Under the pieces are notes generated by a model, which was not told the origin of the DNA, did not search any database, and saw only the letters and a program-made list of their open reading frames with translations. Positions 1 through 64,000 of a stretch of DNA of 64,000 nucleotides are shown piece by piece; position 1 is the first letter of the stretch, and every line of letters begins with the position of its first letter. Source of the DNA: Prostheceraeus crozeri (taxonomy: Eukaryota > Platyhelminthes > Polycladida > Euryleptidae). The position numbers and the translations under genes were made by a program. The stretch spans positions 248,001 through 312,000 of the forward strand of contig CAJQUW010010458.1 in assembly GCA_907163375.1 (NCBI GenBank), read 5' to 3'.

Positions 1-475
1 GATTTTGTCGTGCCATAGCTCGTTTGAAAGCTAAGAGTGAGACAAATTCACGGAAAGAATCGGCTTGTTCCTATCTGTCTTCGTTTAGATGTGAGACGCC
101 ATTTAAGATTTTGGGACATTGGCGAAAAACGACAGAGTTAGAATTTGGGACGTTTTGGGCTCTAGCTTCAAAACGAAGCATCGGATGGGAAAACGAATTT
201 CAGATTTGGAATCAGCGTGAAATTCTCTATCTGTATGGTGAGTTTCAAGTCAATCGGAGAGTTTTAAAGTCAATCGGAGAGAAAAATTTTCAACATTTTT
301 CGGAAAAACGAGTTAGAATTTTTGCGATGGCTGCCTACTGTAGAGCCAAAACGAAGCATCGGATGGGAAAACGGAGGCCAGATTCGGATTCAGCGTCAAA
401 TTCTACATGGAATTGGTGTATTTCCAGCTCAATCGGAGCACTAGAACCGGAGATAGACGGGTTTTTAGTGTTTGG
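1..475. repeat. Left terminal inverted repeat of the Polinton (inner part)
   Basis: The first ~190 bases are the reverse complement of about 28060-28240 on the right, with only scattered differences. A second, more diverged half-unit follows at about 190-410, ending in the same ACGGAGGCCAGATTCGGATT motif that recurs on the right as its complement. The window starts inside the repeat, because the right copy continues outward for several hundred bases beyond the match. The outer tip and the target-site duplication are therefore not visible here. A 151-aa open frame across it is a by-product of the repeat. Confidence 0.85.
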
Positions 476-484
476 ATGATGGGT

Positions 485-544
485 ATTACGTCATCAGCTG
501 ATCGCCACACACTATATAAGCTGGGAACCGACAGAGACTTGTCA
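485..544 (+). promoter_or_regulatory. TATA promoter with initiator for the coiled-coil gene
   Basis: A TATATAA box begins at 513. A TCATTC initiator has its A at 544, 31 bases downstream. A CRE-like TTACGTCATC lies at about 486-495. The same TATA-to-initiator distance is found at the polymerase promoter and at the promoter near 27.6 kb. A good splice donor (AACG|GTAAGT, intron from 567) follows 23 bases after the predicted start, so the transcript would begin with a short non-coding exon. Confidence 0.7.
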
Positions 545-566
545 TTCAGACGAGAGATTGCCAACG

Positions 567-1603
567 GTAAGTCGTCTCTCTGAGCTCCGATGATAGCTTC
601 GGACATTCCAAATCCCGAGTTTCAATAAGAAACCGACTTAGAAAATTTCATTGCTGATATCAGCTAAGCCGTCAGACTTAGAGGTTCGCCAGGAGATGGC
701 CTTCGTCTCCAGGCCATAAAAGACTCCAAAACTTTAAAGGCTTGTAACTTTGCTTCTACAAGTCCGTTTGACTTGATTCAAAAAAGGTTCGGTCGCTATT
801 TACCTGCCCTAAGTGATAGACTACTTATAAAATTTCATAAGTAGTGCTAAAAAGTTGAAAATTTTAAATTCACTATTTTTGGAGGTTTTCTGGGGTTTTC
901 GACCCTGCTGAAGTCAATGAAAGCATTTTTAATTATGTCTGAGCCAGTCTTCTCATGCTATAAGCGGCTTTTCACTGAAAGCGAGCAAGACACTGAGAGT
1001 TTTGCTGTAATATTCCACTGACAGGGTGTTCCTTCGGGACGGCGGACGATGCCGTAGTGATAAGTGTGGCAAGGGAATGTGTCATATTTGAGACCGTAAC
1101 CGCTGGGACAACTCATGTCTCATGTTGGGCATTTGACACAGCTCTCAACGTAGCACTTTGAACGCCAATCGGTTGAGTCTTAGCTATCTTGTCATGGGTG
1201 GCCTCTAAACATCTCCATTGCAAAACGCTGGTGAATCAAGCACTCTACGGCTTGCTATCAAGCTGATCAAAGCAATAACTTGGGATGTTTCCTCAAGGTT
1301 TTCAAGTATGGTAAGTTCAAATCTGCTATCAGATTTCAAATTTAACTAAGTCTAAGGCAGCTTTGAGGGGTTAGATCCCAGCTACTGTTCACTACCTTTG
1401 ACTCGGCGTTGCTGTTACCACTTCGGGGCAGTGACAATGATGTCTTCAGCTGTAAATAGCGGGTATCGGGGAAGATCTCTCACTTCCCTAGTGATCAGTA
1501 CAAGGCCTTCGGGCTGTCGACGGGATCGAGTGCCACTCACTACACTCAAATCTATCATTCCTCACTAAGTGTAAAAATCATTGTTTTCCGTTTTTCGCTT
1601 CAG
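567..1603 (+). other. Putative 5'-UTR intron rich in RNA hairpins
   Basis: A donor (GTAAGT at 567) and an acceptor (TTTTTCGCTTCAG ending at 1603) bracket 1037 bases, ending two bases before the ATG of the next gene. The other introns in this element are only 59-68 bases. No credible coding frame is present. On the + strand there are several clean hairpins: CTTGTA/TACAAG (741-762), an 8-bp stem CTACTTAT/ATAAGTAG (821-844), GCTTG-CTAT-CAAGC (1250-1263), AAATCTG-CTAT-CAGATTT (1319-1336), GGAGA/TCTCC (692-710), and C(TTCG)G loops near 1032 and 1507. The region may be an intron, a separate structured RNA, or both. Confidence 0.5.
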
Positions 1604-1605
1604 AA

Positions 1606-2781
1606 ATGCCGAAATACAATAATATGAAGACCAGTTTCAAACTGTGTCAATGCCGGAAGGTATTCCGAGCTGACGCCTTCAAGAAGCACGCTTGCACTAA
1701 CAAGAAACAGATAGGGGTCGGTCGCTACTATTGCGGAGCCCGTAAAGTCAGTCGCTTAAGTGAGCGGCTGGAGGATTGGCACTCACAACACAGCGAGTGT
1801 CAAACAGGCGAAGTAGGCGAAGAAGAACGGAGTTCACTCTTCGCCACTGAGCTCCGTTCTTTGGAGCTACAATCTGCCAACGAGCAAGAACGGAGTTCAC
1901 TCTTCACCACTGAGGCCACTGAGCTACAATCCGCCATTGAAGCGATTGCCGCTATATCCTCACTTAGTAGCGAGAGCTCTCTGACCAGCAGCGATAGTGA
2001 GGAGGAGGAGGAGGGAGAGCTACAGTCGCAACTTATCGAGGACGTCGACCTCGATCGCGAGACCCCTACAGCCGTAACTGCGAGTGGAATTGCAACACAA
2101 TGTCGCAATTTTGTCAAGCGCCCGCCGGTGATCGCCGAACGGGATAGACTAAAGAAAGAGGTGGAGAAGTTGAAGGAGGAGGCCTTCTCATACAAGGCAA
2201 AGTATGAGGACCTAAAGAACGTGGCCGGAGAGATGAAGAAGGTGAAGGAGAGATTAAGCGAGCGGGATGGCGAGTTGGAGCAGGAGAGGCTCAAGACTCT
2301 CGAGGGGAAAGCCAGAGAAGAGGCTTTACTAGCAGAGAGGGAAAGTAGGGAGAAGGAGATACGAAGGTTGAAGGAGGAAGTGGAGAGACTCCGTGTGCAG
2401 ATGGCTAAGGTGGTCGAGACGAACCACGAGCTGCACCGTTCGGCGCAGCTGGTGGATCGCGATCGAAGGTTGCGTTCCAGTCGTCTGCACATCCCTATTA
2501 GAAAGGGGAGAGTAGCAGAAACTCCTCTCTTGTACGAGCGTGGAAGAGGGGAGAAATGCTACTCTCGGGTGAAGAAAGGGGTGGAGTGTCTACACTTCAC
2601 CTTCGATCATCGTGATCCGATCTCGAATTTCCTTTATGAGGAAGCGTCCGAGAAGATCTGTAAGTAAAAATGACTAAATTAAAATGTAAGATGATAACTC
2701 ACTACTTCTTTCTTTACAGACATCCAAGAGAAGCGACCACCCGCCCCGTTGCCGGAGCCGCAGTCGATACAGCAAGCCTGA
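1606..2781 (+). CDS. Coiled-coil protein with N-terminal Cys/His region (two exons)
   Basis: I do not recognise a family. Reading from ATG 1606, exon 1 ends at 2659. A 60-base GT-AG intron (2660-2719, acceptor CTTTCTTTACAG) joins in frame to exon 2, which ends at TGA 2781 and gives 371 aa. Without splicing the frame would stop shortly inside the intron. The N-terminal ~65 residues contain Cys and His in zinc-finger-like pairs (CQC near 14, HAC near 30, YYC near 43, then H-x-x-H-x-x-C). An acidic Ser/Glu-rich stretch follows around 130-140, then a long highly charged coiled coil at about 185-290. The tail from exon 2 is Pro-rich (RPPAPLPEPQ). It is the leftmost gene of the Polinton and reads inward from a TATA promoter. 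Its role is unknown; an early regulatory or scaffold role is a guess. Confidence 0.72.
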
Positions 2782-2869
2782 GTCCCTACCACACACCCCG
2801 AGAACGAACCACCGGCTCTCTTAAGGGCCACCATGGGGCAAGACATGATAGAACCTCCACGCGGTTTGC

Positions 2870-3180
2870 CCTGGGCAGTCTTCGGACTGGCGAATACTAT
2901 CATTAAGTTGAATCTGCTATCAGTCAACTTGAACGTTGCAAATGAAGTTCGGTGTAATACTTCCTTTCGACGGGCGTTCCTGTAAAGGGCGGCGGTGAAA
3001 CCCGTAGCTATGTATACCGCAAGGGATATTCGGCAATGGTCAATCTTGTTCAACCTCTCTGCGTCATGTTTGCAAGTGATTGCCTCTATCTCAACGTAGT
3101 ATGCATTCGCGCCAGGGCGACATTTAGCTAACTGTCGAAGGTTGCCTAAAACTTTCCACTGCATACGTTATGAGAACCAT
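2870..3180 (+). ncRNA. Candidate structured RNA region downstream of the coiled-coil gene
   Basis: There is no convincing reading frame. A perfect CAGTC-TTCG-GACTG hairpin occurs at 2876-2889. At 2905-2930 AAGTTGA pairs with TCAACTT, then a 2-base bulge, then CTG-CTAT-CAG. The CTAT loop closed by G-C is the same as in two hairpins at 1250-1336, but on different stem sequences. Further stretches (GGGCGTTCCT, CAACGTAGTATGC) resemble parts of 1024-1170. This fits related RNA structures on both sides of the coding exon. It could be a 3'-UTR structure or an independent transcript. No family is recognised. Confidence 0.35.
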
Positions 3181-3185
3181 GAGTT

Positions 3186-3383
3186 CTACCTGTCTCTATC
3201 AATGAGACGAATTGATGAATGGAATGAAATGGGAGGACACTCACGCGCCACACGCAACATAACACACTTCTCTCTTCCGTAGTCTAACAAGCTCTTTACA
3301 CATGGATCGCAGTCGATTGCTATCCCTGTATCAGAAGTGTAAGCTATCTTAATTTTATTTAACACTATTTCATCTACCATCAT
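3186..3383 (-). CDS. Small hypothetical protein, 65 aa, doubtful
   Basis: This ATG-started frame reads away from the 3542-3996 gene. It has no recognised domain, only three scattered Cys, and it partly overlaps the end of the candidate RNA region. It lies in the gap between two better-supported genes, which is the only reason to keep it. A chance frame is as likely. Confidence 0.2.
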   Translation of the reverse strand: MMVDEIVLNKIKIAYTSDTGIAIDCDPCVKSLLDYGREKCVMLRVARECPPISFHSSIRLIDRDR

Positions 3384-3541
3384 CTACCATCATCACCCAT
3401 AAGAAATGTTATAAGATTTGCAAGTTAGACTAAGCGTGTTACTATTACCAAATGAAAAAGTATACATGCTTAAATCATCCACTGAAGCCCCATTCAAGTA
3501 ATTCAGTATGAAAGCAAAGATAATATGAAATAAAAATTTAT

Positions 3542-3996
3542 TATGGCATGTATTTCAAAAGGTCTTCATCATCAATATCGTCCCAGAGTCTGGCTTCACA
3601 TAGATCACAAAAACAGTTGAGCTGCTTTAATCGTTCTTCCACTGCGAGCCTCACTTTGTCAATATACTCCCACTCCGCCATAGTTCGTGGCTGGGAGTAA
3701 GGGGTGTACCACTCCTATAATTGGTGGAGGAATTTGGTGCTGGTGATCTCCATCACATCGTCAGTATCATACTGGAGATACTTCCACCTCACGCCTGTTA
3801 AGTCGGGACACTCCTTCTCACATACACTCTCCTCTTCCTCATCCGCTGCTAATGACAACTTTCTGATATTGTCCAGTCGGTACACCTTCTCTACCTTCCC
3901 CTTCGTTGGAGCGTTTGGTGCAACGAGCACTTTTGCTGATGTGCATGGAGAGGAGAACTCCAATGCGGTATTTCGTGTTGTTGGAGGACTTGTCAT
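3542..3996 (-). pseudogene. Acidic hypothetical protein interrupted by an in-frame TAG
   Basis: The frame starts at ATG 3996, opposite the polymerase gene. The first 93 codons are Ser/Thr/Pro-rich and then acidic (ADEEEE near 52-57), ending in LHQL followed by TAG. The same frame then stays open for 57 further codons to TAA at 3542. It contains an internal ATG and a compact acidic tail with CFCDLC and WDDIDDEDLL that looks like real protein. The simplest reading is one ~150-aa gene with a nonsense change. A second small ORF of 48 aa starting at the internal Met, or readthrough, is possible. No TATA box is seen on this strand, so it may share the CCAAT boxes of the divergent polymerase promoter. 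Confidence 0.45.
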
Positions 3997-4053
3997 GCTG
4001 ACTGTGAATAATAACTTTGAAATGTTTTCTAATTCTTAAGTATCAACAAGCAA

Positions 4054-4130
4054 CCAATCAGAATGAACAGCCAATGAATGATGAATATGAAAGTATATAT
4101 GCAAAGTGACATTCGTGTCATTTCACTCTG
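4054..4130 (+). promoter_or_regulatory. CCAAT-CCAAT-TATA-initiator promoter of the DNA polymerase
   Basis: CCAAT boxes lie at 4054-4058 (within the NF-Y-type ACCAATCAG) and 4071-4075, followed by TATATAT from 4094. A TTTCACTC initiator has its A at 4125, 31 bases from the first T of the TATA box. The gaps are 12 bases (CCAAT to CCAAT) and 18 bases (CCAAT to TATA), exactly as in the promoter at 27617-27688 on the other strand at the other end of the element. Confidence 0.8.
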
Positions 4131-4274
4131 TCTTTGAGACGTATAAGTGAAGTGTTCTCTAGCGAATTCTGTTATTATTTGAGGTGTACAAGTGAACTGC
4201 TATCTCGTGAATTCCAAATTTGAGTGAAGTCTCTATCTTGTAGAAGTATCAACCTTAAACTTGATTTCATTGAA

Positions 4275-7200
4275 ATGGTAAGTTGAAAATTTCCTCTCTC
4301 ATCTCCCTCAAACGTGTGGCTAATAGCATTTTCCTCAATTTCAGGCATCAACTTCATCACCAACGCCCTCCCTTCTCGAGGAAAGTTTAGAGTTGTTGAG
4401 TCAAGGTAGGTTGTAACAATACACTGAGACTTGAACAGAGATGATAGAATGATTTCTCTTTCAGGTGATGTGAGTTCCATCTCAGAACTGTCGCGACATG
4501 GCAACGAGTGGGAATGTGCTGACTGTGGGCACATCTTCACGAGGAAATGGGATCTCACCCGACACATCAAGCGAGGTGTTTGTCGACCTAAGCCGGCATC
4601 AATCTCCGAAGGTGGGGATGATTCTGTTAACGTCGTCTCCTTTTCTTGCGACTTGTGCGCTCAGTCTTTCGAGACACGTTTTGAACTATCTTCGCACAGA
4701 CTTCAACATACACACACGAACGATACCTACACCAACGGTACCTCCTCTATCCGACTCACTGAAGTGTCCATAAATAATTTAGTGAGGAACTACCAGATGG
4801 ACTCCTCAGAAACCATTGCTAACTTTGAGGAATGGTTTCATCAAAATTCATCATTGATAGAAGCGCTCTTCAACAATTTAGACAATTTTAGGATGAAGGC
4901 GCTCATCTATCTTAAAATAAAATATGTAAAAATCGACCACCATACTGGACAAATAATAGAGAGGTTGGAGTTTCACATACCCTCCTCTCCTGCAACCGAG
5001 GTTGTAGACTATGAGTCTTGGATAAATTTTCACATCCAAGGATTAAAATTAAATATTGATAAATTTAACGAGCGCGATAGCGGTCTCATTTTTGACGGCA
5101 TTGAGTCCGCCTTATTTAAAATCAGTTTATTAGGAAATCATAGTGGTCGAGGCTCCTTTAAACTTCCAAAAAATTTAAAAAACAAAACAGCAGTCATCAA
5201 TGTCGATTGCGAATCGCAATGTTTTAAATATGCTGTCCTCTCCATTCTCCACTATAATGACATCAATGCGAATCGAAATCGCACATATAGCTATAGGCAG
5301 TGGGAGAATGAATTAAACTTCGATGACTGTAATAGTGACGATATGAAAATTAAAGATATAGAAAAATTTGAAAAATTGAACAACATTAAAATAGTTCTCC
5401 ATGTTTGGGAAAAAGGATTGAAGGGTGTGCGCTACAACTCGCGTTCGAGTTGTTATGAACGTACAGTAAACCTGTTATTAGTAAAACAGGATGATAGTGA
5501 GGAATGGCACTACTGCGGTATTCCCAAAATCTCTCGCTTATACCACCACTTAGAAAACTCTAGTAGAGAGTTATATTACTGCGACAGATGTATTCGCCAC
5601 TTTAGGAGGAAAACTAAATTTGAAACTCATTATGAGTGGTGTAAGCGAGGTAAACTGCAAATGGAACGCATGCCCAAAGATAAGGAGTTTTCATATAGAG
5701 AGAATGGCGATGAACTAAGTCCTCTTCGTGTCATCTATGCTGACATCGAATGCTATATCGATGATAACATCCATCGACCAGCAGCCATTTCCTGCTATGA
5801 AGTATGGCATGATCACTTTAGGAGTAGGCAAAATAAAATGCGCGTCTGGCAAGGTGAGGATTGTATTTACCAATTCCTACAATTCCTCGAACAGGCTGTA
5901 AAATTTCAACAAAAGTATGATGGTGAACTCTATCGCAGATCATTGCATATGACAGCAGATGATCAAGCAAAATTTGATAGTTGCAACGTTTGCCCCAAAT
6001 GTAGGAAAACATTTGACGATGATAAGATTAAGAAAGTGCGCGACCATGATCACATCACTGGTAAATTTAGAAACGCACTCTGTTCAAAATGTAATTTTTC
6101 GCTGAGGATGAAGCGGCGTACATTACCCGTCATTTTCCATAATTTCAAGGGCTACGACAGCCATATGATAATAAAAGGAGGTTTAGGTCAAATGAAAGAG
6201 TGGAAGCTTGATGTAATAGCAAAAACGAGAGAGAAGTTTATGGCCATGACAGCAAAAGTGCCTGTCGATAAAACTAAAGAAAATAAGACGGTCTATTTTG
6301 ATATAAAATTTTTAGATTCCTACCAATTTATGACTGCATCACTGGCCTCTCTCGTGCAAAATCTAAAGTCTCTTCCACTAACACAAAATCTTAAGAAACA
6401 ATATCCAAATCTAACCGATGAAGTCATCACACGGAAAGGAGTCTTTCCATATGCATATTTTGATGCAATTAGTAAACTCGGCGAGACTTCTCTTCCGCCC
6501 ATAGATAAATTTAAAAATGATTTGACCGGCGCAGAATGTAAGACCGAAGATTATGATCATGCACAAGATGCATGGATAAAATTTGACTGCCATACATTTG
6601 GTGAATATATGATTGCCTACCTTAAGTTAGATGTATTTTTGCTGGCTGATGTATTTCAGGAGTTTCGACGAGTGGCATTAGAAGAAGATAAGTTAGATCC
6701 CGTCCACTTTGTCAGTCTGCCAGCCATGTCATTTAAGTCTGCTTTTAAAATGACTGGTGAGACCATTCATCTCTTACAAGATCCAGAGATGTATAATTTA
6801 TTTGAGCGAGGAATTCGCGGTGGTCTCACATTTGTAAATAAACATAGGTTAAAATCTGAAACAGTAGGTAATGATCATACCCATCTTAAGTATTATGATC
6901 AAAATAATTTGTATGGTAGTTCATTATCCAAACCGCTACCTCACTCTGAGTTTAGCTGGTTAGATGATAGTGAAATTCAACATTTCTCCAACCCTTCTAA
7001 CATACTAGCAATTCCAGATGAAGGTGATTGGGGATATTATTTTGAGATAGATCTAATCTATCCAAATAATATTAAACATAAAACCGTAGATTTTCCACTC
7101 GCACCCGAATCAGGTGAAGTGACCAAAGATATGTTTTCCGACTTTATGAAACAATTTCATAAAGATTTAGAATCATGCGGTCAACCCGACTATAAGCCTT

Positions 7201-8246
7201 GCCGCAAACTTTTACTCACCCAGTATGATAAGGAAAACTATCTAGTCCACTTTAGCATCTTAAAATTTTATTTAGAAATGGGCATGATTTTAAAAAGAGT
7301 TCACCGCATTATTAAATTTAGACAGAAAGCCTTCCTCAAACCATATATTGATAGTAACAGCCAGAAACGTGCACTAGCCCAAAATAATTTTGAAAAAGAT
7401 TTTTATAAATATAAGAACAACAGTCTATTTGGTAAGACGATGGAGGATGTTAGAAAGCGCGTAAACTACAAACTAGTTAATGATGATCAAAAGTATCACA
7501 AATTGGCCTCATCACCTCTATTCATCGATAGAGACATTATCGATGAGGACCTTATAGGTGTTAAAATGATAAAATCTGAAGTTGAGTTGTGCAAACCCAT
7601 CTATATTGGTCAAGCTGTACTAGATTACTCTAAGCTTGAAATGTACCAACTCTTTTATAAAATACTAAAACCATGTCCTCTCGTAAAAGAGGTTCGTTTG
7701 TTGGGTGGTGATACAGATAGTTTCTTCTTAGGTATTACCACTCAAAAAGATTTAAATTTCAATGAAGTAGGAAAATCTTTAGAAAGATATTTTGATACAT
7801 CAAATTATCCTACTGATCACCCACTCTACTCCATCAAAAATAAGGCAAAACTTGGCTGCTTTAAGGATGAGACAGCAGGGAAGGAAATAGATGAAATGAT
7901 TCTCCTCCGTCCAAAAATGTATTCTATGAAATTAAAGGATAGCGACGATAGTATTAAGCGTGCTAAAGGCATATCAAGATCATTGGTCTCTAACATGAAA
8001 CATAAGAATTTCAGGAAAGCCTATAGAATTAAAAATATAACGTTTGTCAATATGACAATCTTAAAATCTAAGTCGCATGAGATCAAAACTCATACTTTTA
8101 GGAAACGGGCGCTTTCAGCATGGGAGGATAAGAGGTGCTGGCTAGAACACAACATATCTCTTCCACATGGACATCCTGACACAAACATACCACCACCCAA
8201 AAGAATTAAACTCACACTACCACATTCAGGAGACGTCTTAGCATAA
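4275..8246 (+). CDS. POLB: Protein-primed family B DNA polymerase (Polinton type), spliced
   Basis: This is the replicative polymerase expected to copy the linear element by protein priming. I place the start at ATG 4275-4277: exon 1 is the ATG alone, intron 1 is 4278-4344 (67 bp, GTAAG...TTTCAG), exon 2 is 4345-4405, intron 2 is 4406-4464 (59 bp), and exon 3 runs to 8246. The joins are in frame, give 1281 aa, and replace an unspliced N-terminus that lies mostly in intron 2. In order it has C2H2-type zinc fingers (about 38-95), a Polinton-type N-terminal region, exonuclease motif I YADIEC (D448), a zinc/HNH-like insert with VRDHDHITGKFRNALC, Exo II HNFKGYD (about 580), Exo III YLKLD (about 740), polymerase motif A YDQNNLYG (D833), motif B KNNSLFG (about 1005), motif C DTDS (about 1104) and RPKMY (about 1170). 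All catalytic motifs are intact, so the gene appears functional. Confidence 0.97.
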
Positions 8247-8551
8247 TCATCCTTAACTTAGTATTTTGATGTTGATTTCTGTAGATAAACATTGTTGTTT
8301 TATGTATCGCATGAGATTGTTTTTTCCTTGTGAATATGTGTCCACATCTGTACATTCCCCATGTGATGACTTTTCCACTGAAAGACATTTTTCCTATCCC
8401 TGTATATTTCCACCCTTCACGAAGTAAAAAGACTTTTTGTATATAGCAATGTTTATTGAAGTGCGCTCATGTATATATTTTCAGTGGATGTTGTATAAAG
8501 TCTATTGCTTCACATTCATGTACATATTTCAATAAATGTTGTATAAAGACT
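8247..8551. terminator. Convergent 3' ends with overlapping poly(A) signals
   Basis: This spacer lies between the convergent polymerase (+) and minor-capsid-like gene (-). AATAAA on the + strand is at 8531-8536. On the - strand AATAAA (TTTATT at 8452-8457) serves the opposite gene. The two 3' UTRs therefore overlap by roughly 80 bases or more. Confidence 0.55.
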
Positions 8552-10102
8552 TCACTTTGTTTTCCGAAACACTAACGTTATGAGGGATTTAGTATCTTTC
8601 ACGCGGATGCACTCTTGTAAACCATTGGTAATTTTGATAGCAATAGAGGGTATAGTTTGTTTGACGACGGGATGATAGAAAATAGATTCAAACATCTTCT
8701 CGACTATTCCATATGAAGCGTCTTTATCATGAATGAAATCACGTAAAATGTATTCTTTTTTCTCACCAACAGAAATAGGTAGAATCAAATCACTTTGAAT
8801 GTAAAGGTGCTGTTCATGTTTATCATGTGTCATTGGTGTTTCTATACCAATCGTATGCGCAGCAGCAAACACTGTTTGTAGCATTGAAAAACCAAAGAGT
8901 TTTTTCAAATTTTTACTCAATTGACATTGAATGTCATCACCCAGTCTCAGAACAACGCGTTGATTTTCAATTGAAAACGAAATGTGGTGTGTCTTTACAT
9001 CATATTTACTTTTCATCACATGCTTCAACTTCTGTTGTATATAAGGATTTACTACATGAATGAAGCTTTCAACTGTATGATATAGACGCGGCATTATATT
9101 GATAGCAACTTTAGATTCTTCATAAGACTGGTAAATTTTCTTGATGCGATCGCCATAGATGTCCACCCACCATTCATCATTAACTGAATCAGCTTTAGTG
9201 TGATATTCATGAGAAGCATACACCACACCGCTTCCAATAATAGGTGTATAATGTCTTACAAAATGACGCAAGGTTGGAGAGAAATAAACTGTAAGTTTGT
9301 CATTATATTTCTGAATAACCAACTTATTTTTGTTCGCCATAATTTTCTCTCCATACTTCTTACCCACAGTCTCATTCCATCGTTTTACTAACTCAATAAG
9401 TGATAAAGGTTGAACACCACGCTTTTTCAAAATGATGCGTTCTTCGCATTCTACAACATCTTCATCAAATATTTTAAATCTATAATGAAATTTGTTGATT
9501 CGATTTGAATAAACTTTTTTAACATTTGCAGTAGCAATTGATGTTAGATGTAGTCCATGACCAAAACCAAGATGTGGATAGAATTCATTATCCAACCTCA
9601 GCGTAAGACCTTTAGTAAAAGAATGAAAGCGGAGGAACTGTCTCCCACTCCAATGATAGATAGTAAACTCATAAGCTTTCTGATTTTTATTCTTCATGAT
9701 GGAAGTATTACCACTGTTGAATGCCTTAATAATTTTCTCATTCCCAAATGGTTCATAAGAATCTGATTTTATCTGAATCCATTCATAGTTCCACTTTCCA
9801 TCTGATGTTAAATTGTATGGGAACTGAAATGCATTATTCATCGTTATTCCATCATGGGTGCGAGGAGTCAATATCATTTCTTCCAAATCATTCACATTCT
9901 GAATATTGCTATCATAGCAAATACTAGAAACGCCAACCTCCCATTCACCTTCTAAATGCAGTGGCCGATTTAATTCTACTCGATAGTCTGATGGTTTATT
10001 TTTGGGAAATTTATTCATAGAAGCATTACTGGGCAAGTAGATTAGAAACGAGTCCTTATTTTCACTTTCCATATTATTCACATTGGAAAAATATATTAGC
10101 AT
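8552..10102 (-). CDS. Minor-capsid-like Polinton protein, 516 aa
   Basis: The N-terminus carries a signature I associate with Polinton minor capsid/penton-type proteins: FLIYLPSNASMNKFP followed by an L-x-G-x-WEVGV stretch. Translation could start at the first ATG (10102) or, more in line with its paralogue, at the Met ten codons in (10072). The rest is beta-rich with no catalytic motif, which suits a structural virion protein. It is followed upstream by a shorter paralogue with the same WEVGV block, so the pair is probably a tandem duplication that has specialised. The frame is uninterrupted. Confidence 0.7.
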   Translation of the reverse strand: MLIYFSNVNNMESENKDSFLIYLPSNASMNKFPKNKPSDYRVELNRPLHLEGEWEVGVSSICYDSNIQNVNDLEEMILTPRTHDGITMNNAFQFPYNLTSDGKWNYEWIQIKSDSYEPFGNEKIIKAFNSGNTSIMKNKNQKAYEFTIYHWSGRQFLRFHSFTKGLTLRLDNEFYPHLGFGHGLHLTSIATANVKKVYSNRINKFHYRFKIFDEDVVECEERIILKKRGVQPLSLIELVKRWNETVGKKYGEKIMANKNKLVIQKYNDKLTVYFSPTLRHFVRHYTPIIGSGVVYASHEYHTKADSVNDEWWVDIYGDRIKKIYQSYEESKVAINIMPRLYHTVESFIHVVNPYIQQKLKHVMKSKYDVKTHHISFSIENQRVVLRLGDDIQCQLSKNLKKLFGFSMLQTVFAAAHTIGIETPMTHDKHEQHLYIQSDLILPISVGEKKEYILRDFIHDKDASYGIVEKMFESIFYHPVVKQTIPSIAIKITNGLQECIRVKDTKSLITLVFRKTK

Positions 10103-10111
10103 ACGTTTGCA

Positions 10112-11507
10112 TTAACTCTTCATTCGGAAATGGAGTGTGATACTTGTCACAGCATCTTTATGAAAAGGAATCAACGCACCAGCATCGTCATAAATGGCAA
10201 TATCAATTTGTGGGATGTAGTTTGATTTCAGCTTTGTATAATGCACTTTCTTGAAAGTATGCTCAGATAAAATACTGCAGCTTTTTGGCTGGTATGGTAT
10301 CATTGCTAGCAATGGAGCTTCAACATCTCCCACACGTACATCTTCACCAATATTGGAATATATCTGAAAATAGTTAATACGACGCGATAGCGACATGTCT
10401 GCGCTAGCTTTGGTTACAGTACCACTTTTAAAGATATTTTGATCAAAACCCAAAATGTCCATTAGAGTTTTATCCATAATTAGTTCAATACCTTTTCCAC
10501 TTATAGTGAGAGACAAAGTACCTTCTTTTCAGAAAATGAAATATGTTGGTCATTATCACTTCATTTAAATAATCTACAACCAATTTAACCGAAGTAATAA
10601 TGCGAGGCATCAACACTCTTGTTTCATGTAAGATACCACCTAAAGGCTCTACACACTTTCTGTATAAAGATACGGTCCATTCTGTATCAAATTGATTTGA
10701 CCTTTCACATGGTAAATGTTGCATATCAGATTTTCCATGAACAGCTGCAGAACGATGTCGTAAGAACTGATGAAAATCTTTTGAACAAACTAATACTAGA
10801 TCATCATCATTTAATTTGCTTATTGCAATATGATTAGATGATTTAATATAAGTCAATGTTGCCACTTGTTTGCCATCAACTCGAAGGAGATAATTAAATT
10901 TCTTCAATAATGTTTCAGGAGTCATGTTTGTCTTTCTTGGCTTAATCACAATCTTCTTCACCAACGTCTTCTCATTTCTTGGAATAAGATCTACATAATA
11001 AGCTTCCTCTCGATATATTAACTGTTTATGACCACTTATGTGGTAATTAACGTTAAAATTATCATAGCTTGTTAAGGCGCTAGCGAGGTAACCTAAATCA
11101 TTTCTTAAACTTGGACTTAAACCAACAATCCAATCTTTCTCAACTACATGATGTACATAATTATAATCATCATTGTGCGGAGTAAATTGGACAATATGTT
11201 TACTCGCTTTATTCAAGAAATCATATATAAACTTTTTACATGATAAGAGATCTTTCTTTGGCCACTGTGGAATGTATACTCGGCACCCCTTTTCACATTG
11301 ATAAGCAGCTGTACGCCTCATATTAATAGTCATCACCTCATGATCAAAAGTATAGACACAGTTGCTATAAACAAGTTGAGTGACACCCACTTCCCAATTT
11401 CCATTTAGCTGTTGTGCATGATCAATGGGAGTAGAAAAGAGTGCGGCTCGATTACTAGTAAATCTCTTTGTAGCCGCATTGCTAAGCAAAATATTATAAA
11501 ACGACAT
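10112..11507 (-). pseudogene. Second minor-capsid-like protein, frameshifted
   Basis: This is a paralogue of the 516-aa gene. From ATG 11507 it reads MSFYNILLSNAATKRF and then NGNWEVGVTQLVY. The frame breaks near 10500-10516, where KRRYFVS must pass into SLTISGKGIELIM by skipping one base. The rest continues to a stop at 10112, giving about 464 aa in total. The join matches the paralogue, which has HISFSIENQRVVLRL at the equivalent place, so one extra base in the sequence is the likely cause. Its start lies only 35 bases from the divergent gene at 11543. Confidence 0.65.
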
Positions 11508-11542
11508 TTTTATATTGCTAATCTGCAACTTTGCATAACATC

Positions 11543-11899
11543 ATGAAGACTTGGATTTTGGACTCTCTACAATATATCAGAGTTGATCGTGATGGAAACG
11601 TACATTTCAAAAATTCTCATGGTCATACATCAAGAGGAATTACATTAACATGGCGACAATTTGTCAACCTCAATGATATCATGAGGGATTTGGAATATTT
11701 TGAAACATTAAGATTCATCTCCTTGGGTGATCAAGTTTGGCTTCAACATTACAGAAATGAAATTCAAATCTACCATTCTCATTCCGCAAACTGTTTCTCA
11801 TTTCGCAAATACAATTGGGAGAAGTATAGAAGATATATACATCGCTCCATCATGACATTTATTCGTCGTGAGTTCATCGCCCTACTATGCAAATCTTAA
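11543..11899 (+). CDS. Small protein A, possible PC4-like nucleic-acid-binding fold
   Basis: The 118-aa frame starts at ATG 11543. A TATAAAA at 11495-11501 is a possible promoter. The protein begins KTWILDSLQYIRVDRDGNV and contains RGITLTWRQFVNLNDIM. This pattern (beta strands, then a G-I-x-L...W/F...L...I helix) resembles the PC4/p15 transcription-coactivator fold. The second half (EIQIY...FSFRKYNWEKYRRYI) may repeat it. This is inference from pattern only. It is a tandem paralogue of the next gene and sits directly upstream of the TBP-like gene on the same strand, which makes a transcription role attractive. Confidence 0.6.
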   Translation: MKTWILDSLQYIRVDRDGNVHFKNSHGHTSRGITLTWRQFVNLNDIMRDLEYFETLRFISLGDQVWLQHYRNEIQIYHSHSANCFSFRKYNWEKYRRYIHRSIMTFIRREFIALLCKS

Positions 11900-11921
11900 T
11901 CAGACATGACTACCACACATC

Positions 11922-12206
11922 ATGAGTTGGAAATTAGATTCCCTACAACGTATTGAAACGGATCATGATCGAAACGTCTATTTCAAAGATTCAACTGGAA
12001 ATGTGAGAAGAGAGTTTGCTTTATCTTATCGTCATTTTCAATCTCTACATCATATCATGAAGGACTTGAAATACTTCTATATGAAAAGACATTCACGTAT
12101 TGGAAATCGCATCTGGCTGCGCGTCAACAATCGGCGAATTCAACTCTATCATTCCCAACTTCATACTAACTTCACATTTCATCAAGGTAGTTGGGGAAAA
12201 GTATAA
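11922..12206 (+). CDS. Small protein B, paralogue of protein A
   Basis: The 94-aa frame starts at ATG 11922, 23 bases after the stop of its paralogue. The shared skeleton is W-x-LDSLQ-x-I near the start, D-x-NV-x-FK, an R-x3-L-x3-R-x-F block, IM-x-DL-x-YF, and YHS in the second half. It is shorter at the C-terminus. The TATA box of the TBP-like gene overlaps its last codons, so the genes are packed tightly. Function is unknown; the PC4-like suggestion made for protein A applies equally. Confidence 0.6.
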   Translation: MSWKLDSLQRIETDHDRNVYFKDSTGNVRREFALSYRHFQSLHHIMKDLKYFYMKRHSRIGNRIWLRVNNRRIQLYHSQLHTNFTFHQGSWGKV

Positions 12207-12238
12207 AAAGGAAGGTACATCGCTCAATTTACTCATTC
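12202..12238 (+). promoter_or_regulatory. TATA box and initiator for the TBP-like gene
   Basis: TATAAAA at 12202-12208 is followed by TCATTC with its A at 12235, 33 bases from the first T, and then ATG at 12246. The initiator matches the TCA[T/C]TC seen at three other promoters in this element, where the distance is 31. No CCAAT box is present. Confidence 0.55.
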
Positions 12239-12245
12239 TTTCATC

Positions 12246-12792
12246 ATGAAGCGCCATCGCTACACCATCGTCAAACATTCTCCGTCGCTTCAGACTCTAC
12301 ACCAAAATCGATCTCACAACATTAACCCAACAGCTTCCAAACAGCAAGTATTACCCGGGCCGTCCTCAAATGTTAGTGGTGAAGATGAACAATTCACGGA
12401 ATCTTCAACTCTTCCCAAATGGGACTGTACAGATTCTCGGCGCCCTTTCTCATTCATCGGCGCAGTCAATGCGCTTAGAGCTACCAAGACTACTACGTCG
12501 GATATGGAAGAGGGAGAGGTGTGTGATGTCGAATCTGATTGTGGACAATATGGTGATCTCTACTCAATTGAGTGACAGTCTATCATTTTTGAAGATTCGT
12601 ACCAGCAGTTACAGTTTGTGTTATGAACCCGAACTTTTTCCTGCAGCTCTCATTAGTTGTTGGTTACCTGTGCATGTGGCAATCTTTCATAATAGTAAAG
12701 TGATCATTACTGGACTAAAATCTCATGTACAAGCAAATATGATCCTAGACTATCTCATTGAGTATGTACGTACCCAGCGGATTGTAAAATAA
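12246..12792 (+). pseudogene. TATA-binding-protein (TBP) homologue with one early frameshift
   Basis: After the first ten codons (MKRHRYTIV...) the frame must skip one base in the AAA at 12273-12275. It is then open to TAA 12792, about 180 aa, the size of the TBP core. Both direct repeats of the TBP saddle are visible. Repeat 1 has LYTKIDLTTL, NSKYYPGR and LQLFPNGTVQILGAL. Repeat 2 has VDNMVISTQL, YEPELFPAAL and VAIFHNSKVIITGLK, and the YEPELFP motif is a hallmark of TBP. Of the four DNA-intercalating Phe positions known in TBP, three are kept (LFPNG, ELFPA, IFHNS) and the first seems replaced by Pro. A 109-aa frame from the same ATG is the shifted continuation, not a separate gene. TBP nucleates transcription at TATA boxes, which several genes here possess. 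The frameshift may be a sequencing error. Confidence 0.85.
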
Positions 12793-12824
12793 AAAACAAT
12801 TTTTCCAAAAATGATGTTTTTATT
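12788..12824. terminator. Compact convergent poly(A) signals
   Basis: On the + strand AATAAA (12788-12793) overlaps the TAA stop codon of the TBP-like gene. On the - strand AATAAA (complement of 12819-12824) lies about 25 bases beyond the protease stop. The two transcripts end tail to tail within about 60 bases. Confidence 0.6.
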
Positions 12825-12848
12825 TCAAATCATGATAGAACTTACAAA

Positions 12849-13280
12849 TCATTTTTTCATTAGAGGATGGATTACATGAAAGTTTTGAATAATAGATGCA
12901 AATCGAGATACATGTAAACGTTTTAAGATGAAGTACAGTACAAAAGCACCACACGTTGATGAAAGTGGATGTTGTAGTATGCGTTCATTTCGCTGATATT
13001 GACGCGTATGTTTTCTCAACCACTGCTGTGTTGGTATATTTGGAGGTTGAGCAAGAGAGTCAAATAGTTCACCACGTCGGTCTTCTCCAATAAAGATCGC
13101 TTTCCAATGCTCACCGCCTAAATTCTGTGATTGAGTGTTTAGCACAATAAAGATGGGATAGTGATTTACTGCAGGTGGTAAGGTATCGAGTGAATAGACA
13201 TTATCGAAAGCTTTCAACGTCGCTTCGTCTGCATTACGCTGCACTTTAGTCTTAATATCGTCAGCAGTCAACCAACTCAT
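12849..13280 (-). CDS. PRO: Adenain-like cysteine protease
   Basis: This 143-aa protein has the order of active-site residues of the adenovirus-type/Ulp1 cysteine protease family: His58 in GGEHW, Asp74 in ELFDSL, Gln103 in ILQHP and Cys110 in SSTCGAF. Such enzymes mature capsid and core proteins in virions. The length is short but complete for the catalytic domain. Its ATG overlaps the stop of the major capsid gene by one base (TAATG), so the two are expressed as neighbours of one minus-strand block. Confidence 0.9.
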   Translation of the reverse strand: MSWLTADDIKTKVQRNADEATLKAFDNVYSLDTLPPAVNHYPIFIVLNTQSQNLGGEHWKAIFIGEDRRGELFDSLAQPPNIPTQQWLRKHTRQYQRNERILQHPLSSTCGAFVLYFILKRLHVSRFASIIQNFHVIHPLMKK

Positions 13281-14562
13281 TAACGATTATACTGAAGAAT
13301 CACGTCACGATACTTTGTAATTTCAATATTTGAATCGAAGACTGCATAAATTAATACATTGATCGTCTCAGGTAGTGTTTTTTTGAACGTCAAATCCAAA
13401 CGAATATTATGAGGCACGTTCTCTTGACGATAGGGGGCACTAATATCGATGACAGCAGTCAAATCAAATGCATAAATAGTATATCCACTCTTAAACTCTT
13501 TCATAGTAAGTCCGTTGGTGTCATCCGTATTGTAAAAGCAAAGACATGACATCATAAAATCAACATAACTGCGATAAATTGATCCGAAGCAAAAATCTGG
13601 TTTGTAGGGTGGACCAGGGATGACTCACACCTTACACGGTAAAGCAATTTCACTTAACTGATTGTGTTTAAAATTGAAAGGATTCTTCTTTATATTACCA
13701 TTAAATGCATCATTTTCAACCATTGCCACCATGAGGAGCTTCGGCGCCTCCGATGGAAAGAGGCCATCTTTCATGAAACTCTTTTGATCTTTCGGAATTG
13801 TAAAGGTGAGAAGCTTTGTATGCTGAACGGGGTAAATGGCATTTTGGCGGTTAAGGCCTTCAGCATGCCCTCTAATGACACTTGGATTCGGTACTACTCG
13901 ACGAATGTAAAGTGCAATATCTTCCACATGAATTCTAAAATTGTCAACTGAAGCAAATGCATTCAGCGCAAATTCAGGCTTATTCAATGTCAGCTTGAGT
14001 CGCATGCTGGTATTACACAGTAAAAACTTTGACTGTCTAAAGAAGTCTAAATTCAGCGGACCATATAGCTGACATACTTTACTATCTTTAATCATAGCAG
14101 ATCGCTTTACAAAGCCACTGTTTGTTTCAACATCAATTTTTCCTGCTTCATCTCTATACCATCCCATGGCTTCCATATGACTTTTTTGTGCTGCTGGATG
14201 AAAACTGTGATACATGATTGAAATATGATTTATAGGGATAATCGCTTTGACCACCTTCCACCTGCTGCTCTCCAATCGTTAGAGAAACATCGCGAAGTAA
14301 TGTAGTCAATGGTAAATTGTTCAGTCCAACTTTATGTGCATCGTCAATAGCAGTTCCATCTGCTTGCTGAATTCTAAACCTCAACTCAAGCATCGCATAA
14401 CTCAAATCTATGTAGTCATCACTACCACCAGGAATAACAAATTCAATGGGGCCAGCATTCTCAGCTGTTCGAGGATGATAATCTACAATACTTGAACTAA
14501 GAATATCTGTCTGTATGGCTTGTTGATCGAACAAAACAAAAACCGGAAGTTTTACACTCCAT
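13280..14562 (-). pseudogene. Major capsid protein (double jelly roll), interrupted
   Basis: This is the shell-forming capsid protein of Polintons, recognised from GPIEFVIPGGSDDYIDLSYA near the N-terminus, a YPYKSYF block, KKNPFNFKHNQL two-thirds along, and SGYTIYAFDL...LPETINVLIYAVFD near the C-terminus. The expected length is about 430 aa and the span fits. ATG 14562 overlaps the stop of the upstream gene. Breaks: a one-base shift near 14530 to enter the frame, one in an A6 run near 14180 (SSTK to SHMEAM), and disturbed sequence with a TGA near 13610-13625. Each shift is explained by one surplus base. The protein family is secure; intactness is not. Confidence 0.85.
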
Positions 14563-15018
14563 GATTAGAAGTTATGCAGCGTTCGTCGTTTAGCGCTGAT
14601 GACTGATTAGAGCTTCTGCGTCGTTTGCGTGAATGCCTTTTGACTGAAGATCGCAACTTACCAGCTCCGCGATGTTTCCTCCTTCCTTTATTCATTCGTT
14701 TAGGTGATTTCTTTCCTTGAGTAACACCAGCAAAGGTCTGCTTCAATGTTTTTAAACCGCGTTCCTTCCCACGATTCAACAAACTGCTCTTAAAACTTCT
14801 ACCTCTGAAAGATCACTAGCAACATCACCAACAAAGCCAACGGCATTACTTAAAACATTTCGTTTTAAAGATCTACCGACATTGGATATGAGAGGTGCTA
14901 CAACAGATTTCAGTGCACCAAGTATGCTACCTCCACTTTGGCGGCGAGCGCCGATGTAAATTTGTCCTCCACCACTTACATAGGAGGGTCGTGAATAAAA
15001 TGAGGCAGTTGGATTCAT
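14552..15018 (-). pseudogene. Basic virion core-like protein, frameshifted
   Basis: ATG 15018 begins MNPTASFYSRPSYVSGGG. A Gly-rich and then hydrophobic/amphipathic part (GGSILGALKSVVAPLISNVG) is followed, after a one-base shift near 14785-14800, by a strongly basic tail with KKSPKRMNKGRRKHRGAGK and KRHSRKRRR. The total is about 155 aa. Polintons commonly carry a protein of this type between capsid and integrase genes. The layout resembles adenoviral core or membrane-active minor proteins, but homology to those is only a suggestion. The stop overlaps the capsid ATG by 11 bases. Confidence 0.65.
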
Positions 15019-15059
15019 AGCTCAAACCCTAAACATTGTTAGTTACAACTTTGCATGAA

Positions 15060-16154
15060 TCACTGTCGATCACTTAGATGATAGATGTCGGCACGACGCA
15101 TCCAAGAGTTCATACTTGAAGGATAACCAGTCCATTTAACAAGACACCATTCTTCACCTTGCGTTTTTTTACATCGAATGATTTTCTCTACCAAATATGT
15201 TTCACTTTCAGTGACTACCTCAATCTCATCGCGGTATAAAAAGCTACCCTCAATTTCTTCATTATATCGTAATCTTTCAACTTGTAGGTGGTCGGAGAGT
15301 CTTTTTGATTAATCCTTGATACTGTAAATACCTCCTCTGTCCAATTCGGAAGGTACCCTTTAGCAAAAACACTTTTCACTTTTGAGATACGAACTTTATC
15401 GCCTATTTTCACATCACTTTTCACATGAGTGCGTTTACGTTGGAATGAGTCGCGCACTTTATCTACATTGTCAGCATTTACATCTACTGGTCTGAGTCCA
15501 ATAGAACGATGGATAGAGTGATTGTAGGCATGGAGTGTATATTGTAGAACCTTTGTCCAATTTTGTGTCAAGTTGGCAGTAAAATGTCGCCACAAGCGAT
15601 TTTTTAATGTGCGATTTTAAACGTTCAACGAGTGCAGCTTTATAAGCACTCTTTACACTAAACAACTCAATGTCATGCCTCTCAAATAATCTTCTCACAT
15701 GCTGATTTTCAAACTCTTTTCCTTGATCACTCTGAATTCTTTTTGGAATCCGACCTTCTCGAAAAATTGTTTGGAATGCTTTTGCTACTCCTTTCCCTTC
15801 TTTAGTTTTTGAAGTTTGAGCCCACGCATAACGCGAGAAAATATCAATGACGGTTAAAATAAAATTATTGCCCGAGTTATGTTTTGAAATGGAGGCGACA
15901 TCGCACAAATCTGCTTGCCACTGTTCATCGATGTCATGAACAATATAATGGCGGGTGCGGTACTTCTTTTTCGCTTGGTTGTGGAGTGTATAGGTAGCCT
16001 GACCCTTTAACCATCGTTTCACTTGTGATTGTGGAAGACCACTCGCTTTTGATAATTTCTTGATAGATGCAAATCCTGCCGGATGTTTTACATCATAATA
16101 GATTGACTTCAAACGTTCAGTCGATGACGACTGACTCTTTTTCCTCCTTCTCAT
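15060..16154 (-). pseudogene. INT: Retroviral-type integrase with C-terminal chromodomain, two frame breaks
   Basis: This is the DDE integrase that inserts the element. An N-terminal helix-turn-helix-like segment (SKASGLPQSQVKRWL) is followed by the catalytic core with Asp82 (QWQADL), Asp143 (IQSDQGKEF) and Glu177 (AALVERL). The frame breaks in an A6 run near 15605; skipping one base restores IKNRLWRHFTANL. After HAYNHSIHRSIGLRPVDVN and an SH3-like GDKVRI segment there is a second break near 15265. The last part, to TGA 15060, is a chromodomain (YLVEKIIRCKK, EEWCLVKWTGYPSSMNSWM). Chromodomains on Polinton integrases are established and may steer integration to heterochromatin. As sequenced the gene cannot make one protein. 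Confidence 0.9.
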
Positions 16155-16338
16155 CTTTTTGTTTTCTTGCCTTTCTACATTTACAACAATCTACAGCATT
16201 TAGCTTTAGCGGTTTTGCGATGAGATCGTGTTCACATTGCTTAGGGGTTTCATTATGAGAGCTGGCGCAGCAAGTGCAAGTGACAACGACATTCACCTCT
16301 GGCGGCTCATTACATGGCAAGCAACACATCTGCTTCAT
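16117..16338 (-). CDS. Small cysteine-rich protein, 73 aa
   Basis: The ATG is at 16338 and the end overlaps the integrase start by 38 bases. Cys clusters MCCLPC, CTCC, CEHD and CCKCRK suggest metal binding, followed by a Lys/Glu-rich tail. I recognise no family. The compact overlap on both sides fits the tight packing of this minus-strand block, but the region also has sequence-quality problems, so the exact frame is uncertain. Confidence 0.4.
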   Translation of the reverse strand: MKQMCCLPCNEPPEVNVVVTCTCCASSHNETPKQCEHDLIAKPLKLNAVDCCKCRKARKQKDEKEEKESVVID

Positions 16339-16360
16339 ATTAATAGTCTGAGAACATGTA

Positions 16361-16525
16361 TTACCTAGGAGGAGCTGTTTTACGTTTTCCTTTTACCAGT
16401 TTTAGTGGCGATGTAGATCTACGTCGAGTTCTTCCTCTTGTTTGCTTAGTGAGTGTGGGATCGGGATTGTAAGCAGTACAGGTGACGAGACATCCTCTTA
16501 AACCAATTTTGTTTGGCATTTTCAT
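16361..16525 (-). CDS. Very small basic protein, 54 aa
   Basis: ATG 16525 overlaps the TGA of the upstream gene as ATGA, the same junction type seen between ATPase and its neighbour. The protein starts MKMPNKIGLRGCLVTC and ends in a basic, Arg/Lys-rich tail (RGRTRRRSTSP, VKGKRK). It could be a virion DNA-condensing peptide; that is a guess. The clean start/stop overlap is the main support. Confidence 0.4.
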   Translation of the reverse strand: MKMPNKIGLRGCLVTCTAYNPDPTLTKQTRGRTRRRSTSPLKLVKGKRKTAPPR

Positions 16526-16790
16526 CGGCCTGAAGCATTGGTGTAGGTATTGCCACTGTTGAATTCAAGTTCTTTCAATGTCTCATTATACTAAAAGCAA
16601 ATTTTGGTACTATTATGCTTAGTTTTCAATAGTTTAAGAAAGTGATGACCAACCAGGTGGGAACATAGCCCTGACGGCGTACTTTCTACGTGTCGCATAT
16701 ACTGAATCAAGTCTTTCATTAATCGTGTGAAGCATCAATCACTTTATTTTCATCTGTAATGATTCTCCTTACTATCATTTACATTGAGAT
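16522..16790 (-). pseudogene. C-terminal part of the gene starting at 24147, displaced by the tract
   Basis: Downstream of the left duplicate (16778-16992), minus-strand reading gives fragments in shifting frames that belong together: NVNDSKENHYR, TRLMKDLIQYMRH, RRKYAVRAMFPPGW, HFLKLLKTKHN and YNETLKELEFNSG, ending in TGA at 16522. They are the expected continuation of the conserved protein whose N-terminal 97 codons are at 23847-24147. Several one-base shifts within 270 bases point to poor base quality. Confidence 0.5.
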
Positions 16791-16992
16791 GTGGTTTCAA
16801 TACTATTGAATTTAAGAGATAATGGCATTGTGTGCGCGATGATGGCTAAAGGTGTAGCCAGTCGATACAGAGTCAACGCATCTTAATTCTTCTAGTTTTT
16901 TTCAATTGCTCAACAGTTATCCGATTGTATTATAATACAGCACGATGTGGATCTTTGATGTGAACATCTTGCTGATAAATCTATTTCTTTTC
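16778..16992. repeat. Left copy of a ~0.2-kb direct duplication flanking the tract
   Basis: The sequence is the same as 23847-24046 except for many small differences, mostly single extra bases in the left copy (for example GTAGCCAGT against GTAGCAGT, GTCAACGC against GTCACGC, GATAAATC against GATAATC). Evolutionary divergence would give substitutions and deletions as well. The pattern looks like uncorrected long-read sequence. Confidence 0.85.
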
Positions 16993-19900
16993 TTTGTCTT
17001 GTCTTTTATTGTCTTCTTTCCTTTTTCTCTTTTACCTTTTTCATTACTCTCGTTCTCTCTCTTTTCTTCTTTACTTCTCCTTCTTTTCTCTATTTCTTTC
17101 TTTTCTTCTTTCTCTTTTCTTTCCACATCTTTCTTTCACCTTATTTATCTTTCTTTCCTTTTCTTTCTTCTTTCTCTTCTTTCTCTTCTTTCCTTTCTTC
17201 TCCTTTCTTCTCTTTCTCTCTTTCTTCTTTTCTTTCTTCTTTCTTTTTCTTTCTCTTTTCTTTCTCTTCTTTCTTTCTTTTCTTTTTTCTTTTCTTTTTC
17301 TTTTCTCTTCTTTCTTCTTTCTTTCTTTCTCTTTCTCTTTCTTCTTTCTTTTCTTTTCTTTCTCTCTTCTTTCTTTTTCTTCTTCTCTTTCTCTCTTTCT
17401 TTTTCTTCTTCTTCTTTTTTCTTTTTCTTCTCTTTTCTTCTCTTTTCTTTCTTCTTTCTTTCTTTTCTTTCTTTTCTTCTTTCTTTTCTTCTTTTCTCTC
17501 TTTCTTCTTTCTTCTCTTTCTTCTTCCTTCTTCTTTTCTTTTCTTTTCTTCTTTTCTCTCTTTCTTCTTCTTTCTTTCTTTATCTTCTCTTTCTTCTTTC
17601 TTTCTTTTCTCTCTTCTCTTTCTTTTCTTTTCTTTTTCTTCTCTTCTTTCTTTCTCTTCTTCTTTCTTCTTTCTTTCTCTTCTTTCTTCTTTCTTCTTTT
17701 CTTTCTTTCTTTCTTCTTCTTTCTTTCTCTTTCTTCTTTCTTTCTTTCTCTTCTTTCTTCTCTTTCTTTCTCTTTCTCTCTTCTTCTTTCTTTCTTCTTT
17801 CTTTTCTTCTCTTTCCTTTTCTCTTCTTTCTTTTCTTTCTTTTCTTCTTTCTTCTTTCTTCTTCTTTTCTTTCTTTTCTCTTCTTTCTTTCTTCTTTCTT
17901 TCTTCTCTTCTTTCTTCTTTCTCTTTCTTCTTTTTCTTTCTCTTCTTTCTTCTTCTTTTCTTTTTCTTTCTTTCTTCTTTCTCTTTTCTTTTCTTCTTCT
18001 TTCTTCTTCTTTCTTTTCCTCTTTTCTTTCTCTTCTTTCTTTTTCTTTTCTTTCTCTTTCTTCTTTCTTTCTTCTTCTTTTCTTTCTCTTTTCTTTTTCT
18101 TCTTTCTTTCTTCTTTCTTTTCTTCTTTCTTTCTTTCTTCTCTTTCTCTTCTTTCTTTCTTTTCTTTCTTCTTTCTTTCTTCTTCTTTTCTTTCTCTCTT
18201 TTCTTCTTTCTTTCTTTTCTTTTCTTTTTCTTTCTTCTCTTTTTCTTCTCTTTCTTCTTTTCTCTTTCTTCTTCTTTCTTCTTTCTTTTTTCTTCTTCTT
18301 TCTTTCTTTCCTTTCTTTCTCTTCTTCTTTCTTTCTTTTCTTCTTTCTCTTTCTTCTTTTCTTCTTTCTTTCTTCTTCTTTCTTTTTCTCTTCTTTTTCT
18401 TTCTTCTCTCTTTCTTTCTTTCTTCTTTCTTTTCTTCTTTCTCTTCTTTTCTTTTCTTTCTCTTTCTTTCTTCTTTCTTTTCTTTCTTTTTTCTTTCTTC
18501 TTTCTTCTTTTCTTCTTTTCTTTCTTCTCTTTTCTTCCTTTCTTCTTCTTCTTTCTTTTCTTCTTTCTTTCTTCTTCTCTTTTCTTTTCTTCTCTTCTTC
18601 TTCTTTTCTTTCTTTTCTTTTCTTCTTTCTTTTCTTTCTTTTTCTTCTCTTTCTTCTTTCTTTCCTTCTTTTTCTCTTCTTTTCTTTTCTTTCTTTCTTT
18701 CTTTTCTTTTTTCTCTTCTTTTCTTTCCTCTTTCTCTTCTTTTCTTCTTTCTTCTTCTTTCTTTTCTTTTTCTTTCTTCTTCTCTTTTCTTTCTTTCTTT
18801 TCTTTTCTCTTTCTTCTTCTTTCCTTTCTTTCTTTTCTCTTCTTCTTCTTTCCTCTTTCTTCTTCTCTTTCTCTCTTTCTTCTTCTTTTTCTTCTTTTCT
18901 TTCTTCTTTTCTCTTCTTCTTCTTTCTTCTCTTTCTCTTTTCTTTTCTTTCTTCTTTCTTTTCTTCTTCTTTTCTTTCTTCTTTTTCTTCTTCTTTTCTT
19001 CTTTCTTTCTTCTCTTTCCTTTTCTTTTCTTTCTTCTTCCTTCTCTTTCTTTTCTCTTCTTTCTTTTCTTTCCTTTCTTCTTTCTTCTCCTTTTCTTTCT
19101 TCTCTTCTTTCTTTCTTCTTTCTTTCTCTTTCTTTTCTCTCTTTCTTTCTTTCTCTTTTCTTTTCTCCTTTCTTTCTTCTTTCTCTTCCTTTTCTTCTTT
19201 CTTTTCTTTTCTTTCTCTTTTTCTTCTTTTCTTTCTTCTTTTCTTCTTCTTTCTTTCTTTCTTCTTTCTTCTCTTCTTCCTTTTCTCTTCTTCTCTTTCT
19301 TCTTCTTTCTTTTCTTTCTTCTTTTCTTTCTTTCTTCTTTTCTTTCTTCTTCTTTCTTTCTCTTTTTCTTTCTTTCTCTTTTTCTTTCTCCTTTCTTTTC
19401 TTCTTCTCTTCTTTCTTCCTTTCTTTCTTCTTTTCTCTTCTTCTTCTTTCTTTTCTTTCTTCTTTCTTTTCTTCTTTCTTTTCTTCTTTCTTTCCTTTCT
19501 TTCTTTTCTTCTTTCTTTTCTCTTTCTTCTTCTTTCTTTCTTTTTCTTTCTTCTTCTCTTTCTTTCTCTTCTTTTCTTTCTTCTTCTTTTCTTTCTCTTT
19601 CCTCTTCTTTCTTCTCTTCTTTCTTTTCTTTCTCTTCTCTTTCTTTCTTTCTCTTCTTTCTTCTCTTTTCTTCTCTTTCCTTTCTCTTCTTCTCCTTTTC
19701 TCTTCTTCTTTCTTTCTTCTTTTCTTCTCTTTCTTCTCTTTCTTCTTTCTTTCTTCTCTTCTCTTTCTTTCTCTTTCTTCTCTTTCTTTCTTCTTCTTCT
19801 TTCTTCTTTCTTCTCTTCTTTTCTTCTTCTTTCTTTCTCTTTTCTTTCTTCTTCTTTCTCTTTCTCTTCTTTCTTCTTCTCTTTTCTTTCTCTTCTTCTT

Positions 19901-22900
19901 TCTCTTTCTTTCTTCTCTTTCTTTTCTTCTTTCTTTCTTCTTCTTCTTTCTTTTCTTCTCTTCTTTCTTCTTTCTCTTTCTTTCTTCTTTTCTTTCTTCT
20001 TCTTCTCTTCTTCCTTCTTCTTTCTTTTCTTTCTTCTCTCTTCTTTTCTCTTTCTTCTTCTTCTTCTTTCTTCTTTCTTCTTCTCTTTCTCTTTTCTTTC
20101 TTTCTTTCTTCTCTTCTTTTCTTTCTCTTTCTTCTTCTTCTTTCTTTCTCTTTCTCTCTTTCTTCTTTCTCTTCTTCTTTCTTCTTTTCTTCTTCTTTCT
20201 TCTCTTTCTTTCTCTTCTCTTCTTCTTCTTCTCTCTCTTCTTTCTTTTCTTCTCTTCTTTTCTTCTTTTCTTTCTTCTTCTTTCTCTTTTCTTCTTTTCT
20301 CTTCTTTTCCTTTCTTTCTTTCTTCTTCTTTCTTTCTTCTCTTCTTCTTTCTCTTTCCTTTCTTCTTCTCTTCTTCTCTTTCTTTCTTCTTTTCTCTTTC
20401 TTTCTTTTCTTCTTTCTTCTCTTCTTTCTTCTTCCTCTTTCTCTTTTCTCTTCTTTCTTCTTTCTTTTCTTCTTCTTCTTTCTTTCTTTTCTTCTTCTCT
20501 CTTTCTTCTTTCTCTTTCTTTCTTTCTTTCTTCTTTCTTTTCTCTCCTTTCTCTTTTCTTCTTTCTCTTCTTTCTTTTCTTCTCTTTTTCCTTCTCTTCT
20601 TCTTTCTCTTTCTTCTTCTCTTCTTTCTTCTTTCTCTTCTTTCTTCTTTCTTCTTCTTTCTCTTCTTTTCTTTCTTTCTCTTCTTTCTTTCTTCTCTTTC
20701 TTTCTCTTCTTTCTTCTTTCTTTTCTTTCTCTTTCTTCTTTCTTTCTTTTCTCTTTCTTCTCTTCTTTCTTCTCTTTCTTCTCTTTTCTTCTTTCTTTCT
20801 TCTCTTTCTCTTCTTTCTTTCTTTTCTTCTTTCTTTCTTCTTCTTTCTTCTTTTCTTTCTTTCTTTTCTTCTTCTTCTCTTTTCTTCTTTCTCTTTCTTC
20901 TTTCTTTCTTCTCCTTTTCTTTTCTTTCTTTTTCTTTCTCTTCTTTTCTTTCTTTCTTTCTTTTCTTTCTTTCTTTTCTCTTTCTTTCTTTCTTTCTTTC
21001 TCTTCTTTCTTCTTTCTCTCTTTCTTTTTCTTCTTTCTTTCTTCTTTCTTCTTTCTTTCTTTCTTCTTCTTTCTTTTCTTTCTTTCCTTTCTTCTTCTCT
21101 TTCTTCTTTTCTTTCTTTCTTCTTCTTTTCTCTTTCTTTTCTTTTCTTTCTTCTTTCTCTTCTTTCTTTTTCTTTCTTTTCTTTCTTCTTTTCTTCTTTC
21201 TTTTCTTCTTTTCTTTCTTTCTTTTTCTTTTCTTCTTCTTTCTTCTTTCTTTCTTTTCTTTCTTCTTTCTTTTCTTCTTTTCTTCTTCTTTTTTCTTTTC
21301 TTCTTTCTTTTCTTCTTTCTTCTTTCTTTTTCTTTTCTTTCTTCTTTTTCTTTCTTCTTTCTTTTTCTTCTTTTTTCTTTTCTTTCTTTTCTTTTTCTTT
21401 CTTCTTTCTTTCTTTTTTCTTTTCTTCTTTCTTTTCTTTCTTCTTTTCTTTCTTCTTTTTTCTTTTCTTTTCTTTCTCTTTTCTTCTTTTCTTTCTTTCT
21501 TTTCTTTTCTTTCTTTTTTCTTTTCTTTTCTTTCTTCTTTCTTTTTCTTCTTTTCTTTCTTTCTTTTTTTCTTTCTTCTTTTCTTCTTTTCTTTCTTCTT
21601 CTTTCTTTCTTCTTCTTTCTTTTCTTCTTTTCTTTCTTTCTTTTCTTTCTTCTTTTCTTTCTTTCTCTTTCTTTTCTTCTTTTCTTTTCTTTCTTTCTTT
21701 CTTCTCTTTCTTCTTTTTCTTTCTTCTTTCTTTTTCTCTTCTCTTCTTTTCTTTTCTTTCTCTTTTTCTTTTCTTTCTTTTCTTTTTCTTTCTTCTTTTT
21801 CTCTTTCTTTTTCTTCTTTCTTTTCTCTTTTTCTTTCTCTTCTTCTTTCTTCTTTCTTCTCTTTTTCTTCTTTTCTTTCTTTTCTTTCTTTTCTTTCTTT
21901 CTTTCTTCTTTCTTCTTTCTTTTCTTCTTTCTTTCTTTCTTCTTTCTCTTTTTTCTTCTTTTCTTTCTTCTTTCTTTCTTCTCTTTCTTCTTCTTTTTCT
22001 TTTTCTTCTTCTTTTCTTCTTTCTTTTTCTTTCTTCTTCTTTTTCTCTTTTTCTTCTTTCTTCTTCTTTTCTTCTTTTCTTTTCTTTCTTCTTTTTCTTT
22101 CTTCTTCTTTCTTTCTTTCTTCTTTCTTTTCTTTTTCTTTCTTCTTCTTTTCTCTTTTCTTTCTTTCTCTTCTTTTTCTTTTCTTTTCTCTTTCTTCTCT
22201 TTCTTTTCTTTCTTTTTCTTTTCTTCTTTTCTTCTTTTCTTTCTTTTCTTTCTTTTCTTCTTCTTTCTTTCTTCTTTTCTCTTTCTTCTTCTTTCTTTCT
22301 TTCCTTCTTTTTTTCTTCTCTTTTCTTTTCTTTCTTCTTTTCTTCTTTCTTTCTCTTTCTTTCTTTCTTCTTTCTTTTCTTTTTCTTCTTTCTTTTTCTT
22401 TCTTTTCTTTTCTTCTTTTCTTTTCTTTCTTCTTTCTTTTTCTTTCTTTTCTCTTTTCTTCTTTTTCTTTCTTTCTCTTCTTTTTTTCTTTTCTTCTTTC
22501 TTCTCTTTTCTCTTTCTTTCTTTTCTTTCTCTTTCTTCTTTTCTTCTTTCTTTCTTTCTTCTTTCTTTCTTTCTTCTTTTTCTTTTTCTCTTTTCTTTTT
22601 TCTTCTTTCTTTTCTTTCTTCTTTCTTTTTCTTCTCTTTTCTTTCTTCTTTTCTTTCTTCTTTTTCTTTTCTTCTTTTCTCTTCTTTTTCTTTTCTTTCT
22701 TCTTTCTTTCTTTCTCTCTTTTTTTCTTCTTTCTTCTTCTTTCTTTCTTCTTTTTCTCTTTCTCTTTTCTTTTTCTTTCTTCTCTTTCTTTCTTCTTTCT
22801 TTTTCTTTCTTTCTCTCTTTCTTTCTTCTTTTCTTCTCTTTTCTTCTTCTTCTTTCTTTCTTTTCTCTTCTTCTTCTTTTCTTTTCTTTCTTTCTTTCTT

Positions 22901-23846
22901 TCTTTTCTTTCTTTCTTTTCTTCTCTCTTTCTTTTTCTTTTCTTCTTTTCTTTCTCTTTTTCTTTCTTTCTCTTTTCTTCTTCTTTCTTTCTTCTTTCTC
23001 TCTTTTCTTTTTCTTTCTTTTTCTCTTCTTTCTTTTTTCTTTCTCTTCTTTCTTTCTTTTTCTTTCTTTTCTTTCTTTCTCTTTTCTTCTTTCTTTCTTC
23101 TTTTTCTTTCTTCTTTCTTTTTCTTTTCTTTCTTCTTTCTTTCTTTTTCTTTTCTTCTTTCTTTCTCTTTCTTTTTTCTTTCTTTTCTTTCTTCTTTCTC
23201 TTTCTTTCTTCTTTTCTTTTCTCTTTCTTCTTTCTTTTCTTCTTTCTTTCTTCTTTTCTTCTTTTCTTCTTTCTTTCTTCTTCTTTCTTTCTTCTTTCTT
23301 TCTTTCTTCTCTCTTTCTTTTTCTTCTTTTCTTCTTTCTTTTCTTCCTTTTCTCTTCTTTTCTTCTTTCTCTCTTTCTCTTCTTCTCTTTTCTCTTCTTT
23401 TCTTTTCTTTCTTCTTTCTTTCTCTTTCTTCTTTTTCTTCTTTCTTTTCTCTTCTTCTTTCTTTCTTCTTTCTTCTTCTTCTTCTTTTTCTTTCTTCTTT
23501 CTCTTTCTTCTTTCTTCTCTCTTTCTTTTCTTCTTTCTCTCTTTCTTCTTCTTTTCTTCTTTCTTTTTCTCTTTCTTTCTTTTTCTTCTTCTCTTTCTTT
23601 CCTTTTCTTTTCCTTCTTCTTTTTTCTTTCTTCTTTCTCTTTCTTCTTTCTCTTCTTTCTTCTTCTTTTCTTTTCTTCTCCGGTTTTCTTCTTTCTCTTC
23701 TTTCTTTCTCCTTTTCTTCTCTTTCTTTCTTTCTCTCTTTCTTTCTTCTTTTCTTTTCTCTTTCTTTCTTTTCTTTTCTTCTTTCTCTCTTTCTTCTCCT
23801 TTTCTCTCTCTTTTCTTTTCGTCCTTCTCACTTTCCTTTCCTCCTC
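16983..23846. repeat. 6.9-kb polypyrimidine tract
   Basis: The + strand is almost exclusively T and C, mostly TTC and TTTC units without a fixed longer period. The only purines I notice away from the two ends are an A at 17582 and a GG near 23691. The tract produces huge spurious open frames on both strands (over 2000 codons), which should be ignored. If real it is a purine-pyrimidine mirror tract able to form triplex (H-) DNA. It interrupts one gene and is flanked by duplicated sequence. Confidence 0.97.
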
Positions 23847-24046
23847 TATCATTTACATTGAGATGGGGTTCAATACTATTGAAAAGAGATATGGCATGTG
23901 CGCGAGATGCTAAAGGTGTAGCAGTCGATACAGAGTCACGCATCTTATTCTTCAAGTTTTTCAATTGCTCAACAGTTTCCGATTGTAATAATACAGCACG
24001 ATGTGGATCTTTGATGTGAACATTTTGCTGATAATCTATTTCTTTC
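23847..24046. repeat. Right copy of the duplication flanking the tract
   Basis: This is the counterpart of 16778-16992. This copy keeps the reading frame of the gene at 24147 and is therefore the better version of the sequence. Confidence 0.85.
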
Positions 24047-24147
24047 CTATACATTTGATTTGCAAGAGGTTGCTTTACTTGCTGCATGGCAGTCAATTGT
24101 ACATATTCATCCTGAGGAATAACAATCATGCGAGAATAAGAACTCAT
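23847..24147 (-). pseudogene. Conserved Polinton protein, N-terminal part, cut by the tract
   Basis: ATG 24147 overlaps the ATPase stop as ATGA. The 97 coding residues begin MSSYSRMIVIPQDEY and include LANQMYRKEIDYQQN and VEQLKNLKNKMRDSVS, ending at HLNVND, after which the frame runs into the polypurine strand of the tract. The reading continues at 16790-16522. Polintons often carry a protein of this kind next to the ATPase. Its role is not known to me; a virion or packaging role is inferred from position. Confidence 0.6.
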
Positions 24148-24761
24148 AGTTTGTAGATAATCATGGGAGTTTTCAAAATATCACTTCGAAATCTAAATTC
24201 TTCCGGACACTCTTGCGTAAAGTCAATGAATAAGTAACCGTATGGTTTTTCAGTAGCTGCTTGAAAAATTTCAATTAAGGCTTTTGATCCTCTGGGTGCA
24301 ACTTGTCGCGCTAAAATTTCAAATTGACTTTTATCTCGCGGATTCTTGAAAATAGCATAATAGTGTGTATTCAGGTTTCGTGTACGAGCTTCTTTTCCAT
24401 CAGGAAACAAATTTTGTGTAATATAGATGATAAAACACCTTTTATGGTGTGCTGCGCGAGTGAACATATCTGTAACATCTTTTGAATTCTTACTTTCTTT
24501 TAATAAATCATCCAATACAACAACATCATTAGACTGAAGTTTATCCACTGGAATAATTCCTTCATGTCGAATAAAGTTGCGACTTTGCAATTCCTGAAAC
24601 AGCGACGGTTGATAAATACCATAACACCAAAGCACTCGATTGATAGGTTCCTTAAACAACTCCCTTCTTTTATCCAATAAATTCAGCGTGAAAACAGTTT
24701 TACCTGCATGAGATGGACCTGATACAGTCAGAACTTTATCGCATTGAAGTCTGAAATCCAT
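24144..24761 (-). CDS. ATP: FtsK/HerA-type genome-packaging ATPase
   Basis: This is the motor that would translocate the element's DNA into capsids. I choose ATG 24761 (MDFRLQCDKVLTVSG, 205 aa). The longer frame starts only at a TTG and overlaps the preceding gene. Walker A is GPSHAGKT (15-22) and Walker B is VVVLDD (80-85), followed by YITQNLFP, a polar sensor-like motif seen in viral A32-type ATPases. The preceding gene ends 31 bases upstream, and the following gene starts inside this stop codon (ATGA). The frame is intact. Confidence 0.93.
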   Translation of the reverse strand: MDFRLQCDKVLTVSGPSHAGKTVFTLNLLDKRRELFKEPINRVLWCYGIYQPSLFQELQSRNFIRHEGIIPVDKLQSNDVVVLDDLLKESKNSKDVTDMFTRAAHHKRCFIIYITQNLFPDGKEARTRNLNTHYYAIFKNPRDKSQFEILARQVAPRGSKALIEIFQAATEKPYGYLFIDFTQECPEEFRFRSDILKTPMIIYKL

Positions 24762-24792
24762 TTTATTACTTTGAGACTCAACATTTGCATAA

Positions 24793-25149
24793 TTAACGCT
24801 TAGAGCCAAAGATATTTCCCAATAGGTTGCCCACGGCAGGAGCTATCATTGGAAGTATTGCTGAAAGGAAACCGCCCTTTTGTGTTAGAGTTTTCCTCTT
24901 TCTTTGAAGGGCGACTTTAGGATTGGAGATGAAACGCAATTTCGTAGCATATCGCTTAAGTAACTTTCGTTGTTTTGGCGCTAATTTCTTCGTCCTCAAC
25001 TTCCTCACATGAGAAATAATTTCACAAATGAATTTATCGTTAGCATGTCGTATAGCATTGTATCGCTGATTTGCTTTCATTCGTCGGAGAGCTTGAATGG
25101 CTGAAGAAAACTTTTGACTTTTACGTTTCGTCATTTTACGTTTCGCCAT
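24793..25149 (-). CDS. Basic protein with hydrophobic C-terminal segment (Polinton-type)
   Basis: The 118-aa protein starts with a lysine/arginine-rich stretch (MAKRKMTKRKSQKF), continues with basic helices, and ends in QKGGFLSAILPMIAPAVGNL, a Gly-led hydrophobic segment. Small basic proteins with such a GGFL...ILP tail are common next to Polinton ATPase genes. The shape suggests a DNA-associated or membrane-active minor virion protein. It lies 31 bases upstream of the ATPase start and is probably expressed with it. Confidence 0.7.
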   Translation of the reverse strand: MAKRKMTKRKSQKFSSAIQALRRMKANQRYNAIRHANDKFICEIISHVRKLRTKKLAPKQRKLLKRYATKLRFISNPKVALQRKRKTLTQKGGFLSAILPMIAPAVGNLLGNIFGSKR

Positions 25150-25200
25150 TTTCCGTGTTAGTCTTTGCTAAAACCTATCTTTACCACATTTGCATAGGTA

Positions 25201-25524
25201 CTAACTATTGCGACATAAGTGACACTCGAAATGAGCAATATCACAGTGGTTACATTGGCAAAGTTGAATGCAATTACGTATGAAACAGCGTTGACAAAAA
25301 GCATGCTTACATCTCTTGAAGATGCGCTTTTCATTTCCATCCTTTCGCTTACATACATCGCAACACATAGTTTCACGGTTACTGATGTCTATAGCAAGTC
25401 TTTCTGAAGATATGAAATTGCTATCCTCTTCTAAATAATAGACGCATGTACAGAAGGAATATACTTCGAGAGTGAGCAGACATAGCTCGAAAACCAGTTG
25501 TGCTACAATCAAGTACCACTGCAT
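25201..25524 (-). CDS. RING-finger protein with N-terminal hydrophobic segment
   Basis: The 107-aa protein starts at ATG 25524, two bases after the stop of the upstream gene (TGA-AA-ATG). Residues 3-24 are hydrophobic (WYLIVAQLVFELCLLTLEVY) and could be a signal anchor. The C-terminal half is a C3HC4-type RING: Cys55, Cys58, Cys72, His74, Cys77, Cys80, Cys91, Cys94. RING proteins usually act as ubiquitin ligases, so a role in manipulating the host is a reasonable inference. The C-x2-C-x13-C-x-H-x2-C-x2-C spacing is identical to that of the second RING gene at 26607. Confidence 0.65.
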   Translation of the reverse strand: MQWYLIVAQLVFELCLLTLEVYSFCTCVYYLEEDSNFISSERLAIDISNRETMCCDVCKRKDGNEKRIFKRCKHAFCQRCFIRNCIQLCQCNHCDIAHFECHLCRNS

Positions 25525-25526
25525 TT

Positions 25527-25937
25527 TCAATTTTTCTTTATGGAAAGTTGAATGTGAATATCTGAAATCGCTTCAATCACTAGACTGCTACCATGATGGT
25601 TAAATGCGTTAAGACGTTCAGCAATTTTTATCATATGTCTTTTAAAAAATTCTTCGGGGTGATCTACCACTTCCATTGAATAAGAAGCAAAATGGAAAGA
25701 GCGACTTTCCACCTCTTCCTTTCCAAAATGACTAAACTTAATTTTCGCAACTAATCGCGCCATGATAATGCTATCAGAGAATGTATTCATTAACTCTAGA
25801 AATAGAGTGCTAGCATCATCGACCACTGCTTCGATGTCGGTCTCATCTTTATGAAATTTTATCACATAATCTTGAACAGCTCCTTTTAAACTTTGCCTAT
25901 GAAAACGTAATGTTCCGCAGTCGTTTGAGAAAGACAT
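25527..25937 (-). CDS. Hypothetical protein resembling a region of the polymerase N-terminus
   Basis: The 136-aa frame starts at ATG 25937. It has no catalytic motif. The middle and end (MARLVAKIKFSHFGKEEVES, then RSFHFASYSMEVV, then helices and a final IEAISDIHIQLSI) follow the same order as the polymerase region at about residues 165-245: a K-rich beta strand, a short FHxxS-type strand, a long helical stretch, and a closing strand. I suggest a standalone paralogue of that domain, not proven. The gene is tightly coupled to the following RING gene. Confidence 0.5.
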   Translation of the reverse strand: MSFSNDCGTLRFHRQSLKGAVQDYVIKFHKDETDIEAVVDDASTLFLELMNTFSDSIIMARLVAKIKFSHFGKEEVESRSFHFASYSMEVVDHPEEFFKRHMIKIAERLNAFNHHGSSLVIEAISDIHIQLSIKKN

Positions 25938-26024
25938 GATCGCCCTTTATCTAACCCATCCATTGCATGAAAACAACAACTCTTCTCATAGTAACATTTA
26001 TTGAATAACGGTAACAAGCATGCA

Positions 26025-26555
26025 TTATAAATCAATGGTTTGAAAGAGATAAAATAGATACAGCTGGTAACTATCATACAGCGAGCAATGATAACCATAC
26101 AGGACTTTGGCAGTGTTGAGGTAAGGAGGAAAGAAGCATTGGTTATGAACGTAGCTACTACAACGAACAGACAAAATAGGAACACACAAATCCTTAAAAC
26201 GTTTCGTGACTTCATGATAATGTTGATTCACTCTACTATCCCAAGGCGGGAGCAAAATATCATCAATGATTAGATTGGGAAATACTTTCCTCTCCTTACC
26301 AGGATTATTACAAAAGATGCGTATAACATTGAAAGCAGCTAACCATCGTTTAAAGTCAATAAGAAGAGCACTCTCACAAGAAAAGTCATAGTCTTGCAAA
26401 TATTTCAGATTAAGTCCATGAATGTGTTTTCTCGCCCATTGATCAACATTGGGATCGCAGTTGGCATGTTGATGATAGACACTAACAATCTGATATGTCC
26501 AATTGTTCATAGCAATAGCACTGAGCTCCTGTACAGGTTCACCCTCACAATCCAT
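26025..26555 (-). CDS. DEDDh exonuclease-like protein
   Basis: The frame opens IIIFMDCEGEPVQELSAIAM, a beta strand with a D-x-E motif as in Exo I of DnaQ-type nucleases. KHIHGLN resembles the HGI-T motif of that family, and HCSLYD near the end fits the Exo III H-x4-D pattern. The central Exo II Asp is not obvious (FCNNPGKE instead), so activity is uncertain. The first ATG is at 26555, but a TTTTAG acceptor followed by GCTTCT just upstream (about 26578) suggests a spliced start like that of its neighbour; I could not find a convincing donor. Length is 176 aa or slightly more. It may edit DNA or process RNA. Confidence 0.55.
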   Translation of the reverse strand: MDCEGEPVQELSAIAMNNWTYQIVSVYHQHANCDPNVDQWARKHIHGLNLKYLQDYDFSCESALLIDFKRWLAAFNVIRIFCNNPGKERKVFPNLIIDDILLPPWDSRVNQHYHEVTKRFKDLCVPILSVRCSSYVHNQCFFPPYLNTAKVLYGYHCSLYDSYQLYLFYLFQTIDL

Positions 26556-26606
26556 AAAAATGATGATAGAAGCCTAAAACGGAAATTACACATCTAAGGA
26601 AGCGTT

Positions 26607-26807
26607 CTATAACATATTACAAAATGAAGAATTACATCGATGCTTTTCACGACAAAATACACAAATGATATGATGGCAACGAAGAAGTAAAATGTATCTA
26701 ATAAGACCACGTCTACGACACTGAAAGCACATAAGCGAATTGTCATAGGGTAGAGTTAGGAAAGGGCTAGTAATTCTCCTTCTTTGATTTGCGTTTTGAT
26801 GTAGCAT
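26607..26807 (-). CDS. Small RING-like zinc protein, 66 aa
   Basis: I start at ATG 26807, which lies inside the end of the upstream gene in another frame. The sequence is basic at first and then carries Cys27, Cys30, Cys44, His46, Cys49, Cys52, Cys58, Cys63. The spacing C-x2-C-x13-C-x-H-x2-C-x2-C equals that of the RING protein at 25201, so the two are probably paralogues. It could also be reached by alternative splicing from the upstream gene. Confidence 0.45.
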   Translation of the reverse strand: MLHQNANQRRRITSPFLTLPYDNSLMCFQCRRRGLIRYILLLRCHHIICVFCREKHRCNSSFCNML

Positions 26808-27542
26808 TCTTCTCCGACTTGCGCTTCGTACCACTGCTGTTCAGGATTTGATCAATTATGTCGTCCACGTTGGGTGGTTTTGGAATATATAGGATGGATT
26901 CCATATGCATGGAGAGAGAGGCTATTTTATTATCCTTGTGTCGACCATAATATAGCCCATTCACTTTGAAAAGGATATCCCAAGTACCTTCTCCGAGCTC
27001 ATCACATCTGATGGCTATTGATTGATCTCCCTCCTTCTTATAGTAAGTACACCAATGTGATACCGGTAGGCAAATGTGATTACCATCCCAAATCTTTCTA
27101 TAGGGAGTATCCTTGTCATCTCTAGCCTTCCACTCTTGAGCAAGAGGAGTAGGAATGTCCATATTTAATGTCACATACTCCTCAATAATATCAAGTTGGT
27201 GGCGAATGGACGGACTCACGGGGATCAGTATGTAGTCCCCATACTGATTGCGCATTATCTTGACATCCGTGGAAGGGAGCATTCCCGTTTGGAGTACTAC
27301 GCTATGATCGTCATAACGCAAGACTTGTTTAAATTTACGCTGTAGCGGTGTAGGATTATGTACCTTGGTTGTTTCTTCTACTGGCCTCAGTTGTAGATGA
27401 TCTGACCGTAGCGAACCTTGTAACGTTTGACCGCCATTTTGTCCTACTAGTGCAGCAGATGGAGTAGATGCCTGAAAATGAAAAAAGATTGTATTAAGTT
27501 TACGTTCAAGGGAGGAGAGGGAGGAAAGTAGCGACTTACCAT
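26767..27542 (-). CDS. Rightmost Polinton gene, spliced, unknown function, 235 aa
   Basis: Exon 1 is only the ATG (27540-27542). A 68-bp intron (27472-27539, GTAAG...TTTTCAG) joins to exon 2 (26767-27471), which begins GCATCTACTCC, so the protein starts MASTPSAALVGQNGG. The joint frame is open over 235 codons, whereas the unspliced frame has no ATG near the promoter. The core is a mixed alpha/beta domain (YGDYILIPVSPSIRHQLD, ICLPVSHWCTYYKK, LGEGTWDILFKVNGLYYGRH), and the C-terminus is a bipartite nuclear-localisation-like KRKSEKNATSKRKSKK. An early nuclear DNA-binding role is plausible from shape and position. No family is recognised. Confidence 0.75.
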
Positions 27543-27616
27543 TTTAGTTGGATAATAGAACAGTGAACTAGAGAGAGAAAATGTGCGTCCGTCACTCGTA
27601 TGATTCAACGATGGAA

Positions 27617-27688
27617 TGATTCTCACTGTGGAAGGCTCGCTATTTATACAGAAATGCTTGATTCTCATTGGATGATGATCCTCATTGG
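27617..27688 (-). promoter_or_regulatory. CCAAT-CCAAT-TATA-initiator promoter of the rightmost gene
   Basis: On the minus strand CCAAT boxes lie at 27688-27684 and 27671-27667, TATAAATA starts at 27648, and a TCATTC initiator has its A at 27617. The gaps are 12, 18 and 31 bases, identical to the polymerase promoter at 4054-4125. Confidence 0.8.
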
Positions 27689-27702
27689 ACAATAACATCA
27701 AG

Positions 27703-28790
27703 CTGATTCCAAATCTGGCCTCCGTTTACCAATCCGAGCCTTCATTCGCCTGCTGGAGCTGTATCTTGGGAAATTCTAACTCTATCGTTTTTCGTCAATC
27801 TCCCAAAATCTTAAATGGCGTCTCACATCTAAACGAAGACAGATATGAACAAGCCGATTCTTTCACTAAATTTTTCTCACTCTTAGCTTTCAAACGAGCT
27901 ATGGCACGACAAAATCCGTCCACTGGAAGCCAAAATCGAAGCGAGCTGTCCAGAGGGGGGGGGACGTCAGCAAAATTTTTTCTCTCCGATTGACTTGAAA
28001 CTCACCATACCGATGCAGAATTTCACGCTGAATCCGAATCTGGCCTCCGTTTTCTCATCCGATGCTTCGTTTTGAAGCTAGAGCCCAAAACGTCCCAAAT
28101 TCTAACTCTGTCGTTTTTCGCCAATGTCCAAAAATCTTAAATGGCGTCTCACATCTAAACGAAGACAGATAGGAACAAGCCGATTCTTTCACTAAATTTG
28201 TCTCACTCTTAGCTTTCAAACGAGCTATGGCACGACAAAATCCGTCCACTGGAAGCCAAAATCGAAGCGAGCTGTCCAGAGGGGGGGGGACGTCAGCAAA
28301 ATTTTTTCTCTCCGATTGACTTGAAACTCACCATACCGATGCAGAATTTCACGCTGAATCCGAATCTGGCCTCCGTTTTCTCATCCGATGCTTCGTTTGG
28401 GCGCTACACACCAAAACGTCCCAAATTCTAACTCTGTCGTTTTTTCGAAAAATGTTGAAAATTTTTTCTCGCCGATTGACTTGAAACTCACCATACCGAT
28501 GCAGAATTTCACGCTGAATCCGAATCTGGCCTCCGTTTTCTCATCCGACCACTCCTTCCACTCGAAACAGCCCATTTTACAACCCAACATTCAGCACGAA
28601 AAACATCACACACTATAGCCTCAAGACTAATCCTGGCGGTCGCCCAAGTCCACCACGACACTCTGTCGTTCCAGAGGGGGGGGGTCAGACTATAATCACC
28701 ACGGCGGCCGACCACGACACTGCCGTTCCAGAGGGGGGAGGGGAGGGGGAGGGGAGGGGGAGGGGAGGGGGGGACGTCAGCGATGGCGGC
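27703..28790. repeat. Right terminal inverted repeat with internal ~325-bp tandem units
   Basis: The motif TGGCCTCCGT recurs at 27716, 28041, 28367 and 28527, giving two units of about 325 bases and a truncated one of 160. Units include GGAAGCCAAAATCGAAGCGA, a run of nine Gs, and GACGTCAGC. The segment 28060-28240 is the reverse complement of the window start. Beyond 28530 the units change to shorter repeats with CCACGACACT and GTTCCAGAGGGGGG, then a G-rich tract. The exact outer end lies somewhere near 28790-28880 and cannot be fixed without the left tip. Confidence 0.8.
28731..28773 (+). repeat. G-rich tract near the Polinton end, G-quadruplex capable
   Basis: Eight or so runs of four to seven Gs are separated by single As over 43 bases. 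This satisfies the usual G4 pattern several times over. It lies just inside the presumed right tip of the element. Confidence 0.8.
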
Positions 28791-28884
28791 CATCTTGCGC
28801 TATCTGGTATTTGTCACTTCCTTACTACTTGCATGCACTGCTGTCTGTGTACTTTTGTTTGACGGAGAAAGTTAACATCAAGAC

Positions 28885-29033
28885 CAGAGTTGGAAGTGGG
28901 TCAACCAAAGTTGACCCATCACCCACTTGACCCATGGCATATGTGACCCACGACCCACCGGCTTTTCACGAAAAGATAATCCACGACCCACCTGACCCAC
29001 CACATCTTTGACCCACTTGACCCACCTGCTGCA
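28885..29033. repeat. GACCCA-rich repeat, left copy
   Basis: It starts CAGAGTTGGAAGTGGGTCA and continues as irregular repeats of TGACCCACC and CGACCCACC. The first 19 bases are repeated inverted at 32025-32043. The two copies bracket the Tc1/mariner element. Confidence 0.7.
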
Positions 29034-30090
29034 AGGTTGAATGATGTCAGTGCAATTTCCTTTTCTGATATTATCTTTAGTTTCATTTTCATTCAAGATT
29101 CTAGGTCTATCTAGGTAGAGGCCTTGTAGTATCAAAATTGTTGTTAAGATTTGTTATGAAGATTAAACTGTATCAGATCACTTGTTACATGATAAACATA
29201 CATGTAGCCTCATCAAAATTATCTTATAAGCATGTTCATGCACCACAAATGCCTTAGGTTCCGTTTCCTGTTACAATTCTTGACTATCTTTTTTTAGTGC
29301 TACCTATATAACTCGTAGAGAGATGATTTGTTAGGTTGTCGAGGGCCCTATAGACTAAATTTCAAATTTTACATTTCTTAATCAAATGAAGTCAAAAATT
29401 AAGATTGCAGTAGGCCTAAATCATTTATTCATGCATTTTTTATGCTAGATACTACATGTGTGAAAATTATCCCAGAAAAATCGTCTACCTAATATTTTGT
29501 TGCTTCTGATGGCAATCGATTCAAATTTCATTTATTTCCGCTAATGTCAATTTTTCGTATAAAGTTGTATATTTGATGTAAGAACGACATTCATTGAAAA
29601 GCAAATGGAGTAAGCATGCGTAACGCGTGAATAGAAAATTGCACGAGGACAAGGTTATAATTCATAAATTTGCTTATAATGTAAGCTTACATATAGATGA
29701 ACTGATATATTTGAGTGCCGCTGCATGTACGAGTACGTTGTGATAGTAATCACTAGCGACATCATGTAAATATTCCTATTTTTATTGATACCAGATCAAA
29801 TATCAAAACGAAATTTTCATCGATTCGAAGTGTCAAAATATCTACTCACAGAGCTCCAGCCCTAATAAGTCTGTGTGAAAGGGATAAGTCTACTTATATC
29901 AATGACCGTCATATGAATTATCAGATTATATTCTATTATTATATTATATTCAGATTATGTTATTATGATTCAGATTATCATGTATCTAATGAGCAATGAG
30001 ATGCATGGAACATGTATGATGCGAAAGTATATTGAGCGTCTAAATGCTTTAGATATGAAGCATGTATGTTGATAATATTTTGATTTAATA
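29034..30090. other. No gene seen between repeat and mariner
   Basis: AT-rich sequence with only short chance frames and a small ATTAT/TTATATT microsatellite near 29930-29960. I see no splice-flanked exon. Confidence 0.5.
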
Positions 30091-30196
30091 CAGGGTGTCT
30101 CAGAACTGTGTAGGCAGTTAATACTATTAACTTCTGAGTCAAATAATACAGATATTTATTTCAAACTAACAGTACGGAAAATTTTGTACATGTTTC

Positions 30197-31200
30197 TCAA
30201 CGTAAATGTTCAAAGTGCTGTCCATCGACAGCGATTAATTCATGACAGTGAGAGGTCACAGCGCGACAGACTTTTGAGATGAGATCCATCAGAACGTTTC
30301 TTGCACTTAATGTGATTTTATCTCTCATTTCTTGCACATTGAGAGGACGTGGATTCTTGTAGACTTCGTTTTTTAAATAACCCCAAAAAAAGAAGTCTGA
30401 TGGAGTTAGGTCAGGACTTCTTGGAGGATACTTAATGTCACCACGACGTCCAATCCATGAAGTGATGGCACTGCCAACTCAGGAATTGAGATAACTTCGT
30501 ACAATGGAGTCATAATGAGCTGGAGCTCCAGCCTGTTGAAAGTATGGCAGCTCCTCGTCATTCGGATGCAATCTCCTAATTTCCGATATTACATGGGGAC
30601 GTAGAAGCTCCAGATACTTCTCACCATCCACCTTCCCGTTGAAGAAGAATGGCCCTATCAAGTCGCGCGAAGAAAGATGTCCATACGTTATCACCAAGGA
30701 GCTTAACATCATGCTGTAAAATTTGATGAGGATTCTCTTCAGTCCAGCAGATACTGTTGTGGTGATTGAGTCGACCATTCAATTTAAACGTGGCCTCATC
30801 AGACCATACGATCATGTTTCGAAAGTCTGGATCGGTTACTGTTTCACGCAAAACCATTCACAAAAGTCGACCCGCCTATCAAAGTCACCTTCATTTAATT
30901 CATGCTTAAGTGTTGGGCGGTAAGGTCTGATGTTGCTTTCATAAAGGATTCGCTGAATTGTTGCTCTTGTGAGATTCAAGTCTAAAGCAGCTTGTCTGAT
31001 TGATTTTCTTGAGTCATCACCGAATGCAGAGAAAACTAAATTGACAATGTCATTTGACCGCGCAGTACTTGAACGACTTTTGGGAGGCTTCCAATTGTTC
31101 CTGCGTTCTCCAACTTGTCATGCATTCGGGAGATTGAGTCTCGACGTGGATATTCAGAGTTATAAGTGCTTTTCCATTGTCTCTGGACTTCACAGATATT
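30197..31200 (-). pseudogene. Tc1/mariner transposase pseudogene
   Basis: Recognisable pieces lie in different frames: an N-terminal HTH part (QAALDLNLTRATIQRIL), SDEATFKLNGRLNHHN with the first catalytic Asp, LIGPFFFNGKVDGEKYLELL, FQQAGAPAHYDSIVRSYLNS (Asp of the usual FQQDGAPAH replaced by Ala), then WIGRRGDIKYPPRSPDLTP with the catalytic-region PDL motif and FFFWGYLKNEVY, ending in TGA at 30197. Several frameshifts and the lost Asp make it inactive. Confidence 0.8.
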
Positions 31201-31363
31201 CTCGTATTTAAACTATCACTTTAAATCTTGATTACTTTCTTCAAATGCAAGCCGAATTCACTTGACATGACTAATGTTTATCGGAATATGAAGGATTCAG
31301 ACGACAATTAATGTTAATGAAAATACGGAGAAGCGACTTCACGTATCCGGTGTTATATCGATA

Positions 31364-31554
31364 GAGAGAAAAAAACCAAGTTTCAACGGATACAAAAAAG
31401 AAGAGATATTATTATTATTATACGACGTTTCGCCTTGCAGGCTTGGTCACGTATGAATGTACGGAAAGACACATGAGAGATGAAGTAATACACGTCCTAT
31501 AATAATAATATCTCTTCTTTTTTGTATCCGTTCAAACTTGGTTTTTTTTCTCTC
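31364..31554. mobile_element. Foldback MITE inside the mariner element
   Basis: Inverted arms of about 60 bases (GAGAGAAAAAAACCAAGTTT at the left, its complement at the right, then GTATCCG and ATAATAATATCTCTT) flank a ~70-base core. A TA dinucleotide lies directly outside each arm, a likely target duplication. It postdates the mariner insertion. Confidence 0.8.
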
Positions 31555-31878
31555 TAACAATGAATGTTCATAAAATTCAGATTCAAACAGCTTTCAAGTA
31601 TGAGAAGATCAGCAATAGCGTTTGACATGATGTGCTACACACAGAAATCAAGCAATGGCACCGTAGTTTGCAGTCATTGATGGTGGTTTTTAAACCGCCT
31701 GCATAGGTGTTTTATGCTGCCTTCATAGTTCTGAGACACTCTCAGTCAATTGTTGCATATTTTGACTGTGTGCATCCATCACCCCTTTCAGTGACACTGA
31801 CTTGATCATATTTCATGAATGATAAGAAAACGAAAAATGAAGTTTACTGTATTTGAGATTGTCAAATCTATCATGGGT

Positions 31879-32043
31879 CAAACTGGTTGGAAGTGGATCA
31901 ACGAAGTCTGACCCACGACCCACCTGACCCACGCTAAATGTGACCCACGACCCACCTGACCCACCAATTTTTCGGGAAAACATGACCCACGTGACCCACG
32001 CGATTCTGTGACCCACTTGACCCATGACCCACTTCCAACTCTG
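31879..32043. repeat. GACCCA-rich repeat, right copy
   Basis: This unit begins GGTTGGAAGTGGATCAACG and ends in CCCACTTCCAACTCTG, so it is flanked by its own short inverted ends. In between are about ten GACCCA units. It is related to 28885-29033 and may be an independent copy or the other end of a ~3.2-kb composite. Confidence 0.7.
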
Positions 32044-34391
32044 ATCAAGACAGTGACAGCCAAATGTACGAGGATAAATAATTTGTTTGTATTATACATG
32101 TATTTCGGGACTCCGACTCCGCATCTTTGATTTGCAGCAGCAGCATGCCTACTTCAAACATAAAGGAGCAAAACCCCAGCGGGTTATCGGTGCGCTTCAA
32201 AAACCGGTTTTGTCTGGTTTAAGTTCAAGATTCTTGATCTACAAGATGTGAAAATTAATGTCGATGCTAGCTTCGATTGCTTTTCACTTCACGATAAAGT
32301 CTTCTAATAAATTGCTTTTAAACAAGACATTTAATATTTTATCAAACATGAAAGCATAAGATATGAGACATGCATCAGTTAATATCTTTCATCAAATCAT
32401 CGGAGCTTGAATGAAAGACATGACTGTAAACAAATTCTGTCATGACCTCAATATTTTGTAATCAGAGTCACGGCTTCCATTTTGAAAAATGAAAGACCGC
32501 TTGCCTTTGAGGAAGGAAAATCGTGGATTTACAGAATCAAATCTTTCAGATAACAGGCTTTACTGTGTTTAATTGAGATCAGATAACATATTAAGTTATT
32601 CCATCCGTTCTTTTGTCGTCATGACAAATAGAACAGCTCAGTGTAAACAGTCAAACTGATATCAGATTAAACAGCAAATATTTCAGAACGCATTGAGAAT
32701 TTCCTTTCATAACAACGGTAGGCCAATGATAAATATTCAAGATAAAATTTTAGATTCGTTGGAAGATCGTTAAACTCCGTATCGACGCTGGGTTTTGCAA
32801 GAGATTTATTTGGAAGTTCTTTGATTAAGAATTGCTGTCATTTTCCCGGATTGTCTTAACAAGCATTCATATCTTATGTAATATGCAGAACAATATAGAA
32901 AACGACTTATTTTAATTTTAACAAAGCATAAATCCAAAAAGGCTTAAATTTTTGAATGTATTAAACTTAATGTATACACACAGTCTATACATGCTCGCAA
33001 AGGCATTTGTTGTGGAATTCAGTTAATTATTTAACTTATTAACTCAAATAACTAAGAATTCAGTTAATTTTAGAATATTAGCTATTTTGAAAAATAGCTG
33101 ACAGAGGCCGATTATTCTAAGATTGTGCCTAGTCATGGACAGCTAGATAGTACTCTAGATAATATTCACGATAGTATCCTAGCTGTCTATATTCTAGAAT
33201 TAAGTCATTTCGTTTGAAATCCAACGGATGCCCAAGGTGGTAGCGGAAAATCTGTTCGTTGATTGAACAATTGACGTACATCCTTCTTTTGTGATTTCGA
33301 AAATAAACTTTTAAAACTAATTTCAGGAATATATACCTTTTGTAAAATTATTTTCAAAATATGCGACCTTGATTCGATATTTTACCAGTTAGCTAGTTAA
33401 TTCTAAAATCACTCCGGTCTCTGTCAGGATGCGGTAAACATGCTTAATTGAAAGAAAAACATTTTTCAACAATTTTCGTCAAAATCCATGTTTTCAACAT
33501 GTGCAAACAAGTTTGTGTCTTTTACAGTCCTTGTACTCGATTGAAACAAAGAACAGGCTCATCAATTATATGACTTAATAAAAAATTCATAATTTACAAT
33601 AAAAAATACCGGTAAATTCAAATTCATCAAAATTCAATGAAAATATTTTTCGAAATCGTGATGATTCATCACTATAGTATTTATATAAGGACACTTAATT
33701 TGACCGCTTGTTTCTTTGAACGTGTCAGTGAAAGTCTCAATAGCCATGTAAAATACTTGCTGACTATTATAGGCATGTTTACCTATCGGCCACTGGCACA
33801 GCTGCCTATAAGTGAATAGTTCATCAAAAGGAAGTTTTCGTAGGCCTATGTGCATCATCCATGTTTCGTTTCTAAATTTCCAGAACCTGGTCTGCAGTGA
33901 AAGATTCTAATTTCTGCCGACGTTTCGGGTCGGCCTTCTCAAGCTATTCCGCACTTTAGTTTCGCCTTGAGAGTCGAAAAATCGGAAAATTTATAGGACT
34001 TTAATTAATTAGACTTAATTTTTGGGGAAAATTCGATATTCGTTCATAATGATCAATTAAGAACTGCCTACTTAAAATTGTTTTCAGTTTACTATAAATA
34101 TATTATCAATACATTAATATATTATCAAAACTATAAATACATTATCAATAACAAGCTCTGAATTTCCACAATCATAACCCCATGGATTCTCTTCGGTACG
34201 TACTATATTCTATATACAATGATCTGCATGTAGGCCGGTAGTCATAAACCATATGATCCTGTGTGAAAAAGGGAACTTGAACTATTACACCATCTAGACT
34301 TCTACAGGATTTCTGCATTGAAACAAAAAATCATCATATTTCGTCAAACTATTTATTGAGTACAAAAGCTACATACAAAAAATGTCTAATT
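32044..34391. other. Intergenic region downstream of LSM6
   Basis: I see no gene. Near 33095-33430 there are inverted matches (CTGACAGAGGCCG against CCGGTCTCTGTCAG) that hint at an old foldback element. Near 33921 CCGACGTTTCGGGTCGG is typical of a dispersed repeat end. The LSM6 poly(A) signal (AATAAA on the minus strand) is at 34352-34357, about 35 bases past the stop. Confidence 0.5.
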
Positions 34392-34429
34392 TTAAACACG
34401 AGCCCGCTTCGTTGTGCTAATGTAAAGTA
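34392..34429 (-). CDS. LSM6: LSM6 exon 3 (C-terminus)
   Basis: After an acceptor CTTTCAG the exon encodes VLYISTTKRARV and stops at TAA 34392. It completes the conserved VLYIS strand of the Sm fold. The first base of the Val codon comes from exon 2. Confidence 0.93.
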
Positions 34430-34489
34430 CTGAAAGGAAAATAAATCACATCAATGAAGAATTTTTGCTGACCAAAATCAAACTCTTAC

Positions 34490-34603
34490 CATTGTTGCCA
34501 CGGATGAAGGCGTCCCCATACTTATTCTTCAATTGGCCGTTGACATATTCTTCTGTTTGTTCCAAAGCAATGTTCATGTAACCATCGAGACAGGCCAACA
34601 CTC
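34490..34603 (-). CDS. LSM6: LSM6 exon 2
   Basis: This 114-base exon lies between acceptor ATTGCAG and donor GTAAGA. It encodes GVLACLDGYMNIALEQTEEY followed by NGQLKNKYGDAFIRGNN, the highly conserved Sm1/Sm2 part of LSm6. Phases match the neighbouring exons. Confidence 0.97.
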
Positions 34604-36930
34604 CTGCAATATTATGCGTCTCAGTTAGGTAATGTTTGGATGGGCAGACAGCAATAATTGAAACATGACATGTTCGCATTAAGAGAAGACTAACATTTCA
34701 CTGGAGATTATCTAATAGGTGTTACATTAACCAGAGCAACTGATCTGCACTCTCACACTGAAGCTTCCTATGAGTTTCGCTTCACTTACATGCATGTAAT
34801 TCTTTTTCCTCATAAGCATTGCTCCCTGCCTAAATTTAGACAAAATTTCGCAACATTGAACGAAAAATGCACACTAGCGTGGCATGAGCTCTCGACTAAT
34901 TTTTAAGTTGAATTGACGCGAATAACATCATCGATTAGTAAGAATTCTCAAGAGCATTGTATTGTCTATTTCATCGTCAGGCTGCTGAAAAGCAGCAAAA
35001 AGATCAAATTTGCAAACATTAAGTAGTAAAGCATTATTTTATTAAATATCTCAAGCTAATTACTATTGACATTAATAATTATTTACACATTTTCCTTCAA
35101 AACTCGGGTAGGTCGGTCGGAAAGACTGAGGATTTCAGTCAGTGTTGCATGATCAGTGACTGCAATAGGTAATGCGTGAAGATGGACGTTGCAAATACTC
35201 ACATTGTTGTCTTATGTTCACCTTGCACTTTGAGAAAAGTAGCGTTGTCTATCTGGACTGTTCTATCCATAATTAAATAGGTGCCTTTGTAAATTGAATG
35301 GGATTTTGCGAGCAGGTAGATTAATTAGGGGAAACCGATGGAAAATCTTCCGATTTCATTTGTCTGTCCTGCTAACTGATTTCTGGGCTCTATTGTTTCT
35401 ACTTTTTGTGTCAAAAGAGAAGGCTGCGGAAGTTTTTACGAATTGGCGATGCCATGGAAGCAGACAATTCAATATGATAGATCAAAGGAGTCATGAAATG
35501 CATTTGATAAAATACTATCCAGTAATTAATGCTGTCAGGCAAATTCCGGACTTATAATAACTTTATCATTTTTGCAATTTCTTGATGACCAGTGCGGAGC
35601 AGCTTGATTAAATATATGTATTTGGTTTAAGAGTAATCTCTCCCGAAAGCAGTGCAGCATATTTATCCAAATCCTCCCTCTTGCTTTCTCTACCATGCTA
35701 TAACTGAATCTAAAAGAATAAAAAAAAATCGTGAAAATTGTGTGAAATCTTAGTCAGATTTCAATTGTGACTTTATTGTGGAGAACTTGGAGTTGGATCA
35801 ACCACATTCATAAACTCAGATTTTCACCATAATTGGTGATCCGCATAATTTCTCAGACCAAAAGCATCTAAGGCATTTCAAACTAGAAATTCGTGGACAG
35901 TTCATAACCACAGGCACATTCTGTAATTCAAATTCTCGAAAATTCAATCTACAAATACACTTGTGTCATTTTCCTGATGAATAAGTGACTGCATACAGCA
36001 GTAAAAAAGGGAGAGTTGTCTCGGCGAAAGTAGCCGAGACAAAATTAAGACGCACGTATTAGAAAGATGTTCGAGTCTTGAACAATGGATCTCGGAATAT
36101 CAATGTAATCTCATTTAACAAAAGGTTTACAGGATGGCGGCCCGATTTCAAGCTTCGAATTGCCAGGCTATTTCATCGAATTTCCGCGATATTTTCTGTA
36201 TTGACCACGTATGTTTTTCCAACTACAATGCTCAAAAATTATCGGGACTCTTTAATATATTCTATCAAACAATATGAGACACTTCCTGTTTGAAACTATG
36301 CTCATTTTAACTTAGTGGTAAATTAATCAGAAATGGGATTTTCGGGCTATTTCAGGGCAATTGCATATTCCGCTAAAATTTAAGGGCGATTCCCGTGTTC
36401 CAACAAAAAAAATCCCGGGCGATTCCCGGACTCGGCCGACAACCTGGGTTTAATATTATCCATGTATTGAAAATTTATGACTTCTCAAATTGCGGAAGTT
36501 ATGATATGTTTACTCCCCAGTTTACTACATTTCTGTAAATTCTCATACTTCGCTGAACCTTTAATGAAATGAAATCTTCTAATGCTTGTTTATCATCTGA
36601 TTCTGCACATTTTCAGCTTAATTTCTCCATGGTTCACACATTGCGTATAAAGCGGTGTCTATATTGTGCATATTGGGGTGAAGTAGATCTCGGCAATCTA
36701 GTTTACCCAACTAATGTGAAAATTTTCTTTTATCATTTAATACTAGTATTGCATGCGGTCCTTCAAGAATTATGTTTTCTCACGGTATTCATTATTTTAT
36801 GCTACTTTAGCATGCCCAAATTTCCGACTTTCAGCCAATTCTATCTTTTATAGAGAACTTTCACATTCAAAATTATTTTTATGCTCGATTTATTCACCTA
36901 AATTGATCTAAAATGAAAAGAATAACGTTT

Positions 36931-37085
36931 TAATGTCACTACTCCCCCAGCGTCTTGGATAGTGCAGACAAAGTTAGACTTTTGGGTTCAGATGCCCTTC
37001 CTGTCGACTTCCTATACCCTGTGGTGGCTCGACCTGAAGATTGCTGGGCCAAACACATGATCTCTGCGCACGGAGACCACATCCT
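36931..37085 (-). mobile_element. Truncated tRNA-derived SINE copy
   Basis: Similar to 38888-39072: both share CAGATGCCCTTCCTG-like and CGACTTCC stretches and the B-box-like AGGTCGAGCC on the minus strand. The tRNA-like head with the A box is mostly missing here. Confidence 0.55.
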
Positions 37086-37569
37086 TAACGTCACATATCT
37101 GATCTTTAAAGTTTGATGCAAATATAGAAGATATATGATATATATAGATGATACAAATAATAGAAGCAGAAAGTTGATCCAACTACCCTAGTAAGCGAAT
37201 TTGCGATATCGGAACAGTTAGTATTTATTCCTGCCACTTCTGACCAAATTGTTGAATTCGCTAAAAGAGACAAACATTCATTTGAAGGCAAAGTTAGTGT
37301 CTGTTCTTATATATCAACTTCCTCAAGTTATTTGCTAAATTTAAACGAAAGCGGACATTAACACATATTCGAACTATTTAACAGCTAGAAATCAATCAAC
37401 ACCTGAACATTTACCAACTAATAGATACAAATTAGCAAGCTGGTACGAATCACTTAGCTGTTAGAAATAATATTAATATGCGCATGTTCACTAGATGAAA
37501 ACGTCATCAAAAATGCCTTGAAAATGATTCATTAGAAAGTTTCTTTGCTTTCATACACCTAACTCTTCC

Positions 37570-37905
37570 CGCTTTAACGGCCATTCTTCCTCGCTGCGTG
37601 GGGGTTGCCGGTGGATCCGCATCACAGTTGTCTCCATCTCGCCCTGTCTTCGGCATCCGCCTTCGTCAGTCCGACTGCTCGCATGTCCTATCCACCACTT
37701 GAATTCACGTCATTCTAGGTCTGCCTCTCCCTCTCGCACGAACCACTTTCGATCTTCCACAGAACATGATCCAACCGCTTCAAACGCCCCTTTCTCAACC
37801 ACTTCAAAACACCCTCGTTGCCGACGTCGAATTCGCTCCTTCATTTCCGAACAGTTCATCACCTAGATAGCAAAACTTGTCCAACCTCTTCAAACATACG
37901 CCGCC
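37570..37905 (-). mobile_element. LINE 3' fragment (reverse-transcriptase C-terminus)
   Basis: The segment is richer in G+C than its surroundings. Read on the minus strand with a few stops it gives GRGRPRMT, VVDRTCEQSD and ADAEDRARWRQL-like sequence in shifted frames, the C-terminal end typical of non-LTR reverse transcriptases of the RTE or similar kind. It is old and inactive. Confidence 0.5.
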
Positions 37906-38137
37906 TTTAGAATTAATCTAAATATACGTGTCCTCAGCAAGTTGAAATTTAATAAACGATGCTCACTGCTGTCTTGCACTCTTGCACCATGCTTTACAAA
38001 ATGGGAAATTCTAGAGGAATGAAAACAGAGCCATCTTCTGAATTCAGGGTTGCACATGATGCTTTCTACAAATAAAAATCCTGCCGTTCCCCCAAGTGGA
38101 TATTCTACTCATCAGTGTTCACCATGTTGTCACTTAC

Positions 38138-38228
38138 CTCGATAATCCACTCCAGAATTCAATTTAACGACAACGGGCCGTCCAGTAATTTGCTTCAAGA
38201 AATCGCTTGGAGTTTGTTTTCGGCTCAT
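38138..38228 (-). CDS. LSM6: LSM6 exon 1, start of U6 snRNA-associated Sm-like protein
   Basis: ATG 38226-38228 opens MSRKQTPSDFLKQITGRP and continues VVVKLNSGVDYR, ending with the first base of a Gly codon at a GTAAGT donor. Joined to exons 2 and 3 it gives exactly 80 residues, the length of animal LSm6. LSm6 is part of the LSm2-8 ring on U6 snRNA in the nucleus and the LSm1-7 ring of cytoplasmic mRNA decay. An acceptor (TTTTTCAG) 11 bases before the ATG shows that a non-coding exon lies upstream. All residues expected of the Sm fold are present, so this is an intact host gene and the best evidence for an animal genome. Confidence 0.97.
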
Positions 38229-38239
38229 AATTGTCAGAT

Positions 38240-38887
38240 CTGAAAAATGAAAGACATTCACTTCAATAGTTTGCTTGAATGAAGCGCTTTTCCACTACAA
38301 CTTGCCATTAGTTCATCACACACATGTATACTGAAAGCATCAAACTTCAAAAATTTTAGAGCGTTGGGCAAATAAATGTCGATGATTATAAATCGCAGGC
38401 GAAGATGAAGAAGCTGTGTGACTTTTCCTGTCAGTAAACAATGGATGTACATTTTTGCGAAAGAAGTTCATAACTCAATTACGAATAATTAGAATTCGAA
38501 TTTTGTGTTGCAGTTAAGACGACTGCATTTTTAAAAGCAACTTAGAATTCAGTAAATTATGTAATTGATTGGACAAATTGCAAACTAGCTGAAAAAGAGA
38601 CCATTGCTTTGCTAGCTAGTAACAAGGAAAATCAAATTGCATGTTGCATGTTTTCAAGATAGGGGGTTGACCCCCTAACCTAGAGAAAAAGAGACAATTA
38701 ACGAGGAGCAACAGCATGGGTTCTAGAAACTTATCTAGTACTTATTCAGTTCTAGAAATCACTTGATTGCATAAGAAGCGGGTGATCATCTATCAGGAAA
38801 CAGAGGTCTTGGTTCATTCATAATGCTCATTATGGGAAACCACAAAGTATCGATACATGCTGATCACTTTGTTGATAGCATGAATGA
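38240..38887 (-). other. LSM6: Probable 5'-UTR intron of LSM6
   Basis: The sequence upstream of the coding exon begins with a splice acceptor and holds no coding signal I can support. A GGGGGTTGACCCCC palindrome lies near 38662-38675. Confidence 0.4.
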
Positions 38888-39072
38888 ATGGTTTAACGTC
38901 ACTATTCCCCCCTTACTGGGGGCTTGGACGGTGTTAACATAGACAGACGTTGACTAGAGCGTCGTGATCTTTTAGTCCGGATGCCCTTCCTGCCGACTTC
39001 CAATGACACTTTCGGGGCTCGACCTCTGTACCAGAAGATCGCTAGGCCAAGCACTTAACCACTGTACCGGGA
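38888..39072 (-). mobile_element. tRNA-derived SINE
   Basis: On the minus strand it begins CCGGTACAGTGGTTAAGTGC, an A-box-like head, with a B-box-like AGGTCGAGCCCCG about 40 bases later, followed by a body with GGAAGTCGGCAGGAAGGGCA and CCCCCAGTAAGGGGGG. A shorter relative lies at 36931-37085. The internal Pol III promoter layout and the two copies support a SINE. Confidence 0.65.
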
Positions 39073-40788
39073 AACCACAAAGCGTTGATGCGCACTGATC
39101 ACTTTTTTAATACTATTCATCAAGAAATCATAAGTCCATTCGGGCGTCACTGGAAGCCCGGAGATTCGCCTGACGATGGCCTTCTGCCAATGACTTCGTG
39201 GTTTCTCATAATGAGCCTTTTTAGCAAGTTATTTGTAAATTACATGCAACTGCTTAGTATTGCAAGCTACAAGTGGTACATTTTTCTATTATTGCCACAC
39301 CGGTTTCAAATACCGTGGTGTCCCATAATCAGTGGCCAGAAGACAACGAACGGACAGGATTAAATCACACAATTTTGGCACATTTAATTGCTAGCAATGT
39401 TCCCGCCGGTATCATTTCAACCCGATTTTTTTTGGAAAACAAATAGTATGAATTAATGGTTTAACGTCATCATTTTATAAATTGACGGATTTCGCGGTCT
39501 AATTGCACCATACATATCTAAACGAGCGTAGTTGAACTTGACCTTTTGCTGCGGAGATACTCGTGTTTTTGTAATCAGATCTTTCAATAGGAATCCTTGC
39601 GAGCGGTGTTTTCTTCCTTTAAGACTATAAAGAGACTAGTAAAAGGGAAAGGAAAAGAAATCATTCTCAGACACAGGACATTTCCATTAGGTCGATTGGT
39701 TAATTCATTTGATAAAACGAAGTCGATAAAACAGGTCGATAAAACGAAGTAAAATCTGCGATAGAAGTTAGGAACACATTGAATTTAAATTTGAAGATTA
39801 AATAAATTGACAGAATTGCTTCTATATCGGCATGATTACTTTCTCCCAGACGAAGCCTGATCATTAAGATAAATGTTCACATGAACCTGCACCTACCGTT
39901 TATTCCTTACAACAGAACGCATAGCTTTGATGTGACATGGGAATCGTCGATTCTAACAATAAACGAGCTGAGTGTAAGACTGGATTTAGCACGATGTTAT
40001 GAATGCACGTCAGTTTTCATTTTCTTTCGACTCTAATCACTAAGCTCCGACCGAAATCCCACCTTTCACAAAGCACCTGTTAATGGACACCTAAATTTAG
40101 CAACGCCATGATTCCTGCCTTGTGTCTTTTTATCTGAAAAATGGCGTAAATCTCAGCAAATGCTAAGGAGAATTATTCGCAGCCATCCGGGTTGAAAACT
40201 GATCCTAATGTACGTTTCATTTACTGCCGTCGTCGCTGAGGTCGTTAAATAAGATGACTTTCATCACCGCGTTCTGAGCTGATGTTCCCTGGCGACTGCA
40301 GTCTGACAGTTATTGTCTTTGGCAGACATTAGACGATGGAAAGATGACTTGAGAAAAAGAACATGATCGCATGAAGTTGAGTAATAATGATTCTGAGACC
40401 AAACTTCATAATCGCCTTACTGATATGAGAATGTTAGAACAGCATTGTCGATAGACTGGAAAATCAATAGAGAGAAAATTCTCACAACTTGTTAAGTTTT
40501 GTAGAGCGTAGACTATTTACTATCTCTCCTGCGAGATATGGAGCCAATCTTTCACATAGCCAACTGAATTCAGCTTATGATTTATCAAATTACCATAGCA
40601 CGCGGAAGCAAAGAAAATCGTCCTTCGAGAAATGCAAGGGAAGTTTTATCCCATGCAAGTGAGAATTTCTTTCTAAATCTTGATTTACACTATTCAAAGT
40701 TTCATTAGCATCTCCAAACAGAACCATGAATTGATGTTCATGAAAATTACATGCATTATGTTATGGATAATGTACATCGCAATTACCA
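39073..40788. other. No gene seen
   Basis: AT-rich non-coding sequence with short chance frames only. AATGGTTTAACGTCATC near 39450 echoes the end of the SINE family. Confidence 0.45.
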
Positions 40789-40962
40789 AGTTAGTGGAAT
40801 TTTGACGGGCGTTCATTAAATATCACTTTAAGCACACTACTGTCAAATCACCTAAGTTAGTGCGCCTGCAAAAAGCAGTACTAACTTCGGTGATCTGCCA
40901 GTAGTATGCTTACAGTGATATTTAATGAACGACCGTCGAAATTCCACTAACTTGGTAATTGC
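40789..40962. mobile_element. Near-palindromic MITE, 174 bp
   Basis: The left arm starts GCAATTACCAAGTTAGTGGA and the right arm is its complement over about 80 bases, sharing CGTTCATTAAATATCACT and AAGTTAGT. Only a few mismatches separate the arms. Confidence 0.85.
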
Positions 40963-41061
40963 AAATCTCAAATTTACCCGGGCATGACTGCAACTTTAAA
41001 TGGAGAGTTTGTGTTGATGTTGAGAGATGTGAACTAGAGGTGTATAGTGTGGGAAACTTAC

Positions 41062-41185
41062 CCTCAACATGACAGGAAGTTTTAAAGCCAAAACACGACA
41101 GGACACACGACTGCGCTGCTTGAACACGACACGAACTTCACACCACCTACATCTAACACGAAAGTTGTCTGTTGAGTAACTCACT
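41062..41185 (-). other. Candidate non-coding first exon (possibly LSM6)
   Basis: A good donor (GAGG|GTAAGTTT on the minus strand) follows sequence without a frame. It is the first plausible donor upstream of the LSM6 acceptor at 38240, about 2.8 kb away. The link is inference only. Confidence 0.25.
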
Positions 41186-42138
41186 GGAGGAGGATACTAC
41201 AACAGCTTAAAGAATTACAAAGTAATTTGAAAAGTAGTTCCGTGATTAATGTCAAAACGCTTTAGACCGGCTAGTGATTTACCATAGAGCTGCTTATCAA
41301 TCTGCTCTGTACTCTTCAGGACACCGCTTGTTGATGGTGACAAACCCCGCTGTTGAAAATCCACTTCCGCTTGTAGCGAAACTGGCTGGGGTGGCAACAA
41401 TAAATGGTGTGCACTTCTCCGTTATAATTATGATACTGGACAGTGCACTCGACCCGCCACCAGACTGAGGGCTCACACAGGAGGTAGATAACCCTCGCGG
41501 TTCGGCCAAGTATTGGTCAATTGTATGCATAGCATTGGTCTTTATCCAACCCATAGAGTAGGTATATTAGGCAGAGTGATAACTCCGCATTTATTAACCC
41601 TTATCAGGCCGGCCTTCCATAAAGCCGTTGTTGGCCAACGTGTTACAAAATGTAACAAATATTATTTCCAATAAATACTGCTTCATGGGTGTCACGTGTC
41701 AATTCTAGATGATTTGAAAGCATATTTATGTTGAATACTTGCAGTGGGAGGCATAAATGACTAATATACATACATGTTGGCTTATAACTTACAGATAGCA
41801 GTAGAGATACCGTCAAATAATGACATCACGCGTAATCGAAGTCTCTTGCGAATATAATGTATGATTTCATGTGAGTGATGTAGCATAGATTTCATTATTG
41901 CTGTCAATGCGCGAACGGTGCATGTAGATATTCCTATGTCGTATATATTCGTATATTTCTATGTACGTGCAATAATGAGCTCAATATTCAAATGTTTCAA
42001 ACAATGCTATTATATACGCAATGTTATGCATGGTATTGTGCGTTTGTTATTGATTGATTCAGACATCAATAGCTATCATTTTTTGAATTTATTTGAAAGC
42101 AGCTAAAATATCTTGCTTGATTTACTCCATTGCTATAC

Positions 42139-44088
42139 ATGTCAACGCAACAACGAAATCGACGATTAACTTTCCAACAAGCAGTCCAAGCTATACTAGA
42201 ACACTCCGATGATAGTGACGACAACGATAATTATACTGTAGAAGAATCGATTCCAACGACGACTGATGATGACTTCCATCCGCATGCAAGTGAGGCCGGC
42301 GATCAAATCGAATTTTAGTAAGGAAAATAAAACTAAACTCATTCTAATAAATTTTATCTTGAGTGCTTTCGATGACTCTAATCATAAGATACGTCATTTA
42401 TAAGAGGATTCTAAACAATCTTGCACTGAAAGTATAAACATTCATTATAATATAAAATTTATAATTAAAATATAAACATAGCTTTCATCTTATCTATGTT
42501 AATTTCCGATAGTCTAATGTCTTGATTTTAGTATGTACCTATGCATAATTTTTTACTTAATCTCTTTTCATAGCTGTGTAATTTGAATGTTTATACTTTC
42601 AGTGCAAGATTATTTAGAATCCGCTTATAAATGACGCATCTTATGATTAGAGTCATCGAAAGCGCTCAAGATAAAATTTATTAGAATGAGTTTAGTTTTA
42701 TTTTCCTTACTAAAATTCAGTGGAAGAAAAGGCTGTTTTAAGTTTTTGAGATCAAATCGAAGTTGAAGAAGGTGACGGAGAAATTGAAGTAGGCCTATTT
42801 GAAGAAGAAGAAGAGCAAGACTATGAAAGTGCTTCCTCGGATGGTGATAGTGATGACGACGACGAAATACCTATCACAGCAAATGGAACATCATATTCAC
42901 GCAATCCTCCTGCTGATCGCAGATGGGCTAGGAATGTTATCGAATATCACGACCTTCCCCGCAATTTAGCTCATGTCATTTCCGAAATCGAAGCTTTCCT
43001 CTTATTTATGCCCGAACGATTGTTGCGAACTGTTCTCCGATATACAAACAGAAAGTGTACCGACCTAGCGCGCGAACGAAATAAGAGAGTTCCTGAATTT
43101 TCTTACGAAGAGTTTCTTGGCTGCTATTTCGGAAGTGTGGAATATCTTTCTCGATTTACTTCGTCGAGTATACGTTCCAGGTCCAGTTCTCACAGTTGAT
43201 GAACAGCTCTTAGGATATAGAGGACGAGTGCCAGGTCGTACGTATATGCCCTCAAAACCGAAGAAGTACGGCTTGAAATTCTTTTGGTTATGTGAAGCGG
43301 GATCTGGATTTGCACTCAATGGAAGTATTTACACTGGAAGGTCTGCAAATGAACCGGTCCATCGCAATTTGGGAGGAGACGTAGTATTGGAGTTGGTGCA
43401 GCCATATAGGAACAGTCATCGACAGATAGTGACTGATAACTTTTTTACTTCGCATTATCTAGCCGCAACTCTCATAAACCAAGGTCTGACGCTACTTGGT
43501 ACTATTCGCAAGAAGTTCCTTCACTTTTACTCTTGTCTCATATTCGCTAACCAGAAATCGTGTTGTGATTTTACTAAGTTCTTCGCATGGTCGTGGTACC
43601 GTTGATGAACAAAGTGATCTTCGTCGACCGAACATGATATTGGATTACAACTATGGCAAAGGTGGTGTCGATCAAATGGATGAGAATATTGAGGAGTTTT
43701 CATGTGTTAGAAAGCTTGCTTGTTGGCCTTGCTTGTTTTCTACAATATCATCAATGTCGCCTGTAACAACGTCTTTGTTTTCAACAAGCGTGATGGCCAT
43801 GGTAAGAGCAGAAAGGAATTTCTTCGCGCTTTATGGTTGCAACTCGCAGCCCCTTTTGCGAAACAACGACATCAACAGAACCGAAGCTTGCATCGACACA
43901 TTGTCAATGCTGCACAGATATTCGGTTTTGTATCAGATGAAGCCGCTCCTTCCAATCTCAGAAGGCAAGTTGGTCGCTGTTACCTGTCCTCGATACCATC
44001 TCGTGGTTTGTGTGATAAGTGTGGACACCACATTTGCCCACGTCACAAAAGTGCCAAAAAATCAATTGTATGCTCAACCTGGTCATGA
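42139..44088 (+). pseudogene. piggyBac transposase pseudogene
   Basis: The N-terminus (MSTQQRNRRLTFQQ, then acidic DDSDDND) is cut by the MITE at 42315. Beyond it, in different frames, come PERLLRTVLRYTNRKCTDLA, VLTVDEQLLGYRGR (first Asp), IVTDNFFTS (second Asp), GGVDQMDEN (third Asp) and a C-terminal zinc-binding CDKCGHHICPRHK. All three catalytic Asp are recognisable, but the MITE and several frameshifts make it inactive. Confidence 0.88.
42315..42713. mobile_element. Foldback MITE inserted in the piggyBac transposase
   Basis: Long inverted arms start TTAGTAAGGAAAATAAAACT and end with the exact complement. Both sides carry AATT (42311-42314 and 42714-42717), a likely target duplication. 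Removing it rejoins the acidic part of the transposase. Confidence 0.88.
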
Positions 44089-44366
44089 AATCATCATGCG
44101 TTTTATCAATAAAATGTGTTTTTTACTGAGTATTAATGGCTCTATAAGCTAATCGCTCTGTTACACTTTGTAACACCTTGGCCTACAAGTAGTAGTAACA
44201 TTACTCTGCACAAGATTTGGTTCGATTCGATGATTTTTTTAGCTAATTAGTTGAAATCAGTAATTTCAACCATCATTCTACAACTTTGTTGGAATCGTAG
44301 TTTTAGAAATTAAAAAAAAATCAAAATTTAAATTTTCTTGTTACACTTTGGCCTGATAAGGGTTAA

Positions 44367-46286
44367 ATCCCCAATGTGTATACACTTCTGACTTTATCCT
44401 CCGTGTCATGACAGCCTCGAAGAGGAAATGCATGTTTTTTCCCTATTATACTTTTATGTTCAACCTGGAGAGTCTTTTCTTAAGCGTGATCATATCACAG
44501 GCAACCTGCCATTGGTAGAGCAAAATAACATAATCAAAGACAATGATTTCAATGAACTTTGAAAGATGTAAATGGGTCCACATCACTATTCAGATTCAAG
44601 AAATGAAACATCGAATCAAAAAGTTGAAATTTCAGCCGAGAAAGCTAAATCAAATCTCGACTTTTTGATGAAGACTTCCATTATAATACAATTCATGAAA
44701 TTCCCTTGCAAATTAGCTTTATTTCCGCTTAGTTGGGATATTTATTAGCAAACATTCATTCCTATTGATATCCAACTTACTTCATACTACTTATATAGGG
44801 GTGTCATCTCGGTAGTATATAAATTTGCAAAATTTTGACTTTTTTGAAACTGCTCAAATAATTATTTTGGACAACGGGAACGTAATCTCCGCAAAAAAGC
44901 TGAATCTTTTCATATAAAAATTTTCACTATATACAGATACTTTTTTGAGTCGACACTCTACCTGTATAGCCCTACTCTATGATCCGACCTATCTGTGTAG
45001 CTACATTAACAGAATGCTGTTTATTCATCCTTTATCTTCGTGGACTAGATAAATTGTCTTAAGCTCGAACAGGCACAGTTATCAAATTATCTTGATTCAT
45101 AATTTAGAGTGAATTCTTGTCAACGCGATAATAAAGCACGACTCTAATCGTCAAACCACAAGCACGAATGACAAAGCTCAACACGACACAGTGCACGATT
45201 GTTCGACACTACCAGTGACATTATTACATCAAGGTAGCATGCCACATATTTCCGTCTGAAAGGAATTTTCCAACTTCAATAATCGGTCGATTATCACTCC
45301 AATTATTGGAACACCTTTTAAACTTACACATGCATAGTACAAGTATATTGGCAGACAACAGAATGCTACTTAGACCAGAGTACAACAGAGAGTTAACAGA
45401 GTACTTAGACATGAAATTCAGTTGACTAATATCTTACACTGTAGCTGTGACAAGTCAAGTTTCATCTTTTCATCAGGAAGTGAAGTAGGATTTTTTAGCC
45501 TCCATTAATTATCACTGTCTTCCAATACCACAAGGGAAAAAAACTAATGCGTATTGAAGAAAGCCATCAATTCTCTGTGTCAGACATAATTTTGAATCAA
45601 AAGCAGCTCACTTGATACATGTCTTACATCCTACGACGATGAAAATGAAGCGATCACTGCCACTACTGAAAGCTCAGTAAAATGCTATCTAATCTCTGAA
45701 TAAGATCTGAAGATTTAAGGTTGGAAATTGCCTGCTTTCAAGGATTGCAGTTACGCAAAGAAGATAATGAAATAATGTTGCTCTCGGTAGAACGAGTTCA
45801 CTGAAAACCTTCTGCTTGAATTTCTTAAAGGAGCAAGAATATATTCATACATTGTAATGAAAAATAGTGCCATGTCCGATATGTTTGAAAATAGGACAAA
45901 TCATCGCTTCATTTTTTGAAATTTGAACTTTTCTGGACATTTGACCCCCGTCGTACAGCAGGAAAAATTAGTGTGCATTCGATAATCGGTGAAATCCTCT
46001 TTTACATTATTTCAGGAAAAAGAAACGGCTGTCACCAGAATAGACAGAATTGGAGCGCTCTTTAGTGAATTTAATTAACTAATATTGATTCTCGTTTTCA
46101 GAAGAAATATTTGGAAGTGTCACTTAACTATTTATTAATTCCTTACAATTTTCCATTTCTTCTATAGAACGGGAGCTATAGCAGCAAATCATGTGCTAAT
46201 TTGCCAAATACTTAATAATTATTGCTCTTTCACGATGGTCTACATGGAAAATGAATAAACACAATTTTGTAATGAAGTGAAATCTC
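44367..46286. other. No gene seen; 3' flank of the rabaptin-like gene
   Basis: Non-coding, AT-rich sequence. A TTTTTGAT/ATCAAAAA inverted pair lies near 44617-44670. The region ends at the poly(A) signal of the next gene on the minus strand. Confidence 0.45.
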
Positions 46287-46292
46287 TTTATT
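46287..46292 (-). terminator. Poly(A) signal of the rabaptin-like gene
   Basis: AATAAA on the minus strand, about 515 bases past the stop codon. It is the first such hexamer I see downstream. Confidence 0.5.
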
Positions 46293-46804
46293 AAATGACA
46301 TGTTATTGGAAATGATCAATTTGCAAGTATTCCCAGTCAACGGCGCATACGTATGGAATGTGCGCTACAGCTCGCAGATAACTGAGTCAAATACTCGCTT
46401 CTTCGATTCGATATGTACATTTTCGCGAGAAAGTGATAATGCGCGGCCCATGTGGGAGACCAAAAAGAGCGCAACCGGCGAAATGTTCACTTTCAAGATG
46501 ACGTCATCAATTTGATCTAGTAGTAAATGCATAGTAAAACAATACATGGATATCTGAAGTAATGATATGCAGAATAACTGGCACTTTACTCTGTGAAGCT
46601 CTATCTGAACATAGAGTCTCCACAGACTTGACATTCCGCCGGTGTCGTTCCCATCGCTTGTTGAAAATATTCTAATGAAAAGAGTTTCTAGACATTCGGC
46701 AGTCTCCTAAATCGTATGGACAAGCCACAGAAACTCAGATCTCGCCACATATGACAAGGGATATCGCTGCAGGTCATCAATCGGCCCAGAAATGCAGAGG
46801 AAGA

Positions 46805-47299
46805 CTAGTTATCCGGCACAGTATTGCTGAAGAAGGGCACCGCGTCTTGCACAAGCAGAGTATGACAGACATTACACACCGGTCTGCCTTGGACAGTTTG
46901 TACGCCACAACACTTATGACAGAAGATTCGCACACAATGTTTGCACCGCACTTTCCCTTCAGATCCGAATTTCCGCTGGCAACTGGTACAGTTAGCAGCT
47001 GAGGCTTTATCCTGCCATCTCAAAGCATTCTGCTCCTGTCTCAAACGTTCCAGCTGGATCTGCAGGGACTGAGAGAGACGCACAAAGTCTTTCTGAACTT
47101 CTTCGGCAGTGGTTAGGTCGCCGGAAAGGTTGGTGTTCTTCTGACGTAGTCGGATGACTTCTGCATCCAGATCTTCAGCTCGCTTTTGCAAGATGGACTG
47201 TTCATGGCGCACCTGCGTCAACTCGCCCTCCACCGCAGCACGCACGCGCTTCTCCCGTTCATACTCGCTCTGAATGCTGTGAAGTCTTGCCAGATCGTC
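46805..47299 (-). CDS. RABEP1: Last exon of a rabaptin-like protein with FYVE-type zinc finger
   Basis: An acceptor TCTCTTTGCAG precedes codon GAC at 47299, and the exon runs 165 codons to TAG. The first ~100 residues are coiled coil and include EEVQKDFVRLSQSLQIQLER, which matches the Rab5-binding C-terminal coiled coil of rabaptin. Then follows a Cys-rich FYVE-like finger: CTSCQRKF, RCKHCVRIFCHKCC and VCNVCHTLLVQ. The WxxD and RKHHCR motifs of canonical lipid-binding FYVE fingers are missing or altered. Rabaptins act with Rabex-5 and Rab5 on early endosomes. Upstream exons should lie at higher coordinates on this strand; I found none in the window. Confidence 0.75.
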   Translation of the reverse strand, partial: DDLARLHSIQSEYEREKRVRAAVEGELTQVRHEQSILQKRAEDLDAEVIRLRQKNTNLSGDLTTAEEVQKDFVRLSQSLQIQLERLRQEQNALRWQDKASAANCTSCQRKFGSEGKVRCKHCVRIFCHKCCGVQTVQGRPVCNVCHTLLVQDAVPFFSNTVPDN

Positions 47300-49116
47300 C
47301 TGCAAAGAGAGGATGAAGGAGGATGAAGGAGTTTGACGCAATTGATTGCTTCATGTTATCAAGTGTTTCAAGCGTGTCTCTACAAGTTTTATTGAGATGG
47401 AATGTTGCCTTCCATCATTAAAAAGACAATTAGATTATGCTTCTTCTTATAAGTTATTTGACGAAATAAAAAGGAACGGAATTAGTATTCTCTCATCTCA
47501 TTAGCATTAACATCTCCATTGCTTCTTCATTCGTACTTATTAAATACGTCTCTTGTGTTGTCTGACCGAAGAGGAGATGACTCAAATAAAAGACTAACTA
47601 TGTTTACAATAAAAACTTTCATTTTCAACATGTTAAGGCTAATATCAATCGACTCTACTTCATACAATCAACTTAGATTGATCATTACCGCTTATGACTA
47701 GAAACATTAATATTTTGTAAATAATTAGATGAATACAACAAGTCAAGGGTTTTTTAAGGTTTTTGCTACGGGTCATTTGATCATTCCCACAAATCACACT
47801 CAAATCGTCTCAATTTTTCTTCAATTATAATTATATTCACGACATGTGACATGCATGTGACTAAATTTACAAGTTCTCAAGATCGACTTTCATTATTCTA
47901 CGCCGAACGCACTCAGGATTTATCAGCAAAAGCAGAAGTCATGAATGCAGTAAAGCATTTAGAATTTAGCAGTGAATTTCACTTGCGATTCTGCATGTTA
48001 ATGAGCTATCTTGAGATGAAGCATGGGCATTGATAGTGTTGACTATGGCTCACTAAATGCAACGGATGAACGTTCAAAATCCACGGTACAAGTCAAAAAT
48101 TCCACGGTGCAGAATGTGACCCGTGGAACACCTTAAAAACACTGCAACAACTATCAGATAAAATATTCATATCAGGGTTTCGGCACAACATCTGCACGAA
48201 ATGTGATTGAATGGCTATCACTACAATTTTTGCCATTCAAACGTCTTTCTCTGGCCTACCGTTCGTGAAATAAATATTCAACTGTCGTGTTACAATCATG
48301 ACCCTTATTTTGCGCATTTTCTTTAGGATGTAGATGATGCATGATCATGTCGCTGCTCATCACTGTCAATCATGAAAAGCAAAGAAACATTAGCGATCAA
48401 ATAGAAACTTCATCATTTAATGAAATGGAGTCAGAACATTGAATAACAAATGAAAGTGGTCATTAATAGCGACTTATTCTTCCCTTGACGGAAATGAGCA
48501 AGAAATGGATCAATGAAACCGTCTGCTTCATTTCATTGAATCTAGCAGAAAGGATATCGAGCGATGATTACAAGTGACAAGAATCATTTCAATAGATCAT
48601 GCAGATGGTAAATTTCTCAGGTAAGGAATAAATTTGAAAATGTATACACCCTTAGATTGCTAAATTACCCAAATTATGGACACGTGAATCAGCAAAGATC
48701 CAGGCTTCTGCAAATGTTACACTACGAATCTAAAAGGATGAGGTCATTTAAACTTGTCACCGAACCAGATTATCGAGACGGATCTCGTATCAACCGTTGG
48801 ATACAAAATACATGAGAACTTCATTACATTCCCATGAAACTTAAAAACATGAGAGCACGCTCAGTAAGATTCTAAATGATTCACATCGAGGCACTGTGAT
48901 AATTCACTAGTCCGGCAGCCAGAGCGAGTTTCTGCAGGGAGCGAGACCGAAAATGAGACTTCACAGGTTGATCTGCACCCTATGCATACTACGAGCCTGC
49001 GCGTCCGCCGAGTTCTAGTTGGTTCCTCTTCTTGTCAGACAGGATCAAAGAAAAGCACATGTGAATCCAATGGGACGCAGATTGCAGCTTTTGGTTAAAA
49101 TAAAATTTCCTGTTTT
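47300..49116. other. Intron or intergenic sequence upstream of the rabaptin-like exon
   Basis: It begins with the polypyrimidine/acceptor region of the exon and a duplicated GGATGAAGGA. No further exon is recognised. Two copies of a CCACGGT(A/G)CA motif lie near 48080-48120. Confidence 0.45.
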
Positions 49117-49424
49117 CGTTTATTAAGGTAAAAAAATACAAAGTCTAGAGCCTCAATCTTTGACAAGGAACATCTTCAGGTCATTTCCTATCTAATTCAT
49201 GCAACCCTGTCTATGAGGCTAAACATATTCAGATTCGGTAAGTCTCCTAATGTCGGCAAACACAAGCATTTTGAGCAATTTAATCCACATTGACCTGCAT
49301 TTTCGCATACATCGCATACGATCAAAAACATGATAATGACGCATGGTCATAATGGAAATGACCTGAAGACATTTTATATCAAAAATTGAGTCTCTAGACT
49401 TATTATTTTTACCTCAATAAGCGA
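49117..49424. mobile_element. Foldback MITE, about 308 bp
   Basis: The left arm starts TTTATTAAGGTAAAAA and includes AAGTCTAGAG and CTTCAGGTCATTTCC. The right arm is their inverse with mismatches, ending TTTTTACCTCAATAAGCG. The middle is unrelated. Confidence 0.75.
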
Positions 49425-52194
49425 ACACATAGATAATTTCATTCTGACCAAAAACTGCAGTCTGCTTGCCATTGGATTAACATGTGTATTTTTTCTGTCT
49501 AGATGATAATAATGATTAGAGAGTGGATTTTAGGTTGTAAATCTGAGGCATTTAAGTACAAAGGGACACAAAATCAGGCAAATTTAGGTCGAATTCTGAT
49601 AATGTTGATTGCAAGCGCTTGTTCAGTCAAAATTATTCTTCCAACAGTAAAGTCTAGAAGTCACCCATTTTCATTAATTACTACAGTGCCTTTATCAGAA
49701 TCATGTCGAATCTTACCGAACTAACTTTGATGCTTCGAATGTTTGAATTTGATGGATCTCCAGCAGCAGTTAAGTGAATTATAGAATTCATTTTCAACAT
49801 TCACTTTCAATCAATGGGAGATGCCAGCTACTCTACCTCTAGAGCTACGATCCATCATCACGGAGGCCAGATAACCTCATCATCATCAGTGATTGAAATA
49901 TACAGCGTTTGCTACCTTTTTCCAATGCAATGAATGCATTCATTCCTAGAGATATGGGGGGGGAAGGATCGCGAAATACATCGCAGAATATTGAAAAGTA
50001 ACAACACTTCTCGTATCTTTCTTCGATGATGAAAGTTCACTTTTTTTTTCAGCAGTTCAGTTTCTTTTTCCCCCCCCCTTTCACATCATTTGGGTTTCTG
50101 GTAATATACACTTACAGCAAAAGTCTTGATTTCAGCGCATCCTTGTAGTGAGAGCAGTATATGAAATTTCTATGGAAGTGCTGTTTTTCGAAGGACATGA
50201 CATTGAAGTTTCAGAGAAATTGCAAAATTGATCGGCTGAACGTACATTCTTGATCCCTATTCCCATTGGGCCAATTCTGTCCGATTTTTCGTGATATTGC
50301 CTCATCAAAGAAATTGTCACAAATTCATAACTGAGGGGCAGATTATATCTTTCTATCTTGAATCATGCCTTTCGTGTAAGTCATAATTAGAATTCCAAGA
50401 TTTTATAAACTATTTCAAGACACCATTTTGACTCAAATACATTAGAAATTATTGATTAAGTGTGTTTCACCAAATGTTCTATGATCTCACTAGTGTTACA
50501 CTTCCAGTAATAGATTAATTTGGGCTGAGACATTTGCGCAAACTTTCATTATCACTCCGATATCCTTTGATGTGAGGAGTGCTGCCTTTTCTAATCATGC
50601 ATCAATAGCGAACTCCTCTCTACGGGAAGGCAACGAAGACAAGTCTAAGTCGATAAATTGCCTAGCTAGTACAGCAACCGCATGGTTGCATCATGGAACG
50701 AAAGTCTGCGGTCTGTGAGAATCCAACCACGGCGATCCAAATGCTCTCATCTAGAGGGAATTATCTGTGAATTATCAAAAAAGCGCTAAGGAGAGCTTGA
50801 CTGCATGCTTTCGACCGTAGAAAAGACAACCAAGCTATCTCTATGTATTCACGGTAAATAAGCGAGACATGTTCGCATATCCCAATGGTTTTAATCGAAT
50901 TCTATTTCCGTCTTCCCAAGTTGTTGACTCTTGTGTCTGGCACTTCGCAAATAACTGATTACTTTTCTGATCTGTCAGTCAATCATCGGTGTCTGAACGT
51001 GTCAACAACACAGAGAGATAATTTCATCAAGACCACACTTCGGTGGTAATATTACGCGTGAATCCTCTCTGATCCATGTTCAGAAAATATGAGACAAAGT
51101 GCAAACAACAGCAAGTTTGGGAAGAAATCTGTTGAACGATCGACATTACATGGTAGAAGAAAGCAAGAAAGTCATCAAAAATGGATATGAAGAGTTTGAA
51201 CGCAAAGCGCGATAAGATCTGTAATGGTAATTTTGAGGAAAAAATCATTTTCTTACCATGTTGAAGATATCAAACTAATATGCAATCTTTCGACTCGTAG
51301 CAATTGAACAGCTTATAAGAAGTGGTAAATACGACGTACCGCTTGACGAGAGTCGTCAAAAGGCCTCCCGGATTACAATTTACAATGAAACAGTTGTTTT
51401 GTCTCCAATTCATATGCAATGCTACATCGGCCTCACATTACTTCACTTTATGATTGACAAGCCAATTTATTAGCCGTCCAAATGTCTGGATCGCCAGCTT
51501 CTGCTGCTATCTAATAATTTGACATAATTGCCGCCATCAAAAGAAAAAGCGCAATTTTGTTACGTCTCTTGATCGTCATCTTACGACTTTAGCTGACGAT
51601 GCATCAATTATAAAGAAAAACATTTACGATATAAAGAGCAAATCCGCAAATTCTGAGAGCAACTACCATAGGATTGAATTAAAGAAAGCAGATAATTTGC
51701 CGAACAAATTACACAACGGCTAAGTTTTATTGTCGAACATTTTCCACATAACCGTCCAATTGCACATTATCTCAATCCCATCAGCAGGCCTGAGTGAAAG
51801 AAATGAATAATCCATGTCTAAAGAGAGTCATATCAGTGGCAGGGACAGCTGTCTTTCACCTTAACATGCAATCATGCATTTCAGAATATTTTTGAACCAA
51901 CTGAGATCGAGAATCTGGTTCATGGACAAGTTGAATTTGCAGGCCATACTTACCAGAGCTCATTATCAGAAGCATTAGAGCAAAAACGCTAAAATCACTA
52001 ACGGTTACAAGAACATACTTTCCTTCAATTTCCTCTCTGTTTTCTGAAAAAGATTGCAGTCTGATGTAAAACTATTCCGACGTATGCGTCTTCTTTTCAA
52101 TTTGATGTCAATAATGTATTTTGAAAACACTACAGAATACAATCATATGATAGAAAAGCAATAGTGACCAGATTAATATTTTTTTAGGGAGAAC
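49425..52194. other. No gene seen
   Basis: AT-rich, with a G8 run near 49955 and a T/C run near 50040-50088. I see no supported exon, RNA gene or mobile element. Confidence 0.45.
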
Positions 52195-52865
52195 GGCTCT
52201 TGTGGAAATAGCCATGCATGTTTCAGGTGTATTCACCACCCTTCATCAGTGTACAAATGAGAGAGAGAACAATAGATTTACAATATTTATATACAGAGTT
52301 CAAATCGTCGGAATTGATTGCCACAAAGACAAAATTGCGTAGTTCGGGTCTGGACATTCAATAGGTCGTCGGAGTTGAATTCTTTGATGAATAAGGCTTC
52401 AGAAAGTTTTGTTACCCAAGGATTGGAATGATACACAATCTGGAAATTCGTGACTTTAAGAAAGTGCAAATGCATGCTAATTTCAGATGGCGGCCTGCCT
52501 TTTATGTGTTCATTTATTCTAGTGATAAAATGCCTTTCAGTTTCCCCAATGTAGCATTTATTACAATGTTCACATGGGTATTTATAGACTATAGAAGAGG
52601 AAAACTCTGTATACAAATATTGTAAATTTATTGTTTTCTCTCTCATTTGTACACTGATCAAGGGTAGCGAATCCACCTGAAACATATTTGGTTGTTTCCA
52701 CAAGGTTCGTTCTTCATAAAAAATAACAATCACATGACTCGCAGGAGGACCATTCCTAAGATAATATGAAAGCAATCTAACAACATTTTGATTTGGGAAC
52801 TCCCTGAAGCCCACTGATACAATGTCTCCACTCATAATAATGAAAAAATCACATTCACAGTTCAC
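52195..52865 (-). mobile_element. Penelope-like retroelement 3' fragment with GIY-YIG domain
   Basis: The minus-strand frame 52287-52865 contains SIVYKYPCEHCNKCYIGETE then RHFITRINEHIKG, the GIY-YIG endonuclease signature (Y-x10-YIG, Arg and His positions) fused C-terminally to reverse transcriptase in Penelope-like elements. The reverse transcriptase is lost. Arms at 52195-52302 and 52585-52712 are inverted copies of one another (GTTTCAGGTG, TCAGTGTACAAATGAGAGAG), a structure common in this class. Confidence 0.75.
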
Positions 52866-53079
52866 AATATTTATTCATAACATACAGCATGTGGATATTA
52901 ATAACTATAAAATGCGACTATTAGATTAGCAACAATTCAACTTGGTGTTTGGCTACTCTCTGCTGTCCGATCATCAGGAAGGCTAAGACTTGGCCGAGAT
53001 GCAAGTTACAGATTTTTTTCCATGTAAGTGTTGAAAAGTTGATATTGCCGTAGCACTCAGAGCGCATGAGCATTAATTT

Positions 53080-53180
53080 ACAGCCCTTGTTCAATTTTAC
53101 AGTCCTTGGTCAGCAGATTACAGTCCCTGGTCAACTTTGCAGTCTTTGCAGTCAACACTTTGCAGTTCATGGTGAACTTT
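53080..53180 (+). repeat. Short degenerate tandem repeat
   Basis: ACAGTCCTTGGTCA-like units of about 18-25 bases occur four to five times with substitutions. No function is evident. Confidence 0.5.
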
Positions 53181-53794
53181 TAAGCTGCAAAGTACATTTA
53201 CGTCATAATGTTATTTTCTTCATACCTTATTTTGATTGTAATTTGTTGAATACAATTGACAATTGTCTAAATCCTGCATGTGAAACATAGTAGCATTACG
53301 ATGTGCTCAACTGAATCACATCGACCTAATGCAGAATCCAAAATATGAAATTGATAAAAAATTTATAAGTGACATAATTATTTATTTTGCTTTTCTGTCA
53401 GATACCTGACAGTATTCGACAAAATTGACTCCATCGATCTTCTCATCTTTTGCTACTAGCATCGTATCTTAAACTGCTGTTGCTTCCTTTATTATCATTT
53501 CTTTTTTTAAATCGCTATTTAGTTAATTAATAGAATGTAACAAATATTGGACTTTACAGAATAATTCTGATCAAATTGAAATTCAAAAGTCTTCTTTTGC
53601 GATGTTTAGTAACCTGTGTCTGTTCCTAGTCCATGGATAGAAATATTGTGCATTTCTACTATCAGTAAGTTGCGTAAACTACGCAAGTGGGACTGAGATA
53701 TTCAATCTCCCGTCCAAGTTGATTTTACCACCATTTTTGAATGTTAGCGTTTTCTGGTTTTGATACTGTCTGCAAGTTAATCCTGTTTTTTGAC

Positions 53795-54640
53795 TGGTAT
53801 GGAGTGCTTTCGTGTTTACTTATTGAAAAGTAGTTAATTGCGCTTTTCTAGTTGGTATTTTTTCCGTTGGATCGTCTTGAAGACAATTCTCTCCTCTTGC
53901 CTGATATAAAAATTTTCACATATATTTTGTTTTCTGAAATATATGTGACATTATGTTAGCAAAATCAGTGAGACTGTCTGATAGTTAACGCTTGTATGCA
54001 GCTGATAAGGGATGTTTAAACATCAACTGGTTTTGGCAATTAAATACACTGGCTGGTTTTAGATTTATCTCATCATTTTTTTATTATTGAACATTTTTTC
54101 TGCATCTTTTGAATACAGCTATGTTTCATTTCTATCCCTTAGACCATACATGTGTTTTTAGTCTTTTCATATTCAGCCGTCCACATATCGCCATCTTTCT
54201 AAGCCCTAGATGTAGACATGGATCATGAATAAAAATCTCTTGAAGCATGCAGATGATGCTGTTTGTATGTTATAGCTTTTTTATGAATGGTGTGGAGTGC
54301 TTTCATCTTTACTGAAAGGTAGAAGTAGTTAATTGTGCTTTTCGTGTTGGTATTTTTGTTTCGGTTGGATTGTCGAAGAAAATTCTCTTGTATGATAAAA
54401 GATTTTAAATATATGTTCTTTTTTGAAATATTCCTGTGATATCATCATGTTACCAAAATCAATGAGACTGTCAGATAGTTGGCGTTTGTATGCAGCTGAT
54501 TAGGCATGTCTAATCATTTTGTAACGGCATTTCAATACACTATGTAGTTTGTGTTTTGCTCATCAATAATTTTTATACTTAAAACTAATGCTTTCGGTGG
54601 ATTTCCTTAATACAGCTACGCTTTATTTCTGTCCCTTACT
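53795..54640. repeat. Diverged tandem duplication, ~500-bp units
   Basis: The unit starting near 53800 (TGGAGTGCTTTCGTGTTTAC) recurs near 54297 (TGGAGTGCTTTCATCTTTAC). Shared landmarks follow in order: AGTAGTTAATTG, AATGAGACTGTC, TGTATGCAGCTGAT, AATACACT and AATACAGCTA. The units differ by many substitutions and indels. Confidence 0.7.
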
Positions 54641-57600
54641 AAAGTCCTATCGTTTTAGTATTTTGACATCATGCCTCTCCTCAATTCATTCTTTCATTCA
54701 ACGACTGAATGAATATCCTCATCCAGTTCCTAACCTCAAGTGCGTTCTACCTTGATTACATGACTGCAAGACTGTGATATGTTTGATCTATGATTATTGA
54801 CTTCATTGTCATATCATGCTTAGTCTTATCTTCAATTTACGGTATCTCATCGTTATCGCTTCACCTGTCTGTTCAAGGAGAAGTGCATGCCACGAAGCTA
54901 GATAAACGAAATACTACAAGTTGTTTAAATACTCTACATTTGAATAATACAATTGATAAATTCAAAAATCTCCGTATTTCTTGCATACTTGCGTTTACGA
55001 TGACCTATGCGAATATGTGCAACCTTAATTGATTCACGATTCATGTAAAGGCATTGCAAGCATTTAAATGTATGTTGTTTTAATGCTATGGCATCATTAT
55101 GAAATGAAAGCCCGTCCAAGATGTTAATCAGTTTTTATTTATGTGAAGAAGATGAATGTAGAGAAGTTATGTCTATTTATAATAAAAATTATCAGGGCAT
55201 CATTGATTTTTCTCAAATCAATCAAAATATATATGAAAATACAAATAACAGCTGTCTTTCATGTATATTCTTGAAAGAATTCATTCTAACATATCATAAA
55301 TTGTATTTCTTTGATAGCTATGGAAAACAAATTTTGTGTAACAGACTACTGAGAATACTGTGCGTATTCTTATTACCGTATGGATAACTGTTTTCATTCA
55401 ATGTAGAAGGAAATTAGCCCTACAGAGACTGGTAGGTAGCATATAATTTATGTCAAGCTAAATTGCTTAGTCTCAATCTAAATAGAAATGAAGTTGTTTC
55501 GCATCATCCTATGCTCACCTATCATTGGAATATTGCTACATTGCTCATGCGCTGTTCACCACCTCTCAGTTGTTTCGTTCAGAAATCGGAGACTGTTGTA
55601 TTCACTCAGCTGACAATAAAGATTCTCATCAGCAGGTCAGGCTTTGACAAATTTCTATTCCTGTTCCAATCTCCTTAGTATGAAAACTTCATTGAGTGGC
55701 TGAAATTCGATCTTCGCTGACTTTATTGTCTAGACAGCGAATGATTGCCCGAGCGACGTCAATTCATGCACTCACCATGATAACTATGATATAACATTCA
55801 TTTACCGTCATTCCACGCACGTGAGGCAGCGGACTCTACTGCTGTGATTGCTGTGTCGAGTGCGGCGGCTTGAATGATAGATATCTCAGTGAATCGTGTC
55901 TTTGTCTTTCTGTTTTCAACTAAAGTGAGGATTATCAATTCCATCTGTATTCAAGAAGATTCGAAGAAACTCCAACATCTACTTCGACATGCTGCATCGA
56001 ATTTCATTTTAAATGTTTGCTTGTATCGCTTGGTTCTTTTTGAAATATAACAATGTATTGCGTTTTCAATCCGATTTTATGTATAATGAAGTTCTCCAAT
56101 TATTAAATCAGTTGATAAAAACCGCATCTGCCCAACTGTATGCAACAGCTCAAACAGAGTTAATACACGTGTGATGAGCTCTTTAATATTTCTTAATGCG
56201 AATTTTACCATTTAATCAACGATAGACATACCAAGAAAACAACGCAAGATTCCTTTCTTCTACGTTTAAAATTGTGCCGATCATTTATCATAGATGTCAG
56301 CAGCTCAACTCACAACTGCGGACTGATGTAATTATACCCAAAAAAGCTCACAGTAGGAGCCGTGCCGCCAATTTCTCCCACCAACATAGTTTTTTTCAAG
56401 GCAACGAACAATCTCATGGCCGCGCCTAAGGCGAATTGCTAATGCCACGTTGAAATTGATATGAACGGATCGACAGTTTTTTTTTATTTTGCCCTTAAAT
56501 TGACTGTCAGAAAATGTTAGATCCCCATCTTCCTTCCTAAGCTTGAATAACTGTGCACAATTTGGCTCGATTTTGACCCTCAAAAATCTTTCTTCGCCTT
56601 TGTAGGAAATGGTATTGAGATGAAATGTTAGACCTTCTCATGAGGTCTAGGCATTCACTAAAGCTTTGTATTCCAAGTTTAAGAATTAAAAATTTCTCAA
56701 AACTCTTGTCTGTAGGCCCGTCGAAAGGAAAAATCACTGCTTTTTTTCAATAGATTATCTCTCAAAGTTGGAGTTGAATTTGAGAAAACCGTACGATGAA
56801 GAGATGTTAAATTTGCTGAATTTTCAATTGACGCGTGTCCCATGATGATGACGTAAAAACTGTCGCCTACAAACGCTCCGAAAGATATATTAGACAGATT
56901 TTCAAGGCGAGATTGAGGCTAAACTGTTGACATTCATGCCTTGACAAACCTTTACTCTCGATTCCTCCCTAGAATCTATCCGTGGTCAAAATTTCAATCA
57001 CCCTTGGTCAAAACTGCGACCTGTAGACTGATCGAAACTTTTTTTCTTGACCCTGTCGATAACAAGAATCATTGTATGAAGTATACCCATAGACTTCTTA
57101 ATGTCATGGTATGGCCAACAAATAGGACGGTAAGATATCTAGCATCTTCCAGATGGAGCTACATGCATAGAAATATATTACCTTCACTCAATTATAAGTC
57201 CTTTTCAGTACTCTGAGCGATATCGTTGTCGGGAGAGTATTGCCATCGCTCCTCGTACTGAAAACTTGACCTTTTAATCTTCGTGAAAATAATGATGAAT
57301 TTATCTTACATAGCCTATTAACACAATTTTGTGCACAATAAATTCTATCACATCACAAGAAGTTGATGTAACATATCTGAGCTCTGAGAATCCGTCTCCA
57401 CTGCAGCTTTCTTTCTTAGTTCATAATAAATTACCCGAATGTGGCATGATTGCTACACGTCGCAATTTTAGCAGTAAAACAATATTCCAGCTGAAATGAA
57501 GTAAATTGTTATCTGTCGAGATTAAATTCAATGATATCGGTTTTTGGCAACAATCTGCAGCAAGAATGTTTCAAAACCTTCGGTAATTTGTATTGACAAC

Positions 57601-59490
57601 TATGTAAGAATACTACGTCCATAAAACATAGAACAATGAGACTGTCCTGTGACCACCAAATCTTATCTGAGAGAAATCGAAATAATGAGCGATGGTATCC
57701 GAGAAGCAATGTATTTTTGTTGCCACATCGTTAGGGTAGAGCTGGCTTTGGGTAAGCTTCGACTGGATCTCGAACCTTAACAGTAGGACCACAAGTGCTC
57801 TCATAGGCCTAGTATTGAAAGTATTAAGAATAGTTAGGAATTCAGAACACTTAAAGGGATACCACAGTTTGAGGCCGTTATAAAAATTCTTTAGAACATG
57901 CTTCCAAATGGGAATTGCATTTGAATGAGTTTTCGGAAAACACCGGCTGTTGATGAAAATTCTTGTTATTTCAAAGACCACAATCTTCCCTGCCAAAAGC
58001 ACAACTGGAGTTTTCCGAAAAATGTATTCAAAGAAGCGTGATGAAATGCCTGCTTATCAAATTCGGATGACTCATTCTTGTTGAGTCATTCCGACGGTGA
58101 TAAATCTGTCGACCATTGGCCATAGTCGACATTGTCCTAACCAGTATTGTTTGACCATAGGAACATTGTCCCCACTCTTTTTTAAGCGTTGATTTTTGTC
58201 CCACACACCTTGAAGCCGTCTGTAGTACATTTCTAATATTTTCCTTTATTATTACAGAACGTGCTGGATTATCATCTCAGGCAGAATATTTCATGATTCC
58301 ATCTGACTTCTCCTTGTCCATCTTGATGCATCAAGCAGTTCAGCCTGCAGGCATGCATGCACTTTTTAGATCTTGAAGCGCTAAATACACTGGCCACAGT
58401 TGTTGAGAACAGCAAGGTTTCAATCAAGAAAGGAAGATTGCTATTACAATCAATGTCGAATAAGGCATGGCTCTGAGATAATACAATATCCTTGGGCACG
58501 GTTAAGGGATGTAATGATCAGACGATAATGGGGAAAGCAAATAATGCTTCGAGCTCCATCTCCTTCAAGAGGCTGCTTACGCTTTTAACATCAACTAATG
58601 AAAGTGACATCAGCTGTCGTAATCGTTTCAGTCAAATGAAATGTTTCATTATCTGCGACCTGTGATCATTATTTGATATGACCGCTGTCTTCGCAAATCG
58701 AACAATTGTATAATCCTTCATACGTACGAAGTAGAAATAACGAACTTGGAGGCCATAACAAAGGAATCCATTGCTAAATCAGACTATCGTCGTTCGGTAT
58801 TCGGAATGTTTTATTTGCTTGTTGATTGGCACGGTACGCTCTCTGTACGAGTATCTTGCAACAGAAAAATAGATTATGATGTCAATGCTGTTGTGTTCTT
58901 CAATCCGCAGTCGCAATATGTAACAGATTTTTACATGTATACTTGCATAACATAATAAGTTGCACATGTTAATTTTAGCTTGTCCCCCACCCTTTGGAGT
59001 ACGATGCGTCGCCCTTGCTGTCGACCTCGATTAATGGAAACAGTTATTTAGATGCAATTCGAAGAACATACAGAAACGCTAACATACAAAACATGATCAA
59101 TAGCAATCATACCAAAAAACTGTAAATTGCATATCGATACCTCAAACAAGCAGCGATCGATACAAAAAAACAGTCAAGAAACTCGACCATCAAAATTCTG
59201 AAAATCATTTCAAACTATGTTTGCATTATTTAGAAGGCAAAAATTCCGAAGCACGTTCGGTGATATGGTATGAATAATCTTATCAAACTTCATTTGAGAG
59301 CTGACTATGAGGTAGATGATATTGATAAAGAAGAAAATGTCTTCCTGGCCAAGGTCGATTGAATTCTCAGAGCTGTCAGTGGTGCCGCATTTCATCTGCT
59401 AGTCAGTGAAGAATAAGCGACAACAAGACCACTTTTCACTATGGCATTACTTGATGATAAACATGAAGAACTTTGCTCAATACTGCAGCA
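54641..59490. other. No gene seen
   Basis: About 4.8 kb of AT-rich sequence. Frames reach up to 129 codons but lack recognisable domains or splice-flanked structure. Nothing here supports a gene. Confidence 0.4.
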
Positions 59491-59562
59491 GGATGGTTCA
59501 GTTGGTAATGCACTACATGTAAATTAATTCGTTCACAAGGTCCTGAGTTCGAGACTGACTTG
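59491..59562 (+). repeat. tRNA-like sequence, probably a SINE head or tRNA relic
   Basis: GGTTCAGTTGGTAATGCA is a good D-arm/A-box, and GAGTTCGAGAC (59546-59556) is a B-box. The anticodon arm and a paired acceptor stem are not evident, so it is not a working tRNA. Confidence 0.5.
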
Positions 59563-61982
59563 TGAATTATCTGATAATTACCTGACAAATTTTTGAGAGT
59601 GAGAATGTTGTCTTAGTCCCGAAATGTAATCGTGGTGTAGTATATTGAAGGAATGCAATGCACAAAGATAAGACGAATCTTGCCAATCAATTCCATGTGG
59701 TTAATGAGTAATACTTTTATCATTTACCCTTCTTAGCTCCCACAGCTAAGTACAGAACTATTTCAGGCAATGATGATAATAATATTAATTAAAAACACAC
59801 TTTGGTATGGACTAGAAGCGAAACGTTGTATGCTATTTACGAAACTGTTGTATCTTTCTGATGTAACAAAAGACGAAAAAAGCTGCAAGTCTACAATATG
59901 ACAATGGGTGAAATAAGGCCTAAAATAAGAAATAAATCACGACGCATATTAATGTTCGTTGGTCCAACTTCTAATACACTCCCATCTCCCTCTATTCAAT
60001 TGAAGGAAATTTGTTTATAGCTTATGTCATAAAAAGTCATCGTGTTGAAGATCATGGTCGAAATTGCAAGAAACATTGCATTGGTGCATCACACCGAAGT
60101 CCTAACTTAATGGCTCAACTTCACGGTGACTTAAGGCATAGACGCTATACTAGCATAAGTACATGTATCAAACAACGTTTAAGTAAAACGTCGGGGCGGA
60201 GCTATTCGAAGCGAAAAGATTTTGCAGTGACGTTCATTCAAGGGCAGTGTGATATTGAAGAAACACGGTAATCATTCTCTCCTACGTTTTCCGAATGCTT
60301 GCTGCATCGGTAGCCACAGCGAACGTTCGTCATTGCACACAAATTATAAATTTAAGTTCTCCGATGGGTCAGAACAGGAGAGAATTTCTTTCCTTGTTTC
60401 CATTTGAACAAAATTTGATGAGAAAAATCATTCCGACTCACTAAATTGTTGACATGTCTACAATACTGAAACTATTACGTAACGCACACAAGTTCACAAG
60501 CTGACAATAACGATGACTGATGTAATGGATAGAATTACAAAACGACTTTTCTAATGATTTCTAGGTCTCTCTGTTTTCTCAAAATCATTTGAATAATTGG
60601 TTTTGATAATTTGTTGCTGTATCCATTATTTTAATTATTCAATCGCTACTTAGCATATGAACTTGTGACCATTATGAACTCAATTGTGAAAGAGCATACA
60701 TAAAACAGAGCAGTTGACCGGTTGAAATAATGAATATATATTTCCTTTTAAAACTTAATTCACACAATTAGGTGTCCGACTCAATTTCAATGACACACTG
60801 ACTTAATTCAAAATAATCACACTTTGAAGTTGCAGGAGATTATTATTAAGTTCAATCATCCATTAATAAGATGCGCTGCCCCGAGTCTCCTATCCCTTAA
60901 CTGCTTGGATTCACAAATCAATGAAGCGTGTATTATGTTAGAGCACGTGAGAGGCTCTCCTGCATCATAGATCACTTTGACCAAGTGTACGCGACCATTA
61001 GTGATCTTAATAAATCAGAATCGCTAATAATGCAAAATCGATTCATTACTTCCGCCATGCCGGATCTATGCAAGCGAGAATTCGTGCTGGTTGGGTCAAG
61101 AGGATAACGTGGGTTTCTTCACTTTCCTAATTTTAGATGTCTGCATTTACCTAGCATGAATCCTTGTTGGACAATCAGGCGCGAATTTCTCATTTATTTT
61201 ACATTCACTATGTGATAATTGATGTGCAGTGATAGGAGAAGATATATAAAGCAGCGAAAGTTGTGAATGATTGTCGTCAACCCAGTTTCATTCCACTATT
61301 CCTGTTTCCGGGTACGGCCGGACTCATCTACCCTCCACAGAGATAATTAGAACACATTTTCTCACACTTTTATCTCTTCGAATAGCTCTCCTTCATCAAA
61401 CGAATCCTCTTCAATCTGCACCAAAAATCCCGGTGTTTTCAGAATTCGACTTCAAATTACAGCAGTCCACGTCTCCTCGCTACCTGGCGAGTTTCGATTG
61501 AAACTCATCACATCTACAAACTGTGACAACTTTTCGCATCAAGCTTCTGACAATCGCCACATGGATTGACTTCCCGCAATTAGCGGTGGTCATTCATAAA
61601 TTTCCGTCAAATATATAACATATTACTGTAATATATAACTTATATTTATAAATTTTCAAATCCTTTCTACATGTAAGACCTATTTCATAAATTCAAGCGC
61701 TACTTCTGAGCATGGCCATGAAACTTCAATTGCCATTAATTCGACAGAGCAATTAATTCATTCTAATTACAGCAGGGGCAATCCAATTCAATGAATAGTC
61801 TGAAGCTTACAAAAAACTAAACAGTGAATTGTTTAAAATGGATTTTTTACTCAATTCTACCCTATCCACTGTATGAAGTGATCAAAGTAAACTTGGTGTA
61901 GGGGACAACCCTCCTGCACTCGCAATTCTCACCAAGTTGCGGTTGTAATCTCTCGTGAGAGCGGTGGAGCATCACGAGTTAA
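59563..61982. other. No gene seen
   Basis: Non-coding sequence with chance frames only. I find no domain, repeat or RNA gene that I can support. Confidence 0.4.
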
Positions 61983-62052
61983 ACAGATTCGAACCCTGGA
62001 CTGTCTGCACTTCTGCACCGAAAAGCGACTCTCAACAAACTGAGTTATCCCA
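61983..62052 (-). repeat. tRNA-like sequence on the minus strand
   Basis: GGATAACTCAGTTTGTTGAG (A-box region) is followed by GGGTTCGAATCTG (B box, complement of 61984-61996). The ends do not pair as an acceptor stem. It is a tRNA-derived SINE head or tRNA pseudogene. Confidence 0.55.
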
Positions 62053-63429
62053 ACATTTAACATGAGCTGAGTGTACCTATTTGTCCTTGTAATTGGACTT
62101 AAATGTCAGTGCACGCACGTTATTGCAGATAAGTTCCATAACGTCATCAGTGTTTTTAAAGGCATCGAATGCTGTATCTCAAATGCCAATGCTCAATCAT
62201 AAAAGCAATCAGTTTGTGATAATTTGGAAGGAGTACATTTCTTTTGCAAACATAGATACATAGCACGTTTGCATTATGTTGCATCCCGCTATGTTGCAAT
62301 GAGTCGATGTCATCAAGTAACTTATTGCAATACAATGAATTCTTTCAACCCCTCCATTCGAAACTGTACAGTGCCTACAGATTTTGTATTTTCAAATGCT
62401 TGTAAAGAATGTTCATATACACAATCTTCGCATAACTTCGTTAACGGATGGGTGAGAACGAACCTCGGCTGCTTAGTGATGAGCCTATATAATCGACCTC
62501 TACAACTTCCCTGTACGGCAAGTGCAAAAGTCAGCTGAATGAAGTCGACATTCCAAAATTACATCAAAGTGCAGGGAAACTTGATTTCTATCATGCTTCC
62601 AATTCCTTTCTACGATTTATGATTGGATAAAATTCCAGCGATTAACGGTAACTTCACAACTGTCAGATAATCTGAAAGGTATCTTTGACGAGTTGAATGC
62701 TAGTCAATAATAAGCATCCGCTTTTTGCGAGACATTTAAAAATGTTGTCTAGTCCCGACCACGATATTTGTACATCCTTTGAGGCTTGTAATGCCGATTA
62801 TTGCTCCAGTAGCGCTCAAAGCTCATGTTCTTTCCTAGCAAATTTCCTAAAAGTTTGGTAAGGGATTGACTGTTAGAGCAAACGTTATCAGACGCAACTT
62901 AGACTCACTCTAATTGCTTTTCATGAGTGCAGCGTGCTTCCAAAATTCCGTCATTCATGCACAAAGCTATTGACAAACACCAAACAGCGACCCTGGTGGA
63001 GAGCGTTGCCAGGTGAATCGATAGCTTTGTTGCCATCAAATTTGATTACTTCAACTTGCAAGTTTGAAGGAGGAATTTAAATGTCAAGGAGATAAGTATC
63101 CAAAAATAATTATTTTCTGTCGATTTCTGATATGAAAAATGAAATTAGGGAAAAGGCAATGACTGTAAAATTGATTAGAATTAATAGAAAATTTTCCGAA
63201 CCTGTCTAGGACAACTTCTCCATTAACGTCGATCTTAATGTTAAAAGTGGCCAATGTCCACTTATTTATCGCATCTTAGCATAATTATGACTCCTTAATA
63301 GAAAACCTACTTTCTATTTGATTGATTCTGCGGTAGATTTTTCGAATTATATTTTTCTGAAGCAATGAAATCTTTGTGTTTTGACGTTCTTCAGGTCAGA
63401 TATCATTCCACTGGTACTTTAATTAGAGA
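62053..63429. other. No gene seen
   Basis: A 104-codon frame at 62224-62538 has several Cys but no recognisable pattern. Nothing else stands out. Confidence 0.4.
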
Positions 63430-63595
63430 TGTTTTTAAGCAATGGATAGAGGATGGCCATGCGATTCTCTGGGATATAAAGGGAAATTATTTGATGAATC
63501 CCGAAGGCTTCAGCCCTAGGGATGTATCAAATAATTTCACGAGCTATGTCAGCAGAATCGTATAGCCATCCTCTATCAGTTATAAAGTATGCAAG
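63430..63595. repeat. Inverted repeat, likely foldback element
   Basis: GATAGAGGATGGCCATGCGATTCT near 63447 has an inverted match near 63557-63580 (AGAATCGTATAGCCATCCTCTATC). The 66-codon frame at 63365 is built from these arms and is not convincing as an exon. The remaining bases to 64000 show nothing. Confidence 0.5.
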
Positions 63596-64000
63596 ATTAT
63601 TAGGACCATAGATATTTGCGATGGAATCCTTCTATACCTAAATTTTCCTTGGGAACAAATTTTATCAGATATAGAATGGATTCTGAAATACGATTCTACA
63701 ACTATGTAATCTGGCGTACTTTATTAAAAAAAATGTCCATCTGATGAGTGCTTTGATGACTATAATTTGAGGGTAAGTTGGTGCCCGAATTAAAGCCTGT
63801 TCGAATGGAAAGCTGACTAACATAAAAGAAAATTCATGTCTATCTAGGGTGAATAGAAACTTCATGGCATTTATGATTTTGCTCTCATTAAAGTCCCAGG
63901 AGGATACAGAATTATTAGCATATGTGGGTTATTTTCATTTATTTATTGTGGAACTAGATAAGGTTGCTTCACAACTAACAAAAATCTCAATAAAAAACTT

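Follow-up and report, generated by a model that had tools for sequence, protein, structure and literature searches.

The window, which is the whole 64,000-nucleotide stretch analysed, contains a Polinton that carries a gene for a TATA-binding protein (TBP). Polintons are recognised by a 6-bp target site duplication and AG...CT ends. The element has the termini AGTAGT...ACTACT, a target site duplication of TGCATG on each side, and terminal inverted repeats that are 95.5% identical over 858 aligned positions. It is 29,404 bases long, including a 6.8-kb polypyrimidine array; its left end lies 575 bases outside the window and its right end at 28829. Within the inverted repeats (window 1-438 and 27698-28548) lie tandem repeats of a 326-base unit. 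The element and its genes are as follows:

1..28829 (.), Polinton copy, delimited by inverted repeats, ends and the 6-bp duplication
4449..8246 (+), PolB-like protein with zinc fingers and an endonuclease VII domain
11543..11899 (+), ORF118, 43% identical to the first part of the overlapping gene and its tandem paralogue
11922..12206 (+), overlapping gene, first part (ORF94 here; 216 aa in loci L009-L011)
12246..12575 (+), overlapping gene, second part, overprinting the first TBP repeat and cut off from the first part in this copy
12274..12792 (+), TBP-like frame, 172 aa plus stop, start missing in this copy
12849..13280 (-), cysteine protease-like gene (Peptidase_C48, E 7.5e-4, 19.8 bits, just under the cut-off of 20.7)
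13280..14393 (-), capsid-protein candidate, broken here, intact (425 aa) in L009 and L011
15471..16154 (-), integrase (rve; PF00665, E 2.5e-10, above the cut-off)
24144..24809 (-), ATPase, presumed packaging type (Pox_A32, E 0.023, 14.6 bits, well below the cut-off of 22.8)

The Pfam matches of the PolB-like protein are to endonuclease VII and C2H2 zinc-finger domains only, and neither a Pfam polymerase family nor a PDB polymerase was matched; we take it to be a PolB on account of polymerase motifs, e.g. GGDTDS, recognised by eye. The capsid candidate, presumably a capsid protein, has no family match and no PDB match. Homologues of the ATPase adjoin the integrase in L020 and L037. Neither an RNA polymerase nor a TFIIB was found among the 20 element frames compared with Pfam, and thus the host enzyme would be required. 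The window copy is decayed, with disruptions in the TBP start, the overlapping gene, the gene at 10485-11507 (340 aa here versus 465) and the capsid gene (fragments here versus 425 aa in L009/L011; also broken in L010).

The polypyrimidine array (window 16.9-23.9 kb) lies inside a 2358-aa open frame (17071-24147, -), the start of which is similar to a 234-aa protein of family B, defined below (L020:9123, -). The array is an in-frame expanded microsatellite within an element gene. In the host flank, 43117-44152 and 46805-47341 hold transposase pieces (DDE_Tnp_1_7, E 1.8e-26 and 9e-6) as well as a frame that matches Rabaptin-like and FYVE families.

The TBP-like protein and its relatives

The TBP-like frame matches the TBP profile PF00352 with 62.9 bits (cut-off 22.9) in two stretches, one for each repeat, and has the saddle fold with two pseudo-symmetric lobes that characterises TBP. 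Identity to solved TBPs is 19-26%. The cut-off is also passed by the related sequences P0003, P0077, P0125 and L029, and by P0018 with one passing stretch.

Residues were compared in an alignment of P0001 with 59 of the 124 listed proteins (60 rows in all); we rely on presumed residue roles and human numbering, with equivalences taken from the alignment. All four intercalating Phe are usual in cellular TBP, though not required of each PF00352 member. Three of the four are kept here. None of the 60 rows has a substitution in the Phe pair, Asn or Thr of the second repeat, in the first-repeat Phe that remains or in one TFIIB-contact Glu, and the other TFIIB-contact Glu is kept in 59/60. The other first-repeat Phe is replaced by Pro in 60/60 rows and the first-repeat Thr by Leu (55 rows) or Met (5). 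At the first Asn, 50 rows have N, 1 has D and 9 have a gap. The C-terminal lobe of cellular TBP contacts the upstream half of the TATA box and TFIIB. Thus, the pattern over these rows indicates that the lobe for the upstream TATA half and TFIIB is kept and that the other lobe is altered. The first-repeat changes could represent a loss of DNA binding.

The host's own TBP gene lies apart from the element, in two or more pieces on contig C9306, and encodes an ordinary TBP whose closest PDB entries are human TBP constructs. The host also has a sequence (L018; G000:C3829:150900-152700) with two TBP-profile matches, one across an in-frame TGA, which we take to be TLF/TRF2-like; TLF is an animal trait. 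With this sequence and a TBP closest to the human constructs, the genome is apparently that of an animal. A tree was built from 48 rows (37 of the 124 listed proteins, 5 rows from the window genome and 6 cellular rows). In it, all 42 element-type rows form a single clade (100/100) on a very long branch, apart from the 6 cellular rows. The host TLF-like row falls within the latter on a branch of 2.05, in a region of long, weakly supported branches.

Beyond this genome, a sequence search returned 19 related proteins and a profile search 336, of which the best 120 are listed. Scans of IMG/VR with TBP and with PolB gave no relative, and neither did a scan of GTDB contigs. Cellular TBP changes very slowly; the element TBPs offer hundreds of naturally occurring relatives that have diverged strongly. 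Co-location with capsid genes was assessed using 124 TBP entries (the 19 and those listed of the 336) and 120 of 311 capsid entries. TBP- and capsid-bearing contigs of equal size were found at 4,515, 5,387, 5,810 and 7,106 bases. Among the 41 TBP contigs that measure 4 kb or more, these make four matches against a null mean of 0.23, a number reached by 0 of 20,000 jittered lists; the size limit was set because short sizes coincide by chance. Over all sizes the coincidence is weak (4 matches against a null mean of 1.24, P 0.037). Only above the limit is it convincing, as an indirect sign that the metagenome TBPs, too, may lie in Polintons. The order of relatedness of the paired TBP and capsid proteins is the same in both genes. 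The entries P0126 and P0127 comprise a capsid protein that is 100% identical to that of L009 over 425 aa (contig of 12,876 bases; sources including JGI and ENA) and an 86% relative. The latter carries the NCBI name of a Pseudomonadota MAG, apparently a case of host or virus DNA that ended up in a bacterial bin.

Copies, families and selection

The genome searched comprises 2.05 Gb; a first look gave 10,982-11,765 candidates, and 150 were scored per search. TBP occurs at no fewer than 150 places: all 150 scored match without internal stops, and 149 are 98% identical to the window protein. The Pfam TBP search likewise gave 150 scored places, all above the cut-off, namely the two host TBP pieces, two on C3829 and 146 others, some with one stop. 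Gene content was determined for 15 of these 146 loci. TBP is accompanied by a PolB match in 15/15, with main PolB pieces at least 54% identical in 14 and only 25-36% identical in L032, and six also have protease, capsid and integrase inside a 9.7-kb stretch.

The loci fall into families whose TBPs are about 40% identical. Family A is that of the window (L022, L026), with A2 as a relative (L031; TBP 80%). Family B (L019-L021; TBP 40%) shares the gene order of A, and family C (L023-L025, L027-L030, L032, L033; TBP 40-42%; L030 in two pieces) has a different layout. At the family C locus L037, capsid, protease, integrase and ATPase lie 10-14 kb off on the same contig, presumably in one element with the TBP.

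Substitution rates were obtained (Nei-Gojobori) from 23 loci, with L030 dropped (two-piece match), L024 unpaired and pairs among L001-L008 left out. Between A and A2, dN/dS is 0.24-0.33 (dS 0.25-0.32; 123 codons, the L031 frame ending early). It is 0.27-0.48 between B and C (dS 0.95-1.6), 0.20-0.40 between A and B or C, where synonymous sites are near saturation, and higher (0.43-0.55) between A2 and C. Values within families span 0.23-0.99 on few changes, as expected for copies that decay after insertion. Judged by these codon comparisons, TBP in these Polinton families is under purifying selection. This Polinton lineage encodes its own TBP as a lasting gene. Between some copies there are only 6 mismatches over 3.5 kb, and such numerous, near-identical copies point to a recent spread of TBP-bearing Polintons.

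The first-pass annotation had read the locus as a Polinton-encoded TBP homologue with both repeats and three of four intercalating Phe. Its homology claim is upheld by the two-stretch profile match, which also excludes its alternative of no TBP match, and its count of Phe by the uniform Pro at the first position. The inverted repeats, termini, 6-bp duplication and rve integrase confirm its placement in a Polinton, and the gene, which it suggested looking for beside PolB/protease in other Polintons, stands with PolB at all fifteen loci and with protease, capsid and integrase at six.

An overlapping gene and shared putative promoter boxes

In L009-L011, a 216-aa gene runs with its second half over the first TBP repeat in a different frame (L010:6729-7379). 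In 10 loci this frame stays open past TBP residue 1 for 99 codons in family A (101 in L026), 97 in B and 105 in C. Only 0-2 of 1000 synonymous shuffles of TBP per locus are equally open, and the third frame is unremarkable (300-835 of 1000 shuffles as open). The products of A, B and C can be aligned and have in common a WxxYKRxxH stretch and an FSF...SIE tail. Exceptions are L021, with a stop after 42 codons, and L019, L022, L024 and L032, which are broken upstream. Comparing A with A2, ORF216 has a dS of 0.55 and a dN of 0.12 outside the overlap (106 codons), and a dS of 0.15 and a dN of 0.11 inside it (108 codons). These frame and substitution patterns show a second gene, conserved in three families, that lies over both the TBP gene and its TATA box.

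The overlapping gene has no Pfam match. ORF118 was found by tblastn at family A/A2 loci only. A sequence impression of ORF118 and ORF216 as PC4-like coactivators found no backing: no such Pfam family matched, and their PDB rows are unrelated (adiponectin, E 2e-4, with single stretches not significant, and two weaker).

Two kinds of box precede the element genes:

4098..4105 (+), box TATGCAAA, 351 nt upstream of the PolB ATG and thus beyond the distance tested
10106..10113 (-), box AATGCAAA, upstream of the gene at 8552-10102, 41 nt to its second ATG and 11 nt to its first
11530..11537 (-), box TATGCAAA, before the gene at 10485-11507
11886..11893 (+), box TATGCAAA, before ORF94/216
12202..12211 (+), TATA box upstream of the TBP gene, TATAAAAAGG in this copy and TATAAAAGG in most other copies examined
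15050..15057 (-), box CATGCAAA, upstream of the gene with its start at 15018, head of the capsid-protease gene row
24784..24791 (-), box TATGCAAA, upstream of the ATPase gene
25189..25196 (-), box TATGCAAA, upstream of the gene with its start at 25149

The TATA box lies 43 nt (L010, L031, L027) or 46 nt (L020) before the TBP ATG in all families. Because it sits inside ORF216 codons, its conservation need not reflect promoter function alone. The first-pass annotation had further spoken of TATA promoters carried by the element, which is not supported as a general description: TATAWA is not significantly enriched before genes of the window family (2/19, random mean 0.79, P 0.20), B (3/13, P 0.054, with the TATA box of its TBP gene uncounted because an upstream ATG was taken) or C (1/10, P 0.27). 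The counts thus give no support to TATA boxes as promoters throughout the element; a canonical box stands at the TBP gene, and six other genes share another box.

The element part of the window has 7 copies of this other box, [ACT]ATGCAAA, and the 35 kb of host flank have 3. It stands 20-75 nt before 6/19 conserved genes, as against a random mean of 0.14 and with 0 of 2000 random sets reaching six, and in families B and C a weak enrichment of T[ATG][ATG]GCAA is seen (3/13, P 0.017, and 3/10, P 0.007), all P values being optimistic since the motif was picked after viewing. The count of six uses the second ATG of the gene at 8552-10102 (10072, not 10102), adopted after comparison with family B; the first ATG gives 5/19. 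The remaining 13/19 genes are without the box. In L031 (A2), the box is kept before homologous genes, and TAAGCAA precedes four of the same genes in families B and C (B: P516, P340, p118b; C: p118b, MNPTAS). More weight attaches to the recurrence at the same genes across families whose synonymous sites are nearly saturated. Three of the 7 boxes continue as ATGCAAAT, the octamer of POU-type factors.

A possible role for the element TBP

We propose that host TBP and Pol II would use the canonical TATAAAAGG box to start transcription of the element TBP gene. The resulting protein, predicted to keep its C-terminal lobe and to have changed DNA-contact positions in the N-terminal lobe, would then sit on core boxes ([ACT]ATGCAAA here, TAAGCAA in other families) some 30-50 nt before several genes. 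Its candidate sites would be the GCAA boxes TATGCAAA and TAAGCAAA, as against the TATA sequence TATAAAAG. There it could capture host TFIIB and thereby host Pol II, and a second wave of element genes would be switched on without host TFIID. We infer the DNA binding, the TFIIB capture, the order of events and the use of host Pol II from sequence, and give such recruitment at the element's own boxes about an even chance. The altered TBP suggests a private gene-switching system placed on top of the host transcription machinery. The fuller proposal is a more tentative one, which we hold to be possible rather than probable: an animal Polinton lineage lacking an RNA polymerase would have a private promoter system of two steps, in which the N-terminal lobe has been re-cut, box and reader change by lineage, and the TBP promoter and the first half of the gene are overprinted.

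The element TBP might instead be a plain substitute for host TBP on ordinary TATA boxes, chiefly that of its own gene, with ATGCAAA and TAAGCAA read by a host POU-type factor or by the product of the overlapping gene. The retention of both repeats and of three intercalating Phe is compatible with this, as is the perfect TATA box of the TBP gene, and the octamer extension of 3 of 7 boxes fits a POU-type reader. However, TATAWA is not enriched before element genes, the first-repeat contact positions are changed in 60/60 rows, and TAAGCAA of families B and C is no octamer; we regard this reading as rather unlikely. Retention of the TFIIB-contact Glu on a protein with a partly changed DNA surface could also indicate action against the host, by soaking up TFIIB or blocking host promoters and so shutting down host transcription. 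The invariance of three Phe and of the second-repeat DNA contacts would be unexpected for a pure decoy, and the shared boxes would be left unexplained, which makes such a role improbable.

TBP bends DNA, as is well established, so the protein could serve replication, integration or packaging and not transcription. The kept TFIIB-contact positions would then have no obvious use, and we judge this very improbable. The disrupted frame of the window copy would be accounted for by a retrocopy of host TBP or a sequencing artefact inside the element, an explanation that we reject as having practically no chance: 150/150 scored places match, the ordinary host TBP is encoded separately, on another contig and in two or more pieces, the loci are linked to PolB, and 42 element-type proteins form one clade (100/100) apart from the 6 cellular rows. 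A host retrocopy absent from other copies, the alternative named in the first-pass annotation, is thereby excluded, as at least 150 places match and three families carry the gene.

If the proposed recruitment of host Pol II by the element TBP is true, an integrated element of 20-30 kb that borrows the host polymerase would have privatised promoter recognition with one small protein. It would make testable the evolution of TBP DNA preference, with one lobe and the box changed, and early versus late gene programmes in Polintons.

Like cellular TBP, the element protein has both repeats, the saddle fold and the TFIIB-contact motif; it differs in its 19-26% identity, the replaced first-repeat Phe and Thr and its very long branch. 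TLF/TRF2 is a diverged TBP paralogue with altered DNA contacts and is similar in these respects, whereas the host TLF-like row groups, with weak support, with the cellular rows and not with the element clade. Inverted repeats, a 6-bp target duplication, an rve integrase and PolB-like, protease-like and ATPase-like genes are shared with Polintons/Mavericks and adintoviruses. The TBP and the overlapping second gene set the element apart from Polintons/Mavericks, and to our knowledge neither belongs to the Polinton gene set; neither appears in the gene sets given in the accessible text of the open-access Polinton literature consulted. Within the available portions of open-access papers on Polintons, Mavericks or adintoviruses and TATA-binding (PMC10675990, PMC10132985, PMC12220804, PMC11071308, PMC12085832), no Polinton TBP is described, and an earlier report elsewhere is possible.

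TBP-fold proteins of DNA viruses are a further point of likeness, compared here by description only, and the large DNA viruses and mirusviruses that encode them differ in having far larger genomes. Many TBP-encoding large DNA viruses bring their own RNA polymerase. As described in the accessible parts of the sources, B263R of ASFV is the TBP of a large DNA virus (PMC5825884), further large DNA viruses have TBPs (PMC11410667), and 59% of mirusvirus genomes encode one (PMC10132985). In Chrysochromulina parva virus BQ1, the TBP and TFIIBs likely interact with the host polymerase according to its authors, as far as the available text goes (PMC12085832). BQ1 is an unrelated large algal virus with two TFIIBs, whereas none is recognised in the element; the proposed logic is alike, in that a viral TBP would redirect host Pol II.
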